The notes beneath the pieces were generated by a model. It did not search any database. It had not been told where the DNA came from and worked only from the letters and a program-made list of their open reading frames with translations. Positions 1-64,000 of a stretch of DNA of 64,000 bases are shown here, in pieces. Positions within the stretch are counted from its first letter, which is position 1; each line of letters starts with the position of its first letter. A program made the position numbers and the translations under genes. This DNA comes from Bombilactobacillus folatiphilus (GTDB taxonomy: Bacteria; Bacillota; Bacilli; Lactobacillales; Lactobacillaceae): the NCBI RefSeq assembly GCF_023380265.1, contig NZ_CP093366.1, positions 496,001 through 560,000 on the forward strand, read 5' to 3'.

Positions 1-2
1 TA

Positions 3-881
3 GTCGTTTATGTGATGGATATTTTTAATTTTTCTGGTAGCGTGATTGCTAATTTGCGTAAATTTATTCAGCATAATCCTGTCTTAGTTGTCGGCAATAA
101 AATTGATTTAATTCCTAGTTCTTACCATGTTAATAAGTTGCAGAATTGGTTACAAAATCAAGTGAAACAAATTGGCCTCAAACCTGTTGCAACACAATTA
201 GTTAGCGCTAAAAAGTTAGCCGGTATTGATGAGTTAATGACCAAAATTGAGAATTTACGACACGGACTTGATGTTTATGTGGTAGGTTCGACTAATGTTG
301 GTAAATCAACATTAATTAATGCTATTTTGCAAGCAAATAGTGATCTCAAAGACCTTATTACAACTTCTAATTATCCTGGTACCACTTTAAATGAAATTCG
401 GATTCCGTTAGCTGGCGGTGGTGATTTGGTTGATACGCCGGGAATTATTCATGCAGGACAAATTGCTAATTTATTGACACCACAAGAATTGAAGTATGTT
501 GCGCCACAAACGCAATTACATCCGCGAATTTTTCAGTTAAATGCTCAACAAACGCTCTTTTTGGCCGGGTTAGGACGTTTAGATTTTGTAGAGGGAGAAG
601 CTGGGTCATTTGTCGCTTACGTTGACAATCATTTATATATTCATCGCACCAAATTAAGCAATGCTGATCAATTTTATGCTGCTCATCGAAGTGATTTGTT
701 GACGCCACCACAAAAGCAAACAGATTTTCCTGATTTAGTTGCGCATGATATTACAACAACTGTGAAAAGCGATATTGTTTTTTCTGGTTTGGGTTGGGTG
801 ACGGTGCCCAAACAAGTGCGGTTAAAAGCGTATTTACCAGCGGGGATTAAGTTAGATGTTCGGCCTGCTTTGATTAATTAA
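3..881 (+). CDS. yqeH: Ribosome assembly GTPase YqeH (5' truncated by window)
   Basis: Circularly permuted GTPase needed for 30S subunit assembly. The G4 motif (NKID, about base 96) precedes the G1 P-loop (GSTNVGKST, about base 286) and the G3 DTPG motif (about base 433), the permuted order that defines the YqeH/RbgA group. The reading frame stays open to the left edge (VVYVMDIF...), so the N-terminal zinc-finger part, roughly 80-90 residues in Bacillus YqeH, lies outside the window; the GTG at base 12 is probably not the true start. It heads a tightly packed operon and its stop touches the region preceding yhbY. Confidence 0.93.
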   Translation, partial: VVYVMDIFNFSGSVIANLRKFIQHNPVLVVGNKIDLIPSSYHVNKLQNWLQNQVKQIGLKPVATQLVSAKKLAGIDELMTKIENLRHGLDVYVVGSTNVGKSTLINAILQANSDLKDLITTSNYPGTTLNEIRIPLAGGGDLVDTPGIIHAGQIANLLTPQELKYVAPQTQLHPRIFQLNAQQTLFLAGLGRLDFVEGEAGSFVAYVDNHLYIHRTKLSNADQFYAAHRSDLLTPPQKQTDFPDLVAHDITTTVKSDIVFSGLGWVTVPKQVRLKAYLPAGIKLDVRPALIN

Positions 882-892
882 TGAGGATAACA

Positions 893-1210
893 ATGTTAAC
901 AAAAAAACAAATCAAATATTTAAAATCTCAAGCACAAACTTTGACGCCTAGTTTACAAATTGGTAAAAATGGGCTCAGTACTAATTTGTTTGCACAATTA
1001 GCTGAACAGTTAGAACATCAAGAGTTAATCAAGATTAGTTTGCTGCAAACAGCTCCTTTAACAACCAAGTCTTTTGCGATGGCTTTGGCAAAAGCTTTGC
1101 CGCAAGTGAATATGGTTAATCAAATTGGTCATACTGTTGTTGTGTATTCACAAGCTTCTGAAAGTAAACATCGAACAATTAGTTTAAAAGTAGACCAAAT
1201 TAAGGGTTAG
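893..1210 (+). CDS. yhbY: CRM-domain RNA-binding protein YhbY
   Basis: Small (105 aa) CRS1/YhbY-domain protein that associates with pre-50S ribosomal particles in the family. The N-terminus MLTKKQIKYLKS and the central IGKNGLS loop are family hallmarks. An upstream in-frame ATG at 881 overlaps the yqeH stop, but GAGG at 883-886 lies the right distance before ATG 893, so I choose 893. The position between yqeH and nadD is the conserved Firmicutes order and suggests co-transcription. Confidence 0.93.
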   Translation: MLTKKQIKYLKSQAQTLTPSLQIGKNGLSTNLFAQLAEQLEHQELIKISLLQTAPLTTKSFAMALAKALPQVNMVNQIGHTVVVYSQASESKHRTISLKVDQIKG

Positions 1211-1219
1211 GTAATTAAA

Positions 1220-1870
1220 ATGACACAGACAGTGACAACTAATAAACCAGTGACACAAGTCCAATCCCAGACGCAGACACAATCAAAAGGTCAGCGCATT
1301 GGAATTTTAGGTGGTACGTTTAATCCGCCCCATATTGGTCATTTAATGATTGCTGATCAGGTGTTTGAACAACTTGATCTGGATAAAATTTTGTTTATCC
1401 CAGACGCTAATCCCCCTCATGTCGATGAAAAAGGAGCAATTGCGGTGGAACATCGCATGGAGATGGTTCGGCGAGCTATCATTAATCATCGAGATTTCGA
1501 TTTGTGCTTGATTGAAGCGCAACGTGGTGGAATTAGTTATACATTTGATACAATTCGGCAGTTGAAAAAATTGCATCCGGAAAACCAATATTATTTTATT
1601 ATTGGTGGCGATATGGTGGAGTACTTGCCTAAATGGCATAAAATTGATGAATTAGTCCAAATGGTGCAATTTGTGGGCGTATGTCGTAAAGGTTATGAAC
1701 AAAATTCGACTTATCCGATTATTTGGGTAAATATGCCTACGACTGAAGTTAGTTCAACTTGGATTCGTCAGACAATCCAGACGCACGGTTCTGTTCGTTA
1801 TTTTGTACCCGATTTAGTACAGCAGTATATTGATGAAAAGGGGCTTTATTTAGATGATTGTAATGACTGA
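1220..1870 (+). CDS. nadD: Nicotinate-nucleotide adenylyltransferase NadD
   Basis: Makes deamido-NAD from nicotinate mononucleotide and ATP. The nucleotidyltransferase signature GGTFNPPHIGH is clear and the C-terminal SSTWIR matches the ISSTxIR loop. The protein is 216 aa because about 26 residues rich in Thr and Gln (TQTVTTNKPVTQVQSQTQTQ) precede the usual N-terminus RIGILGG. No good alternative start lies between them, so the extension appears real. The 3' end overlaps yqeK by 17 bases. Confidence 0.95.
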   Translation: MTQTVTTNKPVTQVQSQTQTQSKGQRIGILGGTFNPPHIGHLMIADQVFEQLDLDKILFIPDANPPHVDEKGAIAVEHRMEMVRRAIINHRDFDLCLIEAQRGGISYTFDTIRQLKKLHPENQYYFIIGGDMVEYLPKWHKIDELVQMVQFVGVCRKGYEQNSTYPIIWVNMPTTEVSSTWIRQTIQTHGSVRYFVPDLVQQYIDEKGLYLDDCND

Positions 1871-2444
1871 CTATGATATGGCGGCTTTGGTGGCCCAAGT
1901 AAAAGCTAAATTATCTCCTTATCGATTTGAACACTGTGTGCGGACTAGTCAGCGTTCAGTAGAATTGGCTCAATTAAATCACGCTGATCTTCAAAAAGCA
2001 CAAGTGGCGGGTTTGGTTCATGATTATGCCAAAGAACGTAGCGCTGAAGAGTTTATGAAAGTCATTAAGCAAGAACATTTAGACAGTGACTTATTAAATT
2101 ACGGTAATGCCATCTGGCACGGTGTGGTGGGTGTCTATTTTATCAAGCGAGAATTAGGCATTTATGATGAAGAAATTTTAAACGCTGTGCGTAAGCATAC
2201 GACTGCTGCTGAAGTGATGACTACTTTGGATAAAATCGTGTTTATGGCAGATTATACGGAATCAGGCCGTGATTTTGAGGGCGTGGAGCAAGCACGTCAG
2301 TTGACGGATCGTGATTTAGATGCCGGAGTTAGTTATCAATTAGCGCATACATTACAATTATTAGTTAACAAGCAACAACAAATTTATCCCAAGACTATTG
2401 ATAGTTATAACAAATGGGTTGTTGCCCGTCAGGATGAAAAGTGA
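1854..2444 (+). CDS. yqeK: HD-domain dinucleotide hydrolase YqeK
   Basis: HD-superfamily phosphohydrolase. The metal-binding histidine in FEHCVRTSQ and the HD pair in GLVHDYAKE are present. Family members cleave diadenosine tetraphosphate symmetrically. The start at ATG 1854 fits a GGGG ribosome site at 1840-1843; an ATG at 1863 would be too far away. Overlap with nadD suggests translational coupling. Length 196 aa is normal. Confidence 0.92.
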   Translation: MIVMTDYDMAALVAQVKAKLSPYRFEHCVRTSQRSVELAQLNHADLQKAQVAGLVHDYAKERSAEEFMKVIKQEHLDSDLLNYGNAIWHGVVGVYFIKRELGIYDEEILNAVRKHTTAAEVMTTLDKIVFMADYTESGRDFEGVEQARQLTDRDLDAGVSYQLAHTLQLLVNKQQQIYPKTIDSYNKWVVARQDEK

Positions 2445-2453
2445 GGATGACGA

Positions 2454-2807
2454 TTGAAAAGTCAACAAGTGATGGAACTGGCTGTCAAAGCTGCAGATGC
2501 TAAACATGCTAATGAAATTCAAGTTTTGGATATGCAACAAGTTAGTTTAATTGCAGATTATTTTGTGATTGCAGATGCGAATAGTCAGCGGCAAATTGCG
2601 GCGATTGTAGATCAAATTGTCGAAACAGCTGTTAAAAAAGGAATCCATGCGTCAGTTGAAGGTCAAAAAAATTCACAATGGATTTTAGTTGATTTGGGTG
2701 ATGTAATTGTTCATGTCTTTACACGCGAAATGCGTGAATATTATCAATTGGAAAAATTATGGTCGGATGCCAAAGCTGTTGAAATTCAGTCTTTAGTGGC
2801 CGATTGA
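2454..2807 (+). CDS. rsfS: Ribosomal silencing factor RsfS
   Basis: RsfS/Iojap/YbeB family, 117 aa. The family binds ribosomal protein L14 and blocks subunit joining when nutrients are short. The conserved core runs from IADYFVIADANSQRQ to WILVDLGDVIVHVF. It uses a TTG start at 2454 behind GAGG (2443-2446). Its TGA shares one base with the tmcAL ATG. Confidence 0.94.
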   Translation: MKSQQVMELAVKAADAKHANEIQVLDMQQVSLIADYFVIADANSQRQIAAIVDQIVETAVKKGIHASVEGQKNSQWILVDLGDVIVHVFTREMREYYQLEKLWSDAKAVEIQSLVAD

Positions 2808-3946
2808 TGAAAATTTGCGGAGTCATTGCTGAGTATAATCCTTTTCATAATGGTCACTTGTGGCAAATTCAACAGATTCGACAACGTCTTCATTCAGATG
2901 TGCTCATCGTGGTGATGGCGGGAAATTTTGTACAACGTGGCGAAATGGCAATTGTCAATAAATGGTCGCGAACCCAAATGGCCTTGGATGCTGGAGTTGA
3001 CTTGGTTGTAGAATTACCGTTTGCTGGTGCTGTCCAACCTGCGGATTTATTTGCCCGAGAAGCGATGCTGATTTTACAACAACTGCAAGTCACGGATTTG
3101 GTCTTTGGCACAGAAAATTCAACCTTGGACTATCAGCAATTAGGCCAGCAAGTTGAACAGGCAATGCAGACGACGCATTTTTTGACTGATTATCATCAAA
3201 CCTATGCCACGCAATTCAATCAAGTTTTGCAGGATCAATTAGGTTTGACTTTGACTGAACCTAATGAGTTATTGGGTGTTGCTTATGCACAAGCAGCTAT
3301 TAAAATTAAATATCCGATCCGCTTGGTACCATTTGCACGGCATGGCAAGGCACAGCATGATCAATTGACACTAGGACGAAAGTTTTCGAGTGCGAGCGCA
3401 ATTCGGCAGGCAATTTTGCAACAACGAGATTATGCTATGAGTTTACCGGATTTCGTATTATCTAATTTAGGCACGCAATTTTTAGATTGGAATCAAGTTT
3501 TTATTTTTTTAAAGTATCGAATTTTAACTAGCAGTTTGGCAGAGTTAACGCAAATTTATCAAATGAACGAAGGTTTGGAGTATAAATTTAAGCAAGAAAT
3601 TATAAAGAGTTCGGACTTTGCAACTTTTTTATATCGAATTAAAAGCAAAAGATATACTTTTTCACGGTTGCGTCGTTTATGTTTATATGTATTGTTGAAT
3701 GTGACAACTGAACAAATGCAGGAAATGTGGTCGCAACGTTATCTACAGATTTTAGGTTTTAATGCGATTGGCCAACAGCATTTACATGCTTTACGTAAGC
3801 AAGTTAGTTGGCCGCTTATTACGAAAGTAACTCAGAAATTAGGCAATGGTTCCGGAAGAATGGCTCATGCGGTTCAGATTGATCGCTTTTTAACTTTGTT
3901 TGGGCAACCTGAACAAAATTTTGGTCATCAGCCACTTAGAAAGTAG
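2807..3946 (+). CDS. tmcAL: tRNA(Met) cytidine acetate ligase TmcAL
   Basis: Nucleotidyltransferase-fold enzyme that acetylates the wobble cytidine of elongator tRNA-Met from acetate and ATP. The N-terminus CGVIAEYNPFHNGH carries the HxGH-type signature (HNGH), followed by MAGNFVQRGE and KWSRTQMALDAGVDLVVELP. The ATG at 2807 overlaps the rsfS stop by one base; a TTG one codon earlier is less likely. 379 aa, the expected length for the YlbM family. Confidence 0.93.
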   Translation: MKICGVIAEYNPFHNGHLWQIQQIRQRLHSDVLIVVMAGNFVQRGEMAIVNKWSRTQMALDAGVDLVVELPFAGAVQPADLFAREAMLILQQLQVTDLVFGTENSTLDYQQLGQQVEQAMQTTHFLTDYHQTYATQFNQVLQDQLGLTLTEPNELLGVAYAQAAIKIKYPIRLVPFARHGKAQHDQLTLGRKFSSASAIRQAILQQRDYAMSLPDFVLSNLGTQFLDWNQVFIFLKYRILTSSLAELTQIYQMNEGLEYKFKQEIIKSSDFATFLYRIKSKRYTFSRLRRLCLYVLLNVTTEQMQEMWSQRYLQILGFNAIGQQHLHALRKQVSWPLITKVTQKLGNGSGRMAHAVQIDRFLTLFGQPEQNFGHQPLRK

Positions 3947-3954
3947 GTGATTAT

Positions 3955-4512
3955 ATTTTTTTTAAAACGTCAGAGTTGGAAAAGTATCGTCAACAGCCTT
4001 TAATTTTAGATCAAGAAATGGATGTTACTGCAGAATTGAAGCAACGCGACCCACAAATTATTGATATGAGTCCAATTAGGTTACAAGGAACGATTAGTTT
4101 AGAAGGTCAATTTATTTTTGGAGATTTTCGACTAACGGCGCAAATGGATTATCCATCGACGCGTAGTTTACAGGTGGTGCATTTGCCACTGGATCTTTCT
4201 GTTCATGAAACTTATACGACTTTGCCTGAAGATCAGTGGCAACCTGAGGATAAAGAACGCTATGGTTTAATTATTCCGTTAGAAGATCAGACTTTAGATT
4301 TGCAATCAGTCGTCGAAGACAATCTTTTGTTAGGTATTCCAACGCAAGTTTTGACACCACAAGAACAGTCAGAAGGGACAATGCCTGAGGGACAGGAATG
4401 GTCCGTGATCTCAGAAGAAGATTATGAAAAACAAAGTGCGACCAATTTAGAAGCTCAGTCTGAATTGGCCAAATTAAAGCAACTTTTTCCAGATGCCAAT
4501 GCTAAAGATTAA
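3955..4512 (+). CDS. YceD family (DUF177) protein, probable ATT start
   Basis: DUF177/YceD protein, usually encoded just upstream of rpmF and linked to rRNA or ribosome biogenesis. The conserved core SLEGQFIFGDFRLTAQMDYPS is visible and the C-terminal half is acidic. The first conventional start, TTG 3976, lacks a ribosome site and would remove the family N-terminus. The frame continues upstream as FFKTSELEKYRQQPL from an ATT at 3955, five bases after AGGTGA (3945-3950). ATT initiation is therefore inferred. No rpmF follows here; gnd does. Confidence 0.85.
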   Translation: MFFKTSELEKYRQQPLILDQEMDVTAELKQRDPQIIDMSPIRLQGTISLEGQFIFGDFRLTAQMDYPSTRSLQVVHLPLDLSVHETYTTLPEDQWQPEDKERYGLIIPLEDQTLDLQSVVEDNLLLGIPTQVLTPQEQSEGTMPEGQEWSVISEEDYEKQSATNLEAQSELAKLKQLFPDANAKD

Positions 4513-4539
4513 AAGTGTGTGACAAAATAATGTTTGGTC

Positions 4540-4568
4540 TTGGTAAGATAATTTGCATATTGTATGAT
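4540..4568 (+). promoter_or_regulatory. Predicted sigma-A promoter of gnd
   Basis: TTGGTA (4540-4545), a 17-base spacer and TATGAT (4563-4568) lie 36 bases before the gnd start. Pattern match only. Confidence 0.6.
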
Positions 4569-4603
4569 AAGTGAGAGTAGTAAATTGGCAGGGGGTAGCA
4601 TTC

Positions 4604-6019
4604 ATGAATAAACCAACCGTTGGTGTCATTGGCATGGCTGTAATGGGTAAAAACTTGGCTTTGAATATTGAAAGCCGCGGTTATACAGTTGCGATCTACA
4701 ATCGAACTGGTTCCAAAACTCAGCAGGTGGTTGAAGATCATCCAGATAAAAAATTGGTTCCGAGTTTTAGTGTGGAAGATTTTGTTGATTCATTAGAAAA
4801 ACCGCGGCGGATTGTGATGATGGTTAAGGCAGGCAAACCGACCGATGCGGTCATTGATGAATTATTACCATTATTAGATCAAGGTGACGTTTTGATTGAT
4901 GGTGGTAACACTTTCTTTGAAGATACCATTGCTCGCAATGAGCGTTTGGATAAATCTGGGATTAATTTTATTGGTATGGGTGTATCTGGCGGTGAATTAG
5001 GTGCGTTAAAGGGTCCGTCTTTGATGCCTGGTGGTCAAAAAGAAGCTTATGATTTGGTGGAACCTGTATTACAGCAAATTGCAGCTAAAACTGATGACGA
5101 TCAACCTTGTGTAACTTATATTGGTCCTAACGGAGCCGGTCATTATGTAAAAATGGTTCATAATGGGATTGAATATGGTGACATGCAACTCATCGCGGAA
5201 AGTTATAGTTTGATGAAAGACTTGGGTCATTTGTCAACGGATCAAATTGCTGTAACTTTTAAAGATTGGAATCAGGGCGAATTATCTAGTTATTTGATTG
5301 AAATTACGGCTGATATTTTGACGCGTAAGGATGATCTAGGTTCGAATCAGCCTATTGTGGATTTGATTTTGGATGCGGCGGGTAATAAGGGCACTGGTAA
5401 GTGGAGTTCTCAAAGTGCGCTGGAATTAGGTGTACCGCAGTCATTGATTACGGAAGCTGTTTATGCTCGTTATATTTCGACTTTTAAAGATGAACGGGTC
5501 AAAGCTAGTGAGCGGTTGCCTCAGAGTCAACTGAACGTGCAAATTCCTGCTGATTTTACAGAAAAAGTTCGCGAAGCTTTATACTTTAGTAAAGTTATGA
5601 GTTATGCGCAAGGTTTTGCACAATTAAAGGCTGCTTCTCAGCATTATGATTGGAATTTACAGTATGGTGAGATTGCTAATATTTGGCGCGAGGGCTGTAT
5701 TATCCGGGCACAATTTTTACAAAAAATTACCGCAGCCTATCAAAAAAATGCTGATTTAAACAATCTTTTGTTAGACGATTACTTTAAAGAAATTTGTGCG
5801 AAATATCAAGATGCAACGCGGCAAGTGGTTGCTTGGGCTGTACAGTCTGGTATCCCGGTGCCAGCTTTTAGTGCTGCGTTAGCTTATTATGATTCTTATC
5901 GTTCCGCCGTTTTACCCGCTAATTTAATTCAAGCACAGCGTGATTATTTTGGAGCACATACTTATCAAAGAGTAGACCGCTCAGGAATTTATCATTATCC
6001 GTGGTATGAAGAACAATAA
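4604..6019 (+). CDS. gnd: 6-Phosphogluconate dehydrogenase, decarboxylating
   Basis: Oxidative pentose-phosphate enzyme: 6-phosphogluconate plus NADP+ gives ribulose 5-phosphate, CO2 and NADPH. The N-terminal Rossmann motif [15 protein letters not shown], the substrate signature [19 protein letters not shown] and the C-terminal GxHxYxR-like end ([10 protein letters not shown]) are present. ATG 4604 follows GGGGG at 4591-4595; an in-frame GTG at 4571 lies within the leader. 471 aa, full length. A monocistronic unit with its own promoter and terminator. Confidence 0.97.
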
Positions 6020-6052
6020 AAAAGTTATTTTAATTTAATTAGCATTATTTCT

Positions 6053-6082
6053 GAAAACTCGGTGATTTTTTACCGAGTTTTC
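6053..6082 (+). terminator. Terminator hairpin after gnd
   Basis: An 11-bp perfect stem (GAAAACTCGGT / ACCGAGTTTTC) with an 8-base loop. The T-run is inside the 3' arm, so termination is probable rather than certain. Confidence 0.65.
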
Positions 6083-6210
6083 TCAATGTTTAGTCCAGTT
6101 TAGGACAAATTATTACGTGCTTTATTAGTATGAAAACTATAAAACGTGATAAAATAGTGATGGACTTATTTAAGAAAGTTAATTTATATTCAGAATTGGA
6201 GCATATAATA

Positions 6211-6900
6211 ATGGCAAAAATATTAATAATTGAAGATGAAAAGAATTTAGCGCGCTTTGTGGAGCTGGAATTACAGCATGAAAGCTATGAAACACGCGTG
6301 GAATTTGATGGTCGCAAAGGTTTAGATGCAGCTTTGGCTGAGGATTGGGATGCTGTATTGTTAGATTTGATGTTGCCAACCTTAAATGGTTTAGAAGTTT
6401 GTCGACGAATTCGCCAAGAAAAAAGTACGCCGATTATTATGATGACTGCTCGGGATTCGATTATTGATCGTGTATCTGGTTTGGACCATGGTGCTGATGA
6501 TTATATTGTAAAGCCATTTGCGATTGAAGAACTTTTGGCTCGTTTACGTGCTTTATTACGGCGGATTGATATTGAAGATCAAAAAATGGCACCACATTCA
6601 ACAAAAATTGAGTATCGTGACTTAATCATGGATAAAGAGGCTCATACTTTGAGTCGCAATGGTAAGGTAATTGAATTAACACGGCGGGAATATGATTTGT
6701 TCTTGACTTTGTTAAATAATATGGGCAAGGTTTTAAGCCGGGAACAATTATTGAAGAATGTTTGGGGCAGCGAATCAACCCAAAGTGAAACAAATATTGT
6801 GGATGTTTATGTTCGTTATTTACGTAATAAAATTGACTTGCCTGATAAGGAAAGTTATATCCAGACAGTACGTGGGACTGGATATGTTGTTCGCCCATGA
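6211..6900 (+). CDS. arlR: OmpR-family response regulator, ArlR-like
   Basis: Two-domain response regulator, 229 aa. The receiver has the acidic pocket (ED at 8-9), phospho-acceptor D52 in LLDLMLP and K101 in IVKPF; the C-terminus is a winged-helix OmpR DNA-binding domain ending in RGTGYVVRP. The similarity of IIEDEKNLARFVELEL and IEELLARLRALLRR to staphylococcal ArlR is striking, but orthology is inferred. Start ATG 6211 follows GGAG at 6198-6201; a longer in-frame opening from 6130 is not needed. Its stop overlaps the kinase start (ATGA). Confidence 0.92.
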   Translation: MAKILIIEDEKNLARFVELELQHESYETRVEFDGRKGLDAALAEDWDAVLLDLMLPTLNGLEVCRRIRQEKSTPIIMMTARDSIIDRVSGLDHGADDYIVKPFAIEELLARLRALLRRIDIEDQKMAPHSTKIEYRDLIMDKEAHTLSRNGKVIELTRREYDLFLTLLNNMGKVLSREQLLKNVWGSESTQSETNIVDVYVRYLRNKIDLPDKESYIQTVRGTGYVVRP

Positions 6901-8387
6901 AGCAAAAATTAGCGGATTGGAGAATTACGATTCAATTTAAATGGACTTGCTTTTTGAGTTTAGCTATTTTTATCGTGTTTGGCTTGTTCGCAACTTTGGT
7001 TTACACGTCGGTTAATCAAGCATTATTGCGTAGTGAAGAAAACAATGTCCGGGATACGATTGCGGCGGTTGACAGTCGCTTTAATGTTTATCGAGCACCC
7101 TTGACCAAAGAACAAGTACAACAACGTCTGGCACCGCGTTTTAATCAAAAAACTTTAGAGCAAAGTGGTCATGGTCAATTTGTGACCGGGGATCCAGAAA
7201 AATTTTATCATGATAGCTTGTCTAAACAATTAGCGCGTGGCGACTTGGCAATCGTTTTGTATGATGTTAAGGGTCATCCTTTATTTAAAGCTGGGCAGAT
7301 TGATGCTAATTTTACTGATGTAACCAAAATTACGTTCAAAAAAGAATATGATGGTCGTCCTAGTTATTTAGAAACTACTGTACCAATCCATTCTAGTCGA
7401 ACTAATAAGGTCATTGGTTATGTCAAAATCAATGATGGTTTACGTAGTTATCATCGTGCTTTTCAAGAATTAAATCGACGTATAATTTTAGTGATTGTTT
7501 TTGCTGTTTTATTGAGTTTGTTTTTGGGCTATATTTTAACGCAGCCACTGGTTAGACGTATTAATCAAGTGAATCGAACAATTGATGAGATTAATGAGGA
7601 TCCAGATTCGCAAGCGAGAATTCCGAAGCAACGTTCTAATGATGAGATTACTGACTTAGTTGATCGTTTTAATAAAATGTTAGATCGTATGCAAGAATAT
7701 ACGAATCAGCAAAAAGAATTTGTGGAAGATGTGTCGCACGAATTAAGGACACCAGTAGCCGTTATTGAAGGTCACTTAAAGTTGTTGCAACGATGGGGCA
7801 AAGATGATCCTCAAGTTTTGGATGAATCAATTAATGCTTCTGTGAGTGAAGTTTCACGGATGAAAAAGTTAATTCAAGAAATGTTGGATTTAACTCGTGC
7901 TGAACAAATTGAGATAAATTATACTAAAGAAGTCACGGAAGCTAACGAAACTTTAGAACAAGCTTATAACGATTTTGTGATGCTGCATCCTGATTTTAAA
8001 ATTAATTTTGATGATACTGTCCCACCACATACAATGGTTCAAATTTATCGAAATCATTTAATGCAGATTTTAGTGATTCTGATGGATAATGCGATTAAGT
8101 ATTCTAAAGATCGTAAAGAGATGAATCTTTCGGCTTCAACTGCTGATGGCATGTTAATGATTGCTGTCCAAGATTTCGGGGTTGGTTTAAGTCAGAAAGA
8201 TTTGCAAAGAATTTTCAATCGCTTTTATCGTGTTGATAAGGCACGTTCTCGTGAAAGTGGTGGCAATGGCTTAGGCTTGTCGATCGCAAAAAAAATTATT
8301 GAAATGTATAAGGGATCAATTACCGCTGAAAGCGCAGTAGGCTCGGGAACTATTTTTCGGGTAAATTTACCGTTAGTTAAAAAATAA
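6897..8387 (+). CDS. arlS: Sensor histidine kinase, ArlS-like
   Basis: Membrane histidine kinase partner of the preceding regulator, coupled through ATGA. Segments in order: transmembrane helix about 16-37, an extracytoplasmic sensor region about 40-195, second helix about 196-214, HAMP about 215-268, HisKA with phosphorylated H281 in VEDVSHELRTP, then the HATPase domain with N box (MDNAIKYS) and G box (GNGLGLSIAK). 496 aa. The signal is unknown; ArlS homologues influence adhesion, metal and sugar responses. Confidence 0.92.
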   Translation: MKQKLADWRITIQFKWTCFLSLAIFIVFGLFATLVYTSVNQALLRSEENNVRDTIAAVDSRFNVYRAPLTKEQVQQRLAPRFNQKTLEQSGHGQFVTGDPEKFYHDSLSKQLARGDLAIVLYDVKGHPLFKAGQIDANFTDVTKITFKKEYDGRPSYLETTVPIHSSRTNKVIGYVKINDGLRSYHRAFQELNRRIILVIVFAVLLSLFLGYILTQPLVRRINQVNRTIDEINEDPDSQARIPKQRSNDEITDLVDRFNKMLDRMQEYTNQQKEFVEDVSHELRTPVAVIEGHLKLLQRWGKDDPQVLDESINASVSEVSRMKKLIQEMLDLTRAEQIEINYTKEVTEANETLEQAYNDFVMLHPDFKINFDDTVPPHTMVQIYRNHLMQILVILMDNAIKYSKDRKEMNLSASTADGMLMIAVQDFGVGLSQKDLQRIFNRFYRVDKARSRESGGNGLGLSIAKKIIEMYKGSITAESAVGSGTIFRVNLPLVKK

Positions 8388-8397
8388 TTTTTGATTC

Positions 8398-8425
8398 AAA
8401 AGAGTGATGATCTCACTCTTTTTTT
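8398..8425 (+). terminator. Rho-independent terminator of the two-component operon
   Basis: AAAAGAGTGA (8398-8407) pairs perfectly with TCACTCTTTT (8413-8422) across a 5-base loop and runs into a T tract. Confidence 0.85.
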
Positions 8426-8454
8426 GTTCGTCTATATTCGATGGTAAATAAAAA

Positions 8455-8477
8455 CGATCACCTCAATGAAGTGATCG
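8455..8477 (-). terminator. Terminator for yidC (minus strand)
   Basis: CGATCAC / GTGATCG stem, followed on the minus strand by a run of T (AAAA at 8451-8454 on the plus strand). It lies just beyond the yidC stop. Confidence 0.8.
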
Positions 8478-8493
8478 AAATTGAATAGCTGAA

Positions 8494-9471
8494 TTATTTA
8501 TGCGGATGTTGCTGTCTGCCAGCATTGCGTTGTCGATTTTTTTGATGTTGCTGTTGCAAATGCTGGTTTTGAACCTGCTGCTCAGTGCTATCTGGACGAG
8601 AGTTTAAACTTTGAAAAGTGTCTTTGGTAACCACTTCGACAATTGGTGTTTCTTTTAACTCTTGATCAACCTGTTTACGGACGCGTGGTGTAATAATATA
8701 GTCACTAATTAATTGTTGAAGCACGACGATAATTCCACCAATTAAAAAGTACAAGGCTAATGCAGTCGATGAAGCTAAACTGATGAAAAAGGTCATTGCG
8801 GGACTCAAAATTAACATTGTCTTCATTTGTTGACGTTGTTCTGCGGGAACATTTTTTAACGATATCCAACTTTGGAGAAGATAAAAAGCAGTAGCGATAA
8901 TGGTAATAATTAAGCTCGGCTTAGATAAGGGTGCACCCCAAAAATTAGCTTTAGAAATTTCTGGCGAATATTGCACAGCTTGATAAATTCCGATGAAGAC
9001 AGGAAATTGCAACAATAATGGTAAGCAACCTAGACCACCAGTTAATTTGATATTATTTTTAGAATAGACTTGCATCATTAACTGGCTAACAGCAGCTTGT
9101 TCTTCCTGTGTTTTGGCTTTTTTTTGCTGCTCTTGAATCAGTTTTAATTGTGGCTGAATTCCCTTCATTTTTTCTTGTTGAATAATTGATTTTTTTTGTT
9201 GAATCAAGCTTAGTGGCAATAAAATTAGCCGCACTAAAAATGAGATGATAATAATGCCCCAAGCATAACCATTCTTGCCACCAATGGTATTAGACGCATA
9301 TAACATCAAATTTTGAAAGGGAATACCTAGATAACGATAAACCCAGCCGTACGGACCACTGGTTGGTGGTTTGGGGGTGCCACTGATGCCTGATTTTGAA
9401 CAAGCAGCTGTCAGTAAAAGAATTCCCAGCAAACTGCTTAGTAAAAGAACGCGCTTTGTTGTTTTTTTCAT
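8494..9471 (-). CDS. yidC: YidC/Oxa1-family membrane protein insertase (lipoprotein)
   Basis: Inserts and folds membrane proteins with or without SecYEG. The N-terminus is a lipoprotein signal with lipobox LTAAC (Cys about 24 when starting at the second ATG). The 60KD_IMP core has several transmembrane segments and the family stretch GGLGCLPLLLQFPVFIGIYQ. I start at 9471 because GGAGAT lies the right distance upstream; the ATG 12 bases earlier overlaps that site. The C-terminal tail is rich in Gln, His and basic residues, typical of the ribosome-binding YidC tail. The acyP-yidC pair is separated by only 12 bases. Confidence 0.93.
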   Translation of the reverse strand: MKKTTKRVLLLSSLLGILLLTAACSKSGISGTPKPPTSGPYGWVYRYLGIPFQNLMLYASNTIGGKNGYAWGIIIISFLVRLILLPLSLIQQKKSIIQQEKMKGIQPQLKLIQEQQKKAKTQEEQAAVSQLMMQVYSKNNIKLTGGLGCLPLLLQFPVFIGIYQAVQYSPEISKANFWGAPLSKPSLIITIIATAFYLLQSWISLKNVPAEQRQQMKTMLILSPAMTFFISLASSTALALYFLIGGIIVVLQQLISDYIITPRVRKQVDQELKETPIVEVVTKDTFQSLNSRPDSTEQQVQNQHLQQQHQKNRQRNAGRQQHPHK

Positions 9472-9483
9472 TGGTATCTCCAT

Positions 9484-9756
9484 TTATAACATTAAGAATT
9501 CGGAAAAATTTGATAGCGGTTGTTCTTGCAATTGCATTTGTTTGACATGGGCAAATTTATTAGGACCATTTTGGATGATTTTGATGAAATGTTCCAATTG
9601 CAAAGCTTCACCTTGAGCTTCCAAATGTACACTGCCGTTTGTGCAATTTTTGACTGATCCCACAATCGCATACTTTTGAGCCCAAGAATAGGTTGCATAC
9701 CGAAAGCCAACGCCTTGAACCAGTCCGTAAATGTCAGCTGAAAGATGTTTTTGCAT
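9484..9756 (-). CDS. acyP: Acylphosphatase
   Basis: Hydrolyses acyl phosphates. The signature GLVQGVGFR has the catalytic arginine, and VKNCTNGSV carries the catalytic asparagine. 90 aa, the usual size. It is the first gene of a short minus-strand unit with yidC. Confidence 0.94.
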   Translation of the reverse strand: MQKHLSADIYGLVQGVGFRYATYSWAQKYAIVGSVKNCTNGSVHLEAQGEALQLEHFIKIIQNGPNKFAHVKQMQLQEQPLSNFSEFLML

Positions 9757-9791
9757 GTAAACCGCTTCCTTTTTATTCCAATAATATAAAT

Positions 9792-9820
9792 ATTATAGCG
9801 AAAAAGTCGTCTTAACAAAA
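9792..9820 (-). promoter_or_regulatory. Predicted promoter of acyP-yidC
   Basis: On the minus strand TTTTGT (9820-9815), a 17-base spacer and a perfect TATAAT (9797-9792), about 35 bases before the acyP ATG. Confidence 0.55.
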
Positions 9821-9899
9821 GGCTTGTGTAATTTTTTTCAAGTGTTAAAAATGATATGATTAATCTAGTTAATTTTGTGATAGGAGAATAGATTAATCT

Positions 9900-10667
9900 A
9901 TGGTATATATTAGTTCAACGCAAAATACTAAAATTAAAGAATTAAAAAAATTACAAACGCATAAAGGACGTAAAAAACAACAGCGTTATTTGTTGGAGGG
10001 TGAACACCTTATTTTTGAAGCACTTCAACAACAAATTAGTTTGCAAGATGTTTATGTGACTACAGATTATCTCAATCGTGATCCGAAACATTTAGTGCGT
10101 GATCATTTTCCTAATGCTATTGAAATTAGTCGAGAAGTGGCGCAAGCATTGGGGGAGACAGTTACACCACAAGGTATTATTGCTGTGACACCATTAGTGG
10201 CCTTACAAGCACCAACTTTGACGCACGGTACATGGTTATTACTAGATCAGATTCAAGATCCTGGAAATGTGGGAACCATGATTCGTACAGCCGATGCAGC
10301 TGGCTTTACGGGCGTGATTTTGAGTCCTGATTCAGCTGATTTTTATTCAGCAAAAGTTCAACGTGCTATGCAGGGGAGCCAGTTTCACTTGCAGATTCAA
10401 TCAATGGAGTTGACGCAAGCAATTGAACAATTGAAAGCAGCACAAATCCCGGTCTATGGGACTTTAGTTGATGAGACGGCCCAGCCTTATCAGACATTGA
10501 CAGCACCGCAACAATTTGCTTTAATTATGGGCAACGAGGCGCACGGCTTAAATCCTGACTTAGCTAAATTAACAGATTTGAATTTGTATATTCCTATTTT
10601 GGGTCAAGCAGAATCATTGAATGTCGGTGTAGCAGCGGGAATTTTAATTTATAGACTTTCTGTCTAA
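9900..10667 (+). CDS. TrmH/SpoU-family RNA 2'-O-methyltransferase
   Basis: SAM-dependent ribose methyltransferase with an N-terminal substrate-binding domain (about 1-90; KGRKKQQRYLLEGEHLI) and a C-terminal knotted SpoU domain. Motif 1 is LLLDQIQDPGNVGTMIRTAD, motif 2 IMGNEAHGL, motif 3 IPILGQAESLNVGVAAGI. 255 aa, matching the YsgA group of rRNA methylases; the modified nucleotide cannot be read from sequence. AGGAG at 9882-9886 lies 13 bases before the ATG, somewhat far. Confidence 0.9.
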   Translation: MVYISSTQNTKIKELKKLQTHKGRKKQQRYLLEGEHLIFEALQQQISLQDVYVTTDYLNRDPKHLVRDHFPNAIEISREVAQALGETVTPQGIIAVTPLVALQAPTLTHGTWLLLDQIQDPGNVGTMIRTADAAGFTGVILSPDSADFYSAKVQRAMQGSQFHLQIQSMELTQAIEQLKAAQIPVYGTLVDETAQPYQTLTAPQQFALIMGNEAHGLNPDLAKLTDLNLYIPILGQAESLNVGVAAGILIYRLSV

Positions 10668-10678
10668 AAAAGGGGCGT

Positions 10679-11182
10679 ATGACTTTGAAGAAAGCGTTGA
10701 ATTGGCAACAAGATACTGCTTATGTTGAACAAGTGGCTGATTTATTGGCAAAAACTGAAGTCCAAAAGTTACAACAGATTAAACATCATATTCACTCTAA
10801 TCGCTTAGAACATTCGCTAAGTGTTTCTTATCATAGTTATTTAATCGGTCAAAAACATCATCTCAATACGCGGGCTTTAGCACGTGGAGGTTTGTTACAT
10901 GATTTATTTTATTATGATTGGGATCCTAAGCAGCTTAGTTTTCGACAGCATGCTGATTTGCATAGTCAAGTTGCTTTAAATAATGCACAAAAATTAACGA
11001 ATTTAACACCGATGGAAGCTGACATTATTGTCAAGCATATGTTTGGGGCAACTATGATACCACCGAAATATCGGGAAAGTTTAGTGGTTAACTTAGTAGA
11101 TGATCAATTAGCCGTGCAAGAAGCTTGTGAGCCCAAGTTAATTGAATGGCGTAAGAAGTTTTTACATGTAGGCACTAATTAA
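10679..11182 (+). CDS. HD-domain hydrolase
   Basis: 167-aa HD-superfamily protein. The metal ligands are visible in LEHSLSVSYHSYLIG, GLLHDLFYYDW and a later DIIVKHMFG. In many lactobacilli a protein of this type sits between the SpoU methylase and pheS. Substrate unknown. It starts 11 bases after the methylase stop behind AAGGGG, so the two are probably co-transcribed. Confidence 0.8.
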   Translation: MTLKKALNWQQDTAYVEQVADLLAKTEVQKLQQIKHHIHSNRLEHSLSVSYHSYLIGQKHHLNTRALARGGLLHDLFYYDWDPKQLSFRQHADLHSQVALNNAQKLTNLTPMEADIIVKHMFGATMIPPKYRESLVVNLVDDQLAVQEACEPKLIEWRKKFLHVGTN

Positions 11183-11214
11183 AATTTGTTTGAAATTTAA
11201 CTTCGAAAGATTTA

Positions 11215-11433
11215 AACTGTCTTTATCGACGATGAAAGAAAGTAGTACCACCAACAGCTCAATTTAACAGAGACAATTGATAAGTGAGAACAATTGAAAT
11301 TGAGAGGTGGAAATTCGTTCTGGAGTCAAAACGTGATTAGTTGGCGTTATCCGACATGAAAGTGGTCAAGTTTACTTGGCAACTAGGGTGGTACCGCGAG
11401 ACTTCGTCCCTTTTGAGGAGACGGAGTTTTTTT
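11215..11433 (+). promoter_or_regulatory. T-box riboswitch of pheST
   Basis: The leader carries the nearly invariant T-box sequence AGGGTGGTACCGCG (11385-11398) followed by a terminator (11401-11427) whose stem opens with ACTTCGTC and closes with GACGGAGT, then a T run. Stem I elements (GATGAAAGAAAGTAGTA) begin near 11231. A TTC at 11314-11316 is the likely Phe specifier codon, fitting the downstream genes; the exact specifier position is inferred. Uncharged tRNA-Phe would favour the antiterminator. Confidence 0.9.
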
Positions 11434-11468
11434 GTTGGTTAAAATAAGTAAATCGAAGGAGAAGAAAT

Positions 11469-12512
11469 ATGGATTTAAGAAATGTCTTAGAAGAGTTACA
11501 TCGCCAAGGTTTACAGCAGATTAAAGAAGCACACGAAATGGAGAAATTGAATCAAATTCGGGTTCAATTTTTAGGGAAAAAAGGTCCTTTAAGTCAAGCA
11601 TTGCGTGGCATGAAAGATTTGACGGCGGAACAACGTCCTAAGGTTGGTGCCTTGGCTAATACGGTTAGAGATGACTTGCAAGAAGCCATAGATCAAGCAA
11701 AGAAACAATTAGAGCAAAAAGCAACCGCTGCTAAGTTAGCAACAGAAAAAATTGATGTGACTTTACCCGGTAAAAAACGGCGTCTTGGTACAAAACATGT
11801 CATTTATCAAATTATGGACGATATTGAAGCTTTGTTTATCGGTTTGGGTTATGAAGTAGTTAATGGTCCCGAAGTCGAAGAAGATCATTATAATTTTGAA
11901 ATGATGAATTTGCCTAAGGATCATCCGGCACGGGATATGCAAGATACATTTTATATTAGCGATGAAATTTTGATGCGGACCCAAACTTCACCGGTGCAAG
12001 CTAGAACCTTGGAGAAGCACGATTTTTCTGAAGGTCCATTAAAGATGATTAGTCCGGGCAAGGTTTATCGGCGCGATACGGACGATGCAACACATTCACA
12101 TCAATTTAACCAAATCGAAGGTTTGGTGATTGATAAACATATCACGATGGCTGATTTGAAAGGAACACTAGAATTAACAGCCCGTCATATTTTTGGTTCT
12201 GAAAGAGAAATTCGGTTGCGTCCTAGTTATTTTCCGTTTACTGAACCATCCGTGGAAGTTGATGTATCTTGTTTTGCTTGTGGTGGTGAAGGCTGTAAAG
12301 TCTGTAAGTTCACCGGCTGGATTGAGGTTTTAGGTGCGGGCATGGTGCATCAGAATGTTTTAGAAAATGCAGGTGTGGATTCTAAAGTTTACGGTGGTTT
12401 TGCCTTTGGCTTAGGTCCTGATCGCTTTGCAATGCTGAAATATGGGATTAATGATATTCGTAATTTCTATTTAAACGATGTGCGCTTTTTAGAACAATTC
12501 AAAGGAGAATAA
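11469..12512 (+). CDS. pheS: Phenylalanyl-tRNA synthetase alpha subunit
   Basis: Catalytic subunit of the (alpha-beta)2 PheRS. It has an N-terminal coiled coil (1-90), then class II motifs: motif 2 near [19 protein letters not shown] and motif 3 near [20 protein letters not shown] precedes the ATG. 347 aa. Three bases separate it from pheT, and expression depends on the T-box leader. Confidence 0.98.
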
Positions 12513-12515
12513 ATC

Positions 12516-14936
12516 ATGAAAATTTCTACGAAATGGCTTGCACAATATGTACAATTACCAGAATCACCTGAAAAATTAGCTGATCGCGAAACCGTTACTG
12601 GTATTGAAGTAGACGAAATTATCAAGCCAGATGCGGGCCTTAAAAAGTTGGTGACTGGTAAAATTGTATCTTTAAAAGCGCATCCAGATTCAGATCATTT
12701 GAACGTTTGCCAAGTTGATGTGAACCAAGATGAATTATTGCAGATTGTTTGTGGTGCACCTAATGTTGCGCAAGGGCAAACGGTGATTGTGGCGTTGCCA
12801 GGAGCTCGAATTGCTGACAATCAAAAAATTAAAAAGGGTAAGTTTCGTGGTGTTGAATCGAACGGGATGCTGTGTGCTTTACAGGAAATTGGTTTTGATG
12901 ATGCCGTTGTTCCCAATGAATTTAAAAATGGTATTTATGTCTTTTCAGAAACAGAGGAGATTCCGTTAGGACAACCGGTTTATCCTTATTTAGGAATGGA
13001 CGATACGATTTTAGATTTTGATTTAACCCCGAATCGGGCTGATGCTTTGGGAATGCGTGGAGCAGCTTGGGAAGTTGCAGCCATGTATGATGAAAAGCCT
13101 GAATTTGAGCACTCATTAGTTCAGGAAGGTTCGACCTCTGCTGCTGATAAATTGAGCGTGGAAGTACCTGATGTGAATTTGGCACCAACGTATCGTACAC
13201 GAGTAATCAATAATGTACAGATCAAGCCGAGTCCGCTTTGGTTGCAGGTTCGTCTTTGGAACAATGGCATTAAGCCGATTAATAATATCGTTGATATTAC
13301 CAATTATATTATGTTAGATTTTGGACAGCCATTACATGCATATGATTATGACAAATTAGGTTCTAAAAAATTAACAGTTCGCCTAGCTGCCAAGGGCGAA
13401 CAATTTACTGCTTTGAATGAAAAAGTTTATGATTTGGATGATCAAGATATTGTCATTTCTAATGATGAACAGGCAGTTGGCTTAGCTGGTGTTATGGGCG
13501 GATTGGCAACATCAGTCACCGATCAAACTAAAAATATTATTCTAGAAGCCGGTGTCTTTAATCCTACAAAAATTCGAAAAACGGCACAACGGCATAATTT
13601 GCGAACAGATGCTTCGGCACGTTTTGAAAAGGGTGTTGATTTGTCAGCTGTTGCAGAGGCATTGGATACAGCGGCGCAATTAGTTACACAATTAGCTGAT
13701 GGTGACGTTTTAGCTGAACAATTAGTTGGGAGTCAGTCCGCTTTAACGCCGACGGTTGTAAAAATTACAGTAGATCAGATTAATCATGCCTTGGGTACTG
13801 AAATTTCTGAAGCTGAAGTAATTGCTATTTTTGAGCGACTAGGCTTTCATGTTGAACAGCAGAATAACGAATTGGTTGTGACGGTGCCTTTACGTCGTTG
13901 GGATATTTTTATTGAGTCGGATTTAATTGAAGAAGTAGCTCGGATTTATGGTTTTGATAAAATTCCTAGTACTTTGCCAGTCGGAACCCAGACTATTGGT
14001 GGTTATACACCACGCCAAAAATTTTTACGGCAGTCACGTCGCGCTTTGCGTTCTTTAGGTTATGACGAAGTGATTAGTTATTCTTTGACCACTGAAGAAA
14101 AGGCTGCTGCATTTAGTTCACCGGATGTTGTTGTGACCAAAGTGGATTGGCCGATGACACAAGATCATGAATATTTGCGAACGAATTTAGTCAGTGGTTT
14201 ATTAGATGATTTAGCTTATAATGCAGCGCGTAAACAGACTGATGTAGCTATATTTGAGCAAGGTCGGGTTTTTGTTAAGTCAGATAAATCGGTGGTTCGT
14301 CCTGCCGAAGTAGAAATGATTGCGGGAGCAATTAGTGGTAACGTAGTTACTTCGACTTGGAATCAAACGGCACAAACAGTTGATTTTTACAATGTTAAAG
14401 GAGATGTGGAACAATTAATCGCTAGTTTCAATAAGAAAGCAACCATTTTGTTTCAGGCAACTGGTTCGATTAAAAAATTGCATCCTGGTCAGACAGCGAT
14501 TATTTTGATGAATGAACAACCTGTTGGTTTTGTGGGGACTGTGCATCCACAAGTACTTCAAAAATTGCGTTTAGCGCCGACGGTCGTTTTTCAATTAGAT
14601 TTAGAGAAAATCATGGCTCTACCTGATCAATCACAAATTTATGTAGAAACTAGCAAGTATCCAGCCATTCAACGAGATATTGCTTTGATTTTACCGGATG
14701 TGGTTACAAATGAGTCAGTGGAACTGGCAATTCAAAAAGTTGCTGGTCCATATTTGACGGATATCCAATTATTTGACGTTTATGCAGGCAAAGGAATCAC
14801 ATCGCAGCATAAATCCTTAGCTTATCGTCTGACTTTCCAAAATTCTGAAGCGACTTTGACTGATGTTGAAGTGAATCATTACTTCGATGCTGTGAAGCAA
14901 ACATTGCAAGATTTATTTAATGCACAAATTCGTTAA
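12516..14936 (+). CDS. pheT: Phenylalanyl-tRNA synthetase beta subunit
   Basis: 806-aa PheRS beta chain. Domains in order: N-terminal segment and EMAP-like tRNA-binding domain (about 40-150), B3/B4 editing domain, B5, class II-like core, and a C-terminal FDX-ACB anticodon-binding domain (from about 710, SKYPAIQRDIALILP). Full length with no breaks. Confidence 0.98.
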   Translation: MKISTKWLAQYVQLPESPEKLADRETVTGIEVDEIIKPDAGLKKLVTGKIVSLKAHPDSDHLNVCQVDVNQDELLQIVCGAPNVAQGQTVIVALPGARIADNQKIKKGKFRGVESNGMLCALQEIGFDDAVVPNEFKNGIYVFSETEEIPLGQPVYPYLGMDDTILDFDLTPNRADALGMRGAAWEVAAMYDEKPEFEHSLVQEGSTSAADKLSVEVPDVNLAPTYRTRVINNVQIKPSPLWLQVRLWNNGIKPINNIVDITNYIMLDFGQPLHAYDYDKLGSKKLTVRLAAKGEQFTALNEKVYDLDDQDIVISNDEQAVGLAGVMGGLATSVTDQTKNIILEAGVFNPTKIRKTAQRHNLRTDASARFEKGVDLSAVAEALDTAAQLVTQLADGDVLAEQLVGSQSALTPTVVKITVDQINHALGTEISEAEVIAIFERLGFHVEQQNNELVVTVPLRRWDIFIESDLIEEVARIYGFDKIPSTLPVGTQTIGGYTPRQKFLRQSRRALRSLGYDEVISYSLTTEEKAAAFSSPDVVVTKVDWPMTQDHEYLRTNLVSGLLDDLAYNAARKQTDVAIFEQGRVFVKSDKSVVRPAEVEMIAGAISGNVVTSTWNQTAQTVDFYNVKGDVEQLIASFNKKATILFQATGSIKKLHPGQTAIILMNEQPVGFVGTVHPQVLQKLRLAPTVVFQLDLEKIMALPDQSQIYVETSKYPAIQRDIALILPDVVTNESVELAIQKVAGPYLTDIQLFDVYAGKGITSQHKSLAYRLTFQNSEATLTDVEVNHYFDAVKQTLQDLFNAQIR

Positions 14937-15004
14937 AAAGAACAACAATTGTCTAAAAATTGTGTATAATTAGTTGTTGAGATTAATTTGTGGAGGAACC
15001 TTTT

Positions 15005-16162
15005 TTGGCTAATTCAGATAAAAATGGTAATCAACCAACTAATAAGCGTCAAGCAATGCAGCAAAAGAAAATGGTTCGCGAATCAGAACAAAGAGTGGTT
15101 AATCATATTGTTTACTGGATTGTGGGAATTTTAGCAGTCTTAATTCTGACGGTAGGGGTACTGGGTTATAATTTTGTTCAAGAATCTTTGCAGCCGTACA
15201 ATAGTAAGGATCATCAATCTGTTGAAGTTAAAATTCCGATTGGTTCATCTAATAAGCAAATTGCTTCCAAATTACAAAATAAACACGTAATTCGTAGTGC
15301 CACAGTTTTTAATTATTATGTTAAATCTCATAATTATACGGATTTTCAAGCTGGTTATTATACTTTTAAGCCTTCGATGACCTTAACTCAAATTGTTGCG
15401 CGTTTGCAAAAGGGTGGTAGTTTGGAACAAATTGGTCAACCCGGCGATAGTGTCTTGGTACGTGAAGGTGTTACGGTGGATCAGATTGGAAATGTGATTG
15501 CTAAGAAAACGCCCTTTTCCAAAAGGCAATTCTTAAACTTGATGAAGGATCAATCTTTCATGCGTGACTTGCAGAAAAAGTATCCTGATTTGTTGACTTC
15601 ATCAATGGATTCTAAGCATGTGCGTTACCATTTGGAAGGTTATTTATTCCCTGCCACTTATCCGTATTATTCTGGAATGTCTTTGAAAAAATTAGTGACG
15701 GAAATGGTTGATAAAACTAATCAAGAATTATCTCCATATTATAATCAATTAAAAGAGAAGAATTTGACGGTTCAGCAGTTGCTAACTTTGGCTTCGTTAA
15801 CTGAGCGTGAAGGTGTAAAAAATATTGATCGGCGCAAGATTGCGGGGGTTTTCTTTAACCGAATTGATGCTGATATGCCTTTACAATCTGATATTTCGGT
15901 TATGTATGCTTTGAATAAGCATAAACATAGTTTGACAAATAAGGATACAAGTGTAAAATCTCCTTATAATCTGTACAAGAATAAGGGTTTTGGACCAGGT
16001 CCCTTTAATTCACCAAGTTTAGGTTCGATTCAAGCGGTCTTGAATCCAGCAGAACGTGATAAGGGATATTTGTACTTTGTTGCTAATTTGAAGACTGGTA
16101 AAGTTTACTATTCAACAAATTATTCACAACATTTAGATACTAACTCTCGTATTGGTCAATAA
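15005..16162 (+). CDS. mltG: Endolytic murein transglycosylase MltG
   Basis: Cleaves nascent glycan strands in the membrane and works with cell-elongation PBPs. A charged cytoplasmic N-terminus precedes one transmembrane helix (about 33-57), a LysM-like subdomain, then the YceG catalytic domain with the probable catalytic glutamate (about E267) in LASLTEREG and the family signature LQSDISVMYAL. I choose TTG 15005, eight bases after GGAGG (14992-14996); the in-frame GTG at 14990 overlaps that site. About 385 aa. Confidence 0.93.
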   Translation: MANSDKNGNQPTNKRQAMQQKKMVRESEQRVVNHIVYWIVGILAVLILTVGVLGYNFVQESLQPYNSKDHQSVEVKIPIGSSNKQIASKLQNKHVIRSATVFNYYVKSHNYTDFQAGYYTFKPSMTLTQIVARLQKGGSLEQIGQPGDSVLVREGVTVDQIGNVIAKKTPFSKRQFLNLMKDQSFMRDLQKKYPDLLTSSMDSKHVRYHLEGYLFPATYPYYSGMSLKKLVTEMVDKTNQELSPYYNQLKEKNLTVQQLLTLASLTEREGVKNIDRRKIAGVFFNRIDADMPLQSDISVMYALNKHKHSLTNKDTSVKSPYNLYKNKGFGPGPFNSPSLGSIQAVLNPAERDKGYLYFVANLKTGKVYYSTNYSQHLDTNSRIGQ

Positions 16163-16169
16163 AATTAGT

Positions 16170-16189
16170 GGACTGACAGATGTCAGTCC
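16170..16189 (+). terminator. Hairpin between mltG and udk
   Basis: GGACTGACA / TGTCAGTCC perfect 9-bp stem with a 2-base spacer, followed by CTTTTG. A weak or partial terminator; it spans a misleading upstream ATG of the udk frame. Confidence 0.55.
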
Positions 16190-16209
16190 CTTTTGATGAG
16201 GAGAACAAA

Positions 16210-16863
16210 ATGAGTACTGTGAACAAGCCTTTAATTATTGGTGTTAGTGGTGGATCAGGTAGTGGCAAAACAACGATTGCTCAACGCTTAATCAAAGAAC
16301 TGCCTGATGAATCAATTGCTTTGTTGCAGATGGATTCTTATTATAAAAAATTAGATTTGCCGTATGAAGAGCGAAAATTACAAAATTTTGATCATCCTTT
16401 ATCATTTGATACAGATTTATTAGTTGCTGATTTAAAAAAATTGCGTGCTTTTCAGAGTATTGAAGTTCCTATTTATGATTTTGTGGATAGTAATCGAACT
16501 AATAAAACCCGTCATCAAGAACCTGCAGAAGTGATTGTCTTAGAAGGTATTTTAACTTTGTACGAGAAGCAGCTTCGCGATTTGATGGATATTCGAGTTT
16601 TTGTTGATACAGATGATGACATTCGTTTAATTCGCCGGATTAAACGAGATGTCGAAGAACGTGGCTATACACTTAGTAAAGTGTTTGATCAATATTTGGA
16701 TCATGTACGACCAATGTATCAGCAATTTATTGAGCCAACCAAACGGTTTGCAAATTTGATTATTCCTGAAGGCGGTTCTAATGATGTGGCAATTGATTTA
16801 TTGACTTCTAAAATCAAATATTTGATACATCAAAAGTGGCAAGTTAAACAAAAACGTGATTAG
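16210..16863 (+). CDS. udk: Uridine kinase
   Basis: Phosphorylates uridine and cytidine in pyrimidine salvage. The P-loop GVSGGSGSGKTT is at the N-terminus, with LLQMDSYYK and the YDFVDSNRT substrate region. The ATG at 16210 follows GAGGAG (16198-16203); an in-frame ATG at 16180 lies in the preceding hairpin. 217 aa. The mltG-udk-greA order is common in Lactobacillales. Confidence 0.95.
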   Translation: MSTVNKPLIIGVSGGSGSGKTTIAQRLIKELPDESIALLQMDSYYKKLDLPYEERKLQNFDHPLSFDTDLLVADLKKLRAFQSIEVPIYDFVDSNRTNKTRHQEPAEVIVLEGILTLYEKQLRDLMDIRVFVDTDDDIRLIRRIKRDVEERGYTLSKVFDQYLDHVRPMYQQFIEPTKRFANLIIPEGGSNDVAIDLLTSKIKYLIHQKWQVKQKRD

Positions 16864-16880
16864 TTAGGTAGGGTGTTAAA

Positions 16881-17354
16881 ATGGCTGAACAAAGATATCC
16901 AATGACAGCGCAAGGTAAGCAAAAATTAGAGCAAGAATTAGAAGATTTAAAATTAAAGAAACGTCCTGAAATAATTGAACGAATCAAAATTGCCCGTGGT
17001 TTCGGTGATTTATCTGAAAATTCTGAGTATTCTTCAGCTAAAGATGAGCAAAGTATCGTTGAGTCACGGATTTCTGAAATTATGACCATGTTGCAATATG
17101 CTGATGTTGTGGATGTTAGTCAAGTTGATGAAAATGAAGTATCAGTTGGTAAGACGGTGACTTTTCAAGAAGATGGTGAAGAAGCTGAAACTTATCAAAT
17201 TGTTGGGGCTGCGGAAGCTGATCCTCTTGAAGGCAAGATCAGCAATAATTCGCCAATTGCCAAGTCTTTGTTAGGCAAAAAGGTGGATGACTTGGTTGAA
17301 ATTAGTACTCCAGGTGGTTCTTTTACTGTTAAAATTATTGACGTTCAAAATTAA
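16881..17354 (+). CDS. greA: Transcription elongation factor GreA
   Basis: Stimulates transcript cleavage by backtracked RNA polymerase. It has an N-terminal coiled coil with the acidic tip region ([18 protein letters not shown]) and a C-terminal FKBP-like domain ([14 protein letters not shown]). 157 aa, full length. Confidence 0.97.
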
Positions 17355-17403
17355 TTAGTGGAATTAATCGTTTTCATGCGTTATGATGATAATGGTGATG
17401 CAG

Positions 17404-17700
17404 ATGAAATTTACGATTAGTCCACAGGCACAGACTTGGTACCGTGAAAACTTAGATTTACGGCCGGGTGATGGGTTACATTTTTATGGTAAAGTTTATG
17501 GCAAGACCAATGTTCATGATGGTTTTTCGCTAGCTTTTTTGATAGAGAAGCCGCGCAATCCATATTATGAATTGCAGATTGATGATATCAGCTATTTCTT
17601 TACTGATAATGATGTTTGGTTTTTTAAATATTATGATTTGCAGATTGATTATGATGCAAAAAGTGATAGTCCTATCTATACGTTTGTGCCAGAAGCCTAA
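17404..17700 (+). CDS. HesB/YneR-like protein without cysteines
   Basis: 98-aa protein resembling the HesB/IscA-like fold (MKFTISPQAQTWYRENLDLRPGDGLHFYGKVYG). The three cysteines that bind iron-sulfur clusters in IscA are absent, as in the YneR-type subgroup, so a scaffold role is unlikely; function unknown. Several in-frame ATGs precede position 17404; I choose the last, giving the family N-terminus. It closes at a terminator before the PBP gene. Confidence 0.75.
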   Translation: MKFTISPQAQTWYRENLDLRPGDGLHFYGKVYGKTNVHDGFSLAFLIEKPRNPYYELQIDDISYFFTDNDVWFFKYYDLQIDYDAKSDSPIYTFVPEA

Positions 17701-17745
17701 AAAGCAGTTTACTAATAACTTGATGTTAAGTAGGCTGCTTTTTTG
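17699..17745 (+). terminator. Terminator after the HesB-like gene
   Basis: AAAAAGCAG...TACT pairs (with two G-U pairs) with AGTAGGCTGCTT, followed by T residues. A TATAAT (17747-17752) right after may be the -10 box of the PBP gene. Confidence 0.75.
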
Positions 17746-17787
17746 CTATAATTGGAGGGTAATCTTGAAATTGAGGAGTATTAAATT

Positions 17788-19893
17788 TTGAAATTTTTTC
17801 AAAGGTTGAATCGACCTAAAACGACCCAATCACTGTTACCTTTTCGGTTAAATGTTTTATTAGTTTTAGTTTTTTCCTTATTTGCATTACTCATTGGACA
17901 ATTGGCATATCTGCAATTGCTCAACGGGCATAAATTTCAAGCAGAAGTGGAACGGTCTGATAAAACGATTATTAATGGTAATGTACCTCGCGGATTAATT
18001 TATGATTCTAAAGGTCGATTGATCGTTGACAATCAAGCTAGTAGTGCGATTACTTATACGCGTAGTGCGTCAGTTAAAACCACGGATATGTATCAAATCG
18101 CTAATCGTTTACAAAAATTTGTGACAATTGATGATGTTAAATTATCTAAGCGTGATCAAGCAGATTATTATTTGGCACCAACAAAGAATTATCAAAAAAT
18201 TCTCAAACAAGTAAACCGTGGTTTGACGGATGAACAGGTTCAGGAAAAAAGTCAATCTGAGCAATATAGTCGAGCAGTTAAATATGTTTTAAAAAATGTT
18301 TCGTTGCATCTAACGCCAGCTCAGCAACAAGCGGCAGCTATCTTCCAACGAATGAGTTCAGCATCGCAATACTCAACCGTATTTATTAAAAATTATAATG
18401 CTACGGCTAAAGAGGTTGCCGAAGTCAGTGAACACCAAATTGAATTGCCTGGTGTGCAAGTGGGAATTGATTCTAAGCGTTCCTATCCCATGGGAGATTC
18501 GATGACCAGTATTATTGGTCAGGTATCGACTGAAAAACAAGGCTTGCCTGATAACAATGTGAATGAATTGTTAGCTCAAGGTTATTCACGCAATGACCGC
18601 GTGGGGACGAGTTATTTGGAACAGGAGTACGAGCCGATTTTAAAGGGTAGTAAATCGCAAACACAAATTTCGGTGAGCCCTAGTAATAAACTCACTGATT
18701 CGGTGCAAAAGTATGCTGGTTCTAAGGGTGATAATTTAAATTTAACAATTGACGCTGACTACCAGAAAAAATTAGATTCTGCTTTGCGTGACACTTTTGC
18801 TTCTGCACAAGCTAATGGGGTGACACAATATTCTGATGGTGCTTACGCGGTGGCAATGAATCCTAAAACAGGCGCTGTGTTGGCGATGTCGGGGGTTCAC
18901 TATAATCCTAAAACTAATAAAGTTTCTGATGATGCTTTGGGCGTGATGAATCGAACTTTTGTGATGGGGTCGGCTGTTAAAGGAGCCACGGTCTTAGGTG
19001 GTTTAATGAATGGTGCGATTACGCCAGACAATAATGTTTTACCAGATGATCCGATTTATTTGCCTAGTACACCTGTGAAAAAGTCTGTCTATCCGGTGGG
19101 AACTTTTGGAGCTCTAGGGGCAGAACAAGCCTTAGAAGTGTCTTCAAACATTTATATGATGCGTTTAGCCATGCGTGAGGGTCATGCTAAATATGTTCCC
19201 AATAAATATATTCACATTGATCAGGATATTTTTAAAAAATTGCGCAGTAATTTTAATCAATTCGGTTTAGGGGTCAAAACAGGGATTGATTTACCCGGTG
19301 AAGCTAGCGGAATTAAAGGACCCACGATGTCTGATGGTTTAGTCAAAGTTGGTTCGGCTTTGGATGAATCGTATGGTAACTACGATGCTTATACTTTACT
19401 GCAAATGGGACAATATGTTTCAACCATTGCTAATGGCGGTTATCGCATGCGACCTTACGTTGTCCAATCAATTCAAAAAACTAAACGAGATGGTTCAAAA
19501 GGAGCGATTGTGCATACAACACAACCACAACCGCTTAATCGAGTTGATTTTACTTCAAGTCAATTAAATGTGGTGCAGACTGGTTTTTATAATGTGGTTC
19601 ACGGATCCGGTGCTTGGACGACGGCGAAGCCTTTGGCAAATATCCAACCAGATATTGCAGCTAAGACTGGAACGGCGCAATCATTTTATTATGACCCTGA
19701 AAATCCTGATAATTCTAATCCACCTCAAACGATTACTTTAAGCATGGTGGGTTATGCTCCCGCTAAAGATCCTCAGATTGCTTTTGCGGTTGTTTTCCCC
19801 AATTTGAGCAGTGAAAAGGGTAATTATAATTTGAATTTAGTTCGGAGTATGGTCACAGCTTATTTTAATACTAGTAATAAAGATTCTCAGTAA
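17788..19893 (+). CDS. Class B penicillin-binding protein (PBP2-type transpeptidase)
   Basis: Monofunctional D,D-transpeptidase for peptidoglycan cross-linking. It has a short cytoplasmic tail, a transmembrane helix (about 25-47), a dimerisation domain starting at RGLIYDSKGR, and the transpeptidase domain with SxxK (S395-K398 in GSAVKG), SxN (S452-N454) and KTG (626-628). 701 aa. TTG start at 17788 behind GAGGAG (17773-17778). The position before rpmG matches the PBP2b gene of many lactobacilli, usually an elongation enzyme. Confidence 0.92.
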   Translation: MKFFQRLNRPKTTQSLLPFRLNVLLVLVFSLFALLIGQLAYLQLLNGHKFQAEVERSDKTIINGNVPRGLIYDSKGRLIVDNQASSAITYTRSASVKTTDMYQIANRLQKFVTIDDVKLSKRDQADYYLAPTKNYQKILKQVNRGLTDEQVQEKSQSEQYSRAVKYVLKNVSLHLTPAQQQAAAIFQRMSSASQYSTVFIKNYNATAKEVAEVSEHQIELPGVQVGIDSKRSYPMGDSMTSIIGQVSTEKQGLPDNNVNELLAQGYSRNDRVGTSYLEQEYEPILKGSKSQTQISVSPSNKLTDSVQKYAGSKGDNLNLTIDADYQKKLDSALRDTFASAQANGVTQYSDGAYAVAMNPKTGAVLAMSGVHYNPKTNKVSDDALGVMNRTFVMGSAVKGATVLGGLMNGAITPDNNVLPDDPIYLPSTPVKKSVYPVGTFGALGAEQALEVSSNIYMMRLAMREGHAKYVPNKYIHIDQDIFKKLRSNFNQFGLGVKTGIDLPGEASGIKGPTMSDGLVKVGSALDESYGNYDAYTLLQMGQYVSTIANGGYRMRPYVVQSIQKTKRDGSKGAIVHTTQPQPLNRVDFTSSQLNVVQTGFYNVVHGSGAWTTAKPLANIQPDIAAKTGTAQSFYYDPENPDNSNPPQTITLSMVGYAPAKDPQIAFAVVFPNLSSEKGNYNLNLVRSMVTAYFNTSNKDSQ

Positions 19894-19898
19894 AGGAC

Positions 19899-19927
19899 TG
19901 GTCAAGAAACTTTGAAAGTGTTATTAT
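19899..19927 (+). promoter_or_regulatory. Predicted promoter of rpmG
   Basis: TGGTCA (19899-19904), a 17-base spacer and TATTAT (19922-19927), about 40 bases before the rpmG ATG. Confidence 0.45.
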
Positions 19928-19968
19928 GGTAAAGTCGTGTAGCAAAAGTTGTAAAGGAGTTCATTGAT

Positions 19969-20118
19969 ATGCGCGTAAATATTACACTTGAATGTACCGA
20001 ATGTCACGAACGCAATTATTTAACTAGCAAAAATAAGCGGAATAATCCAGATCGCTTGGAATTAAAAAAATATTGCCCACGTGAACGTAAGACAACGTTA
20101 CATCGAGAAACTAAATAA
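19969..20118 (+). CDS. rpmG: 50S ribosomal protein L33
   Basis: 49-aa L33 with N-terminus [20 protein letters not shown]. It keeps the first CxxC and one downstream cysteine (KKYCPRERK), but the fourth zinc ligand is Glu, as in several lactic acid bacteria. AAAGGAG lies upstream of the ATG and a terminator follows. Confidence 0.95.
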
Positions 20119-20121
20119 AAG

Positions 20122-20149
20122 ACAGCAGGTTAAACCTGTTGTTTTTTTT
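20122..20149 (+). terminator. Terminator after rpmG
   Basis: ACAGCAGGT / ACCTGTTGT stem (one G-U pair), 3-base loop, then a run of T. Confidence 0.85.
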
Positions 20150-20252
20150 AAAACAAATTATAATCGCTTACATGTTAAGCTAATATTTAGTATAGCTTAT
20201 CTTGTGCTAAACTAAAGAAGTTGATGTAAGTAATTGAATACATGAGGTAACA

Positions 20253-20927
20253 ATGAATGAATATAGATTACGCGAACTACCGATAATGACATATTTATTG
20301 CTGATAATTCAAATTCTTGTTTTTGCATGGGAATTGTTCAACGGCGGTAGCTATAATAGTGCTACCTTAATTGATGCGGGCGCTAAAGTGAATCAATTGG
20401 TGCAGATGGGTCAATGGTGGCGATTATTGACGCCTATTTTTGTCCATATTGGTTGGTCACATTTATTGATTAATTCATTGACACTGTATTTCGTCGGCAT
20501 TTTGTTGGAACGTGTTTATGGTGCTTGGCGATTCTTGTTAATTTACTTATTAAGTGGTTTAGGCGGTAATTTGATGAGTTTTGCCTTTGGCAGCAATTTT
20601 AGTGTTGCAGCGGGAGCTAGTACTTCATTATTTGGTTTGTTTGGAGTGTTTGTCAGTTTAGGTTATTTCTTTCGGACTAATCCAGCCTTGCGTGCTTGGT
20701 CGCAACAATTTTTAATCCTTATTGTATTTAATTTAGTCGCTGATTTATTTATGGGCCAAATTGATATTTGGGGACATATTGGTGGAGTCTTGAGTGGTGC
20801 TTTATTAGCAGGAATTATTGCTGTACCTCATCAAAGTGCGAGTTTGACAAATAAAATTCGTTTGTTGTGTATCACAGGCGTACTTTTATTGTTTGGCGTG
20901 CTATATTACGTGGGAATGGGTCGATAA
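20253..20927 (+). CDS. Rhomboid-family intramembrane serine protease
   Basis: 224-aa membrane protease with about six transmembrane helices. The catalytic serine lies in GASTSLFGLFG (GxSx motif) and the catalytic histidine in DIWGHIGGVLSGAL; HIGWSHLLINS is the conserved early motif. Much shorter than Bacillus GluP because it lacks the TPR tail. GAGGT precedes the ATG; the stop overlaps yqgQ by one base. Confidence 0.9.
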   Translation: MNEYRLRELPIMTYLLLIIQILVFAWELFNGGSYNSATLIDAGAKVNQLVQMGQWWRLLTPIFVHIGWSHLLINSLTLYFVGILLERVYGAWRFLLIYLLSGLGGNLMSFAFGSNFSVAAGASTSLFGLFGVFVSLGYFFRTNPALRAWSQQFLILIVFNLVADLFMGQIDIWGHIGGVLSGALLAGIIAVPHQSASLTNKIRLLCITGVLLLFGVLYYVGMGR

Positions 20928-21151
20928 TGAAAGAAACAAATATTAAAACTTTATATGATGTGCAGCAGGTGCTCAAACGCTTTGGAATCTATGTTTATGT
21001 AGGCAAACGTCTTTGGGATATTGAGTTAATGTCGATTGAATTAGATCGCTTGTACAAAGAACAAGTTATTGATCAACCCACTTTTCTAACATGTAAAATG
21101 GTATTAAAACGTGAACATCAGATTGAAGAAGGGCAAGCAAATGACAAATAA
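20927..21151 (+). CDS. yqgQ: YqgQ family protein (DUF910)
   Basis: 74-aa small helical protein, start ATG overlapping the rhomboid stop (TAATG). The motif LYDVQQVLKRFGIYVYVGKRLWDIELM is typical of DUF910; the family is linked only by position to the glucokinase gene. Function unknown. The 3' end overlaps glk by 11 bases, so the three genes are translationally linked. Confidence 0.88.
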   Translation: MKETNIKTLYDVQQVLKRFGIYVYVGKRLWDIELMSIELDRLYKEQVIDQPTFLTCKMVLKREHQIEEGQANDK

Positions 21152-22103
21152 AAAAGTAATTGGAATTGATTTGGGCGGTACGACAATTAAATTTGCAATT
21201 TTAACTGCGGCTGGTGAAATTCAACAGCGATGGAGTATTCCGACCGATATTTTGAATGATGGGCAAAATATTATTCCCAGTACGATTGCAACAATTAATG
21301 AGCATTTACAGATGTATCAGTTAACGCCAGCTGATTTTTTGGGTATTGGAATTGGTACTCCCGGTAGTGTGGATTACGAACAGGGGACGGTTGATAGTGC
21401 TTTTAATTTGAATTGGGATCATCCAGTTGCCTTAAAAGCGCAGTTAGAAGCAGGAACCAATATTCCTGTCACACTTGAAAATGATGCTAATGTGGCAGCT
21501 TTAGGTGAAAAATGGCAAGGTGCGGGCAATAATGCAGCTAATGTGGCTTTTGTAACCTTAGGGACTGGTGTTGGCGGTGGGATTATTATCAATAATCAAA
21601 TTGTCCATGGTGTTGGCGGTTCCGCTGGCGAAATTGGGCATATTACAGTTGATGCTCAAGGCTTTGCCTGTACATGCGGTAAAAAGGGTTGTTTAGAAAC
21701 AGTGGCTTCTGCAACGGGCATTGTGCGTGTGGCTAATGCTTTATCGCAAGAATACGCAGGCCCAGCGCAGTTAAAAGCTTTGATTGATGATGGACAGCAA
21801 GTTTCATCTAAGGATGTGTTTGATTTGGCTCAGCAAGCTGATCCTTTGGCGCAAATGGTGGTCAAACAAATTTGTGATCAATTAGGCTTGGCATTAGCTA
21901 ATGTTGCAATGACATTAAATCCAAAGTATATTATTATTGGTGGTGGTGTTTCTAACGCTGGTGAATATTTGCTAAATCAAGTGCAAACAGCATATTTAAA
22001 ATATGTATTTCCAGCAGTCAAAAAAACCACAACTTTACGTTTGGCAACCTTAGGCAATGAAGCAGGTGTAATTGGTGCAGCATCATTGGTTATTCAGCCA
22101 TAA
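21141..22103 (+). CDS. glk: ROK-family glucokinase
   Basis: Phosphorylates glucose with ATP. It has an N-terminal phosphate motif (GIDLGGTTIKF), catalytic aspartate in LENDANVAALGE, and the ROK zinc motif CTCGKKGCLE preceded by GEIGH. 320 aa from ATG 21141. It is the third gene of the rhomboid-yqgQ-glk unit. Confidence 0.95.
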   Translation: MTNKKVIGIDLGGTTIKFAILTAAGEIQQRWSIPTDILNDGQNIIPSTIATINEHLQMYQLTPADFLGIGIGTPGSVDYEQGTVDSAFNLNWDHPVALKAQLEAGTNIPVTLENDANVAALGEKWQGAGNNAANVAFVTLGTGVGGGIIINNQIVHGVGGSAGEIGHITVDAQGFACTCGKKGCLETVASATGIVRVANALSQEYAGPAQLKALIDDGQQVSSKDVFDLAQQADPLAQMVVKQICDQLGLALANVAMTLNPKYIIIGGGVSNAGEYLLNQVQTAYLKYVFPAVKKTTTLRLATLGNEAGVIGAASLVIQP

Positions 22104-22128
22104 TTATAATGAGGTGTGAGGTGGAACT

Positions 22129-22530
22129 TTGTCATTTTTAAATGCGTTATTTATTGTTATTATCATTATTGCGTTATATTATGGGATTTCTTGGTTTTAT
22201 TATTGGTTGCGGGCTAGGCAATTAGGTGGTGCTTTGGATGAAAAAGAATTTGAAACAACTATGCGTAAGGCACAGTTGATTGATTTACGTGAAAAAAAAT
22301 ATTTTGATGCAGGACATATTTTGGGTGCTCGGAATTTACCTTATACACAATTAAAAATGTTGATTTCTGAATTAAGACCTGATTTACCAGTTTATCTATA
22401 TGAACAGGGAAGTACTTTGGCGGTACGCGCAGCACTTAAATTAAGGAAACAAGGCTTTCGAGAAATTAAGTGGTTGAAGCATGGTTTTAACGAATGGAAT
22501 GGCAAAACTAAAAAAACGACTAAATTATAA
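22129..22530 (+). CDS. Membrane-anchored rhodanese-like protein lacking the active-site cysteine
   Basis: 133 aa: one N-terminal transmembrane helix (about 5-27) and a rhodanese-like domain (LIDLREKKYFDAGHILGARNLP). At the sulfur-carrying position, where active rhodaneses have Cys, the sequence reads VYLYEQGSTLAVR, so sulfurtransferase activity is unlikely. Corresponds to the YqhL-type protein next to glk in lactobacilli. TTG start behind GAGGTGG. Confidence 0.82.
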   Translation: MSFLNALFIVIIIIALYYGISWFYYWLRARQLGGALDEKEFETTMRKAQLIDLREKKYFDAGHILGARNLPYTQLKMLISELRPDLPVYLYEQGSTLAVRAALKLRKQGFREIKWLKHGFNEWNGKTKKTTKL

Positions 22531-22563
22531 AAATAGCCGAGGTCATAATTTCCTCGGCTATTT
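22531..22563. terminator. Bidirectional terminator between converging genes
   Basis: AAATAGCCGAGG (22531-22542) and CCTCGGCTATTT (22552-22563) form a perfect 12-bp stem with A and T flanks on both sides, serving the rhodanese gene and the opposing DUF3042 gene. Confidence 0.88.
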
Positions 22564-22572
22564 TTCTGATTC

Positions 22573-22755
22573 TTAATTAATATGTGAAAAATGGGCTTTA
22601 CGATTGGCGCGACGACGATTTTGTTCAATGCGTTCGTCTTCTTGATCCAGTGGTTGAATTACTTTTTTATGGTAAGTTAAAGCGGAACCAGCAATTGCCC
22701 CTACAGTAGCTAAAGTACCAATGATAACACCTGAAAATAAACTTTTTTTATGCAT
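22573..22755 (-). CDS. DUF3042 family small membrane protein
   Basis: 60-aa protein with one N-terminal hydrophobic helix (SGVIIGTLATVGAIAGSAL) and a charged tail (EDERIEQNRRRANRKAH). It matches the DUF3042 pattern seen in Lactobacillales, function unknown. I start at 22755, directly behind AAGGAGG on the minus strand. Confidence 0.85.
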   Translation of the reverse strand: MHKKSLFSGVIIGTLATVGAIAGSALTYHKKVIQPLDQEDERIEQNRRRANRKAHFSHIN

Positions 22756-22848
22756 AATGTACCTCCTTGTTTCTTTAATTATTAACAATATAACTGGTAA
22801 TTTCAACTAAAACCCTTATAAATTTATTTCAAATAGAGGAGTTTTTCC

Positions 22849-23790
22849 ATGACAGCTAAGGCAATTGTCATTGCAGGACCTACTGCAGTTGGTAAGTCAG
22901 ACTTAGGTTTACAATTGGCACACCAATTTGATGGCGAAATCATTTCGGGAGATTCTATGCAAATTTATCGCCATTTGGATATTGGTACAGCCAAAATAAT
23001 GCCTGCAGAGCAACAAGGAATACCGCATCATTTGTTAGATATTTGTGAAGTTGACCAACGTTATACGGTTTATGAATTCCAGCAGGAAGCACAAAAGTTG
23101 ATTGGAGAAATTAATCGAAGACAACGTGTACCGATTGTTGTGGGAGGAACAGGCTTTTATCTAAATGCACTGATTAATAATTTGCAATTAGGTGGTGTTG
23201 CAAGTCGTGACCCAGAATTTGGCGTTCGGCAACATTTTGAGCAGTTGCTGCAAACTAGGGGTGCTCAATATTTGTGGCAATTGTTAAACCAAGTTGACCC
23301 GTTAGCAGCTCAACAAATTAATTCAGCCAATACGCGTCGGGTGATTCGGGCGTTGGAAGTGGTGCAGTTGACTGGTCAAAAATTCAGTCAGCAAAGTCAA
23401 ACCCAACCAGCAATTGATTTTTTAGTGTTAACTTTGAATACCAAGCGGTCAGTCTTGTATCAGCGAATCAATCAGCGTGTAGACGTCATGTTACAACAAG
23501 GTTTACAAAAAGAAGCCGAAGACCTTTATCAACAGCGTGATCAAGTCCCTCAAGCTGCGCAAGGGATTGGCTATAAAGAGTGGTTTGCTTATTTTGAGCA
23601 GCAACAGTCATATGCAGATACAATTGCGTTAATTAAGCGTAACTCGCGACGTTTTGCTAAGCGTCAGTTAACTTATTTTAAAAATCAATTGACGAGTCAG
23701 TGGTATGATTTAATCGCAGAACCACAACAGCAATTATTAATTCAGCAAGTAATACATCATTTTTTGGAGGAAGATTATGAATTGGTTTGA
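22849..23790 (+). CDS. miaA: tRNA dimethylallyltransferase MiaA
   Basis: Prenylates A37 of tRNAs that read UNN codons. It has P-loop GPTAVGKSD (9-17), the DSMQIYRHLDIGTAK substrate motif, VVGGTGFYLNAL, and GIGYKEW in the C-terminal half. 313 aa. GAGG precedes the ATG; the 3' end overlaps the next gene by 14 bases. Confidence 0.96.
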   Translation: MTAKAIVIAGPTAVGKSDLGLQLAHQFDGEIISGDSMQIYRHLDIGTAKIMPAEQQGIPHHLLDICEVDQRYTVYEFQQEAQKLIGEINRRQRVPIVVGGTGFYLNALINNLQLGGVASRDPEFGVRQHFEQLLQTRGAQYLWQLLNQVDPLAAQQINSANTRRVIRALEVVQLTGQKFSQQSQTQPAIDFLVLTLNTKRSVLYQRINQRVDVMLQQGLQKEAEDLYQQRDQVPQAAQGIGYKEWFAYFEQQQSYADTIALIKRNSRRFAKRQLTYFKNQLTSQWYDLIAEPQQQLLIQQVIHHFLEEDYELV

Positions 23791-25030
23791 TGAATTACCT
23801 ACAAAAATTCAAACTGCTGTGAAAATAGCAGAGCAAAAAATTCAACCTTATCTAGCAGTTATAGACCGGCAAACGGAAAATAATCAAGCTAAAGTGCTCA
23901 AGGCTTTTCACGATCAACAAGTAGCTGAAACGCACCTATTTGGTTCGACGGGTTACGGTAACAACGATGAGGGGCGAGAGGTTTTAGACGCAGTGTATGC
24001 ACAAGTTTTTGGGGCACCGGCAGCATTAGTCCGACCACAATTTGTTTCGGGAACGCATACACTAGCGGTGGGTTTATACGGCTGCTTAAAACCTGGACAA
24101 AAGTTGTTATATTTAACAGGCAAACCATATGACACAATGCAGGAAGTGATCGGTTTGACCGGTGATGGAACTGGTAGCTTAAAGGAATATGGTGTTACTT
24201 TTGATTATGTAAGTTTGACCGATCAAGGACAAATTGATTATGAACAGGTTGCTCAAAAGTTGGCTACTTTTGCTCCAGATGTTGTCGCGATTCAGCGTTC
24301 ACGAGGTTATGATCCACGTCCTAGTTTACGAATAAGTGAAATTCAGAAGTTAATTACTTTTGTCAAGCAACGTTGTCAAGCTTTGGTGTTTGTGGATAAC
24401 TGTTATGGTGAATTTTCAGAAGAAATTGAACCAACGCAAGTTGGTGCTGACTTAATAGCAGGCTCGCTTTTTAAAAATGCGGGGGCTGGTCTGGCGACAA
24501 CAGGTGGTTATCTAGCAGGTCGTGAGGATTTAATTGAGCGAAGTGCGATTTTCTTGACGGCACCAGGGATTGGTCGACATGAAGGTGCGACTGGAACTAA
24601 TTTGCGGTGGATGATTGAAGGTTTCTTTTTGGCACCCCAAGCGACAGGAAATGCGATTAAAGGGGCAATTTTTGCGGCTGCATTGTTGGAAGAATTAGGC
24701 TTTGAAGTTACGCCCCGTTTTGATGAACCCAGAACTGATTTAATTCAGACTGTGATTTTAGGTAGTGCTGAAAAAATGATTCAGTTTGCTAAGGCAATTC
24801 AAAAATATTCACCAATCGATTCGTTTGTAGAACCAGTAGCGAGTGCAATGGATGGTTATGAAGATCAAATTGTGATGGCGGCAGGAACTTTTGTTCAAGG
24901 TTCGACAATCGAATTATCAGCAGATGGTCCGCTGCGTCCACCATATGCAATTTATTTGCAAGGTGGTTTGACTTACGCGCATGCCAAAATTGCCGTTGCA
25001 CATGCTTGTGCTGATTTATTGAAAATTTAA
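23777..25030 (+). CDS. PLP-dependent methionine gamma-lyase family protein (YnbB-like)
   Basis: 417-aa fold-type I PLP enzyme of the group once called aluminium-resistance proteins. The Schiff-base lysine is probably K233 in GSLFKNAG, with GYGNNDEGRE near the N-terminus. Substrate is not established; a C-S lyase role is only suggested by family. Overlaps miaA and precedes glnR, the conserved Firmicutes order. Confidence 0.85.
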   Translation: MNWFDELPTKIQTAVKIAEQKIQPYLAVIDRQTENNQAKVLKAFHDQQVAETHLFGSTGYGNNDEGREVLDAVYAQVFGAPAALVRPQFVSGTHTLAVGLYGCLKPGQKLLYLTGKPYDTMQEVIGLTGDGTGSLKEYGVTFDYVSLTDQGQIDYEQVAQKLATFAPDVVAIQRSRGYDPRPSLRISEIQKLITFVKQRCQALVFVDNCYGEFSEEIEPTQVGADLIAGSLFKNAGAGLATTGGYLAGREDLIERSAIFLTAPGIGRHEGATGTNLRWMIEGFFLAPQATGNAIKGAIFAAALLEELGFEVTPRFDEPRTDLIQTVILGSAEKMIQFAKAIQKYSPIDSFVEPVASAMDGYEDQIVMAAGTFVQGSTIELSADGPLRPPYAIYLQGGLTYAHAKIAVAHACADLLKI

Positions 25031-25054
25031 TTTTAGGCAAAACTAAAATTCATA

Positions 25055-25107
25055 TGTTAGCTTTGCTGACGTGAATTGTTGACACTAAACTTTTTACTTG
25101 TTACAGT
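25055..25107 (+). promoter_or_regulatory. glnRA promoter with upstream GlnR-box-like site
   Basis: TTGACA (25079-25084), 17 bases and TACAGT (25102-25107) form a good sigma-A promoter. Just upstream TGTTA-N7-TGACG (25055-25071) is close to the GlnR/TnrA consensus TGTNA-N7-TNACA. This fits GlnR autoregulation of glnR-glnA. Confidence 0.65.
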
Positions 25108-25131
25108 TTGCTTATGTTCGAGGTTTAGAAG

Positions 25132-25503
25132 ATGAAAGAAAAAGTTATGCGGCGTAGTCTGGCTGTGTTAACGGTCGGGACTGTTACGAAACTAACAGGT
25201 TTAACTCCTCGCAAGTTACGATATTATGAGTATTTTGAGCTAATTCATCCGAAACGTAGCACTGGTAATCAGCGGCAGTATTCATTAAATGACGTTGATC
25301 GCTTGTTGGAGATTAAGGATTACTTGGCTTCAGGAATGACCATGCATGAAGTTGTGAGGGTATTAAATAAAAAAACGTCTACTGTGTCTTTAACTACATC
25401 CGATACTGAGACAATGAGTGATTCAACTGCCCGTAAGATCTTTCATGATGAGATGTTACAAATTGGTCGGTGGAATAACCAAGACTCGAATAATTCATTT
25501 TAA
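25132..25503 (+). CDS. glnR: MerR-family nitrogen repressor GlnR
   Basis: 123-aa regulator that represses glnRA and ammonium-uptake genes when nitrogen is plentiful, in response to feedback-inhibited glutamine synthetase. The N-terminal MerR helix-turn-helix ([24 protein letters not shown]) is followed by the family residues [20 protein letters not shown]. Start MKEKVMRRS matches GlnR. 20 bases separate it from glnA. Confidence 0.95.
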
Positions 25504-25523
25504 TTAAGGAGACGATTGGTTTT

Positions 25524-26864
25524 ATGGCTACAAAAAACTATACAGCACAAGATATTCGGCAAATGGCAAAAGAGGAACATGTTGAATTTTTACGGTTAAT
25601 GTTTACTGATATTAACGGTATTATCAAAAATGTGGAGATGCCGATTGATCAATTAGACAAAGTGTTGGCTAATGAGGCTACACTGGACGGTTCTTCAATT
25701 GATGGTTTTGTACGAATTGAAGAAAGTGACATGTTGTTGTACCCCGATTTAAGTACGTGGTTAGTATTTCCATGGGGTTCTGAACATGGTAAAGTTGCGC
25801 GATTGATTTGTGATATCCATAAGGCTGACGGTTCAGAATTTGCGGGTGATCCGCGAAATAATTTACGACGGATTGTTGAAGAAATGCATCAGGCTGGTTT
25901 TACCAAATTTAATATTGGACCGGAACCGGAATTCTTTTTATTCAAAATGGATGAAAAAGGTGAGCCGACACTTAAATTAAACGATAATGGTGGTTATTTT
26001 GATTTTGAACCGATTGATTTGGGAGAAAATTGTCGCCGTGATATTGTCTTAGAATTAGAAAAAATGGGCTTTGAAGTAGAAGCTAGTCACCATGAAGTGG
26101 CTCCGGGACAGCATGAAATTGATTTTAAATATGCGGACGCACTAGAGGCTGCTGATAATATTCAAACTTTCAAATTGGTGGTACGGACGGTGGCACGGAA
26201 ACATGGCTTGCATGCAACCTTTATGCCGAAGCCACTGGAAGGAATTAATGGTTCAGGCATGCATATTAATATGTCCTTGTTTAATCAACAAGGGAATGCT
26301 TTTTATGATGAAACGACACAAAATCAACTTTCCAAAACGGCGATGTATTTCTTAAATGGGTTATTGGAACATGCACGTGGGCTAACCGCCATTAATAATC
26401 CGACGGTCAATTCTTATAAGCGCTTGGTTCCAGGATTTGAAGCGCCAGTCTATGTAGCTTGGTCAGGAAAAAATCGTTCACCATTAATTCGGGTGCCTTT
26501 ATCACGCGGAACGGGTACCAGATTAGAGATGCGTAGCGTGGATCCAACAGCTAATCCTTATTTAGCAATTGCGGCTATTTTACACTGTGGTTTGGCGGGC
26601 ATTAAAGAGCGGAATACGCCTGTAGAACCAGTTAATCGCAATATTTACCAGATGAGCGAAGCTGAACGTCATGAAAATAAAATTTATGATTTGCCATCAA
26701 CTTTGCATAACGCAATTAAGGAATTGAAAAAAGATTCAACTGTGACACAAGCGATGGGCGAACATTTGTATAAAAGTTTTGTTGATTCGCGAGAATTTGA
26801 ATGGGATGCTTATCGGCAAACTGTTTCAAGTTGGGAAAGAGAGCAATATTTGAAACGCTTTTAA
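25524..26864 (+). CDS. glnA: Glutamine synthetase type I
   Basis: Condenses ammonium and glutamate with ATP. 446 aa with the beta-Grasp N-terminus ([14 protein letters not shown]), the DGSSIDGF loop, metal-binding GPEPEFF and the catalytic [18 protein letters not shown] stretch. Length and lack of an adenylylation insert indicate the GSI-alpha type regulated by GlnR. Confidence 0.97.
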
Positions 26865-26873
26865 GAATTAACG

Positions 26874-26902
26874 ACATCTTAACTCAGGTTAAGATGTTTT
26901 TT
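26874..26902 (+). terminator. Terminator of glnRA
   Basis: ACATCTTAAC / GTTAAGATGT perfect 10-bp stem with a 4-base loop and a T run. Confidence 0.9.
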
Positions 26903-26903
26903 A

Positions 26904-26934
26904 TTGACCTCTGGCTAACTTGAAGGTTTAAACT
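26904..26934 (+). promoter_or_regulatory. MerR-type promoter of the alcohol dehydrogenase gene
   Basis: TTGACC (26904-26909) and TAAACT (26929-26934) are separated by 19 bases, with ACCT...AGGT half-sites inside the spacer. A long 19-bp spacer with a central dyad is the arrangement activated by MerR-family regulators. Inference. Confidence 0.5.
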
Positions 26935-26966
26935 GAAAATATTAATTTAAAAGTGAGGTTAGCGAA

Positions 26967-28007
26967 GTGAAGAGTGCAGTTTTTGTAAAACCTGGTCAAA
27001 TGATGGTAAAAGAAGTAGCACAACCAAAAATTCAAGAAGTAGACGATGTTGTTATTAAGGTAATTCGGGCTTGCGTCTGTGGTTCGGATTTATGGAAATA
27101 TCGCGGCTTGGATGCAAAAGAAACTAATTCTGATAATACTGGTCACGAAGCACTGGGTGTTGTGACAGCGACTGGTCAAAACATTTCCACAGTTCAGCCA
27201 GGTGATTTTGTGATTGTGCCGTTTACGGATGGTTGCGGACATTGTGCAGCTTGCTTAGCAGGATTTGATGGAAGTTGTTCGGTTAATAAGGGTCGTTTGC
27301 ATACAGGAACACAGGCTGAATATGTTTTGATGAAACATTGCGAGTGGAGTTTAATTAAAATTCCGGGTAAGCCTGCAGATTACAGCGATGGAATGCTCAA
27401 TTCACTATTGACCTTAGCTGATGTGATGGCTACCGGCTATCATGCTGCGCGAGTGGCCGAGGTTCAACGCGGTGATAGTGTGGTGGTTGTCGGTGACGGT
27501 GCTGTGGGTTTGTGTGGTGTGTTAGCCGCTAAAATTCGTGGTGCTAAACAAATTATTGCATTGAGTCGCCATGAAGATCGGCAAAAATTGGCCTTAGAAT
27601 TTGGAGCGACGGATATTGTGGCTGAACGAGGTGAAGAAGCTGTTCAAAAAGTTATGTCTTTGACACATAATGCTGGTATGGATGCGGTTTTAGAATGTGT
27701 CGGGACAGATTTGGCCGTTCAAACGGCCTTGCAAGTTGGGCGTCCGGGGGCAATTGTTGGCCGCGTAGGTTTGCCGCACGAACCACAAACTGATTTGAGT
27801 CAATATTTTTATAAGAATATTCGTATTGCTGGTGGTCCGGCTTCGGTGACAACTTATGATAAGCAATTTTTGCTGCAGGCTGTGTTGGATGGTAATATTC
27901 GTCCGGGAAAAGTTTTTACAAAGCAGTTTAACTTAGACCAAATTGATCAGGCCTATCAAGCAATGGATCAGCGTCAAGCCATCAAGTCGTTGGTTGTTAT
28001 TGATTAG
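26967..28007 (+). CDS. Zinc-dependent alcohol dehydrogenase (MDR family)
   Basis: 346-aa medium-chain dehydrogenase. Catalytic zinc ligands lie in ACVCGSDLWKYRG and GHEALG; the structural zinc site is the four-cysteine stretch CGHCAACLAGFDGSC. Rossmann motif VVVVGDGAVGLCG. GTG start behind GAGG. Substrate unknown; regulation by a MerR-type aldehyde or thiol sensor is suggested by the promoter. Confidence 0.9.
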   Translation: MKSAVFVKPGQMMVKEVAQPKIQEVDDVVIKVIRACVCGSDLWKYRGLDAKETNSDNTGHEALGVVTATGQNISTVQPGDFVIVPFTDGCGHCAACLAGFDGSCSVNKGRLHTGTQAEYVLMKHCEWSLIKIPGKPADYSDGMLNSLLTLADVMATGYHAARVAEVQRGDSVVVVGDGAVGLCGVLAAKIRGAKQIIALSRHEDRQKLALEFGATDIVAERGEEAVQKVMSLTHNAGMDAVLECVGTDLAVQTALQVGRPGAIVGRVGLPHEPQTDLSQYFYKNIRIAGGPASVTTYDKQFLLQAVLDGNIRPGKVFTKQFNLDQIDQAYQAMDQRQAIKSLVVID

Positions 28008-28012
28008 AATTG

Positions 28013-28048
28013 AAAAAGTTCTCTGAAAATTTTTCAGGGAACTTTTTT
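28013..28048. terminator. Terminator between converging adh and marR genes
   Basis: AAAAAGTTCTCTGAAA pairs with TTTCAGGGAACTTTTT (one G-U pair) and runs into T residues. Confidence 0.88.
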
Positions 28049-28069
28049 GATGCATATTAGGAAAAAAGA

Positions 28070-28507
28070 TTATTGGGAAAGTAATTGATTGAGGCATTTA
28101 ATTGCTTGTAAAATTTGATTTTGTTGCTCAATCGTCAAAGATCGTAATGCTTGGTTTAAGAGTTGAACACGAGAAGCGCTAAGCTGTTTATCTAAAGTGA
28201 CACCCTTATCACTTAATTGAACAGTTCGACTTCTTAGATCGTTATTTTGAACAGCTGAAATTAAGTTTTGTTGTTCTAACCGATCTAACCGACGACTGAT
28301 AGTTGAATGAGGAATTCCCATTAATTGGGCCAGTTGACCGACACTAATGGGTTGCTTGCGAGCAATGGTTGAAAATAGAGGAAATAAGCGTTGATCTAAT
28401 TCAATTTTCACATGCTTTAGCAAAAGCAGATCGTTTTGTGGCTGATTAAAAAAGTCATTCAATTGAACCATCTGTTGGTATAAGTTGTTAGCAAAATTAT
28501 CATTCAT
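28070..28507 (-). CDS. MarR-family transcriptional regulator
   Basis: 145-aa winged-helix regulator: recognition region VGQLAQLMGIPHSTISRRLDRLEQQNLI and wing NNDLRSRTVQLSDKG. Divergent from the oxidoreductase gene with two palindromic sites between, so it most likely represses both. Ligand unknown. Confidence 0.9.
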   Translation of the reverse strand: MNDNFANNLYQQMVQLNDFFNQPQNDLLLLKHVKIELDQRLFPLFSTIARKQPISVGQLAQLMGIPHSTISRRLDRLEQQNLISAVQNNDLRSRTVQLSDKGVTLDKQLSASRVQLLNQALRSLTIEQQNQILQAIKCLNQLLSQ

Positions 28508-28531
28508 AATAATCTATATTAACAAAAATTA

Positions 28532-28576
28532 GTGCATTTTGCACGTATATGTTATACTGATTGGTGCAAAATGCAC
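28532..28576. promoter_or_regulatory. Paired MarR operators and promoter
   Basis: GTGCATTTTGCAC (28532-28544) and GTGCAAAATGCAC (28564-28576) are exact reverse complements of each other, each a GTGCA-N3-TGCAC dyad, with a TATACT -10 box (28553-28558) between them. The 32-bp offset is about three helical turns, suiting cooperative repressor binding. Confidence 0.8.
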
Positions 28577-28593
28577 ATAAAGGAGATTAAATT

Positions 28594-29559
28594 ATGCAAG
28601 CAGCGATTATTACAGCACCTAACACACTTCCCGTAATAGACGAATTTCCAAATCCTAAAGTTCAAAATACGCAAGAGCAAATTGTGACGGTTAAAGCGAG
28701 TGCTTTGAGCAATTTTAGTAAGATGAAATCATTAGGTAAACATTATACAAAGCAAGATTATTTTCCACGTGTAGCAGGTATTGACGGCGTGGGAACTTTA
28801 GCTGACGGGCAGCTAGTTTATTTTTTCAAAACGATTGCGCCGTATGGATCTTTGGCTGCGCAGACTTTGGTCAAACAATCAGATTTGATTGAATTACCGG
28901 CAAATTTGGCACCAATTCTAGCAGCCACCTTAGCTAATCCGGCGATGAGTTCTTACGCTGCCTTAACTTATCGAGCTCATTTACAGCAAAATGAAGTCGT
29001 GCTAATCAATGGGGCTACTGGTTTGGCGGGACAATTAGCCGTTAAAATAGCTTATGCGTTGGGTGCTCGCAAAGTTGTTGTCACGGGGCGTAGTCCAATT
29101 AAGTTGGCACAAATTAAGGCAGATGCATTTGTCGCCAGTGAGAATTACGATTTGAAAACATCTACTGGTCGCAGCGGGTATGTTCAAGCTTTGGGTTCGC
29201 TGACCAGCGATGTGAGTGTTGTGCTGGATTATTTATGGGGACCAACCACGACAATGATTTTGCAAGCATTGCAACAGTTTACAAGAGTACAACAACAAAT
29301 TCGATATGTAGAAATTGGTTCAATTGTGCAATCTGAATTAGTTTTACCAGCACAATTATTACGGTCACAAAACCTTAGTTTGTTGGGATCTGGTATAGGT
29401 TCAGTGACAGCCAGCGATATGAAAAAAGCAATCGCTCAATCATTTGAATTGGCTGTGAAATATAATTGGCAATTACCGCTACAAAAATATTCTTTGCAAC
29501 AAGTGCCTAAAGCTTGGCAAGCAGCAGGAGTCCCCCGTGCAGTCATCACTTTTGATTAA
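28594..29559 (+). CDS. Zinc-free MDR-family quinone-type oxidoreductase
   Basis: 321-aa medium-chain reductase of the quinone oxidoreductase group, without the zinc cysteines of alcohol dehydrogenases. NADPH site VVLINGATGLAGQLAVKIA. Divergent from and probably controlled by the MarR regulator; likely a response to electrophiles or quinones. Good AAAGGAG site before the ATG. Confidence 0.85.
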   Translation: MQAAIITAPNTLPVIDEFPNPKVQNTQEQIVTVKASALSNFSKMKSLGKHYTKQDYFPRVAGIDGVGTLADGQLVYFFKTIAPYGSLAAQTLVKQSDLIELPANLAPILAATLANPAMSSYAALTYRAHLQQNEVVLINGATGLAGQLAVKIAYALGARKVVVTGRSPIKLAQIKADAFVASENYDLKTSTGRSGYVQALGSLTSDVSVVLDYLWGPTTTMILQALQQFTRVQQQIRYVEIGSIVQSELVLPAQLLRSQNLSLLGSGIGSVTASDMKKAIAQSFELAVKYNWQLPLQKYSLQQVPKAWQAAGVPRAVITFD

Positions 29560-29573
29560 ATTTTGACTAAGTA

Positions 29574-29606
29574 AAAACCACAATGCAAAAAAGACATTGT
29601 GGTTTT
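29574..29606. terminator. Terminator after the oxidoreductase gene
   Basis: AAAACCACAATG / CATTGTGGTTTT perfect 12-bp stem; flanks allow it to serve both strands, including the tRNA gene. Confidence 0.88.
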
Positions 29607-29615
29607 GTTATATTA

Positions 29616-29689
29616 TGTCGCAGGTGGGATTCGAACCCACGACCTACGGTTTAGAAGACCGTTGCTCTATCCAGCTGAGCCACTGCGAC
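29616..29689 (-). tRNA. tRNA-Arg (anticodon TCT)
   Basis: The minus strand folds as a complete cloverleaf: acceptor GTCGCAG/CTGCGAC, D stem GCTC/GAGC, anticodon stem ACGGT/ACCGT with loop CTTCTAA (anticodon TCT at 29653-29655), T arm GTGGG-TTCGAAT-CCCAC and discriminator A. No CCA is encoded. Reads AGA codons. Confidence 0.97.
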
Positions 29690-29779
29690 AAACAAACACT
29701 ATTATATGAAATTGCGAATATTGTTGTCAATATAATTCTATGTATTTTCATAAAACAAATAAATTTTATCATTTAAAAC

Positions 29780-29810
29780 TTGACTTCAAGTTGACTTCAA
29801 GTTGTATGTT
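29780..29810 (+). promoter_or_regulatory. MerR-type promoter of the CMD-cupin operon
   Basis: TTGACT (29780-29785) and TATGTT (29805-29810) are 19 bases apart and the spacer contains tandem TTGACTTCAAG elements (CTTGA-N2-TCAAG dyads). Typical of MerR-activated promoters in lactobacilli; inference. Confidence 0.6.
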
Positions 29811-29836
29811 TGAACCATTCAGATGGGAGGAATTTG

Positions 29837-30166
29837 ATGCTTGAAAAGCAAACTGCAGGACGTGATAATTTAGGTGAATTTGCGCCTAAATTCGCACAAT
29901 TAAATGATGACGTTTTGTTTGGTGAAGTTTGGTCGCGAGAAACAGAATTAGCACCACGTGATCGTAGTTTGATTACAATTGTGGCCTTGATTACGGGCGG
30001 TAATTTTGAACAATTAACTTATCACATGCGTTTAGGGAAAAAGAATGGCTTAGCAAAGGTCGAAATTAGTGAAGTGATTACGCAATTGGCGTTTTATGTA
30101 GGTTGGCCCAAAGCTTGGTCAGCGTTTGACGTCGCTAAAGAAGTATATGGAGAGGATGAAAAATAA
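29837..30166 (+). CDS. Carboxymuconolactone decarboxylase-like protein
   Basis: 109-aa CMD/AhpD-fold protein (RDRSLITIVALITGGNFEQLTYHMRLGKKNG). The redox cysteines of AhpD are absent. Start ATG 29837 after GGGAGG (29825-29830). Overlaps the cupin gene by one base. Such CMD-cupin pairs often sit in MerR-controlled stress operons of lactobacilli; the substrate is unknown. Confidence 0.85.
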   Translation: MLEKQTAGRDNLGEFAPKFAQLNDDVLFGEVWSRETELAPRDRSLITIVALITGGNFEQLTYHMRLGKKNGLAKVEISEVITQLAFYVGWPKAWSAFDVAKEVYGEDEK

Positions 30167-30579
30167 TGGTGAAGAATGAATCGGTCAAAGATGGTGTAAT
30201 TTTTGACAGTGGTGACAAGAATACAGCTTTTGCACAATATTTTATTGGTCAAAGCTATTTGAACAATTTAGTGGCGGATCCTCAAGTTAATGTTGGTGTG
30301 GGTAATGTGACTTTTGAGCCCGGTTGTCGCAATAATTGGCATATTCATCATGATGGTTTTCAGATTTTGCTAGTAACTGGTGGTGAAGGTTGGTATCAAG
30401 AAGAAGGCAAGCCAGCTCAGAAATTACATCCTGGTGATGTTATTGTGACTCATGATGGCGTCAAGCATTGGCACGGTGCCACAGCAGATAGTTGGTTTGA
30501 ACATTTGGCAATTACTGCGGGTACTCCAGAATGGTTGGAACCCGTCTCGGATGAGCAATATGACGCATTAGAAGATTGA
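30166..30579 (+). CDS. Cupin-domain protein
   Basis: 137-aa single-domain cupin. Motif 1 FEPGCRNNWHIHHDG has the histidine cluster and motif 2 PGDVIVTHDGVKHWHGA the last ligand, so a metal site is likely. Translationally coupled (TAATG) to the CMD gene; the pair probably acts in one step. Confidence 0.88.
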   Translation: MVKNESVKDGVIFDSGDKNTAFAQYFIGQSYLNNLVADPQVNVGVGNVTFEPGCRNNWHIHHDGFQILLVTGGEGWYQEEGKPAQKLHPGDVIVTHDGVKHWHGATADSWFEHLAITAGTPEWLEPVSDEQYDALED

Positions 30580-30609
30580 GTTGTGATGTAGCTGCTAAAT
30601 TTAAGACAA

Positions 30610-30665
30610 GTTTATTCAGGATTGATTGTCGATATTTCATCGGCGTCAATCCTTTTGTTCAATAT
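30610..30665 (-). mobile_element. Remnant of an IS3-family transposase C-terminus
   Basis: The minus strand at 30623-30652 reads GLTPMKYRQS, which resembles the KGLTPMxYR end of IS150-group transposases; a broken IEQK lies just before it in another frame. The rest of the element is missing. The same bases can form a GGATTGA/TCAATCC hairpin followed by TTTT that may terminate the cupin operon. Confidence 0.35.
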
Positions 30666-30944
30666 GGTACGAGTAAACTACAAGATTACTTGTGGGGACA
30701 GAAGAGCAAGGCTGTAGAATGACAGCTGGTGGACCAATTTTTAAAGTTGGTTCGAGCTGGCAAACGGAAGATAATTTAAAAGTGTTGGCAATTGCTATAA
30801 AGCAGCAATTGATGAGTTTGTGCCGGTTAAATATCAGGTTGGTTCTGGATTTAAAGGAGAATTCAACGCCCCTTCAGCGAGGGGTTACATATATCTATCT
30901 GCACTTTGTTCTATTAAAACATACAAAAAAGTGTGTATTTTATA
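30666..30944. other. Non-coding gap with an unrecognised coding scrap
   Basis: No gene with a ribosome site is seen between the cupin stop and hicA. A short open stretch near 30800-30895 (AIDEFVPVKYQVGSGF) looks like the end of a protein but has no start and no family I recognise. The area looks like recombined debris. Confidence 0.5.
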
Positions 30945-30975
30945 TTTACAAATATGCATATTATATATATAATAT
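30945..30975 (+). promoter_or_regulatory. hicAB promoter with palindromic operator
   Basis: TTTACA (30945-30950), 17 bases, TATAAT (30968-30973). A perfect 18-bp palindrome (ATATTATAT/ATATAATAT, 30958-30975) covers the -10 box and is a candidate HicB operator. Confidence 0.6.
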
Positions 30976-30996
30976 AAACGTGAAAAGGAGGAAGAT

Positions 30997-31187
30997 ATGC
31001 CAATTCGTCCCAAACAGCTAGAAAAAGAAATACTGAAAGCTGGTTTTATTTTAAAAAGGGAAGAGGAAAAGGCGGCCATCGTCGGTATAAACATCCAGAT
31101 GGTCGCACAACTGAAATTCCTTTTCATTCTAAAGAAATACGGAAAGGGACAGAACAAGCAATTAGAAAACAAGCAGGGCTAAAATAA
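30997..31187 (+). pseudogene. hicA: hicA toxin gene with a one-base frameshift
   Basis: The gene begins well: AAAGGAGG, ATG and [21 protein letters not shown], a HicA N-terminus. At the AAAAAGGG run (31053-31060) the frame changes; the -1 frame then reads [20 protein letters not shown] and [14 protein letters not shown], the HicA double-stranded-RNA-binding core with its catalytic histidine, and ends at 31187. One missing G explains this. The unshifted frame stops at 31182 with an unrelated tail. True inactivation, sequencing error or recoding are all possible. Confidence 0.8.
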
Positions 31188-31217
31188 TAGCCTTGTTTGG
31201 CATATCTAAACGAAATT

Positions 31218-31607
31218 ATGAAAAACTTAATCTATCCAGTCATTATTTCTGAGTTTGATGATGACGGTCATTATTATGTAGTAACTTCTCCTAATATCCC
31301 AGGTATGGTCACTCAGGGCGATACTTTCTCTGAAGCGGCTTACTGGGCTGAGGATGCTATCGCCACAATGTTGGATGATAGTACTAACTATCCAGAGCCA
31401 CAAGATCCTAGTCAATGGCATTTAAACGCTAATGATAAGGTAGTCTATATTAGTGTTGACATGAACAAATGGTTGAAACAGAACTCCAAAACAATTAGAC
31501 GCTCTATTACAGTACCTGAATATCTCAATAACTTAGCCAAGAAAAATAATATCAATGTATCACGCTTGGCAACTGAAGCTTTAAAAGCAGAGCTAAATGT
31601 AAATTAG
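31218..31607 (+). CDS. hicB: HicB antitoxin
   Basis: 129-aa antitoxin: N-terminal partially degraded RNase H-like HicB fold (YPVIISEFDDDGHYYVVTSP, PGMVTQGDTFSEA) and a C-terminal ribbon-helix-helix-like DNA-binding end (RRSITVPEYLNNLAKKNNIN). I start at ATG 31218 rather than the in-frame TTG at 31197 because MKNLIYPV fits the family. Intact although its toxin partner is broken. Confidence 0.88.
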   Translation: MKNLIYPVIISEFDDDGHYYVVTSPNIPGMVTQGDTFSEAAYWAEDAIATMLDDSTNYPEPQDPSQWHLNANDKVVYISVDMNKWLKQNSKTIRRSITVPEYLNNLAKKNNINVSRLATEALKAELNVN

Positions 31608-31640
31608 TTTTTGTGCTCTTAGAGATCTGGTAGTAGTAAA

Positions 31641-31668
31641 AAACACCGATCAAATGATCAGTGTTTTT
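31641..31668 (+). terminator. Terminator of hicAB
   Basis: AAACAC-GATCA / TGATC-GTGTTT stem with one internal mismatch pair and a following T run. Confidence 0.85.
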
Positions 31669-31900
31669 TTGTGTGGTTAATTTTAAATTAGTTGATTATC
31701 AGTTTACAGTCTTGAAATACGATTAAATCAACAATTGTTCAAATTTGCAAATCAGTTTGCTATCGGTTAGACTACAGTTAATATGCCGTTGACAGGCGTT
31801 TAAACACTAATCAAATACTTACATACACAAACAATATATTTATGAATGCCCGTATAATAGAATTTTTAATTCGATACATTCACAAACGCAAAGAAAAATT
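31669..31900. other. Probable attL region of the prophage
   Basis: Gene-free stretch between the hicAB terminator and the integrase repeats. The phage-chromosome junction is expected here, but attR is outside the window so the core cannot be defined. Confidence 0.45.
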
Positions 31901-31947
31901 GGTGAACATTTCGGTGAACTTTTAATTTTGGTGAACAAATGGTGAAC
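31901..31947. repeat. Four GGTGAAC direct repeats next to int (arm-type sites)
   Basis: GGTGAAC occurs at 31901, 31913, 31930 and 31941, all in the same orientation, immediately beyond the integrase stop. Position and spacing fit arm-type integrase binding sites of attP. Inference. Confidence 0.6.
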
Positions 31948-31952
31948 AAATT

Positions 31953-33077
31953 TTAAAGGCTGTCAAGAACCGAAAGAGTCTTTAAATCATCCTTTTGCCG
32001 TTTGTTTTGTAACAGGTGGGTATATATATTTAAAGTAGTCCTAGGTGTGGAATGACCAAGCCTCTCCGCAATATAATCAATACTAACTCCTTTAGAAATT
32101 AAAATGCTAGCATGAGTGTGTCTTAAACCATGGAAAGTAATTATATTTGTCGCATCAATAGATTTTAAAATTTTAGATAACAATTTGTTTACTCCAGTAT
32201 CGGTTGGAACTTGAAAAAATTTGTTTCTAAAAACTAGATCTAAGGAATCACGATAACCATGTTTTAAATAGTATTGAATTTGTTCAGTTTTTAAATTAGT
32301 AAACATGACTACTAAATCAGAACTAATAGAAATAGTTCGTTTAGATGACTCTGTTTTTGTACTTGATAATTTATTTTCAAAATGGTAATCCCAAGAATGC
32401 TCAATTCTAATGGTTTTGTTTTTTAGGTCAACGCATTTCCAGGTTAAAGCTAACAACTCACCAATTCTACAACCAGTTAATAAGCCCGCTAATATCAAAT
32501 AGTAATTAATTTTCAAGTAAGATCCATTATTAATACAAATTTGTTTTAGTTGTTCAGCTTCAGTGAGTTCTAAATATTTAAGACTGGAATCCTTAGATTT
32601 TTTACCACCAATATCTACATCATGGGTTACATCTCGGAATACAATACCATCATCAGCAGCATATTTAATGCATTTACGAATATAACTATTTAAACGACTA
32701 ACACTATCCCTGTAATGATTTAATGCATACTTATTTAAAAATTGTTGGTATTCGGTACGAGTAATATTCTTAAGTGGCTTATCACCAAAAAAATCCTTGA
32801 TTTCGATTGATGCTCGTTTATATTTTAGTTCTGTAGATTTATTCAATTTACCTAATTTATAAATCTTGATCCAATTTTCAAAAAAATCAGTTAAACTAAT
32901 TTTTGCTTTGTCTGATATTCCAACCGTGTTTTTTTGATTTTCCAATTTAGTAGCTGCAGCATTTGCTTCCCGCTTGGTATTAAATCCTGATTTAGTTGTC
33001 CAATGGCGTTTTTTCTCATCGTCGTACCAAGATACTTTAAACGCCCATTTGGATCCTCTCTTGTAAATTTGACTCAT
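31953..33077 (-). CDS. int: Phage tyrosine integrase
   Basis: 374-aa site-specific recombinase: N-terminal arm-binding domain (1-55), SAM-like core-binding domain (about 62-160), and catalytic domain with R204 (TGCRIGELL), H316/R319 (FHGLRHTHAS), H342 and nucleophile Y352 (LNIYTHL). Strong GGAGG before the ATG. Lies at the left prophage edge reading outward, the classic layout. Confidence 0.96.
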   Translation of the reverse strand: MSQIYKRGSKWAFKVSWYDDEKKRHWTTKSGFNTKREANAAATKLENQKNTVGISDKAKISLTDFFENWIKIYKLGKLNKSTELKYKRASIEIKDFFGDKPLKNITRTEYQQFLNKYALNHYRDSVSRLNSYIRKCIKYAADDGIVFRDVTHDVDIGGKKSKDSSLKYLELTEAEQLKQICINNGSYLKINYYLILAGLLTGCRIGELLALTWKCVDLKNKTIRIEHSWDYHFENKLSSTKTESSKRTISISSDLVVMFTNLKTEQIQYYLKHGYRDSLDLVFRNKFFQVPTDTGVNKLLSKILKSIDATNIITFHGLRHTHASILISKGVSIDYIAERLGHSTPRTTLNIYTHLLQNKRQKDDLKTLSVLDSL

Positions 33078-33201
33078 AATTTTCCTCCATTTATGTTAAA
33101 ATGGTACACGAAAAGCGCATACCATTAGTATGTTCTTTCGATAGTTAGTCATGTCTCAAACTTTGGTCGGTTGGGAGATATGGCTATTTTTGTGTTTTCA
33201 A

Positions 33202-34113
33202 TTATTTCATTTGCGTTTGTGTTTTTCCTGAAACTTGTCCATTTTGTGTATTAATAATTAAATTAGCACCCATATCTCCATTAATACCAGAATCATAGGT
33301 TAAATCTTCACTTTCTTGACCATCAATATTAGTTTCTGAATAACCGTTGGGTTGACCAAATTTTTTAGTAATATCATCAATTGATTGCCCATTTTGAATT
33401 GAATTAAAGTCGTTCAGCGTAATTTTTTTGTCACGTTTAACTTTTAAACCAGTTATTGCCTTGGAAATGGCTTTACCGTTTGAAAATCCAACTGTGAAAT
33501 TAGCACCTATATCACCGTTCTGCACTTTATTCCAGATTTTATCGGAAGCTTTGATGTTTTCAATTGTTTGCGTTGATGTGGTACTTGGTGATCCAAACTT
33601 ATCTTCTAATTCTTGTTCAGTAGATCCATCACTAGTGCCTAGTTTAATAGCTTTAAAGTCAGTTAATGACGCACCATCTTTTTTAGGATTATTTGATTTT
33701 TGATTTGATGCTGTTTTTTCAGTTTTATTATGCGATTTGGCCGTTTTCGACGAACTGCCGCCAGACCCACCACTGACAATCGCAATTATTACAAGTACAA
33801 TAAGTATTAACCAAAACCACCAGCGTTTATAAAAATGTTTTTTAGATTTTGGATTAATCGGCGATTGAGGCGGAACTTGTTGTTGAGGCTGATTTGAATA
33901 AGCCCCCTGATATTGACCTTGTTGATACTTAGGATTGAAATTGTTAGGCTGCTGGTAATTATTATTATGCTGTTGATAGTTGGGATTGGGCTGAGAATAA
34001 CCATTTCGAGGCTGATTTGGATAATTAGGGTTATGGTTATTTGCTTGTTGATTTGTATTGTATCCATCGTTAGAGTTATTAGTTTGCTGATTGTTAAATC
34101 TTCTATTTCCCAT
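33202..34113 (-). CDS. Membrane-anchored two-repeat protein (DUF3862-like), possible lysogenic conversion factor
   Basis: 303 aa. Residues 1-90 are low complexity, rich in Asn, Gln, Pro and Tyr; a transmembrane helix follows (about 92-112, FWLILIVLVIIAIVSGG), then a Ser/Lys linker and two copies of a small domain (ALTDFKAIKLG-like and ITLNDFNSIQNGQS-like starts) resembling BLIP/SmpA-type repeats. The orientation is cytoplasmic tail, outward-facing domains. The gene is expressed with the lysogeny block, between int and the repressor, where superinfection-exclusion genes are often found. Function unknown. Confidence 0.75.
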   Translation of the reverse strand: MGNRRFNNQQTNNSNDGYNTNQQANNHNPNYPNQPRNGYSQPNPNYQQHNNNYQQPNNFNPKYQQGQYQGAYSNQPQQQVPPQSPINPKSKKHFYKRWWFWLILIVLVIIAIVSGGSGGSSSKTAKSHNKTEKTASNQKSNNPKKDGASLTDFKAIKLGTSDGSTEQELEDKFGSPSTTSTQTIENIKASDKIWNKVQNGDIGANFTVGFSNGKAISKAITGLKVKRDKKITLNDFNSIQNGQSIDDITKKFGQPNGYSETNIDGQESEDLTYDSGINGDMGANLIINTQNGQVSGKTQTQMK

Positions 34114-34164
34114 CTTTAAAGTTCCCCCTTAAAATCAAGCTTTTAACGTCAATCAGATTTTTTG

Positions 34165-34466
34165 GACTTTTTATAACAGAATCTATAACAGAATCTGCAC
34201 AAAAACTCCGATTTAAATCAATTTTGTTATATTAGTTCCATTTCTAACAATTAAAAATTCTGATTTTAAAAATAGTTTTTGAGATTCTGTTATGTTTTTG
34301 TGATAGATTTTGTGAACGAAAAATCCTATTATATCAACGTTCACAGAACCTCCATAACACAATCTCTATATTTTTCTTTATTCTTAAGAAATAATATATA
34401 GAGTATATATAAAGTTTATGTTATTAGGTATATACAGAAAATCAAAAAGTTTTTGAGTTTTTGTTA
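34165..34466 (+). repeat. Copy A of a ~300-bp non-coding prophage element with TAACAGAATC motifs
   Basis: Gene-free, very AT-rich stretch. Motif copies: TAACAGAATC at 34174 and 34186, GATTCTGTTA at 34283, GATTTTGTGA at 34306, TAACACAATC at 34355, GTTTTTGTTA at 34457 (the last touching the ImmA stop). A GTGAACG...CGTTCAC dyad lies at 34312-34342. It is clearly related along its length to 47880-48177, including a 25-base identical block at 34385-34409. The arms form two successive inverted repeats. Confidence 0.85.
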
Positions 34467-34919
34467 ATCACCTCCTGATTTGATTGGTAATGGCGTAATA
34501 AATCTGATCATATTATCGGGTAAATGAAAATAATGCAACACAGTATATAGATTTATGGATTCGCTTTCAAAATCATAATCAAGGTCATACAATAATAAAT
34601 TAAATGCAAATCGGTTGGCTTTAGCTTCAATCCCTGGAATGTTAAATCCAAAATATTTTTCTCTCAATATAGTGGTGGATTGGCTAACCCCACTAACAAT
34701 GTGACCTAACTCATGAGCTGCTACATATGTTTTTAATTGTGACGGAATACATTCATTAATAATTACCGTATCCTCGTTTTCACTAATAACATTGATTCCT
34801 AGCGTTCCTTGCCTTAAATTTTCAAAAATCAGGTGACAATCTAAAAAATTGATGATTGCGAATGGATCAGTGGTTCCCCAAGTTTTAACTAGTTCCTCGA
34901 CTTCGTCCAAAGTCTTCAC
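34464..34919 (-). CDS. ImmA/IrrE-family metallopeptidase
   Basis: 151-aa zinc peptidase with HExxH in VAAHELGHIVSG and a downstream EAKANRFAFNLL helix. In ICE and phages this family cleaves the adjacent repressor to trigger induction. Directly downstream of the CI-like gene (5-base gap), so co-expressed. Confidence 0.9.
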   Translation of the reverse strand: MKTLDEVEELVKTWGTTDPFAIINFLDCHLIFENLRQGTLGINVISENEDTVIINECIPSQLKTYVAAHELGHIVSGVSQSTTILREKYFGFNIPGIEAKANRFAFNLLLYDLDYDFESESINLYTVLHYFHLPDNMIRFITPLPIKSGGD

Positions 34920-34924
34920 CTCAA

Positions 34925-35326
34925 TTATTTATTTTGGTTTAGTCGTTTCTTCTTAGCGTGTTCTTTATTAATTGCTACAGCAGTTTGAAGTGCAGCTTTA
35001 ATAGCGGCTTTGTCTTCATCGTCCATTGGTTCGCCGAAAAAACTAACTTTATCATCAGTTTCAATACCATTTAAAATGTTTTCAACTCTAAAACCAACAT
35101 CTGCTTTTTCTTTATCAGATAATGAATATCTGTCGTTAGATAATCCTAATAGATAATCAGTCGAAACTTCGAAAAAATTAGCCACTAATTTAACTTTATC
35201 AATAGATGGTGATGTTTTAGTCCATTTATATAAAGAACCATTCGATAGATCTAATTTTCTTTCTAGTTCAGCAATGCTAATATTTTTACTTGCAGCCAAA
35301 TCTTTTATTTTTTGGTATATGTTCAT
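34925..35326 (-). CDS. CI-like phage repressor (XRE helix-turn-helix)
   Basis: 133 aa: N-terminal XRE domain (KDLAASKNISIAELERKLDL and GSLYKWTKTSPSID) and a short charged C-terminus (about 75-133) without a RecA-cleavable peptidase, consistent with ImmA-dependent control. Start at 35326 behind GGAG; an upstream ATG at 35338 overlaps that site. Divergent from the Cro-like gene. Confidence 0.9.
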   Translation of the reverse strand: MNIYQKIKDLAASKNISIAELERKLDLSNGSLYKWTKTSPSIDKVKLVANFFEVSTDYLLGLSNDRYSLSDKEKADVGFRVENILNGIETDDKVSFFGEPMDDEDKAAIKAALQTAVAINKEHAKKKRLNQNK

Positions 35327-35538
35327 AACTATCTCCATATTCCTCTCAAAAAATAGAATATTTTACTTGCCAAGGAAAATATTACGTGATACTATTTAGT
35401 TGTTCTTAATGGAGGGAACACTAAGCTTATATCAGTAATATACCTCATTGCAGGTCTTATTTTCTATGCATTCATAATAGAATATATTCCGTTATAAGTC
35501 AATGTGGTTTATGCAAAAAAGGAGGGCTAGATAAATTA
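35327..35538. promoter_or_regulatory. Lysogeny switch region between repressor and Cro-like genes
   Basis: AATAGAATAT occurs at 35352-35361 and 35476-35485, the second within a GAATATATTC palindrome (35480-35489). These are candidate operators for the two divergent regulators. AAAGGAGGG precedes the rightward gene. Confidence 0.6.
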
Positions 35539-35742
35539 ATGAATGTTTATAACGCTATTAAAGAAATAGCGTATGGAAAAAAAATTACCATTTATCAAAT
35601 CGAAAAAGATTTGAAATTTACACCTAGTTTGATTAGTAAATGGAATACTAGTATGCCTAGTGCGGATCGGTTACAGAATGTAGCTGATTATTTAGGAGTA
35701 ACAATGCAATTTATACTAGATAAAGCTCGGAAGGGGGGCTAA
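35539..35742 (+). CDS. Cro-like XRE regulator
   Basis: 67-aa single-domain helix-turn-helix protein (ITIYQIEKDLKFTPSLISKWN, then SADRLQNVADYLGV). First gene of the rightward early operon, opposite the repressor; the placement suggests the Cro role. Confidence 0.88.
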   Translation: MNVYNAIKEIAYGKKITIYQIEKDLKFTPSLISKWNTSMPSADRLQNVADYLGVTMQFILDKARKGG

Positions 35743-35745
35743 TAC

Positions 35746-36396
35746 GTGAATTTAGTTGAATTGAAAAATAACGAACTGGTAACCACCAGCTATCTAATTG
35801 CGAGAGCGTTTAATAAACAGCATAAAAATGTATTACGCGATATTGATATTTTATTAACTCAAATTAACAGCTCAAATTTGGGCATTGCGTCAACGGCGCG
35901 GTTTGAAGAGTGTTATAAATCTAGTTCAAATACAATTGGAATTAATACGAACCGTAAATATCGAATGTTTTATTTGAATCGTGATGCCTTCACATTGGTT
36001 GCAATGAGTTACACCACTAAAGAAGCATTGCGATTTAAGATTGAATATCTAAATGAATTTAATCGAATGGAGCGGCAGTTAAAGAATCAAAAGATGTTGA
36101 CCGCTAGTAAATACCAAGATTTGGAGCAGCGTTTAAAAGTTAGTGATTCTCTAGCTATTGATAGAGCGAAAAAGCAATATGGTCCCTATAATTATCAAAC
36201 GCCCGAGCGTGCTAAATGGTCACAGATTATTAGTTCAACAATGGAGTCTAAGAATATTACGTTGATTGAGATCGGTGAGGCATTGAATTATTCACCAAAT
36301 TACATTGGTTGCATAATTCACGGTGAAAGGAAAGGGATTAATCGCCGAAATAATTTGGTCAAGCTAATTACTGAATATGTATTGGGAGATGAATAA
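35746..36396 (+). CDS. Rha-family phage regulatory protein
   Basis: 216 aa. The N-terminal Rha domain (VTTSYLIARAFNKQHKNVLRDID ... YRMFYLNRDAFTLVAMSYTTKEAL) is followed by a C-terminal region (about 155-216) resembling a helix-turn-helix (IEIGEALNYSPNYIGCI). Rha proteins act as anti-repressors or modulate lytic growth. GTG start, three bases after the Cro-like stop. Confidence 0.85.
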   Translation: MNLVELKNNELVTTSYLIARAFNKQHKNVLRDIDILLTQINSSNLGIASTARFEECYKSSSNTIGINTNRKYRMFYLNRDAFTLVAMSYTTKEALRFKIEYLNEFNRMERQLKNQKMLTASKYQDLEQRLKVSDSLAIDRAKKQYGPYNYQTPERAKWSQIISSTMESKNITLIEIGEALNYSPNYIGCIIHGERKGINRRNNLVKLITEYVLGDE

Positions 36397-36410
36397 AATT
36401 GGAAGATATG

Positions 36411-36620
36411 ATGTCTAAAAATATTAAGACTAAAAAACTAACCATATCACAACCAGAACATGTTGTTACTGAGACTGATGACGAATTATTTATTGATAAT
36501 TTTCCGGTGCATTTTGTGTCTGATGTAGAAGTTGAACCATTTGGTGATTTGAAATTGATCAAGGTAGAATTTTTTGCAAAAAAATATATTGATCAAAGAA
36601 AAGAAAATCTAAAGAAATAG
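36411..36620 (+). CDS. Small phage protein, function unknown
   Basis: 69 aa (SKNIKTKKLTISQPEHVVTE...). Basic at both ends and acidic in the middle. GGAAG at 36401-36405 favours ATG 36411 over ATG 36408. Its 3' end overlaps the opposing gene by 12 bases. No family recognised. Confidence 0.55.
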   Translation: MSKNIKTKKLTISQPEHVVTETDDELFIDNFPVHFVSDVEVEPFGDLKLIKVEFFAKKYIDQRKENLKK

Positions 36621-36995
36621 TTGAGCAATGGCGCGAGTAATATCTTTGAAATTTGTAGATATGCCTTGTTCTTTTAAAATAGTTTTTACTTTAGTTTTGA
36701 AATCAGGTTTTTGATTTTTTTCTAAAAATAAATATCCAAGTGATGTTAGGTGATTAAACAAAGCAACAGGTTTATCTTTAGTTGCTATAAATTGACCGTT
36801 AATGAATCCTTCATCAATCAAGTTTTCTGACAAATCTAAAAATTGACGGATTAACACTTGATTGTCTTGACCACTTTTAATAATTTTTTGAACTTCAAGA
36901 TATTCTTGAGATTTATACAAAAGTTCTTGAAATTGAATATTAGGATTATCTTTAACAATTTCCAAAATAATAATCATGACATCTAAATAATGCAT
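36609..36995 (-). CDS. Minus-strand protein inside the early region, possible moron
   Basis: 128 aa, convergent to the early operon, with GGAGG well placed before the ATG on the minus strand, so probably real. It is mostly helical; the C-terminal part (DEGFINGQFI ... LTSLGYLFLEKNQKP) resembles winged-helix YjcQ/DUF2513-type phage proteins, a weak resemblance. Opposite orientation inside a lytic operon suggests expression in the lysogen. Confidence 0.6.
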   Translation of the reverse strand: MHYLDVMIIILEIVKDNPNIQFQELLYKSQEYLEVQKIIKSGQDNQVLIRQFLDLSENLIDEGFINGQFIATKDKPVALFNHLTSLGYLFLEKNQKPDFKTKVKTILKEQGISTNFKDITRAIAQLFL

Positions 36996-37026
36996 AATAT
37001 TACCTCCAATTTATTTATTTCAGCAT

Positions 37027-37042
37027 AGTACTATATCGTACT
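37027..37042. promoter_or_regulatory. Palindrome upstream of the minus-strand gene
   Basis: AGTAC-N6-GTACT dyad 31 bases upstream of the minus-strand start, within its probable promoter. Confidence 0.4.
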
Positions 37043-37175
37043 TTTTTACACGGAGTATACCATATGTTTTGAGCAGAGTTGGAAAAATATATAAATCGAC
37101 AAAACACTTTAAGAAATTAGGGAAGGGTAATGAAATATAAATGGAACAACAAATTAAAGCTATGGTGGAATTCAA

Positions 37176-37535
37176 ATGATTGCTATTGATGAAATTGACC
37201 AAACAGTTCAAGCAATTGATTTAAGTGGAGTCCAAATTGAGCTTTCGCCTGATCAAATTATCATTCCTAAGACTGAATACAAAGATTTGCGAGAAGCTGT
37301 TGACAATGAACCAGTGTTTTGGACGCTTAAACAAGCACAAGAATATTTGGGAGTCGGACGTCAAAGTCTACTGACCATTATTTACAATCCACAAATCAAA
37401 AAAGAATTAGATATCGAACACGGGGGCTGTGTTAAATACTGGTCTAAAGGTTCACAATATTATTTTTTGCGTGACGATTTTAAAAAATACGTCGATAAGA
37501 ATAAAAAACGTTTATTAGGTTTGCTATGCAAATAA
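37176..37535 (+). CDS. Phage DNA-binding protein (DUF771/excisionase-like)
   Basis: 119 aa. Central helix-turn-helix-like stretch WTLKQAQEYLGVGRQSLLTI and a C-terminal KYWSKGSQYYFLRDDFKKYV wing, as in DUF771 phage proteins. Its ATG overlaps the stop of a possible 12-codon leader peptide (37141-37179) by ATGA. It overlaps the helicase gene by 10 bases. Confidence 0.7.
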   Translation: MIAIDEIDQTVQAIDLSGVQIELSPDQIIIPKTEYKDLREAVDNEPVFWTLKQAQEYLGVGRQSLLTIIYNPQIKKELDIEHGGCVKYWSKGSQYYFLRDDFKKYVDKNKKRLLGLLCK

Positions 37536-38860
37536 AGTTATATGAACACCAAAAGTTAGCATTAAGTTATTTACGTTTGAATGACCAGTTTGCATTGTTT
37601 ATGGAACAGGGAACAGGTAAAACTATTCCCACATTAGTTAGATTACTGGAATTGATTACCGTTGGCAAAGCTAAGGAGTGTTTGATTGTCGCACCGAAAT
37701 CGGCACTAGGTGCTTGGCAACGTGATATTGAATTATTTGACGTGGTTGAGCAGCACGTTTTGAATCGACACTTAACTTTGATTAATTACGACCGCGTTTG
37801 GCGACAGTCGCAAAAGTCTGAAATGGATAAGTACTGGGATGCAATTGTTCTGGATGAAAGTCACTTTATTAAGAATCGAACATCTAAGCGAGCTAAATTC
37901 TTGTTGCACTTGGCCACCAAAAGCATTTACCGCTATATCTTGACCGGAACCCCTATTTCGAATGGTCAATTGGAGAACATTTGGTCGCAATTGACTTTTC
38001 TGAAGCCAAAAGTAGTTAAAGGAAGAGTAAATTCAGAAATCTTTGGTAGTTACTATGATTGGTTAGATAAATATGCGTTATTGAATCAGTATTACCAGCC
38101 ATATCGATATCACAATGTAACGGAGTTACAACAGATTATTAATGAACACTCCTATCGGGTGACGAAAGAAGAATGTTTGGATTTACCTGAGAAGTTGCCT
38201 GATGAAATCTTGCCGATTGAATTAGCTGAAAAGTCTTATTACAAAGAATTGTCTAAAGATTCAGTAATTAGTCAATTCGAAATATTGGCTGAGAACCCGT
38301 TGAGCCGAATGCTGAAGTTGAGGCAAATTTGTTCAGGATTCGTGATGAATGATTATGGAGATTTGGAATTTCTCAAGACGAATAAACTGCAAGCATTGAA
38401 TGATTTTCTAGAGGGTTTTGAAAAGAAACTGGTTATCTTTGCCGAATTTAGCTACTCCATTGATTCTATTTGTCAATTGCTGGCTAAGCGCAAGATTAAA
38501 TATGTTCGTCTTGACGGCAGTCAAAAAAATAAGCTGATTTGGCGGGACTTTCAAAGTGACCCCAGTATTCAAGTAATTGTTGTGCAATACCAAAGTGGTG
38601 CCACAGGGATTGACCTTTATGCAGCAGATACAACCATCTATTACGAACCGACTTTACGAAGCACGATTTTAGAGCAAAGTCGTGATCGAACACATCGAAC
38701 TGGTCAATTAAATAAATGTTCCTATATTCATTTCATCACCACAGGTACCGTGGAGCGCCAAATCTATCAATCGTTAGCTAATTTTGAAGATTTCAGCGAA
38801 AAGCTATTTGAAGAATATATTGACCATTATCAGAAAGGTTTTTACAAACGAAAGAAGTGA
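37526..38860 (+). CDS. SNF2/DEAD-like phage helicase
   Basis: 444-aa superfamily 2 helicase: Walker A MEQGTGKT (K32), DESH box (110-113), the SAT-like LTGTP, and a C-terminal helicase domain with FAEFSYSID, LDGS and the Q/R finger RDRTHRTGQ. Likely remodels DNA during phage replication or recombination. No ribosome site of its own; coupled by overlap to the preceding gene. Confidence 0.92.
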   Translation: MQIKLYEHQKLALSYLRLNDQFALFMEQGTGKTIPTLVRLLELITVGKAKECLIVAPKSALGAWQRDIELFDVVEQHVLNRHLTLINYDRVWRQSQKSEMDKYWDAIVLDESHFIKNRTSKRAKFLLHLATKSIYRYILTGTPISNGQLENIWSQLTFLKPKVVKGRVNSEIFGSYYDWLDKYALLNQYYQPYRYHNVTELQQIINEHSYRVTKEECLDLPEKLPDEILPIELAEKSYYKELSKDSVISQFEILAENPLSRMLKLRQICSGFVMNDYGDLEFLKTNKLQALNDFLEGFEKKLVIFAEFSYSIDSICQLLAKRKIKYVRLDGSQKNKLIWRDFQSDPSIQVIVVQYQSGATGIDLYAADTTIYYEPTLRSTILEQSRDRTHRTGQLNKCSYIHFITTGTVERQIYQSLANFEDFSEKLFEEYIDHYQKGFYKRKK

Positions 38861-38991
38861 TGGAATTGGAGGATTTATATTTAAGATTTTGTTATTACTT
38901 TGGGCTGGAGCCGCATTCAAAGTTGACTAGTTTTTTAGGTTATTATTTTGAAATCATAATAGTGTTGGGATTGTTGGCGATGACAATATGA
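38860..38991 (+). CDS. 43-aa coupled small protein
   Basis: Starts at an ATG overlapping the helicase stop (TGATG) and ends overlapping the polymerase ATG (ATGA). Hydrophobic C-terminal helix (FEIIIVLGLLAMTI). Exact overlaps at both ends suggest it is translated, perhaps only to couple the two large genes. No family recognised. Confidence 0.5.
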   Translation: MELEDLYLRFCYYFGLEPHSKLTSFLGYYFEIIIVLGLLAMTI

Positions 38992-41630
38992 TTAATTACA
39001 TGATTTACGATATTGAAGTGTTTAAAGAAGACTGGTTAGTTGTAATTCATGATGTGACTAATAACTCAACGCGAGTTATCCATAACGACTTAAAGCAAGT
39101 CAAAGATATGTTTGATGCTAAGGATCATAAGTTATTCGTTGGATTTAATAACAAACATTATGATGACTACATCATATTGACCATGCTGGCCGGTGGTTCA
39201 AATAAGCTTGTAAAAGAGCATAATGATTGGATTATTGGTGGTAAGAATCCGTGGGAATTTAAATTCATTCAGTACCGTAAGAAGCCGTTTTATAGTTCAG
39301 ATTTGCGAGATGACTTGTCGATTAATTTATCTTTAAAGGCAATTGAAGCTAACCTTGGTAAATCTATTGTGGAAACGGGCGTGCCATTTGGTATTGACCG
39401 TGCGTTAACTAAAGCAGAATTAGACTTAGAAATTAAATATTGCTCGTCAGATGTTCTTAATACCGTGCGACTGTTCAACGAACGGAAGAACTACTTAGAC
39501 GCAAAGTTAACGGTTGGTAAATTGAAGGACTTTGAGCCTAGATATGCCCTCAGTTTAACGAATGCGAAATTAACAGCAGCATTCTTGGAAGCCAAAAAGA
39601 AGAACCATACGGATGAATTTGATTATCCAATCAATGAGAACTTGAAGATTGGTAAATATCAAGAAGTGCTGGATTTCTTTAAAGATCCAATTAGTTTTGA
39701 ACAAAAACGATTAAAAGCTAAGCTAACTAAAGCCAAAAGTGAGAGATCTAAGCAGTCAATTAAACGACAGCTCAAAGAATTAACCAGTATGTATCAGACC
39801 AGTTTGGATGTGAAAGTGGCGGGTGTGCCACACACGTACGCTTGGGGTGGATTACATGGGGCTGTTAAGAATTATTTCGTGAAAGAAGATAGTGAACATA
39901 CGATCTTAACCGCTGATGTGTCTAGCTATTATCCAAGTTTGATGATTCAATATCAATATCTTTCACGTAATGTGCCTAATCCTAAGGGCTTTGAAGATGT
40001 TTATCATCAGCGGATTAAAGCGAAAAATAGCGGTGATAAAGCTACGGCGGGAGCATTAAAATTGATTTTAAACACCACATATGGTGCATCCAAGAATCAA
40101 TTTAATGAATTATTTGACCCACGGCAGGCGAATGCTATTTGTATCAACGGGCAACTATTATTAACTGATTTGATTGACAAACTGGAAGATATTGAGAGCT
40201 TCGAACTAATTCAAACGAATACGGATGGGATTATTTTTCGCTTTAAGAATGAAGTTGCTGATGAAATTGAGTCAACTTTAGAAGAATGGGAACACCGTAC
40301 CAATATGAATATGGAACGCACGGCGATGAAAGTGATAGCCCAGAAAGATGTTAATAATTACGTCATGATGAAAGGCGAATCTTACATTTTTGAGAATGGT
40401 CAAAAAGTGGTGATTGATGAAGATCATGATGCACTGAAGACTAAAGGTGGTTATGTTTCGTTGTTCAAAGGTGGCAGTTTTGAAAATCGGTCACTAGTAG
40501 TGCTTAACAAAGCTTTGGTGGATTATTTCATGAATGGAATTGATCCCAAAGAAACGATTGAAAATGACCAGAATGTACTAGATTTTCAAATGGTCGCTAA
40601 AACTGGTTCTACCTATGATAGAACCGTGCAAGTGGTTAATGGTCAAGATGTTGAAGTCCAGAAAGTCAACCGAGTGTATGCGTCTAAGGATGAGAGCAAT
40701 GGTTCACTGTTTAAGTTAAAGGGTAACGGTCGGCGAGATAAGATTTCTAACTTACCTGAACATTGTGAAATTGATAATACTAATACCATTACTTTAGAAC
40801 AAATTGATAAAGAATTTTATATAGAACTAGCTAATAAGCGAATTGCCGATTATGTAGGCAAGAAAGGATACGAAGTGGCAGCGAGTAAAAAGACAGTAAC
40901 GAAAGCAAAAGAATCAGATGTATCAGAACTAAATATTTACCAAAAAATTACGAATGTGCGTTTGGAGTTTCTGGACGAAGAAATTAAGAAGAGTGGTGTG
41001 AATCGGTTTTCGGAGTATAAATATTTCGAACTAGAAGATATTGTACCCATTGCTAATCGTCTGTTGGCTAAATATCATTTAACAGCCAACATCTCATTTA
41101 ATCATGAGGTTGCAACGCTAAAGGTGGTTGATGCAGACAGCATTGTGCGCGATGAAAATCATGTGATTAAATCAGTGGACTTCGAAGAATTTAAGTCACC
41201 AATGGTGGAATTAACTGCTAAAGGCATGAACTCAATTCAAGCCATGGGCGCTGTTGAAACATACCAAAGGCGGTATCTATACTTTCTACTATTGGATGTA
41301 GTTGAACATGATGAGATTGATAGCGGAAATACGGCTGCTAAGGAAGAACCCCAAGCTGAAAAATCTAATAAAGTAGCTACTACCAAAGTTAACAAGAAAT
41401 CCGCTAGTGCAACTGAACGCAAGAATGCCAAAGCCAAAATTACAAACGCCGACGGTGAAATGACTGACGTGCAGAAGCATTCAATTGTGAAAGGTCTGAA
41501 GAAGTTACGGGCAAAAGATGAAAAGTATGAGCCATTTATTGCCAAAGTAAAAACTAAGATTAAGGGTGGGTTGACACAAAAACAAGCTGATAAATTACTA
41601 GAAAAAGTCGGCGATACGGTGGCGGAATAG
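38988..41630 (+). CDS. Family B DNA polymerase fused to an ERF-type ssDNA-annealing domain
   Basis: 880 aa in one uninterrupted frame. Residues 1-635: 3'-5' exonuclease motif YDIEVF (D8, E10), motif A DVSSYYPSLM (D310), motif B KLILNTTYGAS (K358) and motif C TNTDGI (D413), all family B polymerase marks. Residues 648-775 match ERF recombinases: NIYQKITNVRLEF and the signature MGAVETYQRRY (753-763). A Lys/Ala/Thr-rich linker (about 775-815) leads to a small helical C-terminus. The next gene is the matching YqaJ exonuclease, which supports the annealase reading. The fusion is unusual. Confidence 0.85.
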   Translation: MINYMIYDIEVFKEDWLVVIHDVTNNSTRVIHNDLKQVKDMFDAKDHKLFVGFNNKHYDDYIILTMLAGGSNKLVKEHNDWIIGGKNPWEFKFIQYRKKPFYSSDLRDDLSINLSLKAIEANLGKSIVETGVPFGIDRALTKAELDLEIKYCSSDVLNTVRLFNERKNYLDAKLTVGKLKDFEPRYALSLTNAKLTAAFLEAKKKNHTDEFDYPINENLKIGKYQEVLDFFKDPISFEQKRLKAKLTKAKSERSKQSIKRQLKELTSMYQTSLDVKVAGVPHTYAWGGLHGAVKNYFVKEDSEHTILTADVSSYYPSLMIQYQYLSRNVPNPKGFEDVYHQRIKAKNSGDKATAGALKLILNTTYGASKNQFNELFDPRQANAICINGQLLLTDLIDKLEDIESFELIQTNTDGIIFRFKNEVADEIESTLEEWEHRTNMNMERTAMKVIAQKDVNNYVMMKGESYIFENGQKVVIDEDHDALKTKGGYVSLFKGGSFENRSLVVLNKALVDYFMNGIDPKETIENDQNVLDFQMVAKTGSTYDRTVQVVNGQDVEVQKVNRVYASKDESNGSLFKLKGNGRRDKISNLPEHCEIDNTNTITLEQIDKEFYIELANKRIADYVGKKGYEVAASKKTVTKAKESDVSELNIYQKITNVRLEFLDEEIKKSGVNRFSEYKYFELEDIVPIANRLLAKYHLTANISFNHEVATLKVVDADSIVRDENHVIKSVDFEEFKSPMVELTAKGMNSIQAMGAVETYQRRYLYFLLLDVVEHDEIDSGNTAAKEEPQAEKSNKVATTKVNKKSASATERKNAKAKITNADGEMTDVQKHSIVKGLKKLRAKDEKYEPFIAKVKTKIKGGLTQKQADKLLEKVGDTVAE

Positions 41631-42695
41631 ATGAGTAATCAATATCATTTTGAAAATAATCATATTGTTTTGGACACAATGCCTAAATCGTTTAAAAAAA
41701 TTACGGCAACCAGATTTGCGGCAGTTATGGGTTTGAACCGGTGGACAACACCCTTTCAAATTTGGTGCGCATTGACTCGAACTTGGGAACAACCGTTTGA
41801 AGATAATATTTACACCAAAGCTGGGAAGATCATTGAACCCAAAATTCGCGAAGATTATTTACGAAACAAACTTTTTTGGGACGTTGACAATCCAGATGAT
41901 GTCATTGGTGATGGCACAGCAGGTTCGGCGTTTAAGAAGACATGGGGTGACTTTTATCACAGCACCAAAGTATTAGGTGGTATGTGGGATGGCCTTGGTC
42001 ATGATGATGAAACAGGTGAAGATTATATATTGGAGATTAAGACCACTAAACGAGCAGAAGACTGGCTGGATGGGGTTCCCGAATATTATAAGCTTCAAGC
42101 CGCACTTTACACCTATCTTTCAGGGTTAGATCGCTTTTATGTAACGGGTACTTTTCTTGAAAATAGTGATTACGATCATCCTGAAAATTTTGTGGCAAAT
42201 AGCCAAAACACGAAAATATATTTATTTAGTTTGGGTGAAGAATATCCACATTTCAAACGAGATTACGTTGATAAAGTGCTTGCTTTCTGGAATCAATATG
42301 TAGTAAGTGGTATGAGTCCAGATTTTGACGAAAAGAAAGATACGGAAGCACTGAAAGCATTGCAAACTGTTGAGGTAACAGATGATGATTTGAATACACT
42401 GTTAGAAGAATATGATGCCAACCAGATGGAACTTAATTCAAAAATGGTTGAAGTTCAGCCTTTAATTGACCGGCAGAAAAAGTTGAAAGTTGCAATCAAA
42501 GGACTAGCCGTAGATAACTTTAAAGCCGATTCAAAATATGAAAGCTTTAGTAGCAAACATTTTGACTTTAATGTAACTAAGACTACTAGACAGACGGTAG
42601 ATGGTAAGAAGCTAAAGGATGCAGGTTTGTTTGATCAGTATAGTAAAGAAACTGAAAGTTACACGTTGCGTGAAAAAGTTAAATCAGAAGATTAA
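41631..42695 (+). CDS. YqaJ-like recombination exonuclease
   Basis: 354-aa PD-(D/E)XK nuclease: KITATRFAAVMGLN start, GKIIEPKIRE, catalytic D in GGMWDGLG, ExK in LEIKTTK, and Q in YYKLQAALYTYL. Resects double-strand ends so the annealing protein can load. C-terminal third is helical. Starts directly after the polymerase-ERF stop. Confidence 0.9.
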   Translation: MSNQYHFENNHIVLDTMPKSFKKITATRFAAVMGLNRWTTPFQIWCALTRTWEQPFEDNIYTKAGKIIEPKIREDYLRNKLFWDVDNPDDVIGDGTAGSAFKKTWGDFYHSTKVLGGMWDGLGHDDETGEDYILEIKTTKRAEDWLDGVPEYYKLQAALYTYLSGLDRFYVTGTFLENSDYDHPENFVANSQNTKIYLFSLGEEYPHFKRDYVDKVLAFWNQYVVSGMSPDFDEKKDTEALKALQTVEVTDDDLNTLLEEYDANQMELNSKMVEVQPLIDRQKKLKVAIKGLAVDNFKADSKYESFSSKHFDFNVTKTTRQTVDGKKLKDAGLFDQYSKETESYTLREKVKSED

Positions 42696-42710
42696 ATAGG
42701 AGAAATTAAA

Positions 42711-43175
42711 ATGGCAAAAATTAAGACAGTTGAAGTTGGTCAAGGGCTTATTCCAGAAGGGCACTATGTATTTAAAGTTGACGATGTGGATGATTCGAAG
42801 TATGAAGATTTCGGCAAAATTACAATTAATTTAATTACCAAAGATGGTAAGAAATTTAGTGAAAGATTCACCTTGTTAAAAGCCGATGGCAAATTGAATG
42901 AAGGTGCGCAGAAAGCCTGGAGTTTCTGGGTTGGTATTATTCTCAATCAATGGGGCGCTGGTGAAAGTGACACCGATGATTTGATTGGCAAATATTTAGA
43001 AGCTGATGTGGTTCACAAAGAATCAGATCAAATTAACGAGAAAACAGGTAAAGCTTATGTTAATGCTAATTTGGAAAATATAAAAAGTGCTGATGGATTC
43101 GATGGTGCTGAAGATGAAAAACCAATGGTTGATAGTGATGAAGATGATGATTTAGATGACTTGGACGACCTTTAA
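42711..43175 (+). CDS. DUF669 protein with SSB-like acidic tail
   Basis: 154 aa. Beta-rich body (LIPEGHYVFKVDDVDDSKYEDFGKI) typical of DUF669, then a strongly acidic C-terminus ending DDLDDLDDL, like the protein-interaction tail of single-strand binding proteins. The place among recombination genes suggests ssDNA binding. AGGAG before the ATG. Confidence 0.75.
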   Translation: MAKIKTVEVGQGLIPEGHYVFKVDDVDDSKYEDFGKITINLITKDGKKFSERFTLLKADGKLNEGAQKAWSFWVGIILNQWGAGESDTDDLIGKYLEADVVHKESDQINEKTGKAYVNANLENIKSADGFDGAEDEKPMVDSDEDDDLDDLDDL

Positions 43176-43177
43176 TT

Positions 43178-43462
43178 ATGGGTCGTGAAGCACAACTTCA
43201 AACCAAATGCTTAAATTATTTGAAACAAAAGCGGATTTATTGTGTGAATGTTTATGGTTCGGGCAGAACTGGTAAAGGTACACCTGATATTCTGGCTTGT
43301 GTTAATGGTCAGTTTGTCGCATTTGAATTGAAGGTTGGTTCTAATCAAATGCAGTCTGATCAAGTGATTCATCGAAAACGAATTTGGGCAAGTGGTGGCA
43401 AACACTACACACCACGTTCAATTGAGGAATTTAAAGAAATCATTAATCAGTTAGGAGGGTAA
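43178..43462 (+). CDS. VRR-NUC domain nuclease
   Basis: 94-aa minimal VRR-NUC protein: N-terminal EAQLQTKCLNYLKQK, GKGTPDILAC (catalytic D) and FELKVG (ExK). Families of this size are probable structure-specific nucleases. Two bases after the DUF669 stop. Confidence 0.88.
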   Translation: MGREAQLQTKCLNYLKQKRIYCVNVYGSGRTGKGTPDILACVNGQFVAFELKVGSNQMQSDQVIHRKRIWASGGKHYTPRSIEEFKEIINQLGG

Positions 43463-43465
43463 CTT

Positions 43466-45391
43466 TTGGAATTTATCATATTAAACGACAAAAAGAAACC
43501 CGCACATAAATGGAAAGACCCCAGCAATACGAAAACGGCAGCGGAAGTGAAAGACTTCGACAACTATGCCGTGGTCGTGCCCAAAGGTTTCATCGTTTTG
43601 GATTTCGATAGTACTGATGATGCGCAATTAATGCTGAATATTGTTGACGGTTTGGAACTTAAAACGCGTGTTTATCAAACAACTCGTGGATATCATTTCT
43701 GGTTCAAAGCAAATGAACCATTTAAAAATTTCGTAAAAGCTAGATTAGCCTGTGGTTTATTTTCGGATTGTCGCAGTGGCACCAATGGTAATAAACGTGC
43801 CTATGTTGTTCTCAAAAAAGACGGCAAGAAGCGTGAAGTATTACGAAAAGTAGCGCTGAAAGATCTTGATGAAGTTCCAGCTTTTCTTAAACCAGTGTCA
43901 GCGCCTAGTGATAAGTTTAACTTTAAATTTATGTCTGATGGTGACGGGAGAAATCAGCAACTTTATAACTATATTGTTTTCTTGCAAGGCCAGGGATTGA
44001 ATAAAGATGCTATTAGGCAAACAATTGAAGTAATTAATGATTATGTCTTTGATGAACCATTACCAAATAGTGAGCTACAGGTGATTCTTCGTGATGAATC
44101 ATTTAAGGCTGAGGATGAAGTTAAAAAAATTGAACCCAAAAAAGTGAGTGGCTTCAAGCACAATGAGTTTGGTAATGAATTAATTAAGCAATACCATATC
44201 GTGACGGTTAACAATCAACTTTATGTTTATGATGACAATTATTATCAACAGGATGATCGAATTATTGAGCGCAAAATGATTGATATGTTTCCAGCGATTA
44301 AACAACAGCAACGCAATGAAGTTCTGGCTTATATTCGAATCGAAACTCACCGCAACCAAGCGGATATCAAAATTAATCCTTATGTGATTAATTTGAACAA
44401 CACGAGATTAGATGTCCGCACTGGTGAGTTGATGGACTTTGATTATCGGGCAATTGAATTTGACCGAATACCAGTCAAATTCAATCGTGATGCCTATGAT
44501 GAGAACGTTGACCAGATGTTAAGTAATGTATTTCAAGGGGATGTAGAAATTAGAGCTTTATTTGAGGAAATTCTTGGGTACTGTTTAATTAAGAACAATC
44601 GGTATCGAGCTGGATTTATGTTTGTGGGCAGTGGACGTAACGGCAAGTCGACTGTAATGGACATGATTAAAAATTTCTTGGGTCGACGCAATTATTCAAC
44701 AATTGGTTTAGATAAACTAACTGATCGATTTGCTACCGCAGAATTGGAACACAAATTGGCAAACATCGGGGATGATATTAATAATCTACCGCTGAAAGAA
44801 ACCGGGACGATTAAGAAAATATTTACCGGTGATTCGATTATGGTTGAGCGCAAAGGTGAGCGACCTTTTGAATTAGAACCTTATGCCAAGATGATTTTTT
44901 CAGCAAATACAATCCCGCGGAGTTACGACAAGACAGATGGATTTTACAGTCGACTGATGTTCATACCCTTTAACGCCAAGTTTAGTGCTGATGATGCTGA
45001 TTTCGATCCAAATATCGAAGATAAATTAACGACCGATAACGCGATGAGTTATTTATTAAACCTTGCTTTGAGCGGAGTCAAGCGATTGATTAACACTGGT
45101 GAGTTTGCACAACCGAATAGAGTAATTGACATGATGAATGACTACAAAACGGATAATTCAACAGTACTAAGTTGGGCTGATGATCAAGAAGTTAATTTGG
45201 AATATGTACTCAGCAAACCATCGGCGGATTTATATTCAGAATTCACCAGTTGGTGTAAAGAGTCTGGAATTAAATCAAATAATATTACGGGCAAGAAAAT
45301 ATTCAACAAAGAATTGATTGAGAAATTTGATTTAGATAGTAAGCAAAAACAAAGGTCGGATCGAAAACGATATTTTGTAGTGGCTTTATAG
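43466..45391 (+). CDS. Prim-pol primase with SF3 helicase (phage/plasmid P4-type)
   Basis: 641 aa. N-terminal AEP primase-like domain with D46/D48 in VLDFDS and TTRGYHFWF, a linker with a PriCT-like part, and a D5/SF3 ATPase with Walker A GSGRNGKST (388-396), the GDDINNLPLKETG B motif and FSANTIPRSYDKTDGFYSRL sensor. Provides primers and unwinding for phage replication. TTG start behind GGAGGG. Confidence 0.92.
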   Translation: MEFIILNDKKKPAHKWKDPSNTKTAAEVKDFDNYAVVVPKGFIVLDFDSTDDAQLMLNIVDGLELKTRVYQTTRGYHFWFKANEPFKNFVKARLACGLFSDCRSGTNGNKRAYVVLKKDGKKREVLRKVALKDLDEVPAFLKPVSAPSDKFNFKFMSDGDGRNQQLYNYIVFLQGQGLNKDAIRQTIEVINDYVFDEPLPNSELQVILRDESFKAEDEVKKIEPKKVSGFKHNEFGNELIKQYHIVTVNNQLYVYDDNYYQQDDRIIERKMIDMFPAIKQQQRNEVLAYIRIETHRNQADIKINPYVINLNNTRLDVRTGELMDFDYRAIEFDRIPVKFNRDAYDENVDQMLSNVFQGDVEIRALFEEILGYCLIKNNRYRAGFMFVGSGRNGKSTVMDMIKNFLGRRNYSTIGLDKLTDRFATAELEHKLANIGDDINNLPLKETGTIKKIFTGDSIMVERKGERPFELEPYAKMIFSANTIPRSYDKTDGFYSRLMFIPFNAKFSADDADFDPNIEDKLTTDNAMSYLLNLALSGVKRLINTGEFAQPNRVIDMMNDYKTDNSTVLSWADDQEVNLEYVLSKPSADLYSEFTSWCKESGIKSNNITGKKIFNKELIEKFDLDSKQKQRSDRKRYFVVAL

Positions 45392-45403
45392 GAGGGTTTA
45401 ACA

Positions 45404-45622
45404 ATGAGAAAACATTATGATTGGAAAACGCAACGGGTCAAGATTGACCCCGTTAATTTAAAAGAAGATGCAATAACACGGACTTCAGAGTTATTTGATG
45501 AGTATTGGGATGGTCAAATAAGTATTGATGAGGCAATTGTAAATGGAATTCGAGAGTTACGGGAGGTGGCGGAGATTGATGAGCAGCCTAACGACAGTTC
45601 TACCATTGATTCAAGACCTTGA
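45404..45622 (+). CDS. Small phage protein, function unknown
   Basis: 72 aa (RKHYDWKTQRVKIDPVNLKED...), acidic, with a good GGAGGG site. Its 3' end overlaps the next gene by 44 bases. No family recognised. Confidence 0.6.
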   Translation: MRKHYDWKTQRVKIDPVNLKEDAITRTSELFDEYWDGQISIDEAIVNGIRELREVAEIDEQPNDSSTIDSRP

Positions 45623-46070
45623 GTATGAATACGGATCAGTAGCCAAAGTTCCAGCTGATGACGAAAGATTAATTGTAATTCGGGATAATTTGGACACCGA
45701 AGAATCCACAAATCCAAGCTTAGCTGAAATTAATAGATATTTGATGGAAACTAATCAGACGCTTAAAGAGGCAGGTTTCCACTTCGATGTAGCAGGAAAC
45801 ACATTAGGTAATATTTATAGAGCTGCTGGAGTTGAAGTACCACACCTTTACACGCATGAATTAATCAAGGGTGAGAAAGTGTATTATGCAAGAACTTTAT
45901 ACGAAATTAGTGATTTCTTAAAAGCTTCAGTCTCACTGGTTAATTATATGAAACGTAGTGGCAAATTACTTCATGGTTGGCTGATTTGTCCTTGTCAGAA
46001 AATATCACTAAATATTCCTAAAGAATTGTTATTATCTGAAATTTTGAAAAAGGAGAAAGTAATTGTCTAA
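45579..46070 (+). CDS. Phage hypothetical protein with NUMOD-like C-terminus
   Basis: 163 aa from ATG 45579, behind GGAG at 45571-45574; the open frame starts earlier. The C-terminal part (YARTLYEISDFLKASVSLVNYMKRS ... GWLI) resembles NUMOD1-type DNA-binding modules in which a position-sensing helix precedes GW. Weak assignment. Overlaps the methyltransferase start by 8 bases. Confidence 0.55.
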   Translation: MSSLTTVLPLIQDLEYEYGSVAKVPADDERLIVIRDNLDTEESTNPSLAEINRYLMETNQTLKEAGFHFDVAGNTLGNIYRAAGVEVPHLYTHELIKGEKVYYARTLYEISDFLKASVSLVNYMKRSGKLLHGWLICPCQKISLNIPKELLLSEILKKEKVIV

Positions 46071-46587
46071 AGTTTTAGATATGTGTTGTGGTGGTCGAAT
46101 GTTCTATTACCAACCAAATCATCCAGATGTTACTTTTTGCGACATTCGGCAAGGTACTTTTGATTTGGGCACTTATCCAACGAATTATGGCCAACGTGAG
46201 CGAACTATCAAAGTAGACCCTGACGTGATATGTGATTTCAGAGACTTACCTTTTGAAAACAATAGCTTTGATTTAGTAGTGTTTGATCCACCTCATTTAA
46301 TCAGCGCTGGAAAAAACAGTTGGTTGGCCAAGAAATATGGAGTATTAAATAAAACATGGTCAAGTGATATAGTTCAAGGTTTCAACGAAGCTATGCGAGT
46401 ATTAAGAGCTGGGGGAACATTGATATTTAAGTGGTCTGATGAGCAGATACCCGTGACTAAAGTACTGAAATCAATTGATTTCAAACCGCTATTTGGTGAT
46501 AAACGTGGTAAGACCAGATGGTTAGTATTTTTTAAATCAAATTATCCCGATGTACAATTCTCAAATGATCAAATGAACGATTCGTAA
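46063..46587 (+). CDS. Phage class I DNA methyltransferase (DPPH motif)
   Basis: 174 aa. SAM-binding start SKVLDMCCGGRMFYY and catalytic DPPH (75-78) in LVVFDPPHLIS, then MRVLRAGGTLIFKW. DPPH/DPPY-type motifs point to N6-adenine methylation. No restriction endonuclease nearby, so an orphan modification enzyme, probably anti-restriction. TTG start behind AAAGGAG. Confidence 0.85.
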   Translation: MSKVLDMCCGGRMFYYQPNHPDVTFCDIRQGTFDLGTYPTNYGQRERTIKVDPDVICDFRDLPFENNSFDLVVFDPPHLISAGKNSWLAKKYGVLNKTWSSDIVQGFNEAMRVLRAGGTLIFKWSDEQIPVTKVLKSIDFKPLFGDKRGKTRWLVFFKSNYPDVQFSNDQMNDS

Positions 46588-46686
46588 ACGATTAATTCCT
46601 AATTTAATAGGATTTAGAGCACATTCAAACGCAAGGTGCCGAATTAGCAAATGAATTGACAAATTTAAATTTGGTGGTAAGTGTAA

Positions 46687-46788
46687 ATGAATTACGGTGA
46701 CAGTACAGAAGAAGTTAGAGTGGCTATCAGACAATTTACTGAAGAAGTAATTATTAAATGGGGAATAAATTTATTTAAGGAGAAATAA
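46687..46788 (+). CDS. 33-aa possible small protein
   Basis: MNYGDSTEEVRVAIRQF... ends three bases before the next ATG and contains its ribosome site. Upstream (46610-46698) a coding-like stretch without a start (DLEHIQTQGAELANELTNLN) suggests a decayed gene. Low support. Confidence 0.35.
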   Translation: MNYGDSTEEVRVAIRQFTEEVIIKWGINLFKEK

Positions 46789-46791
46789 ACA

Positions 46792-46986
46792 ATGGAACCC
46801 AAGTTAGTTAAATTAGAGAATGGCGATTACGTTAACATAAACTATATTAAGGCTTTGAGCGGTGGGACTGGAGCTGCCTATTTAGTTGGAGATGATCCAG
46901 CTAAGGGACAAGCAGTACATTTAACTGATAAAGACCGAAAGAAAGTAATAGAAACTATGGGTAGTGTTATTGAAGTTGAGGATTGA
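46792..46986 (+). CDS. Small phage protein, function unknown
   Basis: 64 aa (EPKLVKLENGDYVNINYIKALS...), acidic, AAGGAG before the ATG. Resembles small beta-strand phage proteins of unknown role. Confidence 0.6.
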   Translation: MEPKLVKLENGDYVNINYIKALSGGTGAAYLVGDDPAKGQAVHLTDKDRKKVIETMGSVIEVED

Positions 46987-46988
46987 TA

Positions 46989-47181
46989 ATGAATATTTGT
47001 AGTGTAATGCTAATAGGAACACTTCTATTGTTTTTTGCTATTAGCAATTTTAAAATTCATTTCGTTAAGTTGTTTCATTTATAAAGTGAGTGCTTACTGT
47101 TTCGAAAAATATATTGATGCAATTATAACCGTAGTAGGGGTAATTATATTAATAAAACTGTTAATGATTGGATTTAAATAG
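46989..47181 (+). pseudogene. Two-helix small membrane protein gene with a frameshift
   Basis: Frame one begins MNICSVMLIGTLLLFF; after the T6 run at 47031-47036 the neighbouring frame continues LLAILKFISLSCFIYKV and then IITVVGVIILIKLLMIGFK to a TAG at 47181. Joined, they give a ~62-aa protein with two hydrophobic segments like its neighbour at 47425. A single T indel explains the break. Confidence 0.5.
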
Positions 47182-47194
47182 GAGGTCGTGAGCA

Positions 47195-47421
47195 ATGAGA
47201 AACACACAAATTTGTGCTGATAGATTCATATAAATACAAATTTCAATACAATTTAATACCATATTTTGATGTGATTATTCTGATATTGAAAGACATGTTT
47301 GGAAAGACTTCGAACCTCGGATGGCAGATTCAGAGGGGAGCGATTATGACGAAAATTATGTTCAAACAATTTAAATATAATTAAAACTACTGGATGGACT
47401 GATACTTTGTTGGAGGATTAG
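47195..47421 (+). pseudogene. Decayed small phage gene with several frameshifts
   Basis: GGAGG and ATG 47195 open a frame that stops at once. Coding-like pieces continue in other frames: VLIDSYKYKFQYNLIPYFD, then DIERHVWKDFEPRMADSEGS, then IIKTTGWTDTLLED ending at 47421. Ordered end to end they resemble one protein of about 75 aa. No family recognised. Confidence 0.45.
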
Positions 47422-47424
47422 GAA

Positions 47425-47610
47425 GTGAATATCAGTGAATTAATGACGTTATACATTGGCATATTTCTATTAGTCATAGAACTTTCAACAATAGTTTTCT
47501 TTGGTATACAAGTTTATAAAACGGCAGGTTTCGTAGTGCTAGAAACCTACGTTATAGGAATTATGCTGGGGTTATGCGTTATTGTGCCCTTGATACTAAT
47601 TATTAAATAG
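47425..47610 (+). CDS. Small membrane protein
   Basis: 61 aa with two transmembrane segments (about 6-28 and 38-60), GTG start behind GGAGG (47412-47416). Function unknown. Confidence 0.55.
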   Translation: MNISELMTLYIGIFLLVIELSTIVFFGIQVYKTAGFVVLETYVIGIMLGLCVIVPLILIIK

Positions 47611-47631
47611 GTTTAAACAGGAGGATTTGGA

Positions 47632-47811
47632 ATGATTGTGAATACGAAAGATCCCGTGGTTTGTTTCAAGGCAATGAGGACGCATGGAAAATTTATTTTT
47701 GACGAAGATAAAAAATTATATCTTAATTTGAAAGCAGCTAAAAAACGAGCTGCAGTTTTAAATAATCGAGATGAGACTGATCAGTGGAAAGTAGTCGGCG
47801 CTAGTGGATAG
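47632..47811 (+). CDS. 59-aa phage protein, function unknown
   Basis: ATG 47632 follows AGGAGG. The sequence (IVNTKDPVVCFKAMRTHGKF, ending QWKVVGASG) is polar with a Lys/Ala-rich helix. It reads as a real small gene. Confidence 0.55.
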   Translation: MIVNTKDPVVCFKAMRTHGKFIFDEDKKLYLNLKAAKKRAAVLNNRDETDQWKVVGASG

Positions 47812-47879
47812 TTTGACGTGGAATATTGAGGTAATTTTTACGCCACTATTTAAATAGGAAGAAAGTAGAAAGTATTTAA

Positions 47880-48177
47880 AAATAACAGAATCTATAACAA
47901 AAACATAACAGAATCTATGTTTGACATTAGTTTTTGTTAAATCGGCGGTGATGCGTTATATAATTCACAAATAGTTTTTGTGATTTTGTGCAGATTCTGT
48001 GCAGATTTTGTTCACGGTAAACCCCTTGGGGCGCACGGAATCTCAAAATTTTATAACACAATCACACTATTATTCTTTACTTTTATAAGAAATAATATAT
48101 AGAGTATATAGGGCATTATGTGATAGTAAATATTAGTATATATAGAACTTAAGAAAGTTTTTGTGATTCTGTTATTT
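47880..48177 (+). repeat. Copy B of the ~300-bp non-coding prophage element
   Basis: Gene-free stretch before the ArpU-like gene. Motif copies: TAACAGAATC at 47883 and 47906, GATTTTGTGC at 47982, GATTCTGTGC at 47993, GATTTTGTTC at 48004, TAACACAATC at 48054, GATTCTGTTA at 48165. The right half aligns with copy A throughout; 48086-48110 is identical to 34385-34409. The ends carry inverted ATAACAGAATC arms. The centre contains a CCCCTTGGGG palindrome. Confidence 0.85.
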
Positions 48178-48210
48178 TCAAGCAAATTGAACAAATAGGA
48201 GTTGAATTAG

Positions 48211-48633
48211 GTGAGCGACGAATTGTTTAAAATTAACAAACGATTTTTAAATCAATATCGAATTATTATGTCGAAAGTTGATCGACTTGAAACTAAATTA
48301 GCTCGACTTGATGAGAGAAAATTTGCGTTAGGTAATTCTAAAATTACGGGGATGCCTAAAGGTGGAATTGCTTTGAGCTTGGAAGATACTGTGGCGCAGA
48401 TTGATGCAACTAATCGACGAATCAATGAGCATTTACAAGATGCCCGCAAATTGAGAGGTCAGTTAGAGAATATCTTTGATCAGTTAATCAATTCCAAACA
48501 GGCTGAAGTGCTGGATATGTATTTTATTGAACGGCTAGGATTATATGAAATATCACTTGAAACGAGTTACAGCTACCGCTATGTGACGCAACTTTACACT
48601 CGTGGCGTGAAATCTTGCCGAATAAATAATTAG
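48211..48633 (+). CDS. ArpU/DUF1492-type late transcription regulator
   Basis: 140 aa: N-terminal coiled coil, the SKITGMPKGGIALSLED family loop and a C-terminal sigma-region-4-like helix-turn-helix (VLDMYFIERLGLYEISLETSYSYRYVTQL). In related phages this gene directly precedes the terminase genes and controls late or packaging transcription. GTG start behind GGAG. Confidence 0.82.
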   Translation: MSDELFKINKRFLNQYRIIMSKVDRLETKLARLDERKFALGNSKITGMPKGGIALSLEDTVAQIDATNRRINEHLQDARKLRGQLENIFDQLINSKQAEVLDMYFIERLGLYEISLETSYSYRYVTQLYTRGVKSCRINN

Positions 48634-48673
48634 TTCCCTATTTGTTCCCTAAGTGTTCCCTATTTGTTCATTG
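48633..48673 (+). repeat. GTTCCCTA iterons with 11-bp period
   Basis: GTTCCCTA at 48633, 48644 and 48655, exactly 11 bases apart, plus a degenerate GTTCATTG at 48666. All lie on one face of the helix just after the ArpU-like stop. Candidate binding sites for the late regulator or the terminase. Confidence 0.75.
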
Positions 48674-48723
48674 TTTGCCCGCTTGCACGGTGTTAAATTA
48701 GTAATATCAAAAATTAATCAAAG

Positions 48724-48750
48724 AGCTAGTCAATTGTGACTGGCTTTTTT
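48724..48750 (+). terminator. Terminator after the ArpU-like gene
   Basis: AGCTAGTCA / TGACTGGCT stem (one G-U), 4-base loop, T run. Separates early/middle from packaging genes. Confidence 0.85.
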
Positions 48751-48763
48751 ATTTGGAGAAAAT

Positions 48764-48985
48764 ATGATTAGCATTTTTACTTATGATTATGATGAGGATT
48801 TAGATTTTATTGATAAAGATAGTGCTTTAAAAGCCTGGATTGATGTGACACAAGTGGCGCTGATTGATGAAATTTATCAGAATGATGACGAATATTATAA
48901 CTTGGTATTAAATGGTGGACGATTGAGTTACGTAATTGATAAACAAAGTGCAATAGATATTCTGAAATTTAAGGATGTGAGTTGA
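48764..48985 (+). CDS. Small acidic phage protein
   Basis: 73 aa (ISIFTYDYDEDLDFIDKDSA...), strongly acidic, GGAG before the ATG. Immediately before terS. Function unknown. Confidence 0.6.
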   Translation: MISIFTYDYDEDLDFIDKDSALKAWIDVTQVALIDEIYQNDDEYYNLVLNGGRLSYVIDKQSAIDILKFKDVS

Positions 48986-48992
48986 TGATTAA

Positions 48993-49421
48993 TTGAAAAA
49001 GAAATTAACAGCTAAACAACAACGATTTGCTGATGAATATATTAAAACAGGTAATGCAACACAAGCTGCGCTTGAAGCTGGCTATAGCAAAAAAACAGCA
49101 GGAGTTATTGCTAATGAAAACTTAAATAAACCTTACATCAAAGAATATATTGATAAACAACTAAATTTAATTCATTCTGCCAAAATTGCAGATGCTAAAG
49201 AAATTCAAGAGTTCTTAACTTCAGTATTGCGCGGAGATGAAACGGAAACGGTGGCGACAGCCAAGGGGCTGTTCTCAAATGTTGAGTTAGGTGGTAAGGA
49301 TCGGTTGAAAGCTGCTGAATTGTTAGGTAAAACGAAGTCAATGTTCACCGACCGCAAGCAAATTGATGGTGACTTGAATATTAGCATTGATAGTGATGGT
49401 GAATATGATGCCAACGATTAA
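48993..49421 (+). CDS. terS: Terminase small subunit
   Basis: 142 aa Terminase_2 protein: KKLTAKQQRFADEYIKTGNATQAALEAGYSKKTA is the family N-terminal helix-turn-helix that recognises the packaging site. TTG start; the ribosome site is weak. Overlaps terL by 14 bases. Confidence 0.93.
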   Translation: MKKKLTAKQQRFADEYIKTGNATQAALEAGYSKKTAGVIANENLNKPYIKEYIDKQLNLIHSAKIADAKEIQEFLTSVLRGDETETVATAKGLFSNVELGGKDRLKAAELLGKTKSMFTDRKQIDGDLNISIDSDGEYDAND

Positions 49422-50676
49422 TATTAAGTTCCCGCACCCAAGTCACGTATTCAATCGACAAGTTTGGGAGAAACTGAATGATTATGAACACTTTACGGAG
49501 ATTTGGTACGGTGGAGCGTCTAGTGGTAAAAGTCATGGTGTAGTGCAAAAAGTCGTAATCAAAGCACTTAAGAACTGGAAGTATCCACGCAAAATCTTGT
49601 TTACCAGAAAAGTAGGACGTTCTATTAAAGATTCCATCTTTACTGATGTATTGGATTGCCTCAAAACATTTAAATTACTGGATTTATGTAAAGTGAACAA
49701 AACTGACTTCACGATTACACTGCCAAACGGCGGTGTTTTTTTATTCAAGGGCATGGATGATCCTGAAAAAATCAAGTCTATTAAAGGCTTAAGTGATGTG
49801 GTTATGGAAGAAGCCACGGAATTTAATTTGGAGGATTACACGCAGCTGACCTTGCGGCTTAGGGAACCTAAACACAAGCAGCGGCAGATTTATTTGATGT
49901 TTAATCCGGTGTCTAAGTTGAATTGGGTGTATAAGCAATTCTTCGATGGGCAATTGAACGATCCTGATAAGATAGCTATTTATCAATCAACGTATACGGA
50001 TAACCGCTTTTTGGACGCAGATAATCGTGAGATTATTGAAAATTTAAAAAATACGGATCCAGCGTATTACAAGATTTATGCCTTGGGTGACTTTGCCACG
50101 TTGGATAAACTGGTGTTTCCTAGTTTTGAAACTAAAAGATTGAATCCTAATTCAGATGAGTTAAAGGATTTGCCTTCCATGTTCGGTTTGGACTTTGGGT
50201 ATGTCAATGACCCGAGTGCTTTTATTCATGTGAAAGTTGATGTACCGAATAAAGTTTTATACGCGATTGAAGAGTACACCCAGAAAGGTTTAATCAATAG
50301 TGAACTAGCTGAGGTTATTAAGGATTTAGGTTACGAAAAAGAAGTAATTACTGCCGATGCTGCTGAAAAGAAATCCATTGAAGAAATGCGCAGAGATGGA
50401 ATCTATCGCATTCGACCAGCTAAAAAGGGTCCTGATTCCATTATTCAAGGTATTTCATTTTTACAGCAATTTAAATTAGTGATTGATGATCGTTGCGTGA
50501 AGATGATTGAAGAACTGGAAAATTACACTTATCAGAAAGATAAAAAATCAGGTGAATATATCAATAAGCCCATTGATAGTTATAACCACGTGATTGATGC
50601 CACGCGATATGCTGTGGAAGAAATCAATGGAAAAGGTTCACCAAAGATTAAATTAAGTAAAAATATTTTATTTTAA
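49408..50676 (+). CDS. terL: Terminase large subunit
   Basis: Packaging ATPase-nuclease of the PBSX/Terminase_3 group, 422 aa. Walker A-like WYGGASSGKSHG, Walker B near DVVMEEATEF, nuclease aspartates in GLDFGYVNDPSAF and a late HVIDATRYAVEE. ATG 49405 or 49408 are equally placed; earlier TTG unlikely. Confidence 0.95.
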   Translation: MPTINIKFPHPSHVFNRQVWEKLNDYEHFTEIWYGGASSGKSHGVVQKVVIKALKNWKYPRKILFTRKVGRSIKDSIFTDVLDCLKTFKLLDLCKVNKTDFTITLPNGGVFLFKGMDDPEKIKSIKGLSDVVMEEATEFNLEDYTQLTLRLREPKHKQRQIYLMFNPVSKLNWVYKQFFDGQLNDPDKIAIYQSTYTDNRFLDADNREIIENLKNTDPAYYKIYALGDFATLDKLVFPSFETKRLNPNSDELKDLPSMFGLDFGYVNDPSAFIHVKVDVPNKVLYAIEEYTQKGLINSELAEVIKDLGYEKEVITADAAEKKSIEEMRRDGIYRIRPAKKGPDSIIQGISFLQQFKLVIDDRCVKMIEELENYTYQKDKKSGEYINKPIDSYNHVIDATRYAVEEINGKGSPKIKLSKNILF

Positions 50677-50687
50677 GGAGGTTGAGG

Positions 50688-52055
50688 ATGTTAACTAAAG
50701 GGTCAATTGACTATAACGGGAATTATTTATTTCCAAGGGACCAAGATTTAACACAAGATGATATTAAAGAATTCATTGACTATCATCGTGCTAATGACGC
50801 ACCTGTGTTTAAAGAAAAGCTGGATTACTATTTAGCACATCCCAAGAATAGCAATCGAATTGATGATTACCATAACCATTTAGTTGTCAACATGAGTAAA
50901 TATCTTGTCGATACGCTGAATGGTTTTTTTGTAGGAATTCCGCCCACTATTAAGATTGATGATGACTCAATTAACCAGGCATTGCAGGATTGGTTGAATG
51001 AATCAGATTTTACAGACGAATTGAGTGAAGTATCCAAACAATCTTCGTTGTATGGCAAAACCTATTTATTGATTTATACAAATGAGAATTCAGAAACCAA
51101 AGTAACTGTGGTACCACCTTATTCGGGATTTCTTATTTATGACGATTCGGTGGCTCATGAGCCTTTAGCATTTGTTCAATATGCTGTTGGTACGGATTTG
51201 AGTATTAACGGGACTGTTTATTTAGCAAATCAATTAGTTCAGTTTAGTAATGCAACAGTAGTTAATGAGCAATCATTATTATTTCAAGGGGTTCCAGCAA
51301 TTGAGTTCTATGACAACGAAGAACGCACAGGAATTACGGACGGTGTTAAAACTTTAATTGATGCATTAAATAAAACTTTGAGCAATAAAGCGGATGATGT
51401 TGATTACTTTGCTGATGCATATTTATTTTTAAAGGGATTTCAACTTGATGATGGAGACCAACTGGCTATCAAAGATAGCAGGTTGATTCAAGCGATTGCT
51501 CAAGATTCTAGTGCTGATATTGATGCCAAATTCTTAGAAAAGCCCAATGCTGACGCAACCCAAGAACATTTAATTGACCGAATAACCAATTTGATATTTC
51601 AGATTTCAATGGTAGCAAATATTAATGATGAGGTGTTTGGCAATGCTACTAGTGGGCGATCATTGGAATATAAGTTATTGTCAATGCGCAATTTGACTTC
51701 GAATAAAGAACGTAAGTTTACTAAGCAGTTGCGAAAAGTGTTTAATTTAGTGGCTAAAACCGTTAGTTTTGGACTTAATGCTGATAACTTAGGCAACGAT
51801 TTAGAGTTTCATTTTGTACGCAATCTTCCAAACAACAATTCTGAAGAAGCCGATACAGCTAACAAGTTGAATGGCATAGTTAGTCAAGAAACATTGTTAT
51901 CTACGCTATCATTTGTACCTGATCCGAAAGCTGAACTTAAAAAGATTGCGGATGAGCAAGATGAAAAAGTGAAACGTGCTGTGGTCAATCAAAAGCAGTT
52001 TGCAGGGTCTGATTCTGAAAAATCTGACGATTCAGATGAAGATGGTGAACAATGA
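50688..52055 (+). CDS. Portal protein (SPP1 gp6-like)
   Basis: 455 aa. YHLAHPK-type N-terminal portal region (DYYLAHPKNSN, VNMSKYLVDTLNGFFVG) and an acidic C-terminal tail. ATG 50688 lies six bases after AAGGAGG; TTG 50682 overlaps it. Overlaps the next gene by 4 bases (ATGA). Confidence 0.93.
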   Translation: MLTKGSIDYNGNYLFPRDQDLTQDDIKEFIDYHRANDAPVFKEKLDYYLAHPKNSNRIDDYHNHLVVNMSKYLVDTLNGFFVGIPPTIKIDDDSINQALQDWLNESDFTDELSEVSKQSSLYGKTYLLIYTNENSETKVTVVPPYSGFLIYDDSVAHEPLAFVQYAVGTDLSINGTVYLANQLVQFSNATVVNEQSLLFQGVPAIEFYDNEERTGITDGVKTLIDALNKTLSNKADDVDYFADAYLFLKGFQLDDGDQLAIKDSRLIQAIAQDSSADIDAKFLEKPNADATQEHLIDRITNLIFQISMVANINDEVFGNATSGRSLEYKLLSMRNLTSNKERKFTKQLRKVFNLVAKTVSFGLNADNLGNDLEFHFVRNLPNNNSEEADTANKLNGIVSQETLLSTLSFVPDPKAELKKIADEQDEKVKRAVVNQKQFAGSDSEKSDDSDEDGEQ

Positions 52056-53458
52056 CCAAGGACTATTGGGAGAAGCGTGAGAAAGACTGGATTAATTCCA
52101 ATATTAAACAAGATCAGAAATTTGATAAAGAGTTAGAAAAATACTATAACCAAGCGCTCAAAGATATTCAAAATAAGATTAATCAATTCTATTTGAACTA
52201 TTCTAAAGCCGAAAATCTTAGTTTGAATGAAGCCATGAAGCAGATTTCTAATGCTGATATTGAAAAGTTAGCTCAAGAAGCTGCGCAAATGGTACCTAAC
52301 AAAGATTTCAGTGATTATGCTAATCAGCAAATGAAGCTTTATAACGCAACTATGCGAATTAATCGTTTGGAGATGATTAAATCTCAGATTGGGCAGATCT
52401 TAGTGGAAAATGGTGCTAAGGTTGAGAAATCACTTAAAAATAAGCTAACTGATTCATATTTAAAAGAAATTAAGCGCCAAACCGGTATCTTTGGTGATTA
52501 CAAGAATTCAGATGCCAAACTTAAAGCTAATGCTGAATCTGTAGTTGATGCGTCATTCCAGAACGCACAATGGTCGGAACGGTTATGGAATTCTATAAGC
52601 GCATTGCAAGCCACCATTGGGATCGATTTGACTAATGCACTGACGCAAGGTTTGAATCCTGATAAATTACAGCATGATTTAATGCCGTTAATTAGTGATG
52701 ATATTAAAAATAAAACATATGTCGCGCAACGGTTAGCACGAACTGAAATGGCACGCGTACAAGACCAAGCCCAGATGACTAGTTTTAATAAGTATGGTGT
52801 TCGCTATGTAAAATGGATTGCTGAGCCTAGTGCTTGTCGAACTTGTCGAGAGATAGCTGATGCAGATGAGGGTATTTATCCGATTCAAGATGTTCCAGAT
52901 ATTCCAATTCACCCAAATTGCCGATGTTCAAAGGCTGGTGATGCACGAAGTGAGTTTGAAAATTATCTAGCAAAGAAGAGACTCAATCCACAAGATTTAG
53001 CTGATGACGAATTATGGGCATTGCGCAGTTATAAGAGTTTTGATTCTTACGATTTGAACTATAATTTACGCAATGGTATCAAATTAACATCTCAACAAGA
53101 AAAAATAAAAAATGGTTTGGATAAAGCATTGGATAAGCTACCAGTCTTTGATGGTTCAAATAAAAAGTTGCAACGATCATTTACAAGATTTAATTCACAC
53201 AAAGAATTGAATGATTTGTTGAACAAAATGTATGATAATAAAGGTTATACGGTTCCAGCTTATACATCTGCTGCTAAAACAATTTATGATGAAGATGATA
53301 TGATGCGAATGATTATTTTACATTCACATTCAGGTCGTGACTTAGTAGGCTATGATTTAGAAAATGAGGTATTATTTAAACGTAATACTCATTTTAAACT
53401 TGTTGAAATGTATTTGGATGCCCATGGAAAGCCGATAATTGTTGTTGAGGAGGATTAG
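52052..53458 (+). CDS. MuF/SPP1 gp7-like head protein with C-terminal ADP-ribosyltransferase-like domain
   Basis: 468 aa. Residues 1-~300 form the MuF/minor head domain with metal residues C262, C265 and HPNCRC (287-292). Residues ~355-468 look like a bacterial-toxin ADP-ribosyltransferase: arginine region LQRSFTRF (R379 or R375), the YTS motif GYTVPAYTSAAK (S406) and a biglutamate ENEVLFKR (E437/E439). MuF proteins with C-terminal toxin domains are a described class of phage polymorphic toxins. The protein would be packaged with the capsid and delivered with DNA. Activity is inferred. Confidence 0.82.
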   Translation: MTKDYWEKREKDWINSNIKQDQKFDKELEKYYNQALKDIQNKINQFYLNYSKAENLSLNEAMKQISNADIEKLAQEAAQMVPNKDFSDYANQQMKLYNATMRINRLEMIKSQIGQILVENGAKVEKSLKNKLTDSYLKEIKRQTGIFGDYKNSDAKLKANAESVVDASFQNAQWSERLWNSISALQATIGIDLTNALTQGLNPDKLQHDLMPLISDDIKNKTYVAQRLARTEMARVQDQAQMTSFNKYGVRYVKWIAEPSACRTCREIADADEGIYPIQDVPDIPIHPNCRCSKAGDARSEFENYLAKKRLNPQDLADDELWALRSYKSFDSYDLNYNLRNGIKLTSQQEKIKNGLDKALDKLPVFDGSNKKLQRSFTRFNSHKELNDLLNKMYDNKGYTVPAYTSAAKTIYDEDDMMRMIILHSHSGRDLVGYDLENEVLFKRNTHFKLVEMYLDAHGKPIIVVEED

Positions 53459-53465
53459 TTATTTA

Positions 53466-53654
53466 ATGACTAACAAAAATAAAAAAAACTATGACGCTGA
53501 CAGGTGGCAAGGATCACCTAAAGAATTTGTTTTTGATTCTGATTTTAAACCAACAATTGAACAGCAAAAAAAACATGATGAATTCATGAAAAAGTTTCAA
53601 AAAGCATATGGCCTGGATGAAAATGGTAACGAGTTACCAAAGAAACAGGAATAG
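53466..53654 (+). CDS. Small protein downstream of the MuF-ART gene
   Basis: 62 aa, highly charged (NKNKKNYDADRWQGSPKEF...). GAGGAGG (53447-53453) ends 12 bases before the ATG. Its place directly after a MuF toxin-type gene and before a terminator makes it a candidate immunity or cofactor protein; no family recognised. Confidence 0.55.
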   Translation: MTNKNKKNYDADRWQGSPKEFVFDSDFKPTIEQQKKHDEFMKKFQKAYGLDENGNELPKKQE

Positions 53655-53725
53655 GCATAGCGTTATGTTTGTGATAGACTACTTCAATTCTGTTAGTAGT
53701 TGTGACTAATTATATGTAATTTAAT

Positions 53726-53758
53726 AAAACGCCTTAAATCGAAAATTAAGGCGTTTTT
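53726..53758 (+). terminator. Terminator before the scaffold gene
   Basis: AAAACGCCTTAA / TTAAGGCGTTTT perfect 12-bp stem with T run. A coding-like scrap (PKNDQALMSKKAMESASINH) follows at 53762 and runs into the scaffold start in another frame. Confidence 0.88.
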
Positions 53759-53853
53759 ATTATGCCTAAAAATGACCAAGCATTGATGTCAAAAAAAGCT
53801 ATGGAAAGTGCAAGCATTAATCACTTAAAAAGTTATGGAAAGGAGCTATTAAT

Positions 53854-54420
53854 ATGGCTGAAGAAAATCAAGAAGAACAACAAACAAAACGATACACCGA
53901 CGAAGATGTTAACCAAATTGTGCAAAAACGTTTAGCACGGGCAAAGGAGGAAGCTGAAAAAGAACAAAATACAGCAATTGAAAAAGCCAAGGCTGACGTT
54001 ATTGAGCAGGCGAAAAAAGAAGCCAAGATGACAGCAGATCAAAAGCGAGATGCTGAATTAGAGCAAGTCAAGGCTGATAAGGACAAGGCTGAAGCTCAAT
54101 TGATGCATATTAACTTGTTAAGTCAAGCAAGGGCTGCATTAAAAGAATCAAACATTGATTTGACTGATGATGAATTAGAACTGGTTGTTGGCGCGGATGA
54201 AGATACCACTGGTACGAATATCAAAGTTGTGCAATCAATGTATGAACGACAGTCGAAATCAATCAAAGATGAATTGTTAAAAGGCAAGACACCTAAAGGA
54301 GCGGGTAACAACAAAGTTGATGTGACGGCAGAACAATTCAATCAAATGTCAAGTAGAGAACGTGCGGAGTTATTTAAAGACAATCCAGAGGCGTTCAATA
54401 ATATTGTAGGAGGAATTTAA
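53854..54420 (+). CDS. Capsid scaffold protein (DUF4355-type)
   Basis: 188 aa, mainly a charged coiled coil (about 10-90, rich in Glu, Lys and Ala). Directly upstream of the major capsid gene, the usual scaffold position. AAAGGAG before the ATG. Confidence 0.88.
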
Positions 54421-54422
54421 AT

Positions 54423-55238
54423 ATGGCAGATCAAACCATGTTACAAGATTTAATTAACCCAGAAGTTTTAGCACCAATTGTGTCTTATACGCTGAAAAAA
54501 GCATTGCGATTCACACCTTTAGCAACAATTGACAACACATTAACTGGAACACCGGGTGATACCTTAATCATGCCGGCTTTTGGGTATTTAGGTGATGCCC
54601 AAGATGTGCCTGAAGGTCAACCAATTCCTGTAGCCAAATTGGGCACGACAAAAAAAGCAGTGACGGTTAAAAAGGCTGGTTTAGGTACGTCAATCACTGA
54701 TGAGGCTAGCATTAGTGGTTATGGCGACCCCGTCAAAGAGTCCACCAATCAATTAGGCTTAGCATTAGCCAACAAAGTTGATAATGATTTATTAGCCGCC
54801 GTCAAAGGTGGTACTCAAACTGTATCTATGGCATCCACTGTTGATGGAATTCAAACAGCACTGGATATTTTTAATGATGAAGATACGGCGCAAGTAGTTT
54901 TAATTGTGTCACCCAAGACCGCTAGTGCTTTGCGGATGGATGCCGTTAAGCAAAAAATTGGTTCTGATGTTGGTGCTAATGAATTAATTAATGGGACATA
55001 TGCGGATATTTTAGGTGTGCAAATTATTCGTTCTCGCAAATTAGCTGACACTGATGCCTTATTTGTTAAGCCGGGTGCTTTGAAATTGGTGATGAAGAAA
55101 ACGGCAACTGTTGAAACTCAACGGGTTGCAGGAACAGCGTCAACTGAGATTTATGCCACCGAGCATTATGCACCATATTTGTTTGATGATACCAAAGTGG
55201 TTGTGGGAACTATTGGTGGTAGCACCAAGAAATCCTAG
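54423..55238 (+). CDS. Major capsid protein
   Basis: 271 aa with an HK97-fold N-arm and E-loop pattern ([45 protein letters not shown]). No cleavable prodomain because a separate scaffold is encoded. Two bases after the scaffold stop. Confidence 0.92.
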
Positions 55239-55249
55239 TGAGGGTTTGA

Positions 55250-55594
55250 ATGAGTGAGATTTTAAGTCGAATTAAGCGATTATTGTTTATTGATAATGAT
55301 TCCAGTGATGAGCTATTAAGCGATATTGTGGATATGACGACTCAACGGCTTCAAACCTTAACAGGTTTAGCGGTTATTGATGTTAGTCTGAATTACATTA
55401 TCGTGGAAGTGTCAATCAAAAGGTTTAATCGTTTGAAAAATGAGGGTATGAGTTCCTATTCCCAGGAAGGAGAGTCGATTACATTTAGCGATAATGACTT
55501 TGCCGAATTTAGCAAAGAGATTAATCAGATTGCTGATTCAAATAGTAAGCCAAGTGTAATCAAATTTGTAAATCCATATGCGCAAAACAAATGA
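55250..55594 (+). CDS. Head-tail connector (gp15/gp6-like)
   Basis: 114 aa helical adaptor (SEILSRIKRLLFIDNDSSDELLSDIVDMTTQRLQTLTG), typical of proteins that bind below the portal. Overlaps the next gene by 17 bases. Confidence 0.85.
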   Translation: MSEILSRIKRLLFIDNDSSDELLSDIVDMTTQRLQTLTGLAVIDVSLNYIIVEVSIKRFNRLKNEGMSSYSQEGESITFSDNDFAEFSKEINQIADSNSKPSVIKFVNPYAQNK

Positions 55595-55892
55595 TGTGAA
55601 ATTTTATATTGAAAATAGTGATAGCGGTGGCTATAACCCTATTACTGGAGAATATGATGATGGTGAAAACTTAGTTGCAACTTTACCAGCAAATGTAACG
55701 GATTTAAGTATTGATCGTGCAAAACAATTGTTCGGTGATATTTTGGATGTTAAAAAGGTTGTTCGAGCCTTTAAGCCTGTTGACTTTGATTGGTCATATT
55801 GTGTAATTAATGATATTAAATATCAATTGACTACTCAAACTAATACATTGAATGGTTCAAGTAGTCTGATTGTGGGGCGAATCAATGGTTAA
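55578..55892 (+). CDS. Head closure protein (SPP1 gp16-like)
   Basis: 104 aa, beta-rich (YNPITGEYDDGENLVATLPANVTDLS). The order connector, closure, HK97 gp10-like protein, tail terminator identifies it. Confidence 0.8.
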   Translation: MRKTNDVKFYIENSDSGGYNPITGEYDDGENLVATLPANVTDLSIDRAKQLFGDILDVKKVVRAFKPVDFDWSYCVINDIKYQLTTQTNTLNGSSSLIVGRING

Positions 55893-56241
55893 AGTGAAAT
55901 TTAGTATTTCGGGTGATAAGGAATTATCACGTAAATTAACGAAAATGCAGGATAAAGAAGGTGTGCGTTTAGCAATTAAAACCAACACTTTAGAATTACA
56001 GCAAAAAATCATGGAAGAAACCTCAACCGCCTACGTTAAAGGATACTCAACACAAACAACCAAGCGGACAACTACCTTTGATTTTCCAAACAAATTCATT
56101 GGTGAAGCTGGGATTGTGCAAAGTTATAATCCATATACTGAATATGGGACTAGATTCATGCAAGCTGAACCGGTTGTTAAACCTGCTTTCGAAAAACAAC
56201 GCCCGATATTTATTAGTGATTTGCAGAAATTAGTAAAGTAG
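55885..56241 (+). CDS. HK97 gp10-like head-tail protein
   Basis: 118 aa. The family ending is clear (YNPYTEYGTRFMQAEPVVKPAF). ATG 55885 overlaps the previous stop; GGGG lies 8 bases upstream. Joins head and tail. Confidence 0.88.
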   Translation: MVKVKFSISGDKELSRKLTKMQDKEGVRLAIKTNTLELQQKIMEETSTAYVKGYSTQTTKRTTTFDFPNKFIGEAGIVQSYNPYTEYGTRFMQAEPVVKPAFEKQRPIFISDLQKLVK

Positions 56242-56249
56242 GTGGTTAA

Positions 56250-56660
56250 ATGGTGCAAAAATCACCGGAACAAGATATTTTTGATTATTTTTATAGTTTT
56301 TCATTGAAAAATCAGTACAAAACGTATGATTACTTGCCTGCTAAGGAAAATAACGCACCATATCCATTTGTTTATGTGGGTAATGTACAAGGAGTAAGCG
56401 GTGGTAGTAAAACAGCGCTTAATGGTTCAGTAGTAATAGATATTGATGTTTGGGGGAATCAAAAACAGCGATTGACTGTGTCAACTATGGTCGACCGCTT
56501 TTTTCATGCCGCGATTGGTCGAATTGATGGCTTAAATTATGTATTTTATGGAAAAGTTCAAGATCAATCCAAGCAAATCAGAGTTGACACTAGTGTGCCC
56601 AACACTGTTTTAGTGCGAGGAATGTTAAATTTAAGATTACAAATTTTAGGAGTGATTTAG
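56250..56660 (+). CDS. Tail terminator/completion protein (SPP1 gp17-like)
   Basis: 136 aa (QDIFDYFYSFSLKNQYKTYDYLP ... YPFVYVGN). Size and position before the major tail protein fit a tail completion protein. Confidence 0.83.
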   Translation: MVQKSPEQDIFDYFYSFSLKNQYKTYDYLPAKENNAPYPFVYVGNVQGVSGGSKTALNGSVVIDIDVWGNQKQRLTVSTMVDRFFHAAIGRIDGLNYVFYGKVQDQSKQIRVDTSVPNTVLVRGMLNLRLQILGVI

Positions 56661-57290
56661 ATGGCTAATAATCAAGTATTACAGATGCAAGGTGGAGACG
56701 TGGTTGCATATGCGCGCCTGTTAGAAAATGCGGCGACCGAATCTGCGTCATTAATTCCAGGACAAACGTCCTTTGAATTTGATCCACAACGAGATAGTGA
56801 TTCAACTACTACCAAAGATGGTGCATTTCAAACTAGTTCCTCTTTGGAAACTGATGTGGAAGTTGACTTCATCAACAACACATCTGTGATTGCGGATCAA
56901 ATGTATGACGCGTTATTAAATAATAAGGTGATGGAACTGTGGGCGGTTCACCGCAGCCGAACCAATGCTGAAGGAAAATTCTATGCGTGGTATATGCAAG
57001 GCACCGTTAGTGAAGACGATAATTCCAATGATGCGGACGATATTTCTGAACGTGATGTATCCTTTGCGATTAATGGAGTTCCGAAGCGTGGATGGTTAGC
57101 TTTGAGTGCTGACCAAAAGGAAGAAATTGATTATATTTTCCGTGGTTTAGATAAAGTCACAGATAACAATGGTATTGAGACTAATGGAGGTACTGATTGG
57201 GCAAAAACGGATGAAGGAATTTACATCCCATCTACTGCGCCGAAAAGTGTTGATAATCAGTCTTTAAATAATGTCGTTGAACCGTCCTAA
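56661..57290 (+). CDS. Major tail protein
   Basis: 209 aa; phage_tail_2/TP901-1-type features (GQTSFEFDPQRDSDSTTTKDG, GKFYAWYMQGTVSEDD). Forms the tube. Directly abuts the terminator gene. A short TTGGGCGG region separates it from gpG. Confidence 0.9.
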   Translation: MANNQVLQMQGGDVVAYARLLENAATESASLIPGQTSFEFDPQRDSDSTTTKDGAFQTSSSLETDVEVDFINNTSVIADQMYDALLNNKVMELWAVHRSRTNAEGKFYAWYMQGTVSEDDNSNDADDISERDVSFAINGVPKRGWLALSADQKEEIDYIFRGLDKVTDNNGIETNGGTDWAKTDEGIYIPSTAPKSVDNQSLNNVVEPS

Positions 57291-57335
57291 TTGGGCGGCT
57301 TTTTAATAGTTAAAATTTAAAGGAGAAAATAAATT

Positions 57336-57677
57336 ATGAAACTAAAAATTAATAATCAAGAACAGGAATTAAACTTTGGTGTTCGTTTTGTGCGTGAATT
57401 GGATCAAGTGGCGGGCATGAATATGCAAAACTTTAGTTTCGGGATGGGCTTAACTCGTGCCATTCCAGCACTGAAAACCTATGATCCTGCAATTTTGTCT
57501 GACGTCATTTATTGTGCAACGTTTAAGAATAGTCCCCGGGTTAGTCATGAAGCAGTGGATGATTTTATTGATTCAATTACCAGTGGTAAAGAGCTAGGAA
57601 AATTATTTGATGATGTCAATGCCGAAATGAATGAAGCTAATGCTTTAAAAGTAGCCTTAAAAAACGCTCAACCCTAG
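57336..57677 (+). CDS. Tail assembly chaperone gpG
   Basis: 113 aa (MKLKINNQEQELNFGVRFVREL). AAAGGAG before the ATG. Ends soon after a slippery site that directs a minor longer product. Confidence 0.92.
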   Translation: MKLKINNQEQELNFGVRFVRELDQVAGMNMQNFSFGMGLTRAIPALKTYDPAILSDVIYCATFKNSPRVSHEAVDDFIDSITSGKELGKLFDDVNAEMNEANALKVALKNAQP

Positions 57678-58099
57678 ATCCTACTGAATTCAAAAATAGT
57701 GAGGTAACATACCACGAGATTATTTTAAATTCATTAGCGTATCTAGGTTTTTCTAACTTGAAACAATCTGAAGAGATGACTTACGTGGAGTATCAAATCT
57801 ACATGGAAGCCTATCAAATTAAGCAAATCAAGCAACAAGAGCAATTAGCCATGCAAGCTTGGCTTAATCAAGGAGTGCAAGCTACTACAGGTTCTTCTAA
57901 GAATCCTAAACCCAAATTTAAGAAATTTACGCAATTTTTTGATGCTCAAAAAGAAATTAAGAAAGTGCGGGCTGAATTTGAGGAGTGCAACGTTAGTTAT
58001 CAAGAACCACAGCTATCGAGGAACCAAATAATTGCTAAGCGATATGAAGAATACCAAAAAATTAAGGAAAGGAGGAAACTAAATGCCCGAAACGTATAG
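57336..58099 (+). CDS. Tail assembly chaperone gpGT (-1 frameshift product)
   Basis: At A-AAA-AAC (57659-57665), 10 bases before the gpG stop codon, a -1 shift continues as KRSTLDPTEFKNSEVTYHEI and on through SNLKQSEEMTYVEY to 58099, giving a ~254-aa fusion. The downstream frame has no ribosome site of its own. This is the conserved siphovirus arrangement that couples tube and tape-measure proteins. Confidence 0.88.
57659..57665 (+). promoter_or_regulatory. -1 ribosomal frameshift heptamer
   Basis: A AAA AAC in the zero frame of gpG (codons TTA AAA AAC), the classic slippery form; the -1 frame is open past it. Confidence 0.9.
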
Positions 58100-61000
58100 C
58101 GTCAAAGCTGTGTTGAGCGCTGTTGATTCAGGATTCAATTCCACTGTTAATAGCGCCGTTGGTAGTTTGAATAAGTTATCCAAACAGTCAGGATTAAGTG
58201 CCAACGGAATTGGTAAATCTATGACGGTTGCTGGGGCAGCAATTACGGCAATGGCTGCTAGTTCAGTTAAAGGTTTTGGCGATTTTCAAAAGTCAATCAA
58301 CCAAGCGGCTGTGATTGCTGGTGGTTCTTCGAAAGATATTAAAGCTTTAAGTGATGAAGCGAATAAATTAGGTCAAACCTTGCCAATTAGTGCACAGGAA
58401 GCAGCTGATGCCATGATTGAAATGGCTAAAAATGGGGCGTCGGTTAAGGATTTAAAAGACGACTTCCCGCCAATAGCTAAAGCTGCTGCTGCTACTGGTG
58501 AAGATTTAAGTAGTACGGCTAGCGTGGTTCAACAATCAATGAACCTTTGGGGTGGTGGTATGAAAAATGCCACTATGTATTCGGCTATTTTGGCAGAAAC
58601 CGCCAATAAGTCCAATGCCACGATTGGCGACATGCAACAAGTTCTAGCCGATGTCGGCGGAACAGCGGTTAATATGGGTATGGACTTGAAGACGCTATCC
58701 ACCGCAGTCGGGATATTAACCAACAGTGGTATTCCAGCAGCACAAGCGTCAATGGATTTGAACCATGCATTAACAGCAATGGAAGCACCAAGTAAAATTG
58801 CCAAAGGCGAAATGACTGCTTTAGGGCTATCATTTACTGATGCTCAAGGCAATATGAAACCATTCCCACAGATCTTGCAAGAAATAGCTAGTGCCACTGA
58901 CGGTATGGGCGAATCTCAAAAAGCAGCAGCATTAAAAACAATGTTTGGGACAGCTGGAATGAATGCAATGTTGCCTTTGTTAAAATCAGTTAATGGTGAG
59001 GCCAAAAATGGTAATGTCGACTGGAATATTTTATCTTCGGCGCTAGATAATGCAGGTGGATCTTTTCAAACGGCAAGTGCTTATTTAGACAGTTCAACGC
59101 AGCAAATGCAACAAAACCTTGGGTCTCGAATTGACCAGATGAAAGATGCATTTACAGGGTTGCAAAATACGGCAATGGCTTCAACCAGTGGGATGGTTTC
59201 GGGTGTGGTAAATGCCTTAGATAATATGTTTACGCACATGCAAACTAGTAATGATGGAATTTCTCAATTAGCCCGTGGTTTCATTGGTTTGGCACCAGTA
59301 ATTGGGCCGGCTGTGACTGCTGTGGGTGGCTTTTTGACCTCAGCCGATCGAATTAAGTCCACCTTAGTTGATGCAGCCAATTGGTTAGTGAGTCCTTGGG
59401 GTTTAGCTACTGTGGCAATCGGCTTGGTAGTTGGTGCGCTAGCTGGTTTGTATCAGAATTTTACTCCATTTAAAACGGCTGTTGATAATACCGTTGCAGC
59501 CTTCCAACAAGGTTTTGGACAAGCGATGCCTGTTGTATTACAAAGTTTTCAAGGGCTGATTAGCAATTTAAAAGGTGATTTAGAACAAATTGGTTCCGCA
59601 ATTAGAGATCAATTAGGCGGCAGTTTACAATCCATTGATGCTCAAACGGCAGCAACTAACATTGAGAATGCTTTTAATGGAATCATTGGGGTAATTCAAA
59701 ACGTTGTCGGTGCCATTACGAAAATGGTGACGGCATTTATCAATACAGGCGCTATTCAATCTGTTTGGGGCGCAATTAAATCAGTAATTGGTGCTGTTGT
59801 TGATGTGATTAAAAATGTAATAAATAACATTAACAATTTAATTAATATAAATGGCAGTATTGAAGCACTGAGTGGCGTTTGGTCGATATTTGGAACAGCA
59901 ATAGGAGACATTGTAAAAGTAATTGGTAATGCAGTTAGTGGAATTACTGATTTTATAAAAAAAGTAAGTAGTATTCCTGAAGTTATGACACCTTTACTAG
60001 CAGGAGGTTCAGCAATTTTAGGCGTTACAGCATTGTCTAAAGGATTTGAGTTATTAAAAACAGGTGTTGATAAAGCTAAGCTTGCTATTGTTGGTGTTAA
60101 AAGTGCTATTGACACGATTAAAACAGCTTGGGTAGCATTCAATGCTATTCTAGAAGCGAATGTCTTAATGATTATAGTCACCGCAATTGCAGCCGTTGTG
60201 GCTGCTTTGGTTGCCTTTTTTACGAAAACCCAAACTGGACAAGAAATTTGGCAAAGTTTTACCACGTTTTTGTCCGGAATTTGGAATACTTTAGTACAAA
60301 CTGCTCAAACGGTATTTGGAGCGCTAGGTTCTTTCTTTAGTGACCTGTGGAACGGGATAGTTTCGGTAGCTCAAACTATTTGGAATGGTTTAGCTCAATT
60401 TTTCCAAACTATTTGGAACGGTGATGTAGCGATTGCTACTACTATTTGGAATGGTTTGAGTAACTTTTTTAGTGGGTTATGGAATGGAATAGTTTCGGTA
60501 GCTACTAATGCTTGGAATACGTTTAGTGGTGGATTATCCCAAATTTGGAATGGGATTATTGATATTGCCAAAGGTATTTGGGGATTAATCAAAGATGCCG
60601 TGATGAGCCCAGTATTAATTGTTATTGATTTAGTAACCGGCAATTTTAAGCAATTGGGTTCGGATGTTCAGTTAATTTGGAACACTATCAAAGATTCCGC
60701 AAATACTATTTGGAATGGTATTAAATCAGTTATTACTGGTTTGGTTACAACCACGGTCAATATTATCAAAAGTGCTTGGACAGGTTTTAAAAGTTTTATC
60801 AATGCCATATGGACCGGCATTAAAACTATTGGAAGTAATATTTGGAATGGCATTAAATCTAGTTTGACTAGTATTCAAAAAGGTACAGTTAGTGCAAGTA
60901 AAAATATTTGGAACGGTCTTAAAAATTTCATTAATTCATTTTTAAATACAATTAAAACCCTTTGGAAAAATGGGTTTAATGCAATTAAATCGACAATTGT

Positions 61001-61583
61001 TAACATCGCGAATGCGATGACAAGTGGCGCCAAAAAAGCTTGGAATGGGCTGAAATCTGGTGCCACTTGGATTGTCGACCAAGTCAAAAATGCGTTTAAT
61101 GCTATGAAGCATATCAATTTGTTTGACATTGGAAAATCAATTATTAAAGGTTTTTTGAATGGCTTAAAAAATGCATTTAATGATGTCAAAAACTTTATTG
61201 GTGGGATTGGCGACTGGATTCGGAAGCATAAAGGACCGATCCAATATGACCGTAAGTTATTGATTCCCGCTGGTAATGCGATTATGAATGGCTTGAATAA
61301 TGGATTAGTAGACTCATTCAAGTCAGTTCAAACCAATGTTTCAGGCATGGCCAAGCAAATTGCTGAAGCAGCTAATACTGATTTTTCAAAAAATATTAAT
61401 GATTTCAATACTAATTTAGCAGCTAATAATTCTATTGACCATTTCGTTAGTGGATCAATTGATATCAATCGACAACCGATGCAACTAAGTTTGAAGCTAG
61501 GGGATACGACATATGGTGCATTTGTTGATGATATTTCAAAACAACAAGATATTAATTTGTCGTTAAGTCGTTTTGGTGCATAA
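58083..61583 (+). CDS. Tape measure protein
   Basis: 1166 aa. N-terminal TP901 core domain (GFGDFQKSINQAAVIAGGSS ... LPISAQEAADAMIEMAKNG), hydrophobic segments (about 395-470 and 640-720), then a long region (about 720-1010) of tryptophan repeats (IWNGL, LWNGIV, IWNGIK) at roughly 11- to 22-residue spacing. Sets tail length; length predicts a tail of about 170 nm by the usual 1.5 Å per residue rule. Overlaps gpGT by 17 bases. Confidence 0.95.
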   Translation: MPETYSVKAVLSAVDSGFNSTVNSAVGSLNKLSKQSGLSANGIGKSMTVAGAAITAMAASSVKGFGDFQKSINQAAVIAGGSSKDIKALSDEANKLGQTLPISAQEAADAMIEMAKNGASVKDLKDDFPPIAKAAAATGEDLSSTASVVQQSMNLWGGGMKNATMYSAILAETANKSNATIGDMQQVLADVGGTAVNMGMDLKTLSTAVGILTNSGIPAAQASMDLNHALTAMEAPSKIAKGEMTALGLSFTDAQGNMKPFPQILQEIASATDGMGESQKAAALKTMFGTAGMNAMLPLLKSVNGEAKNGNVDWNILSSALDNAGGSFQTASAYLDSSTQQMQQNLGSRIDQMKDAFTGLQNTAMASTSGMVSGVVNALDNMFTHMQTSNDGISQLARGFIGLAPVIGPAVTAVGGFLTSADRIKSTLVDAANWLVSPWGLATVAIGLVVGALAGLYQNFTPFKTAVDNTVAAFQQGFGQAMPVVLQSFQGLISNLKGDLEQIGSAIRDQLGGSLQSIDAQTAATNIENAFNGIIGVIQNVVGAITKMVTAFINTGAIQSVWGAIKSVIGAVVDVIKNVINNINNLININGSIEALSGVWSIFGTAIGDIVKVIGNAVSGITDFIKKVSSIPEVMTPLLAGGSAILGVTALSKGFELLKTGVDKAKLAIVGVKSAIDTIKTAWVAFNAILEANVLMIIVTAIAAVVAALVAFFTKTQTGQEIWQSFTTFLSGIWNTLVQTAQTVFGALGSFFSDLWNGIVSVAQTIWNGLAQFFQTIWNGDVAIATTIWNGLSNFFSGLWNGIVSVATNAWNTFSGGLSQIWNGIIDIAKGIWGLIKDAVMSPVLIVIDLVTGNFKQLGSDVQLIWNTIKDSANTIWNGIKSVITGLVTTTVNIIKSAWTGFKSFINAIWTGIKTIGSNIWNGIKSSLTSIQKGTVSASKNIWNGLKNFINSFLNTIKTLWKNGFNAIKSTIVNIANAMTSGAKKAWNGLKSGATWIVDQVKNAFNAMKHINLFDIGKSIIKGFLNGLKNAFNDVKNFIGGIGDWIRKHKGPIQYDRKLLIPAGNAIMNGLNNGLVDSFKSVQTNVSGMAKQIAEAANTDFSKNINDFNTNLAANNSIDHFVSGSIDINRQPMQLSLKLGDTTYGAFVDDISKQQDINLSLSRFGA

Positions 61584-61596
61584 ATGGAGGGCAGTT

Positions 61597-62385
61597 ATGT
61601 ATGAGTTTAGAGATTTAAGTTCAAATGATAGTTTGAATGATAATTTACCTGCTGAAGCGATGGCTTTTCAACGATATGGGCAGTTTGATTATTTAGAAGA
61701 CTTGATACCAGGCTATAGAACACTACAAGTAACGGGGCGTGAGCTAACTGCTTATAAATTAACAGAAGAAACACCAAGCGGAATGGATGGCTCAATTGTT
61801 ACTAACCAAGTTTGGCCAAGCCGAGATATCAAGATTAAATACTTGCTTAATAGCGATACACCATATGATTTTCGTCAAAAATATAATAAATTGATGTACT
61901 TTTTAAGTAATCAGACTTTAACTTTTAATTTCAAAGATGAAGCTGATTACTTTTTTTACGGTGGTTTGAGTGATGTTGATACCCCTGAGGGAGGGCAGTC
62001 GGAAGTGGTTTCTGATTTCACACTCCATTGCCCGTCTCCATGGAAGTTTAGTGACGTTAAGTCACTGACGGTAAGTGATGGGCAAACAATTAATGACCAC
62101 TATCTGATTTATCCAGTCGTCCCTGAAAGTATTAGTTTTACTTCCACAAAAGCAAACTTTCAGTTTCAAAATGTAACTAGTGAACAAACATTTGGGTTAA
62201 ACACGGCTCATACAAATGTGGTTCTAGCCCCGAATACTGGTGAAGTTAGTGCTAATGGTCAGTTAATATTGAATGATATCGTGCAATTTAGTGAATTGGA
62301 GCAATTGAAAATTAAGAATGGTGATCAGATTAAGATTACAAATGGTAGTTCGGCAGTTATTCAGTATCGGAGATGGCTACTTTAA
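61597..62385 (+). CDS. Distal tail protein (Dit)
   Basis: 262 aa siphovirus Dit: N-terminal ring domain (GYRTLQVTGRELTAY, SRDIKIKYLLNSDTPYDFRQKYNKL) and a C-terminal galectin-like part after CPSPWKF. ATG 61597 follows GGAGG (61586-61590). Its TAA shares a base with the next ATG. Confidence 0.9.
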   Translation: MYEFRDLSSNDSLNDNLPAEAMAFQRYGQFDYLEDLIPGYRTLQVTGRELTAYKLTEETPSGMDGSIVTNQVWPSRDIKIKYLLNSDTPYDFRQKYNKLMYFLSNQTLTFNFKDEADYFFYGGLSDVDTPEGGQSEVVSDFTLHCPSPWKFSDVKSLTVSDGQTINDHYLIYPVVPESISFTSTKANFQFQNVTSEQTFGLNTAHTNVVLAPNTGEVSANGQLILNDIVQFSELEQLKIKNGDQIKITNGSSAVIQYRRWLL

Positions 62386-64000
62386 TGGGAACAACACTGT
62401 TACTTTTAAATAAAAATGAAGAAGTCACTAAGCGAATCCCGCCCAAAGACCTAATTGAGTTGTTTGAAACTCAAGAATTACGGTCTAATGATCAATTAGA
62501 AGGTACTTTATTAGCTAAAGATTATATGGCAGATTTCGATGACGCCAAATATGTTGGTGTGGAAATTAAAGATACCCGTGAGTATCACATTTATGCGCTG
62601 ACCAGTTGGAAAGTCAATAACGACCACCAGATTACCTTTAGTGGGATTGACGAGGCTCATTTTGAATTAGATGCTGATGGTTTTATTCAAGACCGCCGGT
62701 TTGTGATGAACGACTTTGCTAAGGTGATTCACCCCATTTTTGAAGACAGTCGGTGGGAGATTCGGTCAATTCCCACTGAAATCCCCGTGGGTACGATTAA
62801 TTTTTATTTTGTCAGTCGGTTAGCGGCGTTAAAAGATGTAATTGACACGTTTGACGTTGATGTGGGTTTTAGTTATGTGATTGAAAATAATCAAATCACG
62901 CATCGTTATGTCGATTTCTTTAATTCCATGGGCAAAGATAGTGGCAAGCGATTTGCCTATGGGTCAAATCTGTTGTCAGTGGTCAAAGAAACTTCTACCA
63001 CTGATTTATATACCGCCGTCGTCCCCCGTGGTGACGGGATTGCCAAACAAGATGAAGACGGCAATGATACCGGGGGATATAGTCGTAAGATTAATATTGC
63101 CGATGAAGTCTGGTCGAAAGCCAAGGGAGATCCCGTGGATAAACCACAAGGTCAACTCTATTTGGAAATTCCCGAACGCACCGCTCAATTTGGTTATCCA
63201 ACGGGGCGTCCGAAAGTGCTAATTAAGGACTATGACGGTATTAAGGATACAACTGATTTAATTAGGCAAGCGTATCTTGATTTGAAGGATATATCACGCC
63301 CCAAAGTGCAATTTACCAGTGATGTAATTAACCTTGGCACCGTTAGTTTGGGTGATGCAATCACCATTATCATGCCCCAATACCAGATTGAATACAAAAC
63401 GCGAATTTTCAAACTCAAAATTGACTTAGTCACAAATACGCGTTCGGTAGCGGAATTTGGTGATTATGTGGTTAAAACGGCAGGTCAACGTGCTTATGAT
63501 ATGTGGCTGAAACAAAAGAAACAACAGGATAATCAAGATGATGTTAATCAAGGTTTGAGTAATACGATTGACCAAAATAAAGACGACCAGGACGAGATTA
63601 ATCAGAATCAAGACCAAATTAATCAAGATACCACGGATAAAATTGATCAAAATCAGGAGATTCAAGACACAATTAATCAACAGCTGGAAGCGGCTGATCA
63701 AGAAGCTCAGAAATTAATTGAACAATGGCAGCAGCAATTAACCGACCAAATTAATCAAGCGCAACAAGATATTGGTGATTACATTCAAGGCCAAGATCAA
63801 CTTGGTGAAATTATATTTACAGGTAAAAATATGCTACCCACTAGAGGCAATATTTACAATATTGTGGCCCGCACGTCACTTGATAGCGGTAAAGGTCAGT
63901 TAATTTTCAACTCCAATGGCCTCGGATATTACGACGGCAATCGTTTAGTCAAAACCGCAGTTACCAACGATGGACGAGTATACGCTGATGCCATTACGGG
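62385..64000 (+). CDS. Tail endopeptidase/baseplate protein (3' truncated by window)
   Basis: The frame is open from ATG 62385 to the window end, at least 538 codons. Residues 1-~375 match prophage tail endopeptidase (Tal) domains (TLLLLNKNEEVTKRIPPKDL ... SLGDAITIIMP). A coiled segment at bases ~63520-63790 is rich in Asn, Asp and Gln with repeated INQNQDQINQD-like units. The following part (TGKNMLPTRGNIY) starts a likely receptor-binding or spike region. Codons look more GC-rich than in flanking genes, suggesting module exchange. Confidence 0.85.
   Translation, partial: MGTTLLLLNKNEEVTKRIPPKDLIELFETQELRSNDQLEGTLLAKDYMADFDDAKYVGVEIKDTREYHIYALTSWKVNNDHQITFSGIDEAHFELDADGFIQDRRFVMNDFAKVIHPIFEDSRWEIRSIPTEIPVGTINFYFVSRLAALKDVIDTFDVDVGFSYVIENNQITHRYVDFFNSMGKDSGKRFAYGSNLLSVVKETSTTDLYTAVVPRGDGIAKQDEDGNDTGGYSRKINIADEVWSKAKGDPVDKPQGQLYLEIPERTAQFGYPTGRPKVLIKDYDGIKDTTDLIRQAYLDLKDISRPKVQFTSDVINLGTVSLGDAITIIMPQYQIEYKTRIFKLKIDLVTNTRSVAEFGDYVVKTAGQRAYDMWLKQKKQQDNQDDVNQGLSNTIDQNKDDQDEINQNQDQINQDTTDKIDQNQEIQDTINQQLEAADQEAQKLIEQWQQQLTDQINQAQQDIGDYIQGQDQLGEIIFTGKNMLPTRGNIYNIVARTSLDSGKGQLIFNSNGLGYYDGNRLVKTAVTNDGRVYADAIT

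Follow-up and report, generated by a model that had tools for sequence, protein, structure and literature searches.

Paired iteron arrays flanking the replication genes of a Bombilactobacillus prophage are probable origin-type sites for a P4/D5-family primase-helicase

The window analyzed here, a 64,000-nucleotide stretch of the Bombilactobacillus folatiphilus chromosome, carries a prophage that begins on the left with a tyrosine integrase gene, a DUF3862 lipoprotein-like gene, a non-coding element (L, for left), and ImmA-like and CI-like genes on the minus strand. A rightward run follows that encodes Cro-like, Rha, DUF771, SNF2 helicase, polymerase-ERF, YqaJ exonuclease, SSB-like, resolvase-like, and primase-helicase proteins. 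Further right lie a methyltransferase gene, small ORFs, a second non-coding element (R, for right), and the ArpU-like, terminase, and portal genes. L and R bracket the regulatory and replication region of the prophage (Table 1). The phrog_36 protein encoded beside R is called ArpU-like here, as in an earlier reading of the sequence alone. The terminase has its closest relatives in Lactobacillus phages (69% identity), consistent with a host from this group. The polymerase is B-family-like, some 90–110 of its residues giving a partial match to E. coli DNA polymerase II; given that match an A-family assignment was dropped, and with it a parallel to the SCCmec polymerase. The same ERF fusion is encoded by a prophage of another genus in the same family (G343), with 61% identity to the 880-aa ORF. 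The DUF3862 protein beside the integrase (33202-34113, minus strand) has a strong PHROG match labelled BLIP and weaker superinfection-exclusion-like matches, and a tRNA-Arg (TCT) gene about 2.3 kb from the integrase gene (29615-29690, minus strand) is a possible attachment site.

Table 1 Coordinates, within the window, of the two elements, their parts, and the prophage genes discussed
Feature	Coordinates	Strand	Remarks
Tyrosine integrase	31953-33077	-	About 1 kb from L
L, putative origin L	34165..34466	+	77% AT; between DUF3862 lipoprotein-like and ImmA-like genes
L block A	34174..34195	+	Two exact TAACAGAATC, starts 34174 and 34186, 12 bp apart
L block B	34283..34315	-	Reverse iterons at 34283, 34294, 34306; 11-12 bp apart
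L block C	34355..34364	+	TAACACAATC; first 9 of 10 bases invariant across 4 aligned elements
L AT-rich stretch	34365..34448	.	Putative unwinding element; contains the 25-bp block; weaker iteron-like site at 34414
L block D	34449..34466	-	Reverse iteron(s) at 34457, oriented toward block C on the far side of the AT-rich stretch
ImmA-like ORF	34464-34919	-	Adjoins L
SNF2-type helicase	37526..38860	+	Family in 30/30 paired phages
DNA polymerase (B-family-like) fused to ERF annealing domain	38988..41630	+	880 aa; polymerase family in 30/30 paired phages
YqaJ/RecE-like exonuclease	41631..42695	+	
SSB-like protein	42711..43175	+	Modest match, phrog_378
Endonuclease / Holliday-junction-resolvase-like protein	43178..43462	+	
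P4/D5-family (SF3) primase-helicase	43466..45391	+	641 aa; proposed iteron-binding initiator
R, putative origin R	47880..48177	+	72% AT; directly upstream of ArpU-like gene, 2.5 kb 3' of primase-helicase gene
R block A	47883..47915	+	Forward iterons at 47883, 47895, 47906; 11-12 bp apart
R block B	47974..48013	-	Reverse iterons at 47974, 47982, 47993, 48004; 8, 11, 11 bp apart
R block C	48054..48063	+	Forward iteron TAACACAATC
R AT-rich stretch	48064..48156	.	Putative unwinding element
R block D	48157..48174	-	Two overlapping reverse iterons, 48157 and 48165, 8 bp apart
ArpU-like transcriptional regulator	48211..48633	+	phrog_36; first gene right of R

The two elements lie where the sequence-only reading had placed them, in the same orientation and 13.7 kb apart. 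They had been described as free of genes, and both do lie between genes, apart from a 3-bp overlap of L, at its right edge, with the ImmA-like stop codon. The 25-base block TAAGAAATAATATATAGAGTATATA, identical at 34385-34409 and 48086-48110, was reported exactly and is the longest exact match between L and R. The earlier reading had asked whether the likeness of the copies exceeds that of shuffled AT-rich sequence, and it does: the local alignment score was 93 in direct and 54 in inverted orientation, against a mean of 22 and a maximum of 37 in 1000 dinucleotide shuffles of L. The proposed 10-bp motif, TAACAGAATC, recurs in both orientations, with 9 sites having at most two mismatches in L (shuffle mean 0.65, maximum 4) and 8 in R (mean 0.54, maximum 4). 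Nor is it spread evenly across the prophage, the other outcome that had been raised. Between 29001 and 64000 (35 kb) all six exact sites fall inside L and R, as do 8 of the 12 sites with at most one mismatch and 17 of the 63 with at most two.

In a motif-blind scan, which scored clusters of 9-mers on either strand in 320-bp scan windows with one mismatch tolerated, L and R ranked first and second over 29001-64000 with 10.7 each, the best of 40 block shuffles reaching 9.0. The third-ranking scan window (60315-60552, score 10.0) contains a different same-strand repeat unrelated to L and R; same-strand clusters are present in the late region both there and at 63530-63760 (TTTGGAACG and TAATCAAGA). 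Rfam gave no match at L or R, T-box and tRNA being the sole matches. A BLASTN search of phage records had been suggested for each copy; a distant search run with L gave weak matches to 10 records (best E 0.03), and a comparison of L with 150 relatives and the window's own genome matched four others, each across 24–42 bp.

The repeat unit, or iteron, is 10 bp long with the consensus TAACA(A/G)AATC and is mostly spaced at 11–12 bp. Both elements have the same order of blocks: forward iterons (A), reverse iterons (B), the forward iteron TAACACAATC (C), an AT-rich stretch of about 84–93 bp that includes the shared 25-bp block, and reverse iterons (D), so that blocks C and D face one another across the stretch. 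A few isolated iteron sites also lie in L and R beyond these blocks. Judged by its sequence, this layout is that expected of an origin, in which a putative unwinding element would lie between two sets of initiator sites. A terminator-like hairpin in block B of R (47985-48005) consists of the iterons themselves (2 matches in that kilobase vs 0.3 expected).

As the nucleotide matches were weak and short, nucleotide search was unsuitable and relatives were sought through the primase. Searches with primase and polymerase alignments, the first list being the best 80 of 556, gave at least 126 loci on viral contigs and 8 on bacterial contigs. The bacterial contigs were titled Lacrimispora, Peptostreptococcus (two), Ruminococcaceae, Clostridia, and three metagenome bins named for other phyla. 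For the 104 listed viral-contig loci with a plus-strand primase, several of which look like near-copies (L073 and L124 are one contig), scan windows scoring at least 10 were tallied without individual inspection, a few (for example L076 and L159) resembling other repeats. In 35 loci such a scan window lay within the interval that begins 100 bp before the primase end and stops 700 bp after it, and in 43 it was farther downstream, while 9 had none despite at least 4.5 kb of room and 17 had too little room. Four of the 9 array-less loci have a sub-threshold scan window (8.8–9.1) at the primase 3' end.

Matched pairs were sought in 43 hand-picked phages with a related primase, the window's own included. 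For this set 34 records were hand-chosen from loci L044-L169 on available sequence and locus position, nine of the 34 already showing two arrays; G581 (L108) was excluded from the 43, and L181 and L185 from the count. Two arrays sharing one iteron, one on either side of the replication genes, were present in 30 of the 43 phages (hereafter paired phages). Offsets from the primase start were about -7 to -14 kb for the left array and about +3 to +9 kb for the right one, G552, G553, G565, G566, G577, G578, and G580 being assumed to be circular. A right array was present in 40 phages, and the iteron learned from it alone was used to predict the left array. The best other scan window was the blindly found left one in 29 of the 40, a new one in G564, and neither in 10. 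When a missing flank was fetched after the idea had been formed, a second array was found in 19 of 25 cases (15/20 plus 4/5).

The motif correlation between a phage's own left and right arrays was 0.75, compared with 0.43 for permuted partners (maximum 0.57 in 10,000). The 30 phages of this test, from which five k-mers resembling tandem or coding repeats were excluded by hand, include G565, which was paired with an unrelated left repeat and is not among the 30 paired phages, and omit G564. In several of the AT-rich arrays an EM motif model was drawn toward poly-A, and k-mer cross-prediction was therefore relied on.

A gap between iterons of at least 40 bp, with an AT content 10 points above the phage mean, was present in 59 of the 60 elements of the paired phages (29/30 left, 30/30 right), and the iterons flanking the AT-rich gap were oppositely oriented in 45 of the 60. 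The two elements are inverted relative to one another in 21 paired phages and direct in 9; the window's phage and G343 are among the direct ones. How many iterons there are, and in what order, is not the same in left and right elements. The iterons also vary between phages, examples being TAACAAAAT-like, CCTTGAACC-like, AGTCAAGAT, CAAGTCAAC, GTCAAACTT, GTGTAACAG, AAATCAC, and GGAACAGAT. In the G343 prophage both elements are at matching sites about 14.2 kb apart, one beside the integrase gene and the other before the ArpU-like gene; the primase-helicase gene of that prophage (G343:C1:515651-517595; L010, L040) is split into two overlapping frames.

No matched pair was seen in 13 of the 43 phages. 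G557 and G571-G573 have a left flank of just 7.5–11.6 kb; G578, G583, LincolnB, and PI-Sepi-HH2 have one array directly 3' of the primase; G565 has a right array and unrelated left repeats; G560 has a same-strand repeat alone; and G575, G580, and G586 have no qualifying right array.

The scan was also applied blindly to phages of known annotation. In P4 the top two scan windows were the annotated crr (4312-4584) and ori (9166-9414), which share one iteron, and in Lactobacillus phage A2 the top scan window (32226-32479) fell within the annotated rep_origin. TP901-1 and phig1e, which have no annotated D5 primase, each gave one scan window above 10 (18.5 and 10.4, respectively) and no second one with the same motif among the top five. 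An array alone is therefore not diagnostic and the scan is not specific.

The primase-helicase carries the D5_N and DUF5906 domains of an SF3/D5-type initiator-helicase and passes the TIGR01613 cut-off ('phage/plasmid primase, P4 family'). Pox_D5 falls just below cut-off (21.2 vs 21.4 bits), and there was a weak AEP-type match. Profile positions 251-628 matched PDB 7ola ('DNA primase') with an E value of 8.6e-42, an entry that we take to be SaPI5 Rep. When nine proteins were scanned with Pfam Pox_D5, P4 alpha, the A2 protein, and six relatives matched at E < 0.05, two of them below the cut-off, and that of locus L045 had no match at this threshold. AF2 modeling gave helices plus a hairpin at residues 566-641 (about 45161-45388; pLDDT 86 for the C-terminal model), which we read as a predicted C-terminal winged helix. 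Foldseek matches to the C-terminal model were weak (best E 0.25). In the whole-primase model residues 408-513 had a pLDDT under 50, and owing to this low mid-protein confidence modeling was used for the C-terminus alone.

The sequence-only reading had listed a replication initiator among the possible readers of the repeats, an option that is well supported by arrays directly 3' of the primase gene in 35 of 104 loci, by the pairs in 30 of 43 phages, and by recovery of the P4 and A2 origins. We conclude that L and R are probably origin-type sites for the P4/D5-family primase-helicase, either a matched pair of origins or one origin plus a cis-acting partner, and put the probability of this reading at roughly 0.83.

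Each element resembles the SaPI/PICI origins, in which iteron sets flank an AT-rich region and are read by the element's own initiator, a type of origin said to be common to no other known replicon (PMC6092414). However, PICI origins lie immediately 3' of the initiator gene, whereas R is 2.5 kb downstream and L is 9 kb upstream of it, and PICIs are satellites lacking structural genes, whereas here the origin-type element occurs twice in a phage with terminase and portal genes. The A2 rep_origin likewise has iterons on both sides of an AT-rich stretch and sits directly 3' of a D5-family primase, but it is the single annotated origin of that phage and its iteron differs (ACGGGAGGA). The earlier reading knew of no described element of this form. 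That holds for the matched pair with a phage-specific iteron, of which a literature search found no description in this phage group, but not for the single element, given the SaPI/PICI-type origins, nor for two-site origins as such, which are known from P4 and SPP1.

Phage P4 provides both a close two-site parallel for the primase-helicase and the argument for an alternative that we consider possible but doubtful, namely that just one of L and R is an origin and the other is a cis-acting initiator-binding partner serving in looping or copy control, as crr does in P4. As here, the primase-helicase gene of P4 sits between two separated sites with a common iteron type (NC_001609): crr immediately follows the 3' end of alpha, and ori lies some 5 kb off. 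P4 requires the two sites in cis to replicate. Alpha and the window's protein both have D5_N and DUF5906 (Pox_D5 is present in P4 and just sub-cut-off here). The differences are that alpha has a Toprim primase rather than a weak AEP-type match, that the P4 sites are about 5 kb rather than 13.7 kb apart, and that the iteron sequences differ. The unlike number and order of iterons in left and right elements speak for this alternative, whereas retention of the AT-rich gap on both sides means that neither element looks degenerate. This last argument is indecisive, since 60-bp windows of P4 are AT-rich in both crr (0.75) and ori (0.78). Looping between L and R, which the sequence-only reading had raised, is possible.

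P4 alpha binds its origin repeats with a winged helix (PMC4234260). In SCCmec the D5-type helicase Cch2 was described as binding an iteron-bearing putative origin through its isolated C-terminal domain (PMC7581432, PMC10061031). Those accounts also pair Cch2 with a polymerase (CCPol-MP) and an SSB-like partner, as in the prophage, but the SCCmec site is a single short one of three iterons in a chromosomal cassette and the polymerase is A-family rather than B-family-like.

If the primase C-terminus reads the iterons, the two should vary together between phages, and the same comparison bears on the proposal that the arrays are sites of a transcription regulator (CI, Cro, Rha, or an ArpU-like late activator), with int/ImmA under its control at the left element and late genes at the right one. 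The SNF2, polymerase, and primase-helicase families are the sole ORF families present in all 30 paired phages; CI/Cro-like proteins occur in 25 and ArpU-like proteins in 22. Iteron similarity correlated with identity of the winged helix (rho 0.669), the SF3 domain (0.677), and SNF2 (0.659), and with ArpU identity at rho 0.739 over the 231 of 435 pairs that could be compared. Partial correlations were 0.223 for the winged helix given SF3 and 0.265 for the converse, 0.385 for the winged helix given ArpU and 0.278 for the converse, 0.086 for the winged helix given the SSB-like family, and 0.035 for CI/Cro-like given the winged helix. As iteron similarity tracks the winged helix no better than it tracks SF3 or SNF2, shared ancestry explains much of the signal.

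More discriminating were phages with the same iteron. Fifteen paired phages have the iteron of the window, and in these the winged helix of the primase shows 45–70% identity to the window's own, whereas ArpU-like proteins are 21–41% and CI/Cro-like proteins 17–33% identical (14 phages compared for each; the CI/Cro cluster may mix paralogues). At SF3 identities of 0.65–0.75, winged-helix identity was 0.61 in same-iteron pairs (n=49) and 0.45 in different-iteron pairs (n=7). The values were 0.52 (n=32) and 0.42 (n=65) at SF3 identities of 0.55–0.65, and indistinguishable, 0.32 (n=1) and 0.33 (n=15), at 0.45–0.55. These sequence comparisons favor the primase C-terminus as the iteron reader, short of proof. 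The regulator proposal, for which the ArpU correlation and the position of R before the ArpU-like gene speak, is unlikely. Besides the low identities, the cI-cro interval, where the CI/Cro repressor option of the earlier reading would have its sites, has none with at most one mismatch and two with at most two. Promoter-like motifs were not in excess in the region of either element (6 vs 6.4 and 3 vs 4.6 expected), and the arrays directly behind the primase gene in relatives also argue against a regulator.

It is very improbable that L and R are packaging, partition, or integrase-arm sites instead of origins. The small terminase gene lies some 0.8 kb from R, and L is near the integrase gene, but neither location accounts for the other element, yet the iteron is common to both, and relatives have the array beside the primase; a scan of 27 prophage ORFs with Pfam, PHROGs, or both gave no ParB-type match. 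The sequence-only reading gave a MITE-like element with ATAACAGAATC inverted ends as the alternative. Two insertions of a MITE, or of some other short mobile element, can be set aside almost entirely even though each element does contain TAACAGAATC in inverted orientation, in R close to either end, because a search of the whole 1.64-Mb genome with L (E <= 0.001) gave four matches, all at L or R, and because positions are kept in G343 and in many phages whose pairs have different iterons.

For the primase-helicase as initiator, a working scheme can be drawn by analogy with related systems. The protein would bind TAACAGAATC-like iterons through its C-terminal winged helix, and helicase rings would assemble on either flank of the AT-rich stretch, which they would melt and on which they would load, after which the phage polymerase and the SSB-like protein would carry on synthesis. 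The role of two copies is a guess modeled on Bacillus phage SPP1: one copy would start circle-to-circle replication and the other, when bound by protein, would stall a fork, whereupon the recombination enzymes encoded between L and R would make concatemers for packaging. Such a switch from circle-to-circle to concatemer synthesis is attractive because the genes between L and R encode an exonuclease, a resolvase-like protein, an SSB-like protein, and an annealing domain.

As described in the SPP1 literature (PMC6316719, PMC3485210), that phage has two such origins, oriL and oriR, each of repeats plus an AT-rich region and about 12–13 kb apart (13.7 kb here). One protein binds both, and fork stalling at oriR was proposed as the trigger of concatemer synthesis. 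SPP1 also encodes an exonuclease, an annealing protein, an SSB, and a resolvase. By the same accounts SPP1 initiates with the origin-binding protein gp38, the loader gp39, and the DnaB-family helicase gp40 rather than with a P4/D5-family protein, and its oriL lies inside gene 38, whereas both elements here are intergenic. No gp38-type origin-binding protein or DnaB-family helicase was matched among the 27 scanned prophage ORFs (Pfam, PHROGs, or both).

A broader proposal is tentative, with the odds against it: that phages having SNF2, polymerase, and P4/D5-family helicase genes share a conserved dual-origin system that arose independently of that of SPP1. Such phages would be temperate and have two complete origins, more often inverted than direct, with one iteron kept in step at both sites while varying between phages; an initiator firing one origin would make the other a fork barrier and so time the switch to concatemers.

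Taken singly, L and R belong to a known kind of element, the iteron-plus-AT-rich origin that an SF3 helicase reads; here this kind is duplicated in a phage with late genes, and the duplicated, iteron-matched type of origin extends to relatives on Clostridia contigs and virus contigs. The natural iteron variants, each with a likely cognate initiator, are a resource for learning how D5-family winged helices choose DNA, and the question of why some phages (SPP1, P4) have two origins can now be tested by comparison. Since cloned phage origins are known to protect dairy strains as anti-phage decoys, L and R could be tried in that role.

Other repeats were noted in the relatives. Strong tandem repeats, mostly on one strand and unlike the iterons in sequence, are present in early regions at L135:3512-3820, L144:3505-3693, and L045:4465-4650. 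In Paenibacillus phage LincolnB a unit of about 185 bp occurs twice in tandem upstream of the primase gene (L041:19506-19690 and 19722-19906). The two copies bear different short repeats, one CCTTCA-type and the other CCGCCA-type, and at the end of the primase there is an overlapping third array (GGTAACAGA). These arrays may possibly be an origin caught in the midst of a change of iteron.
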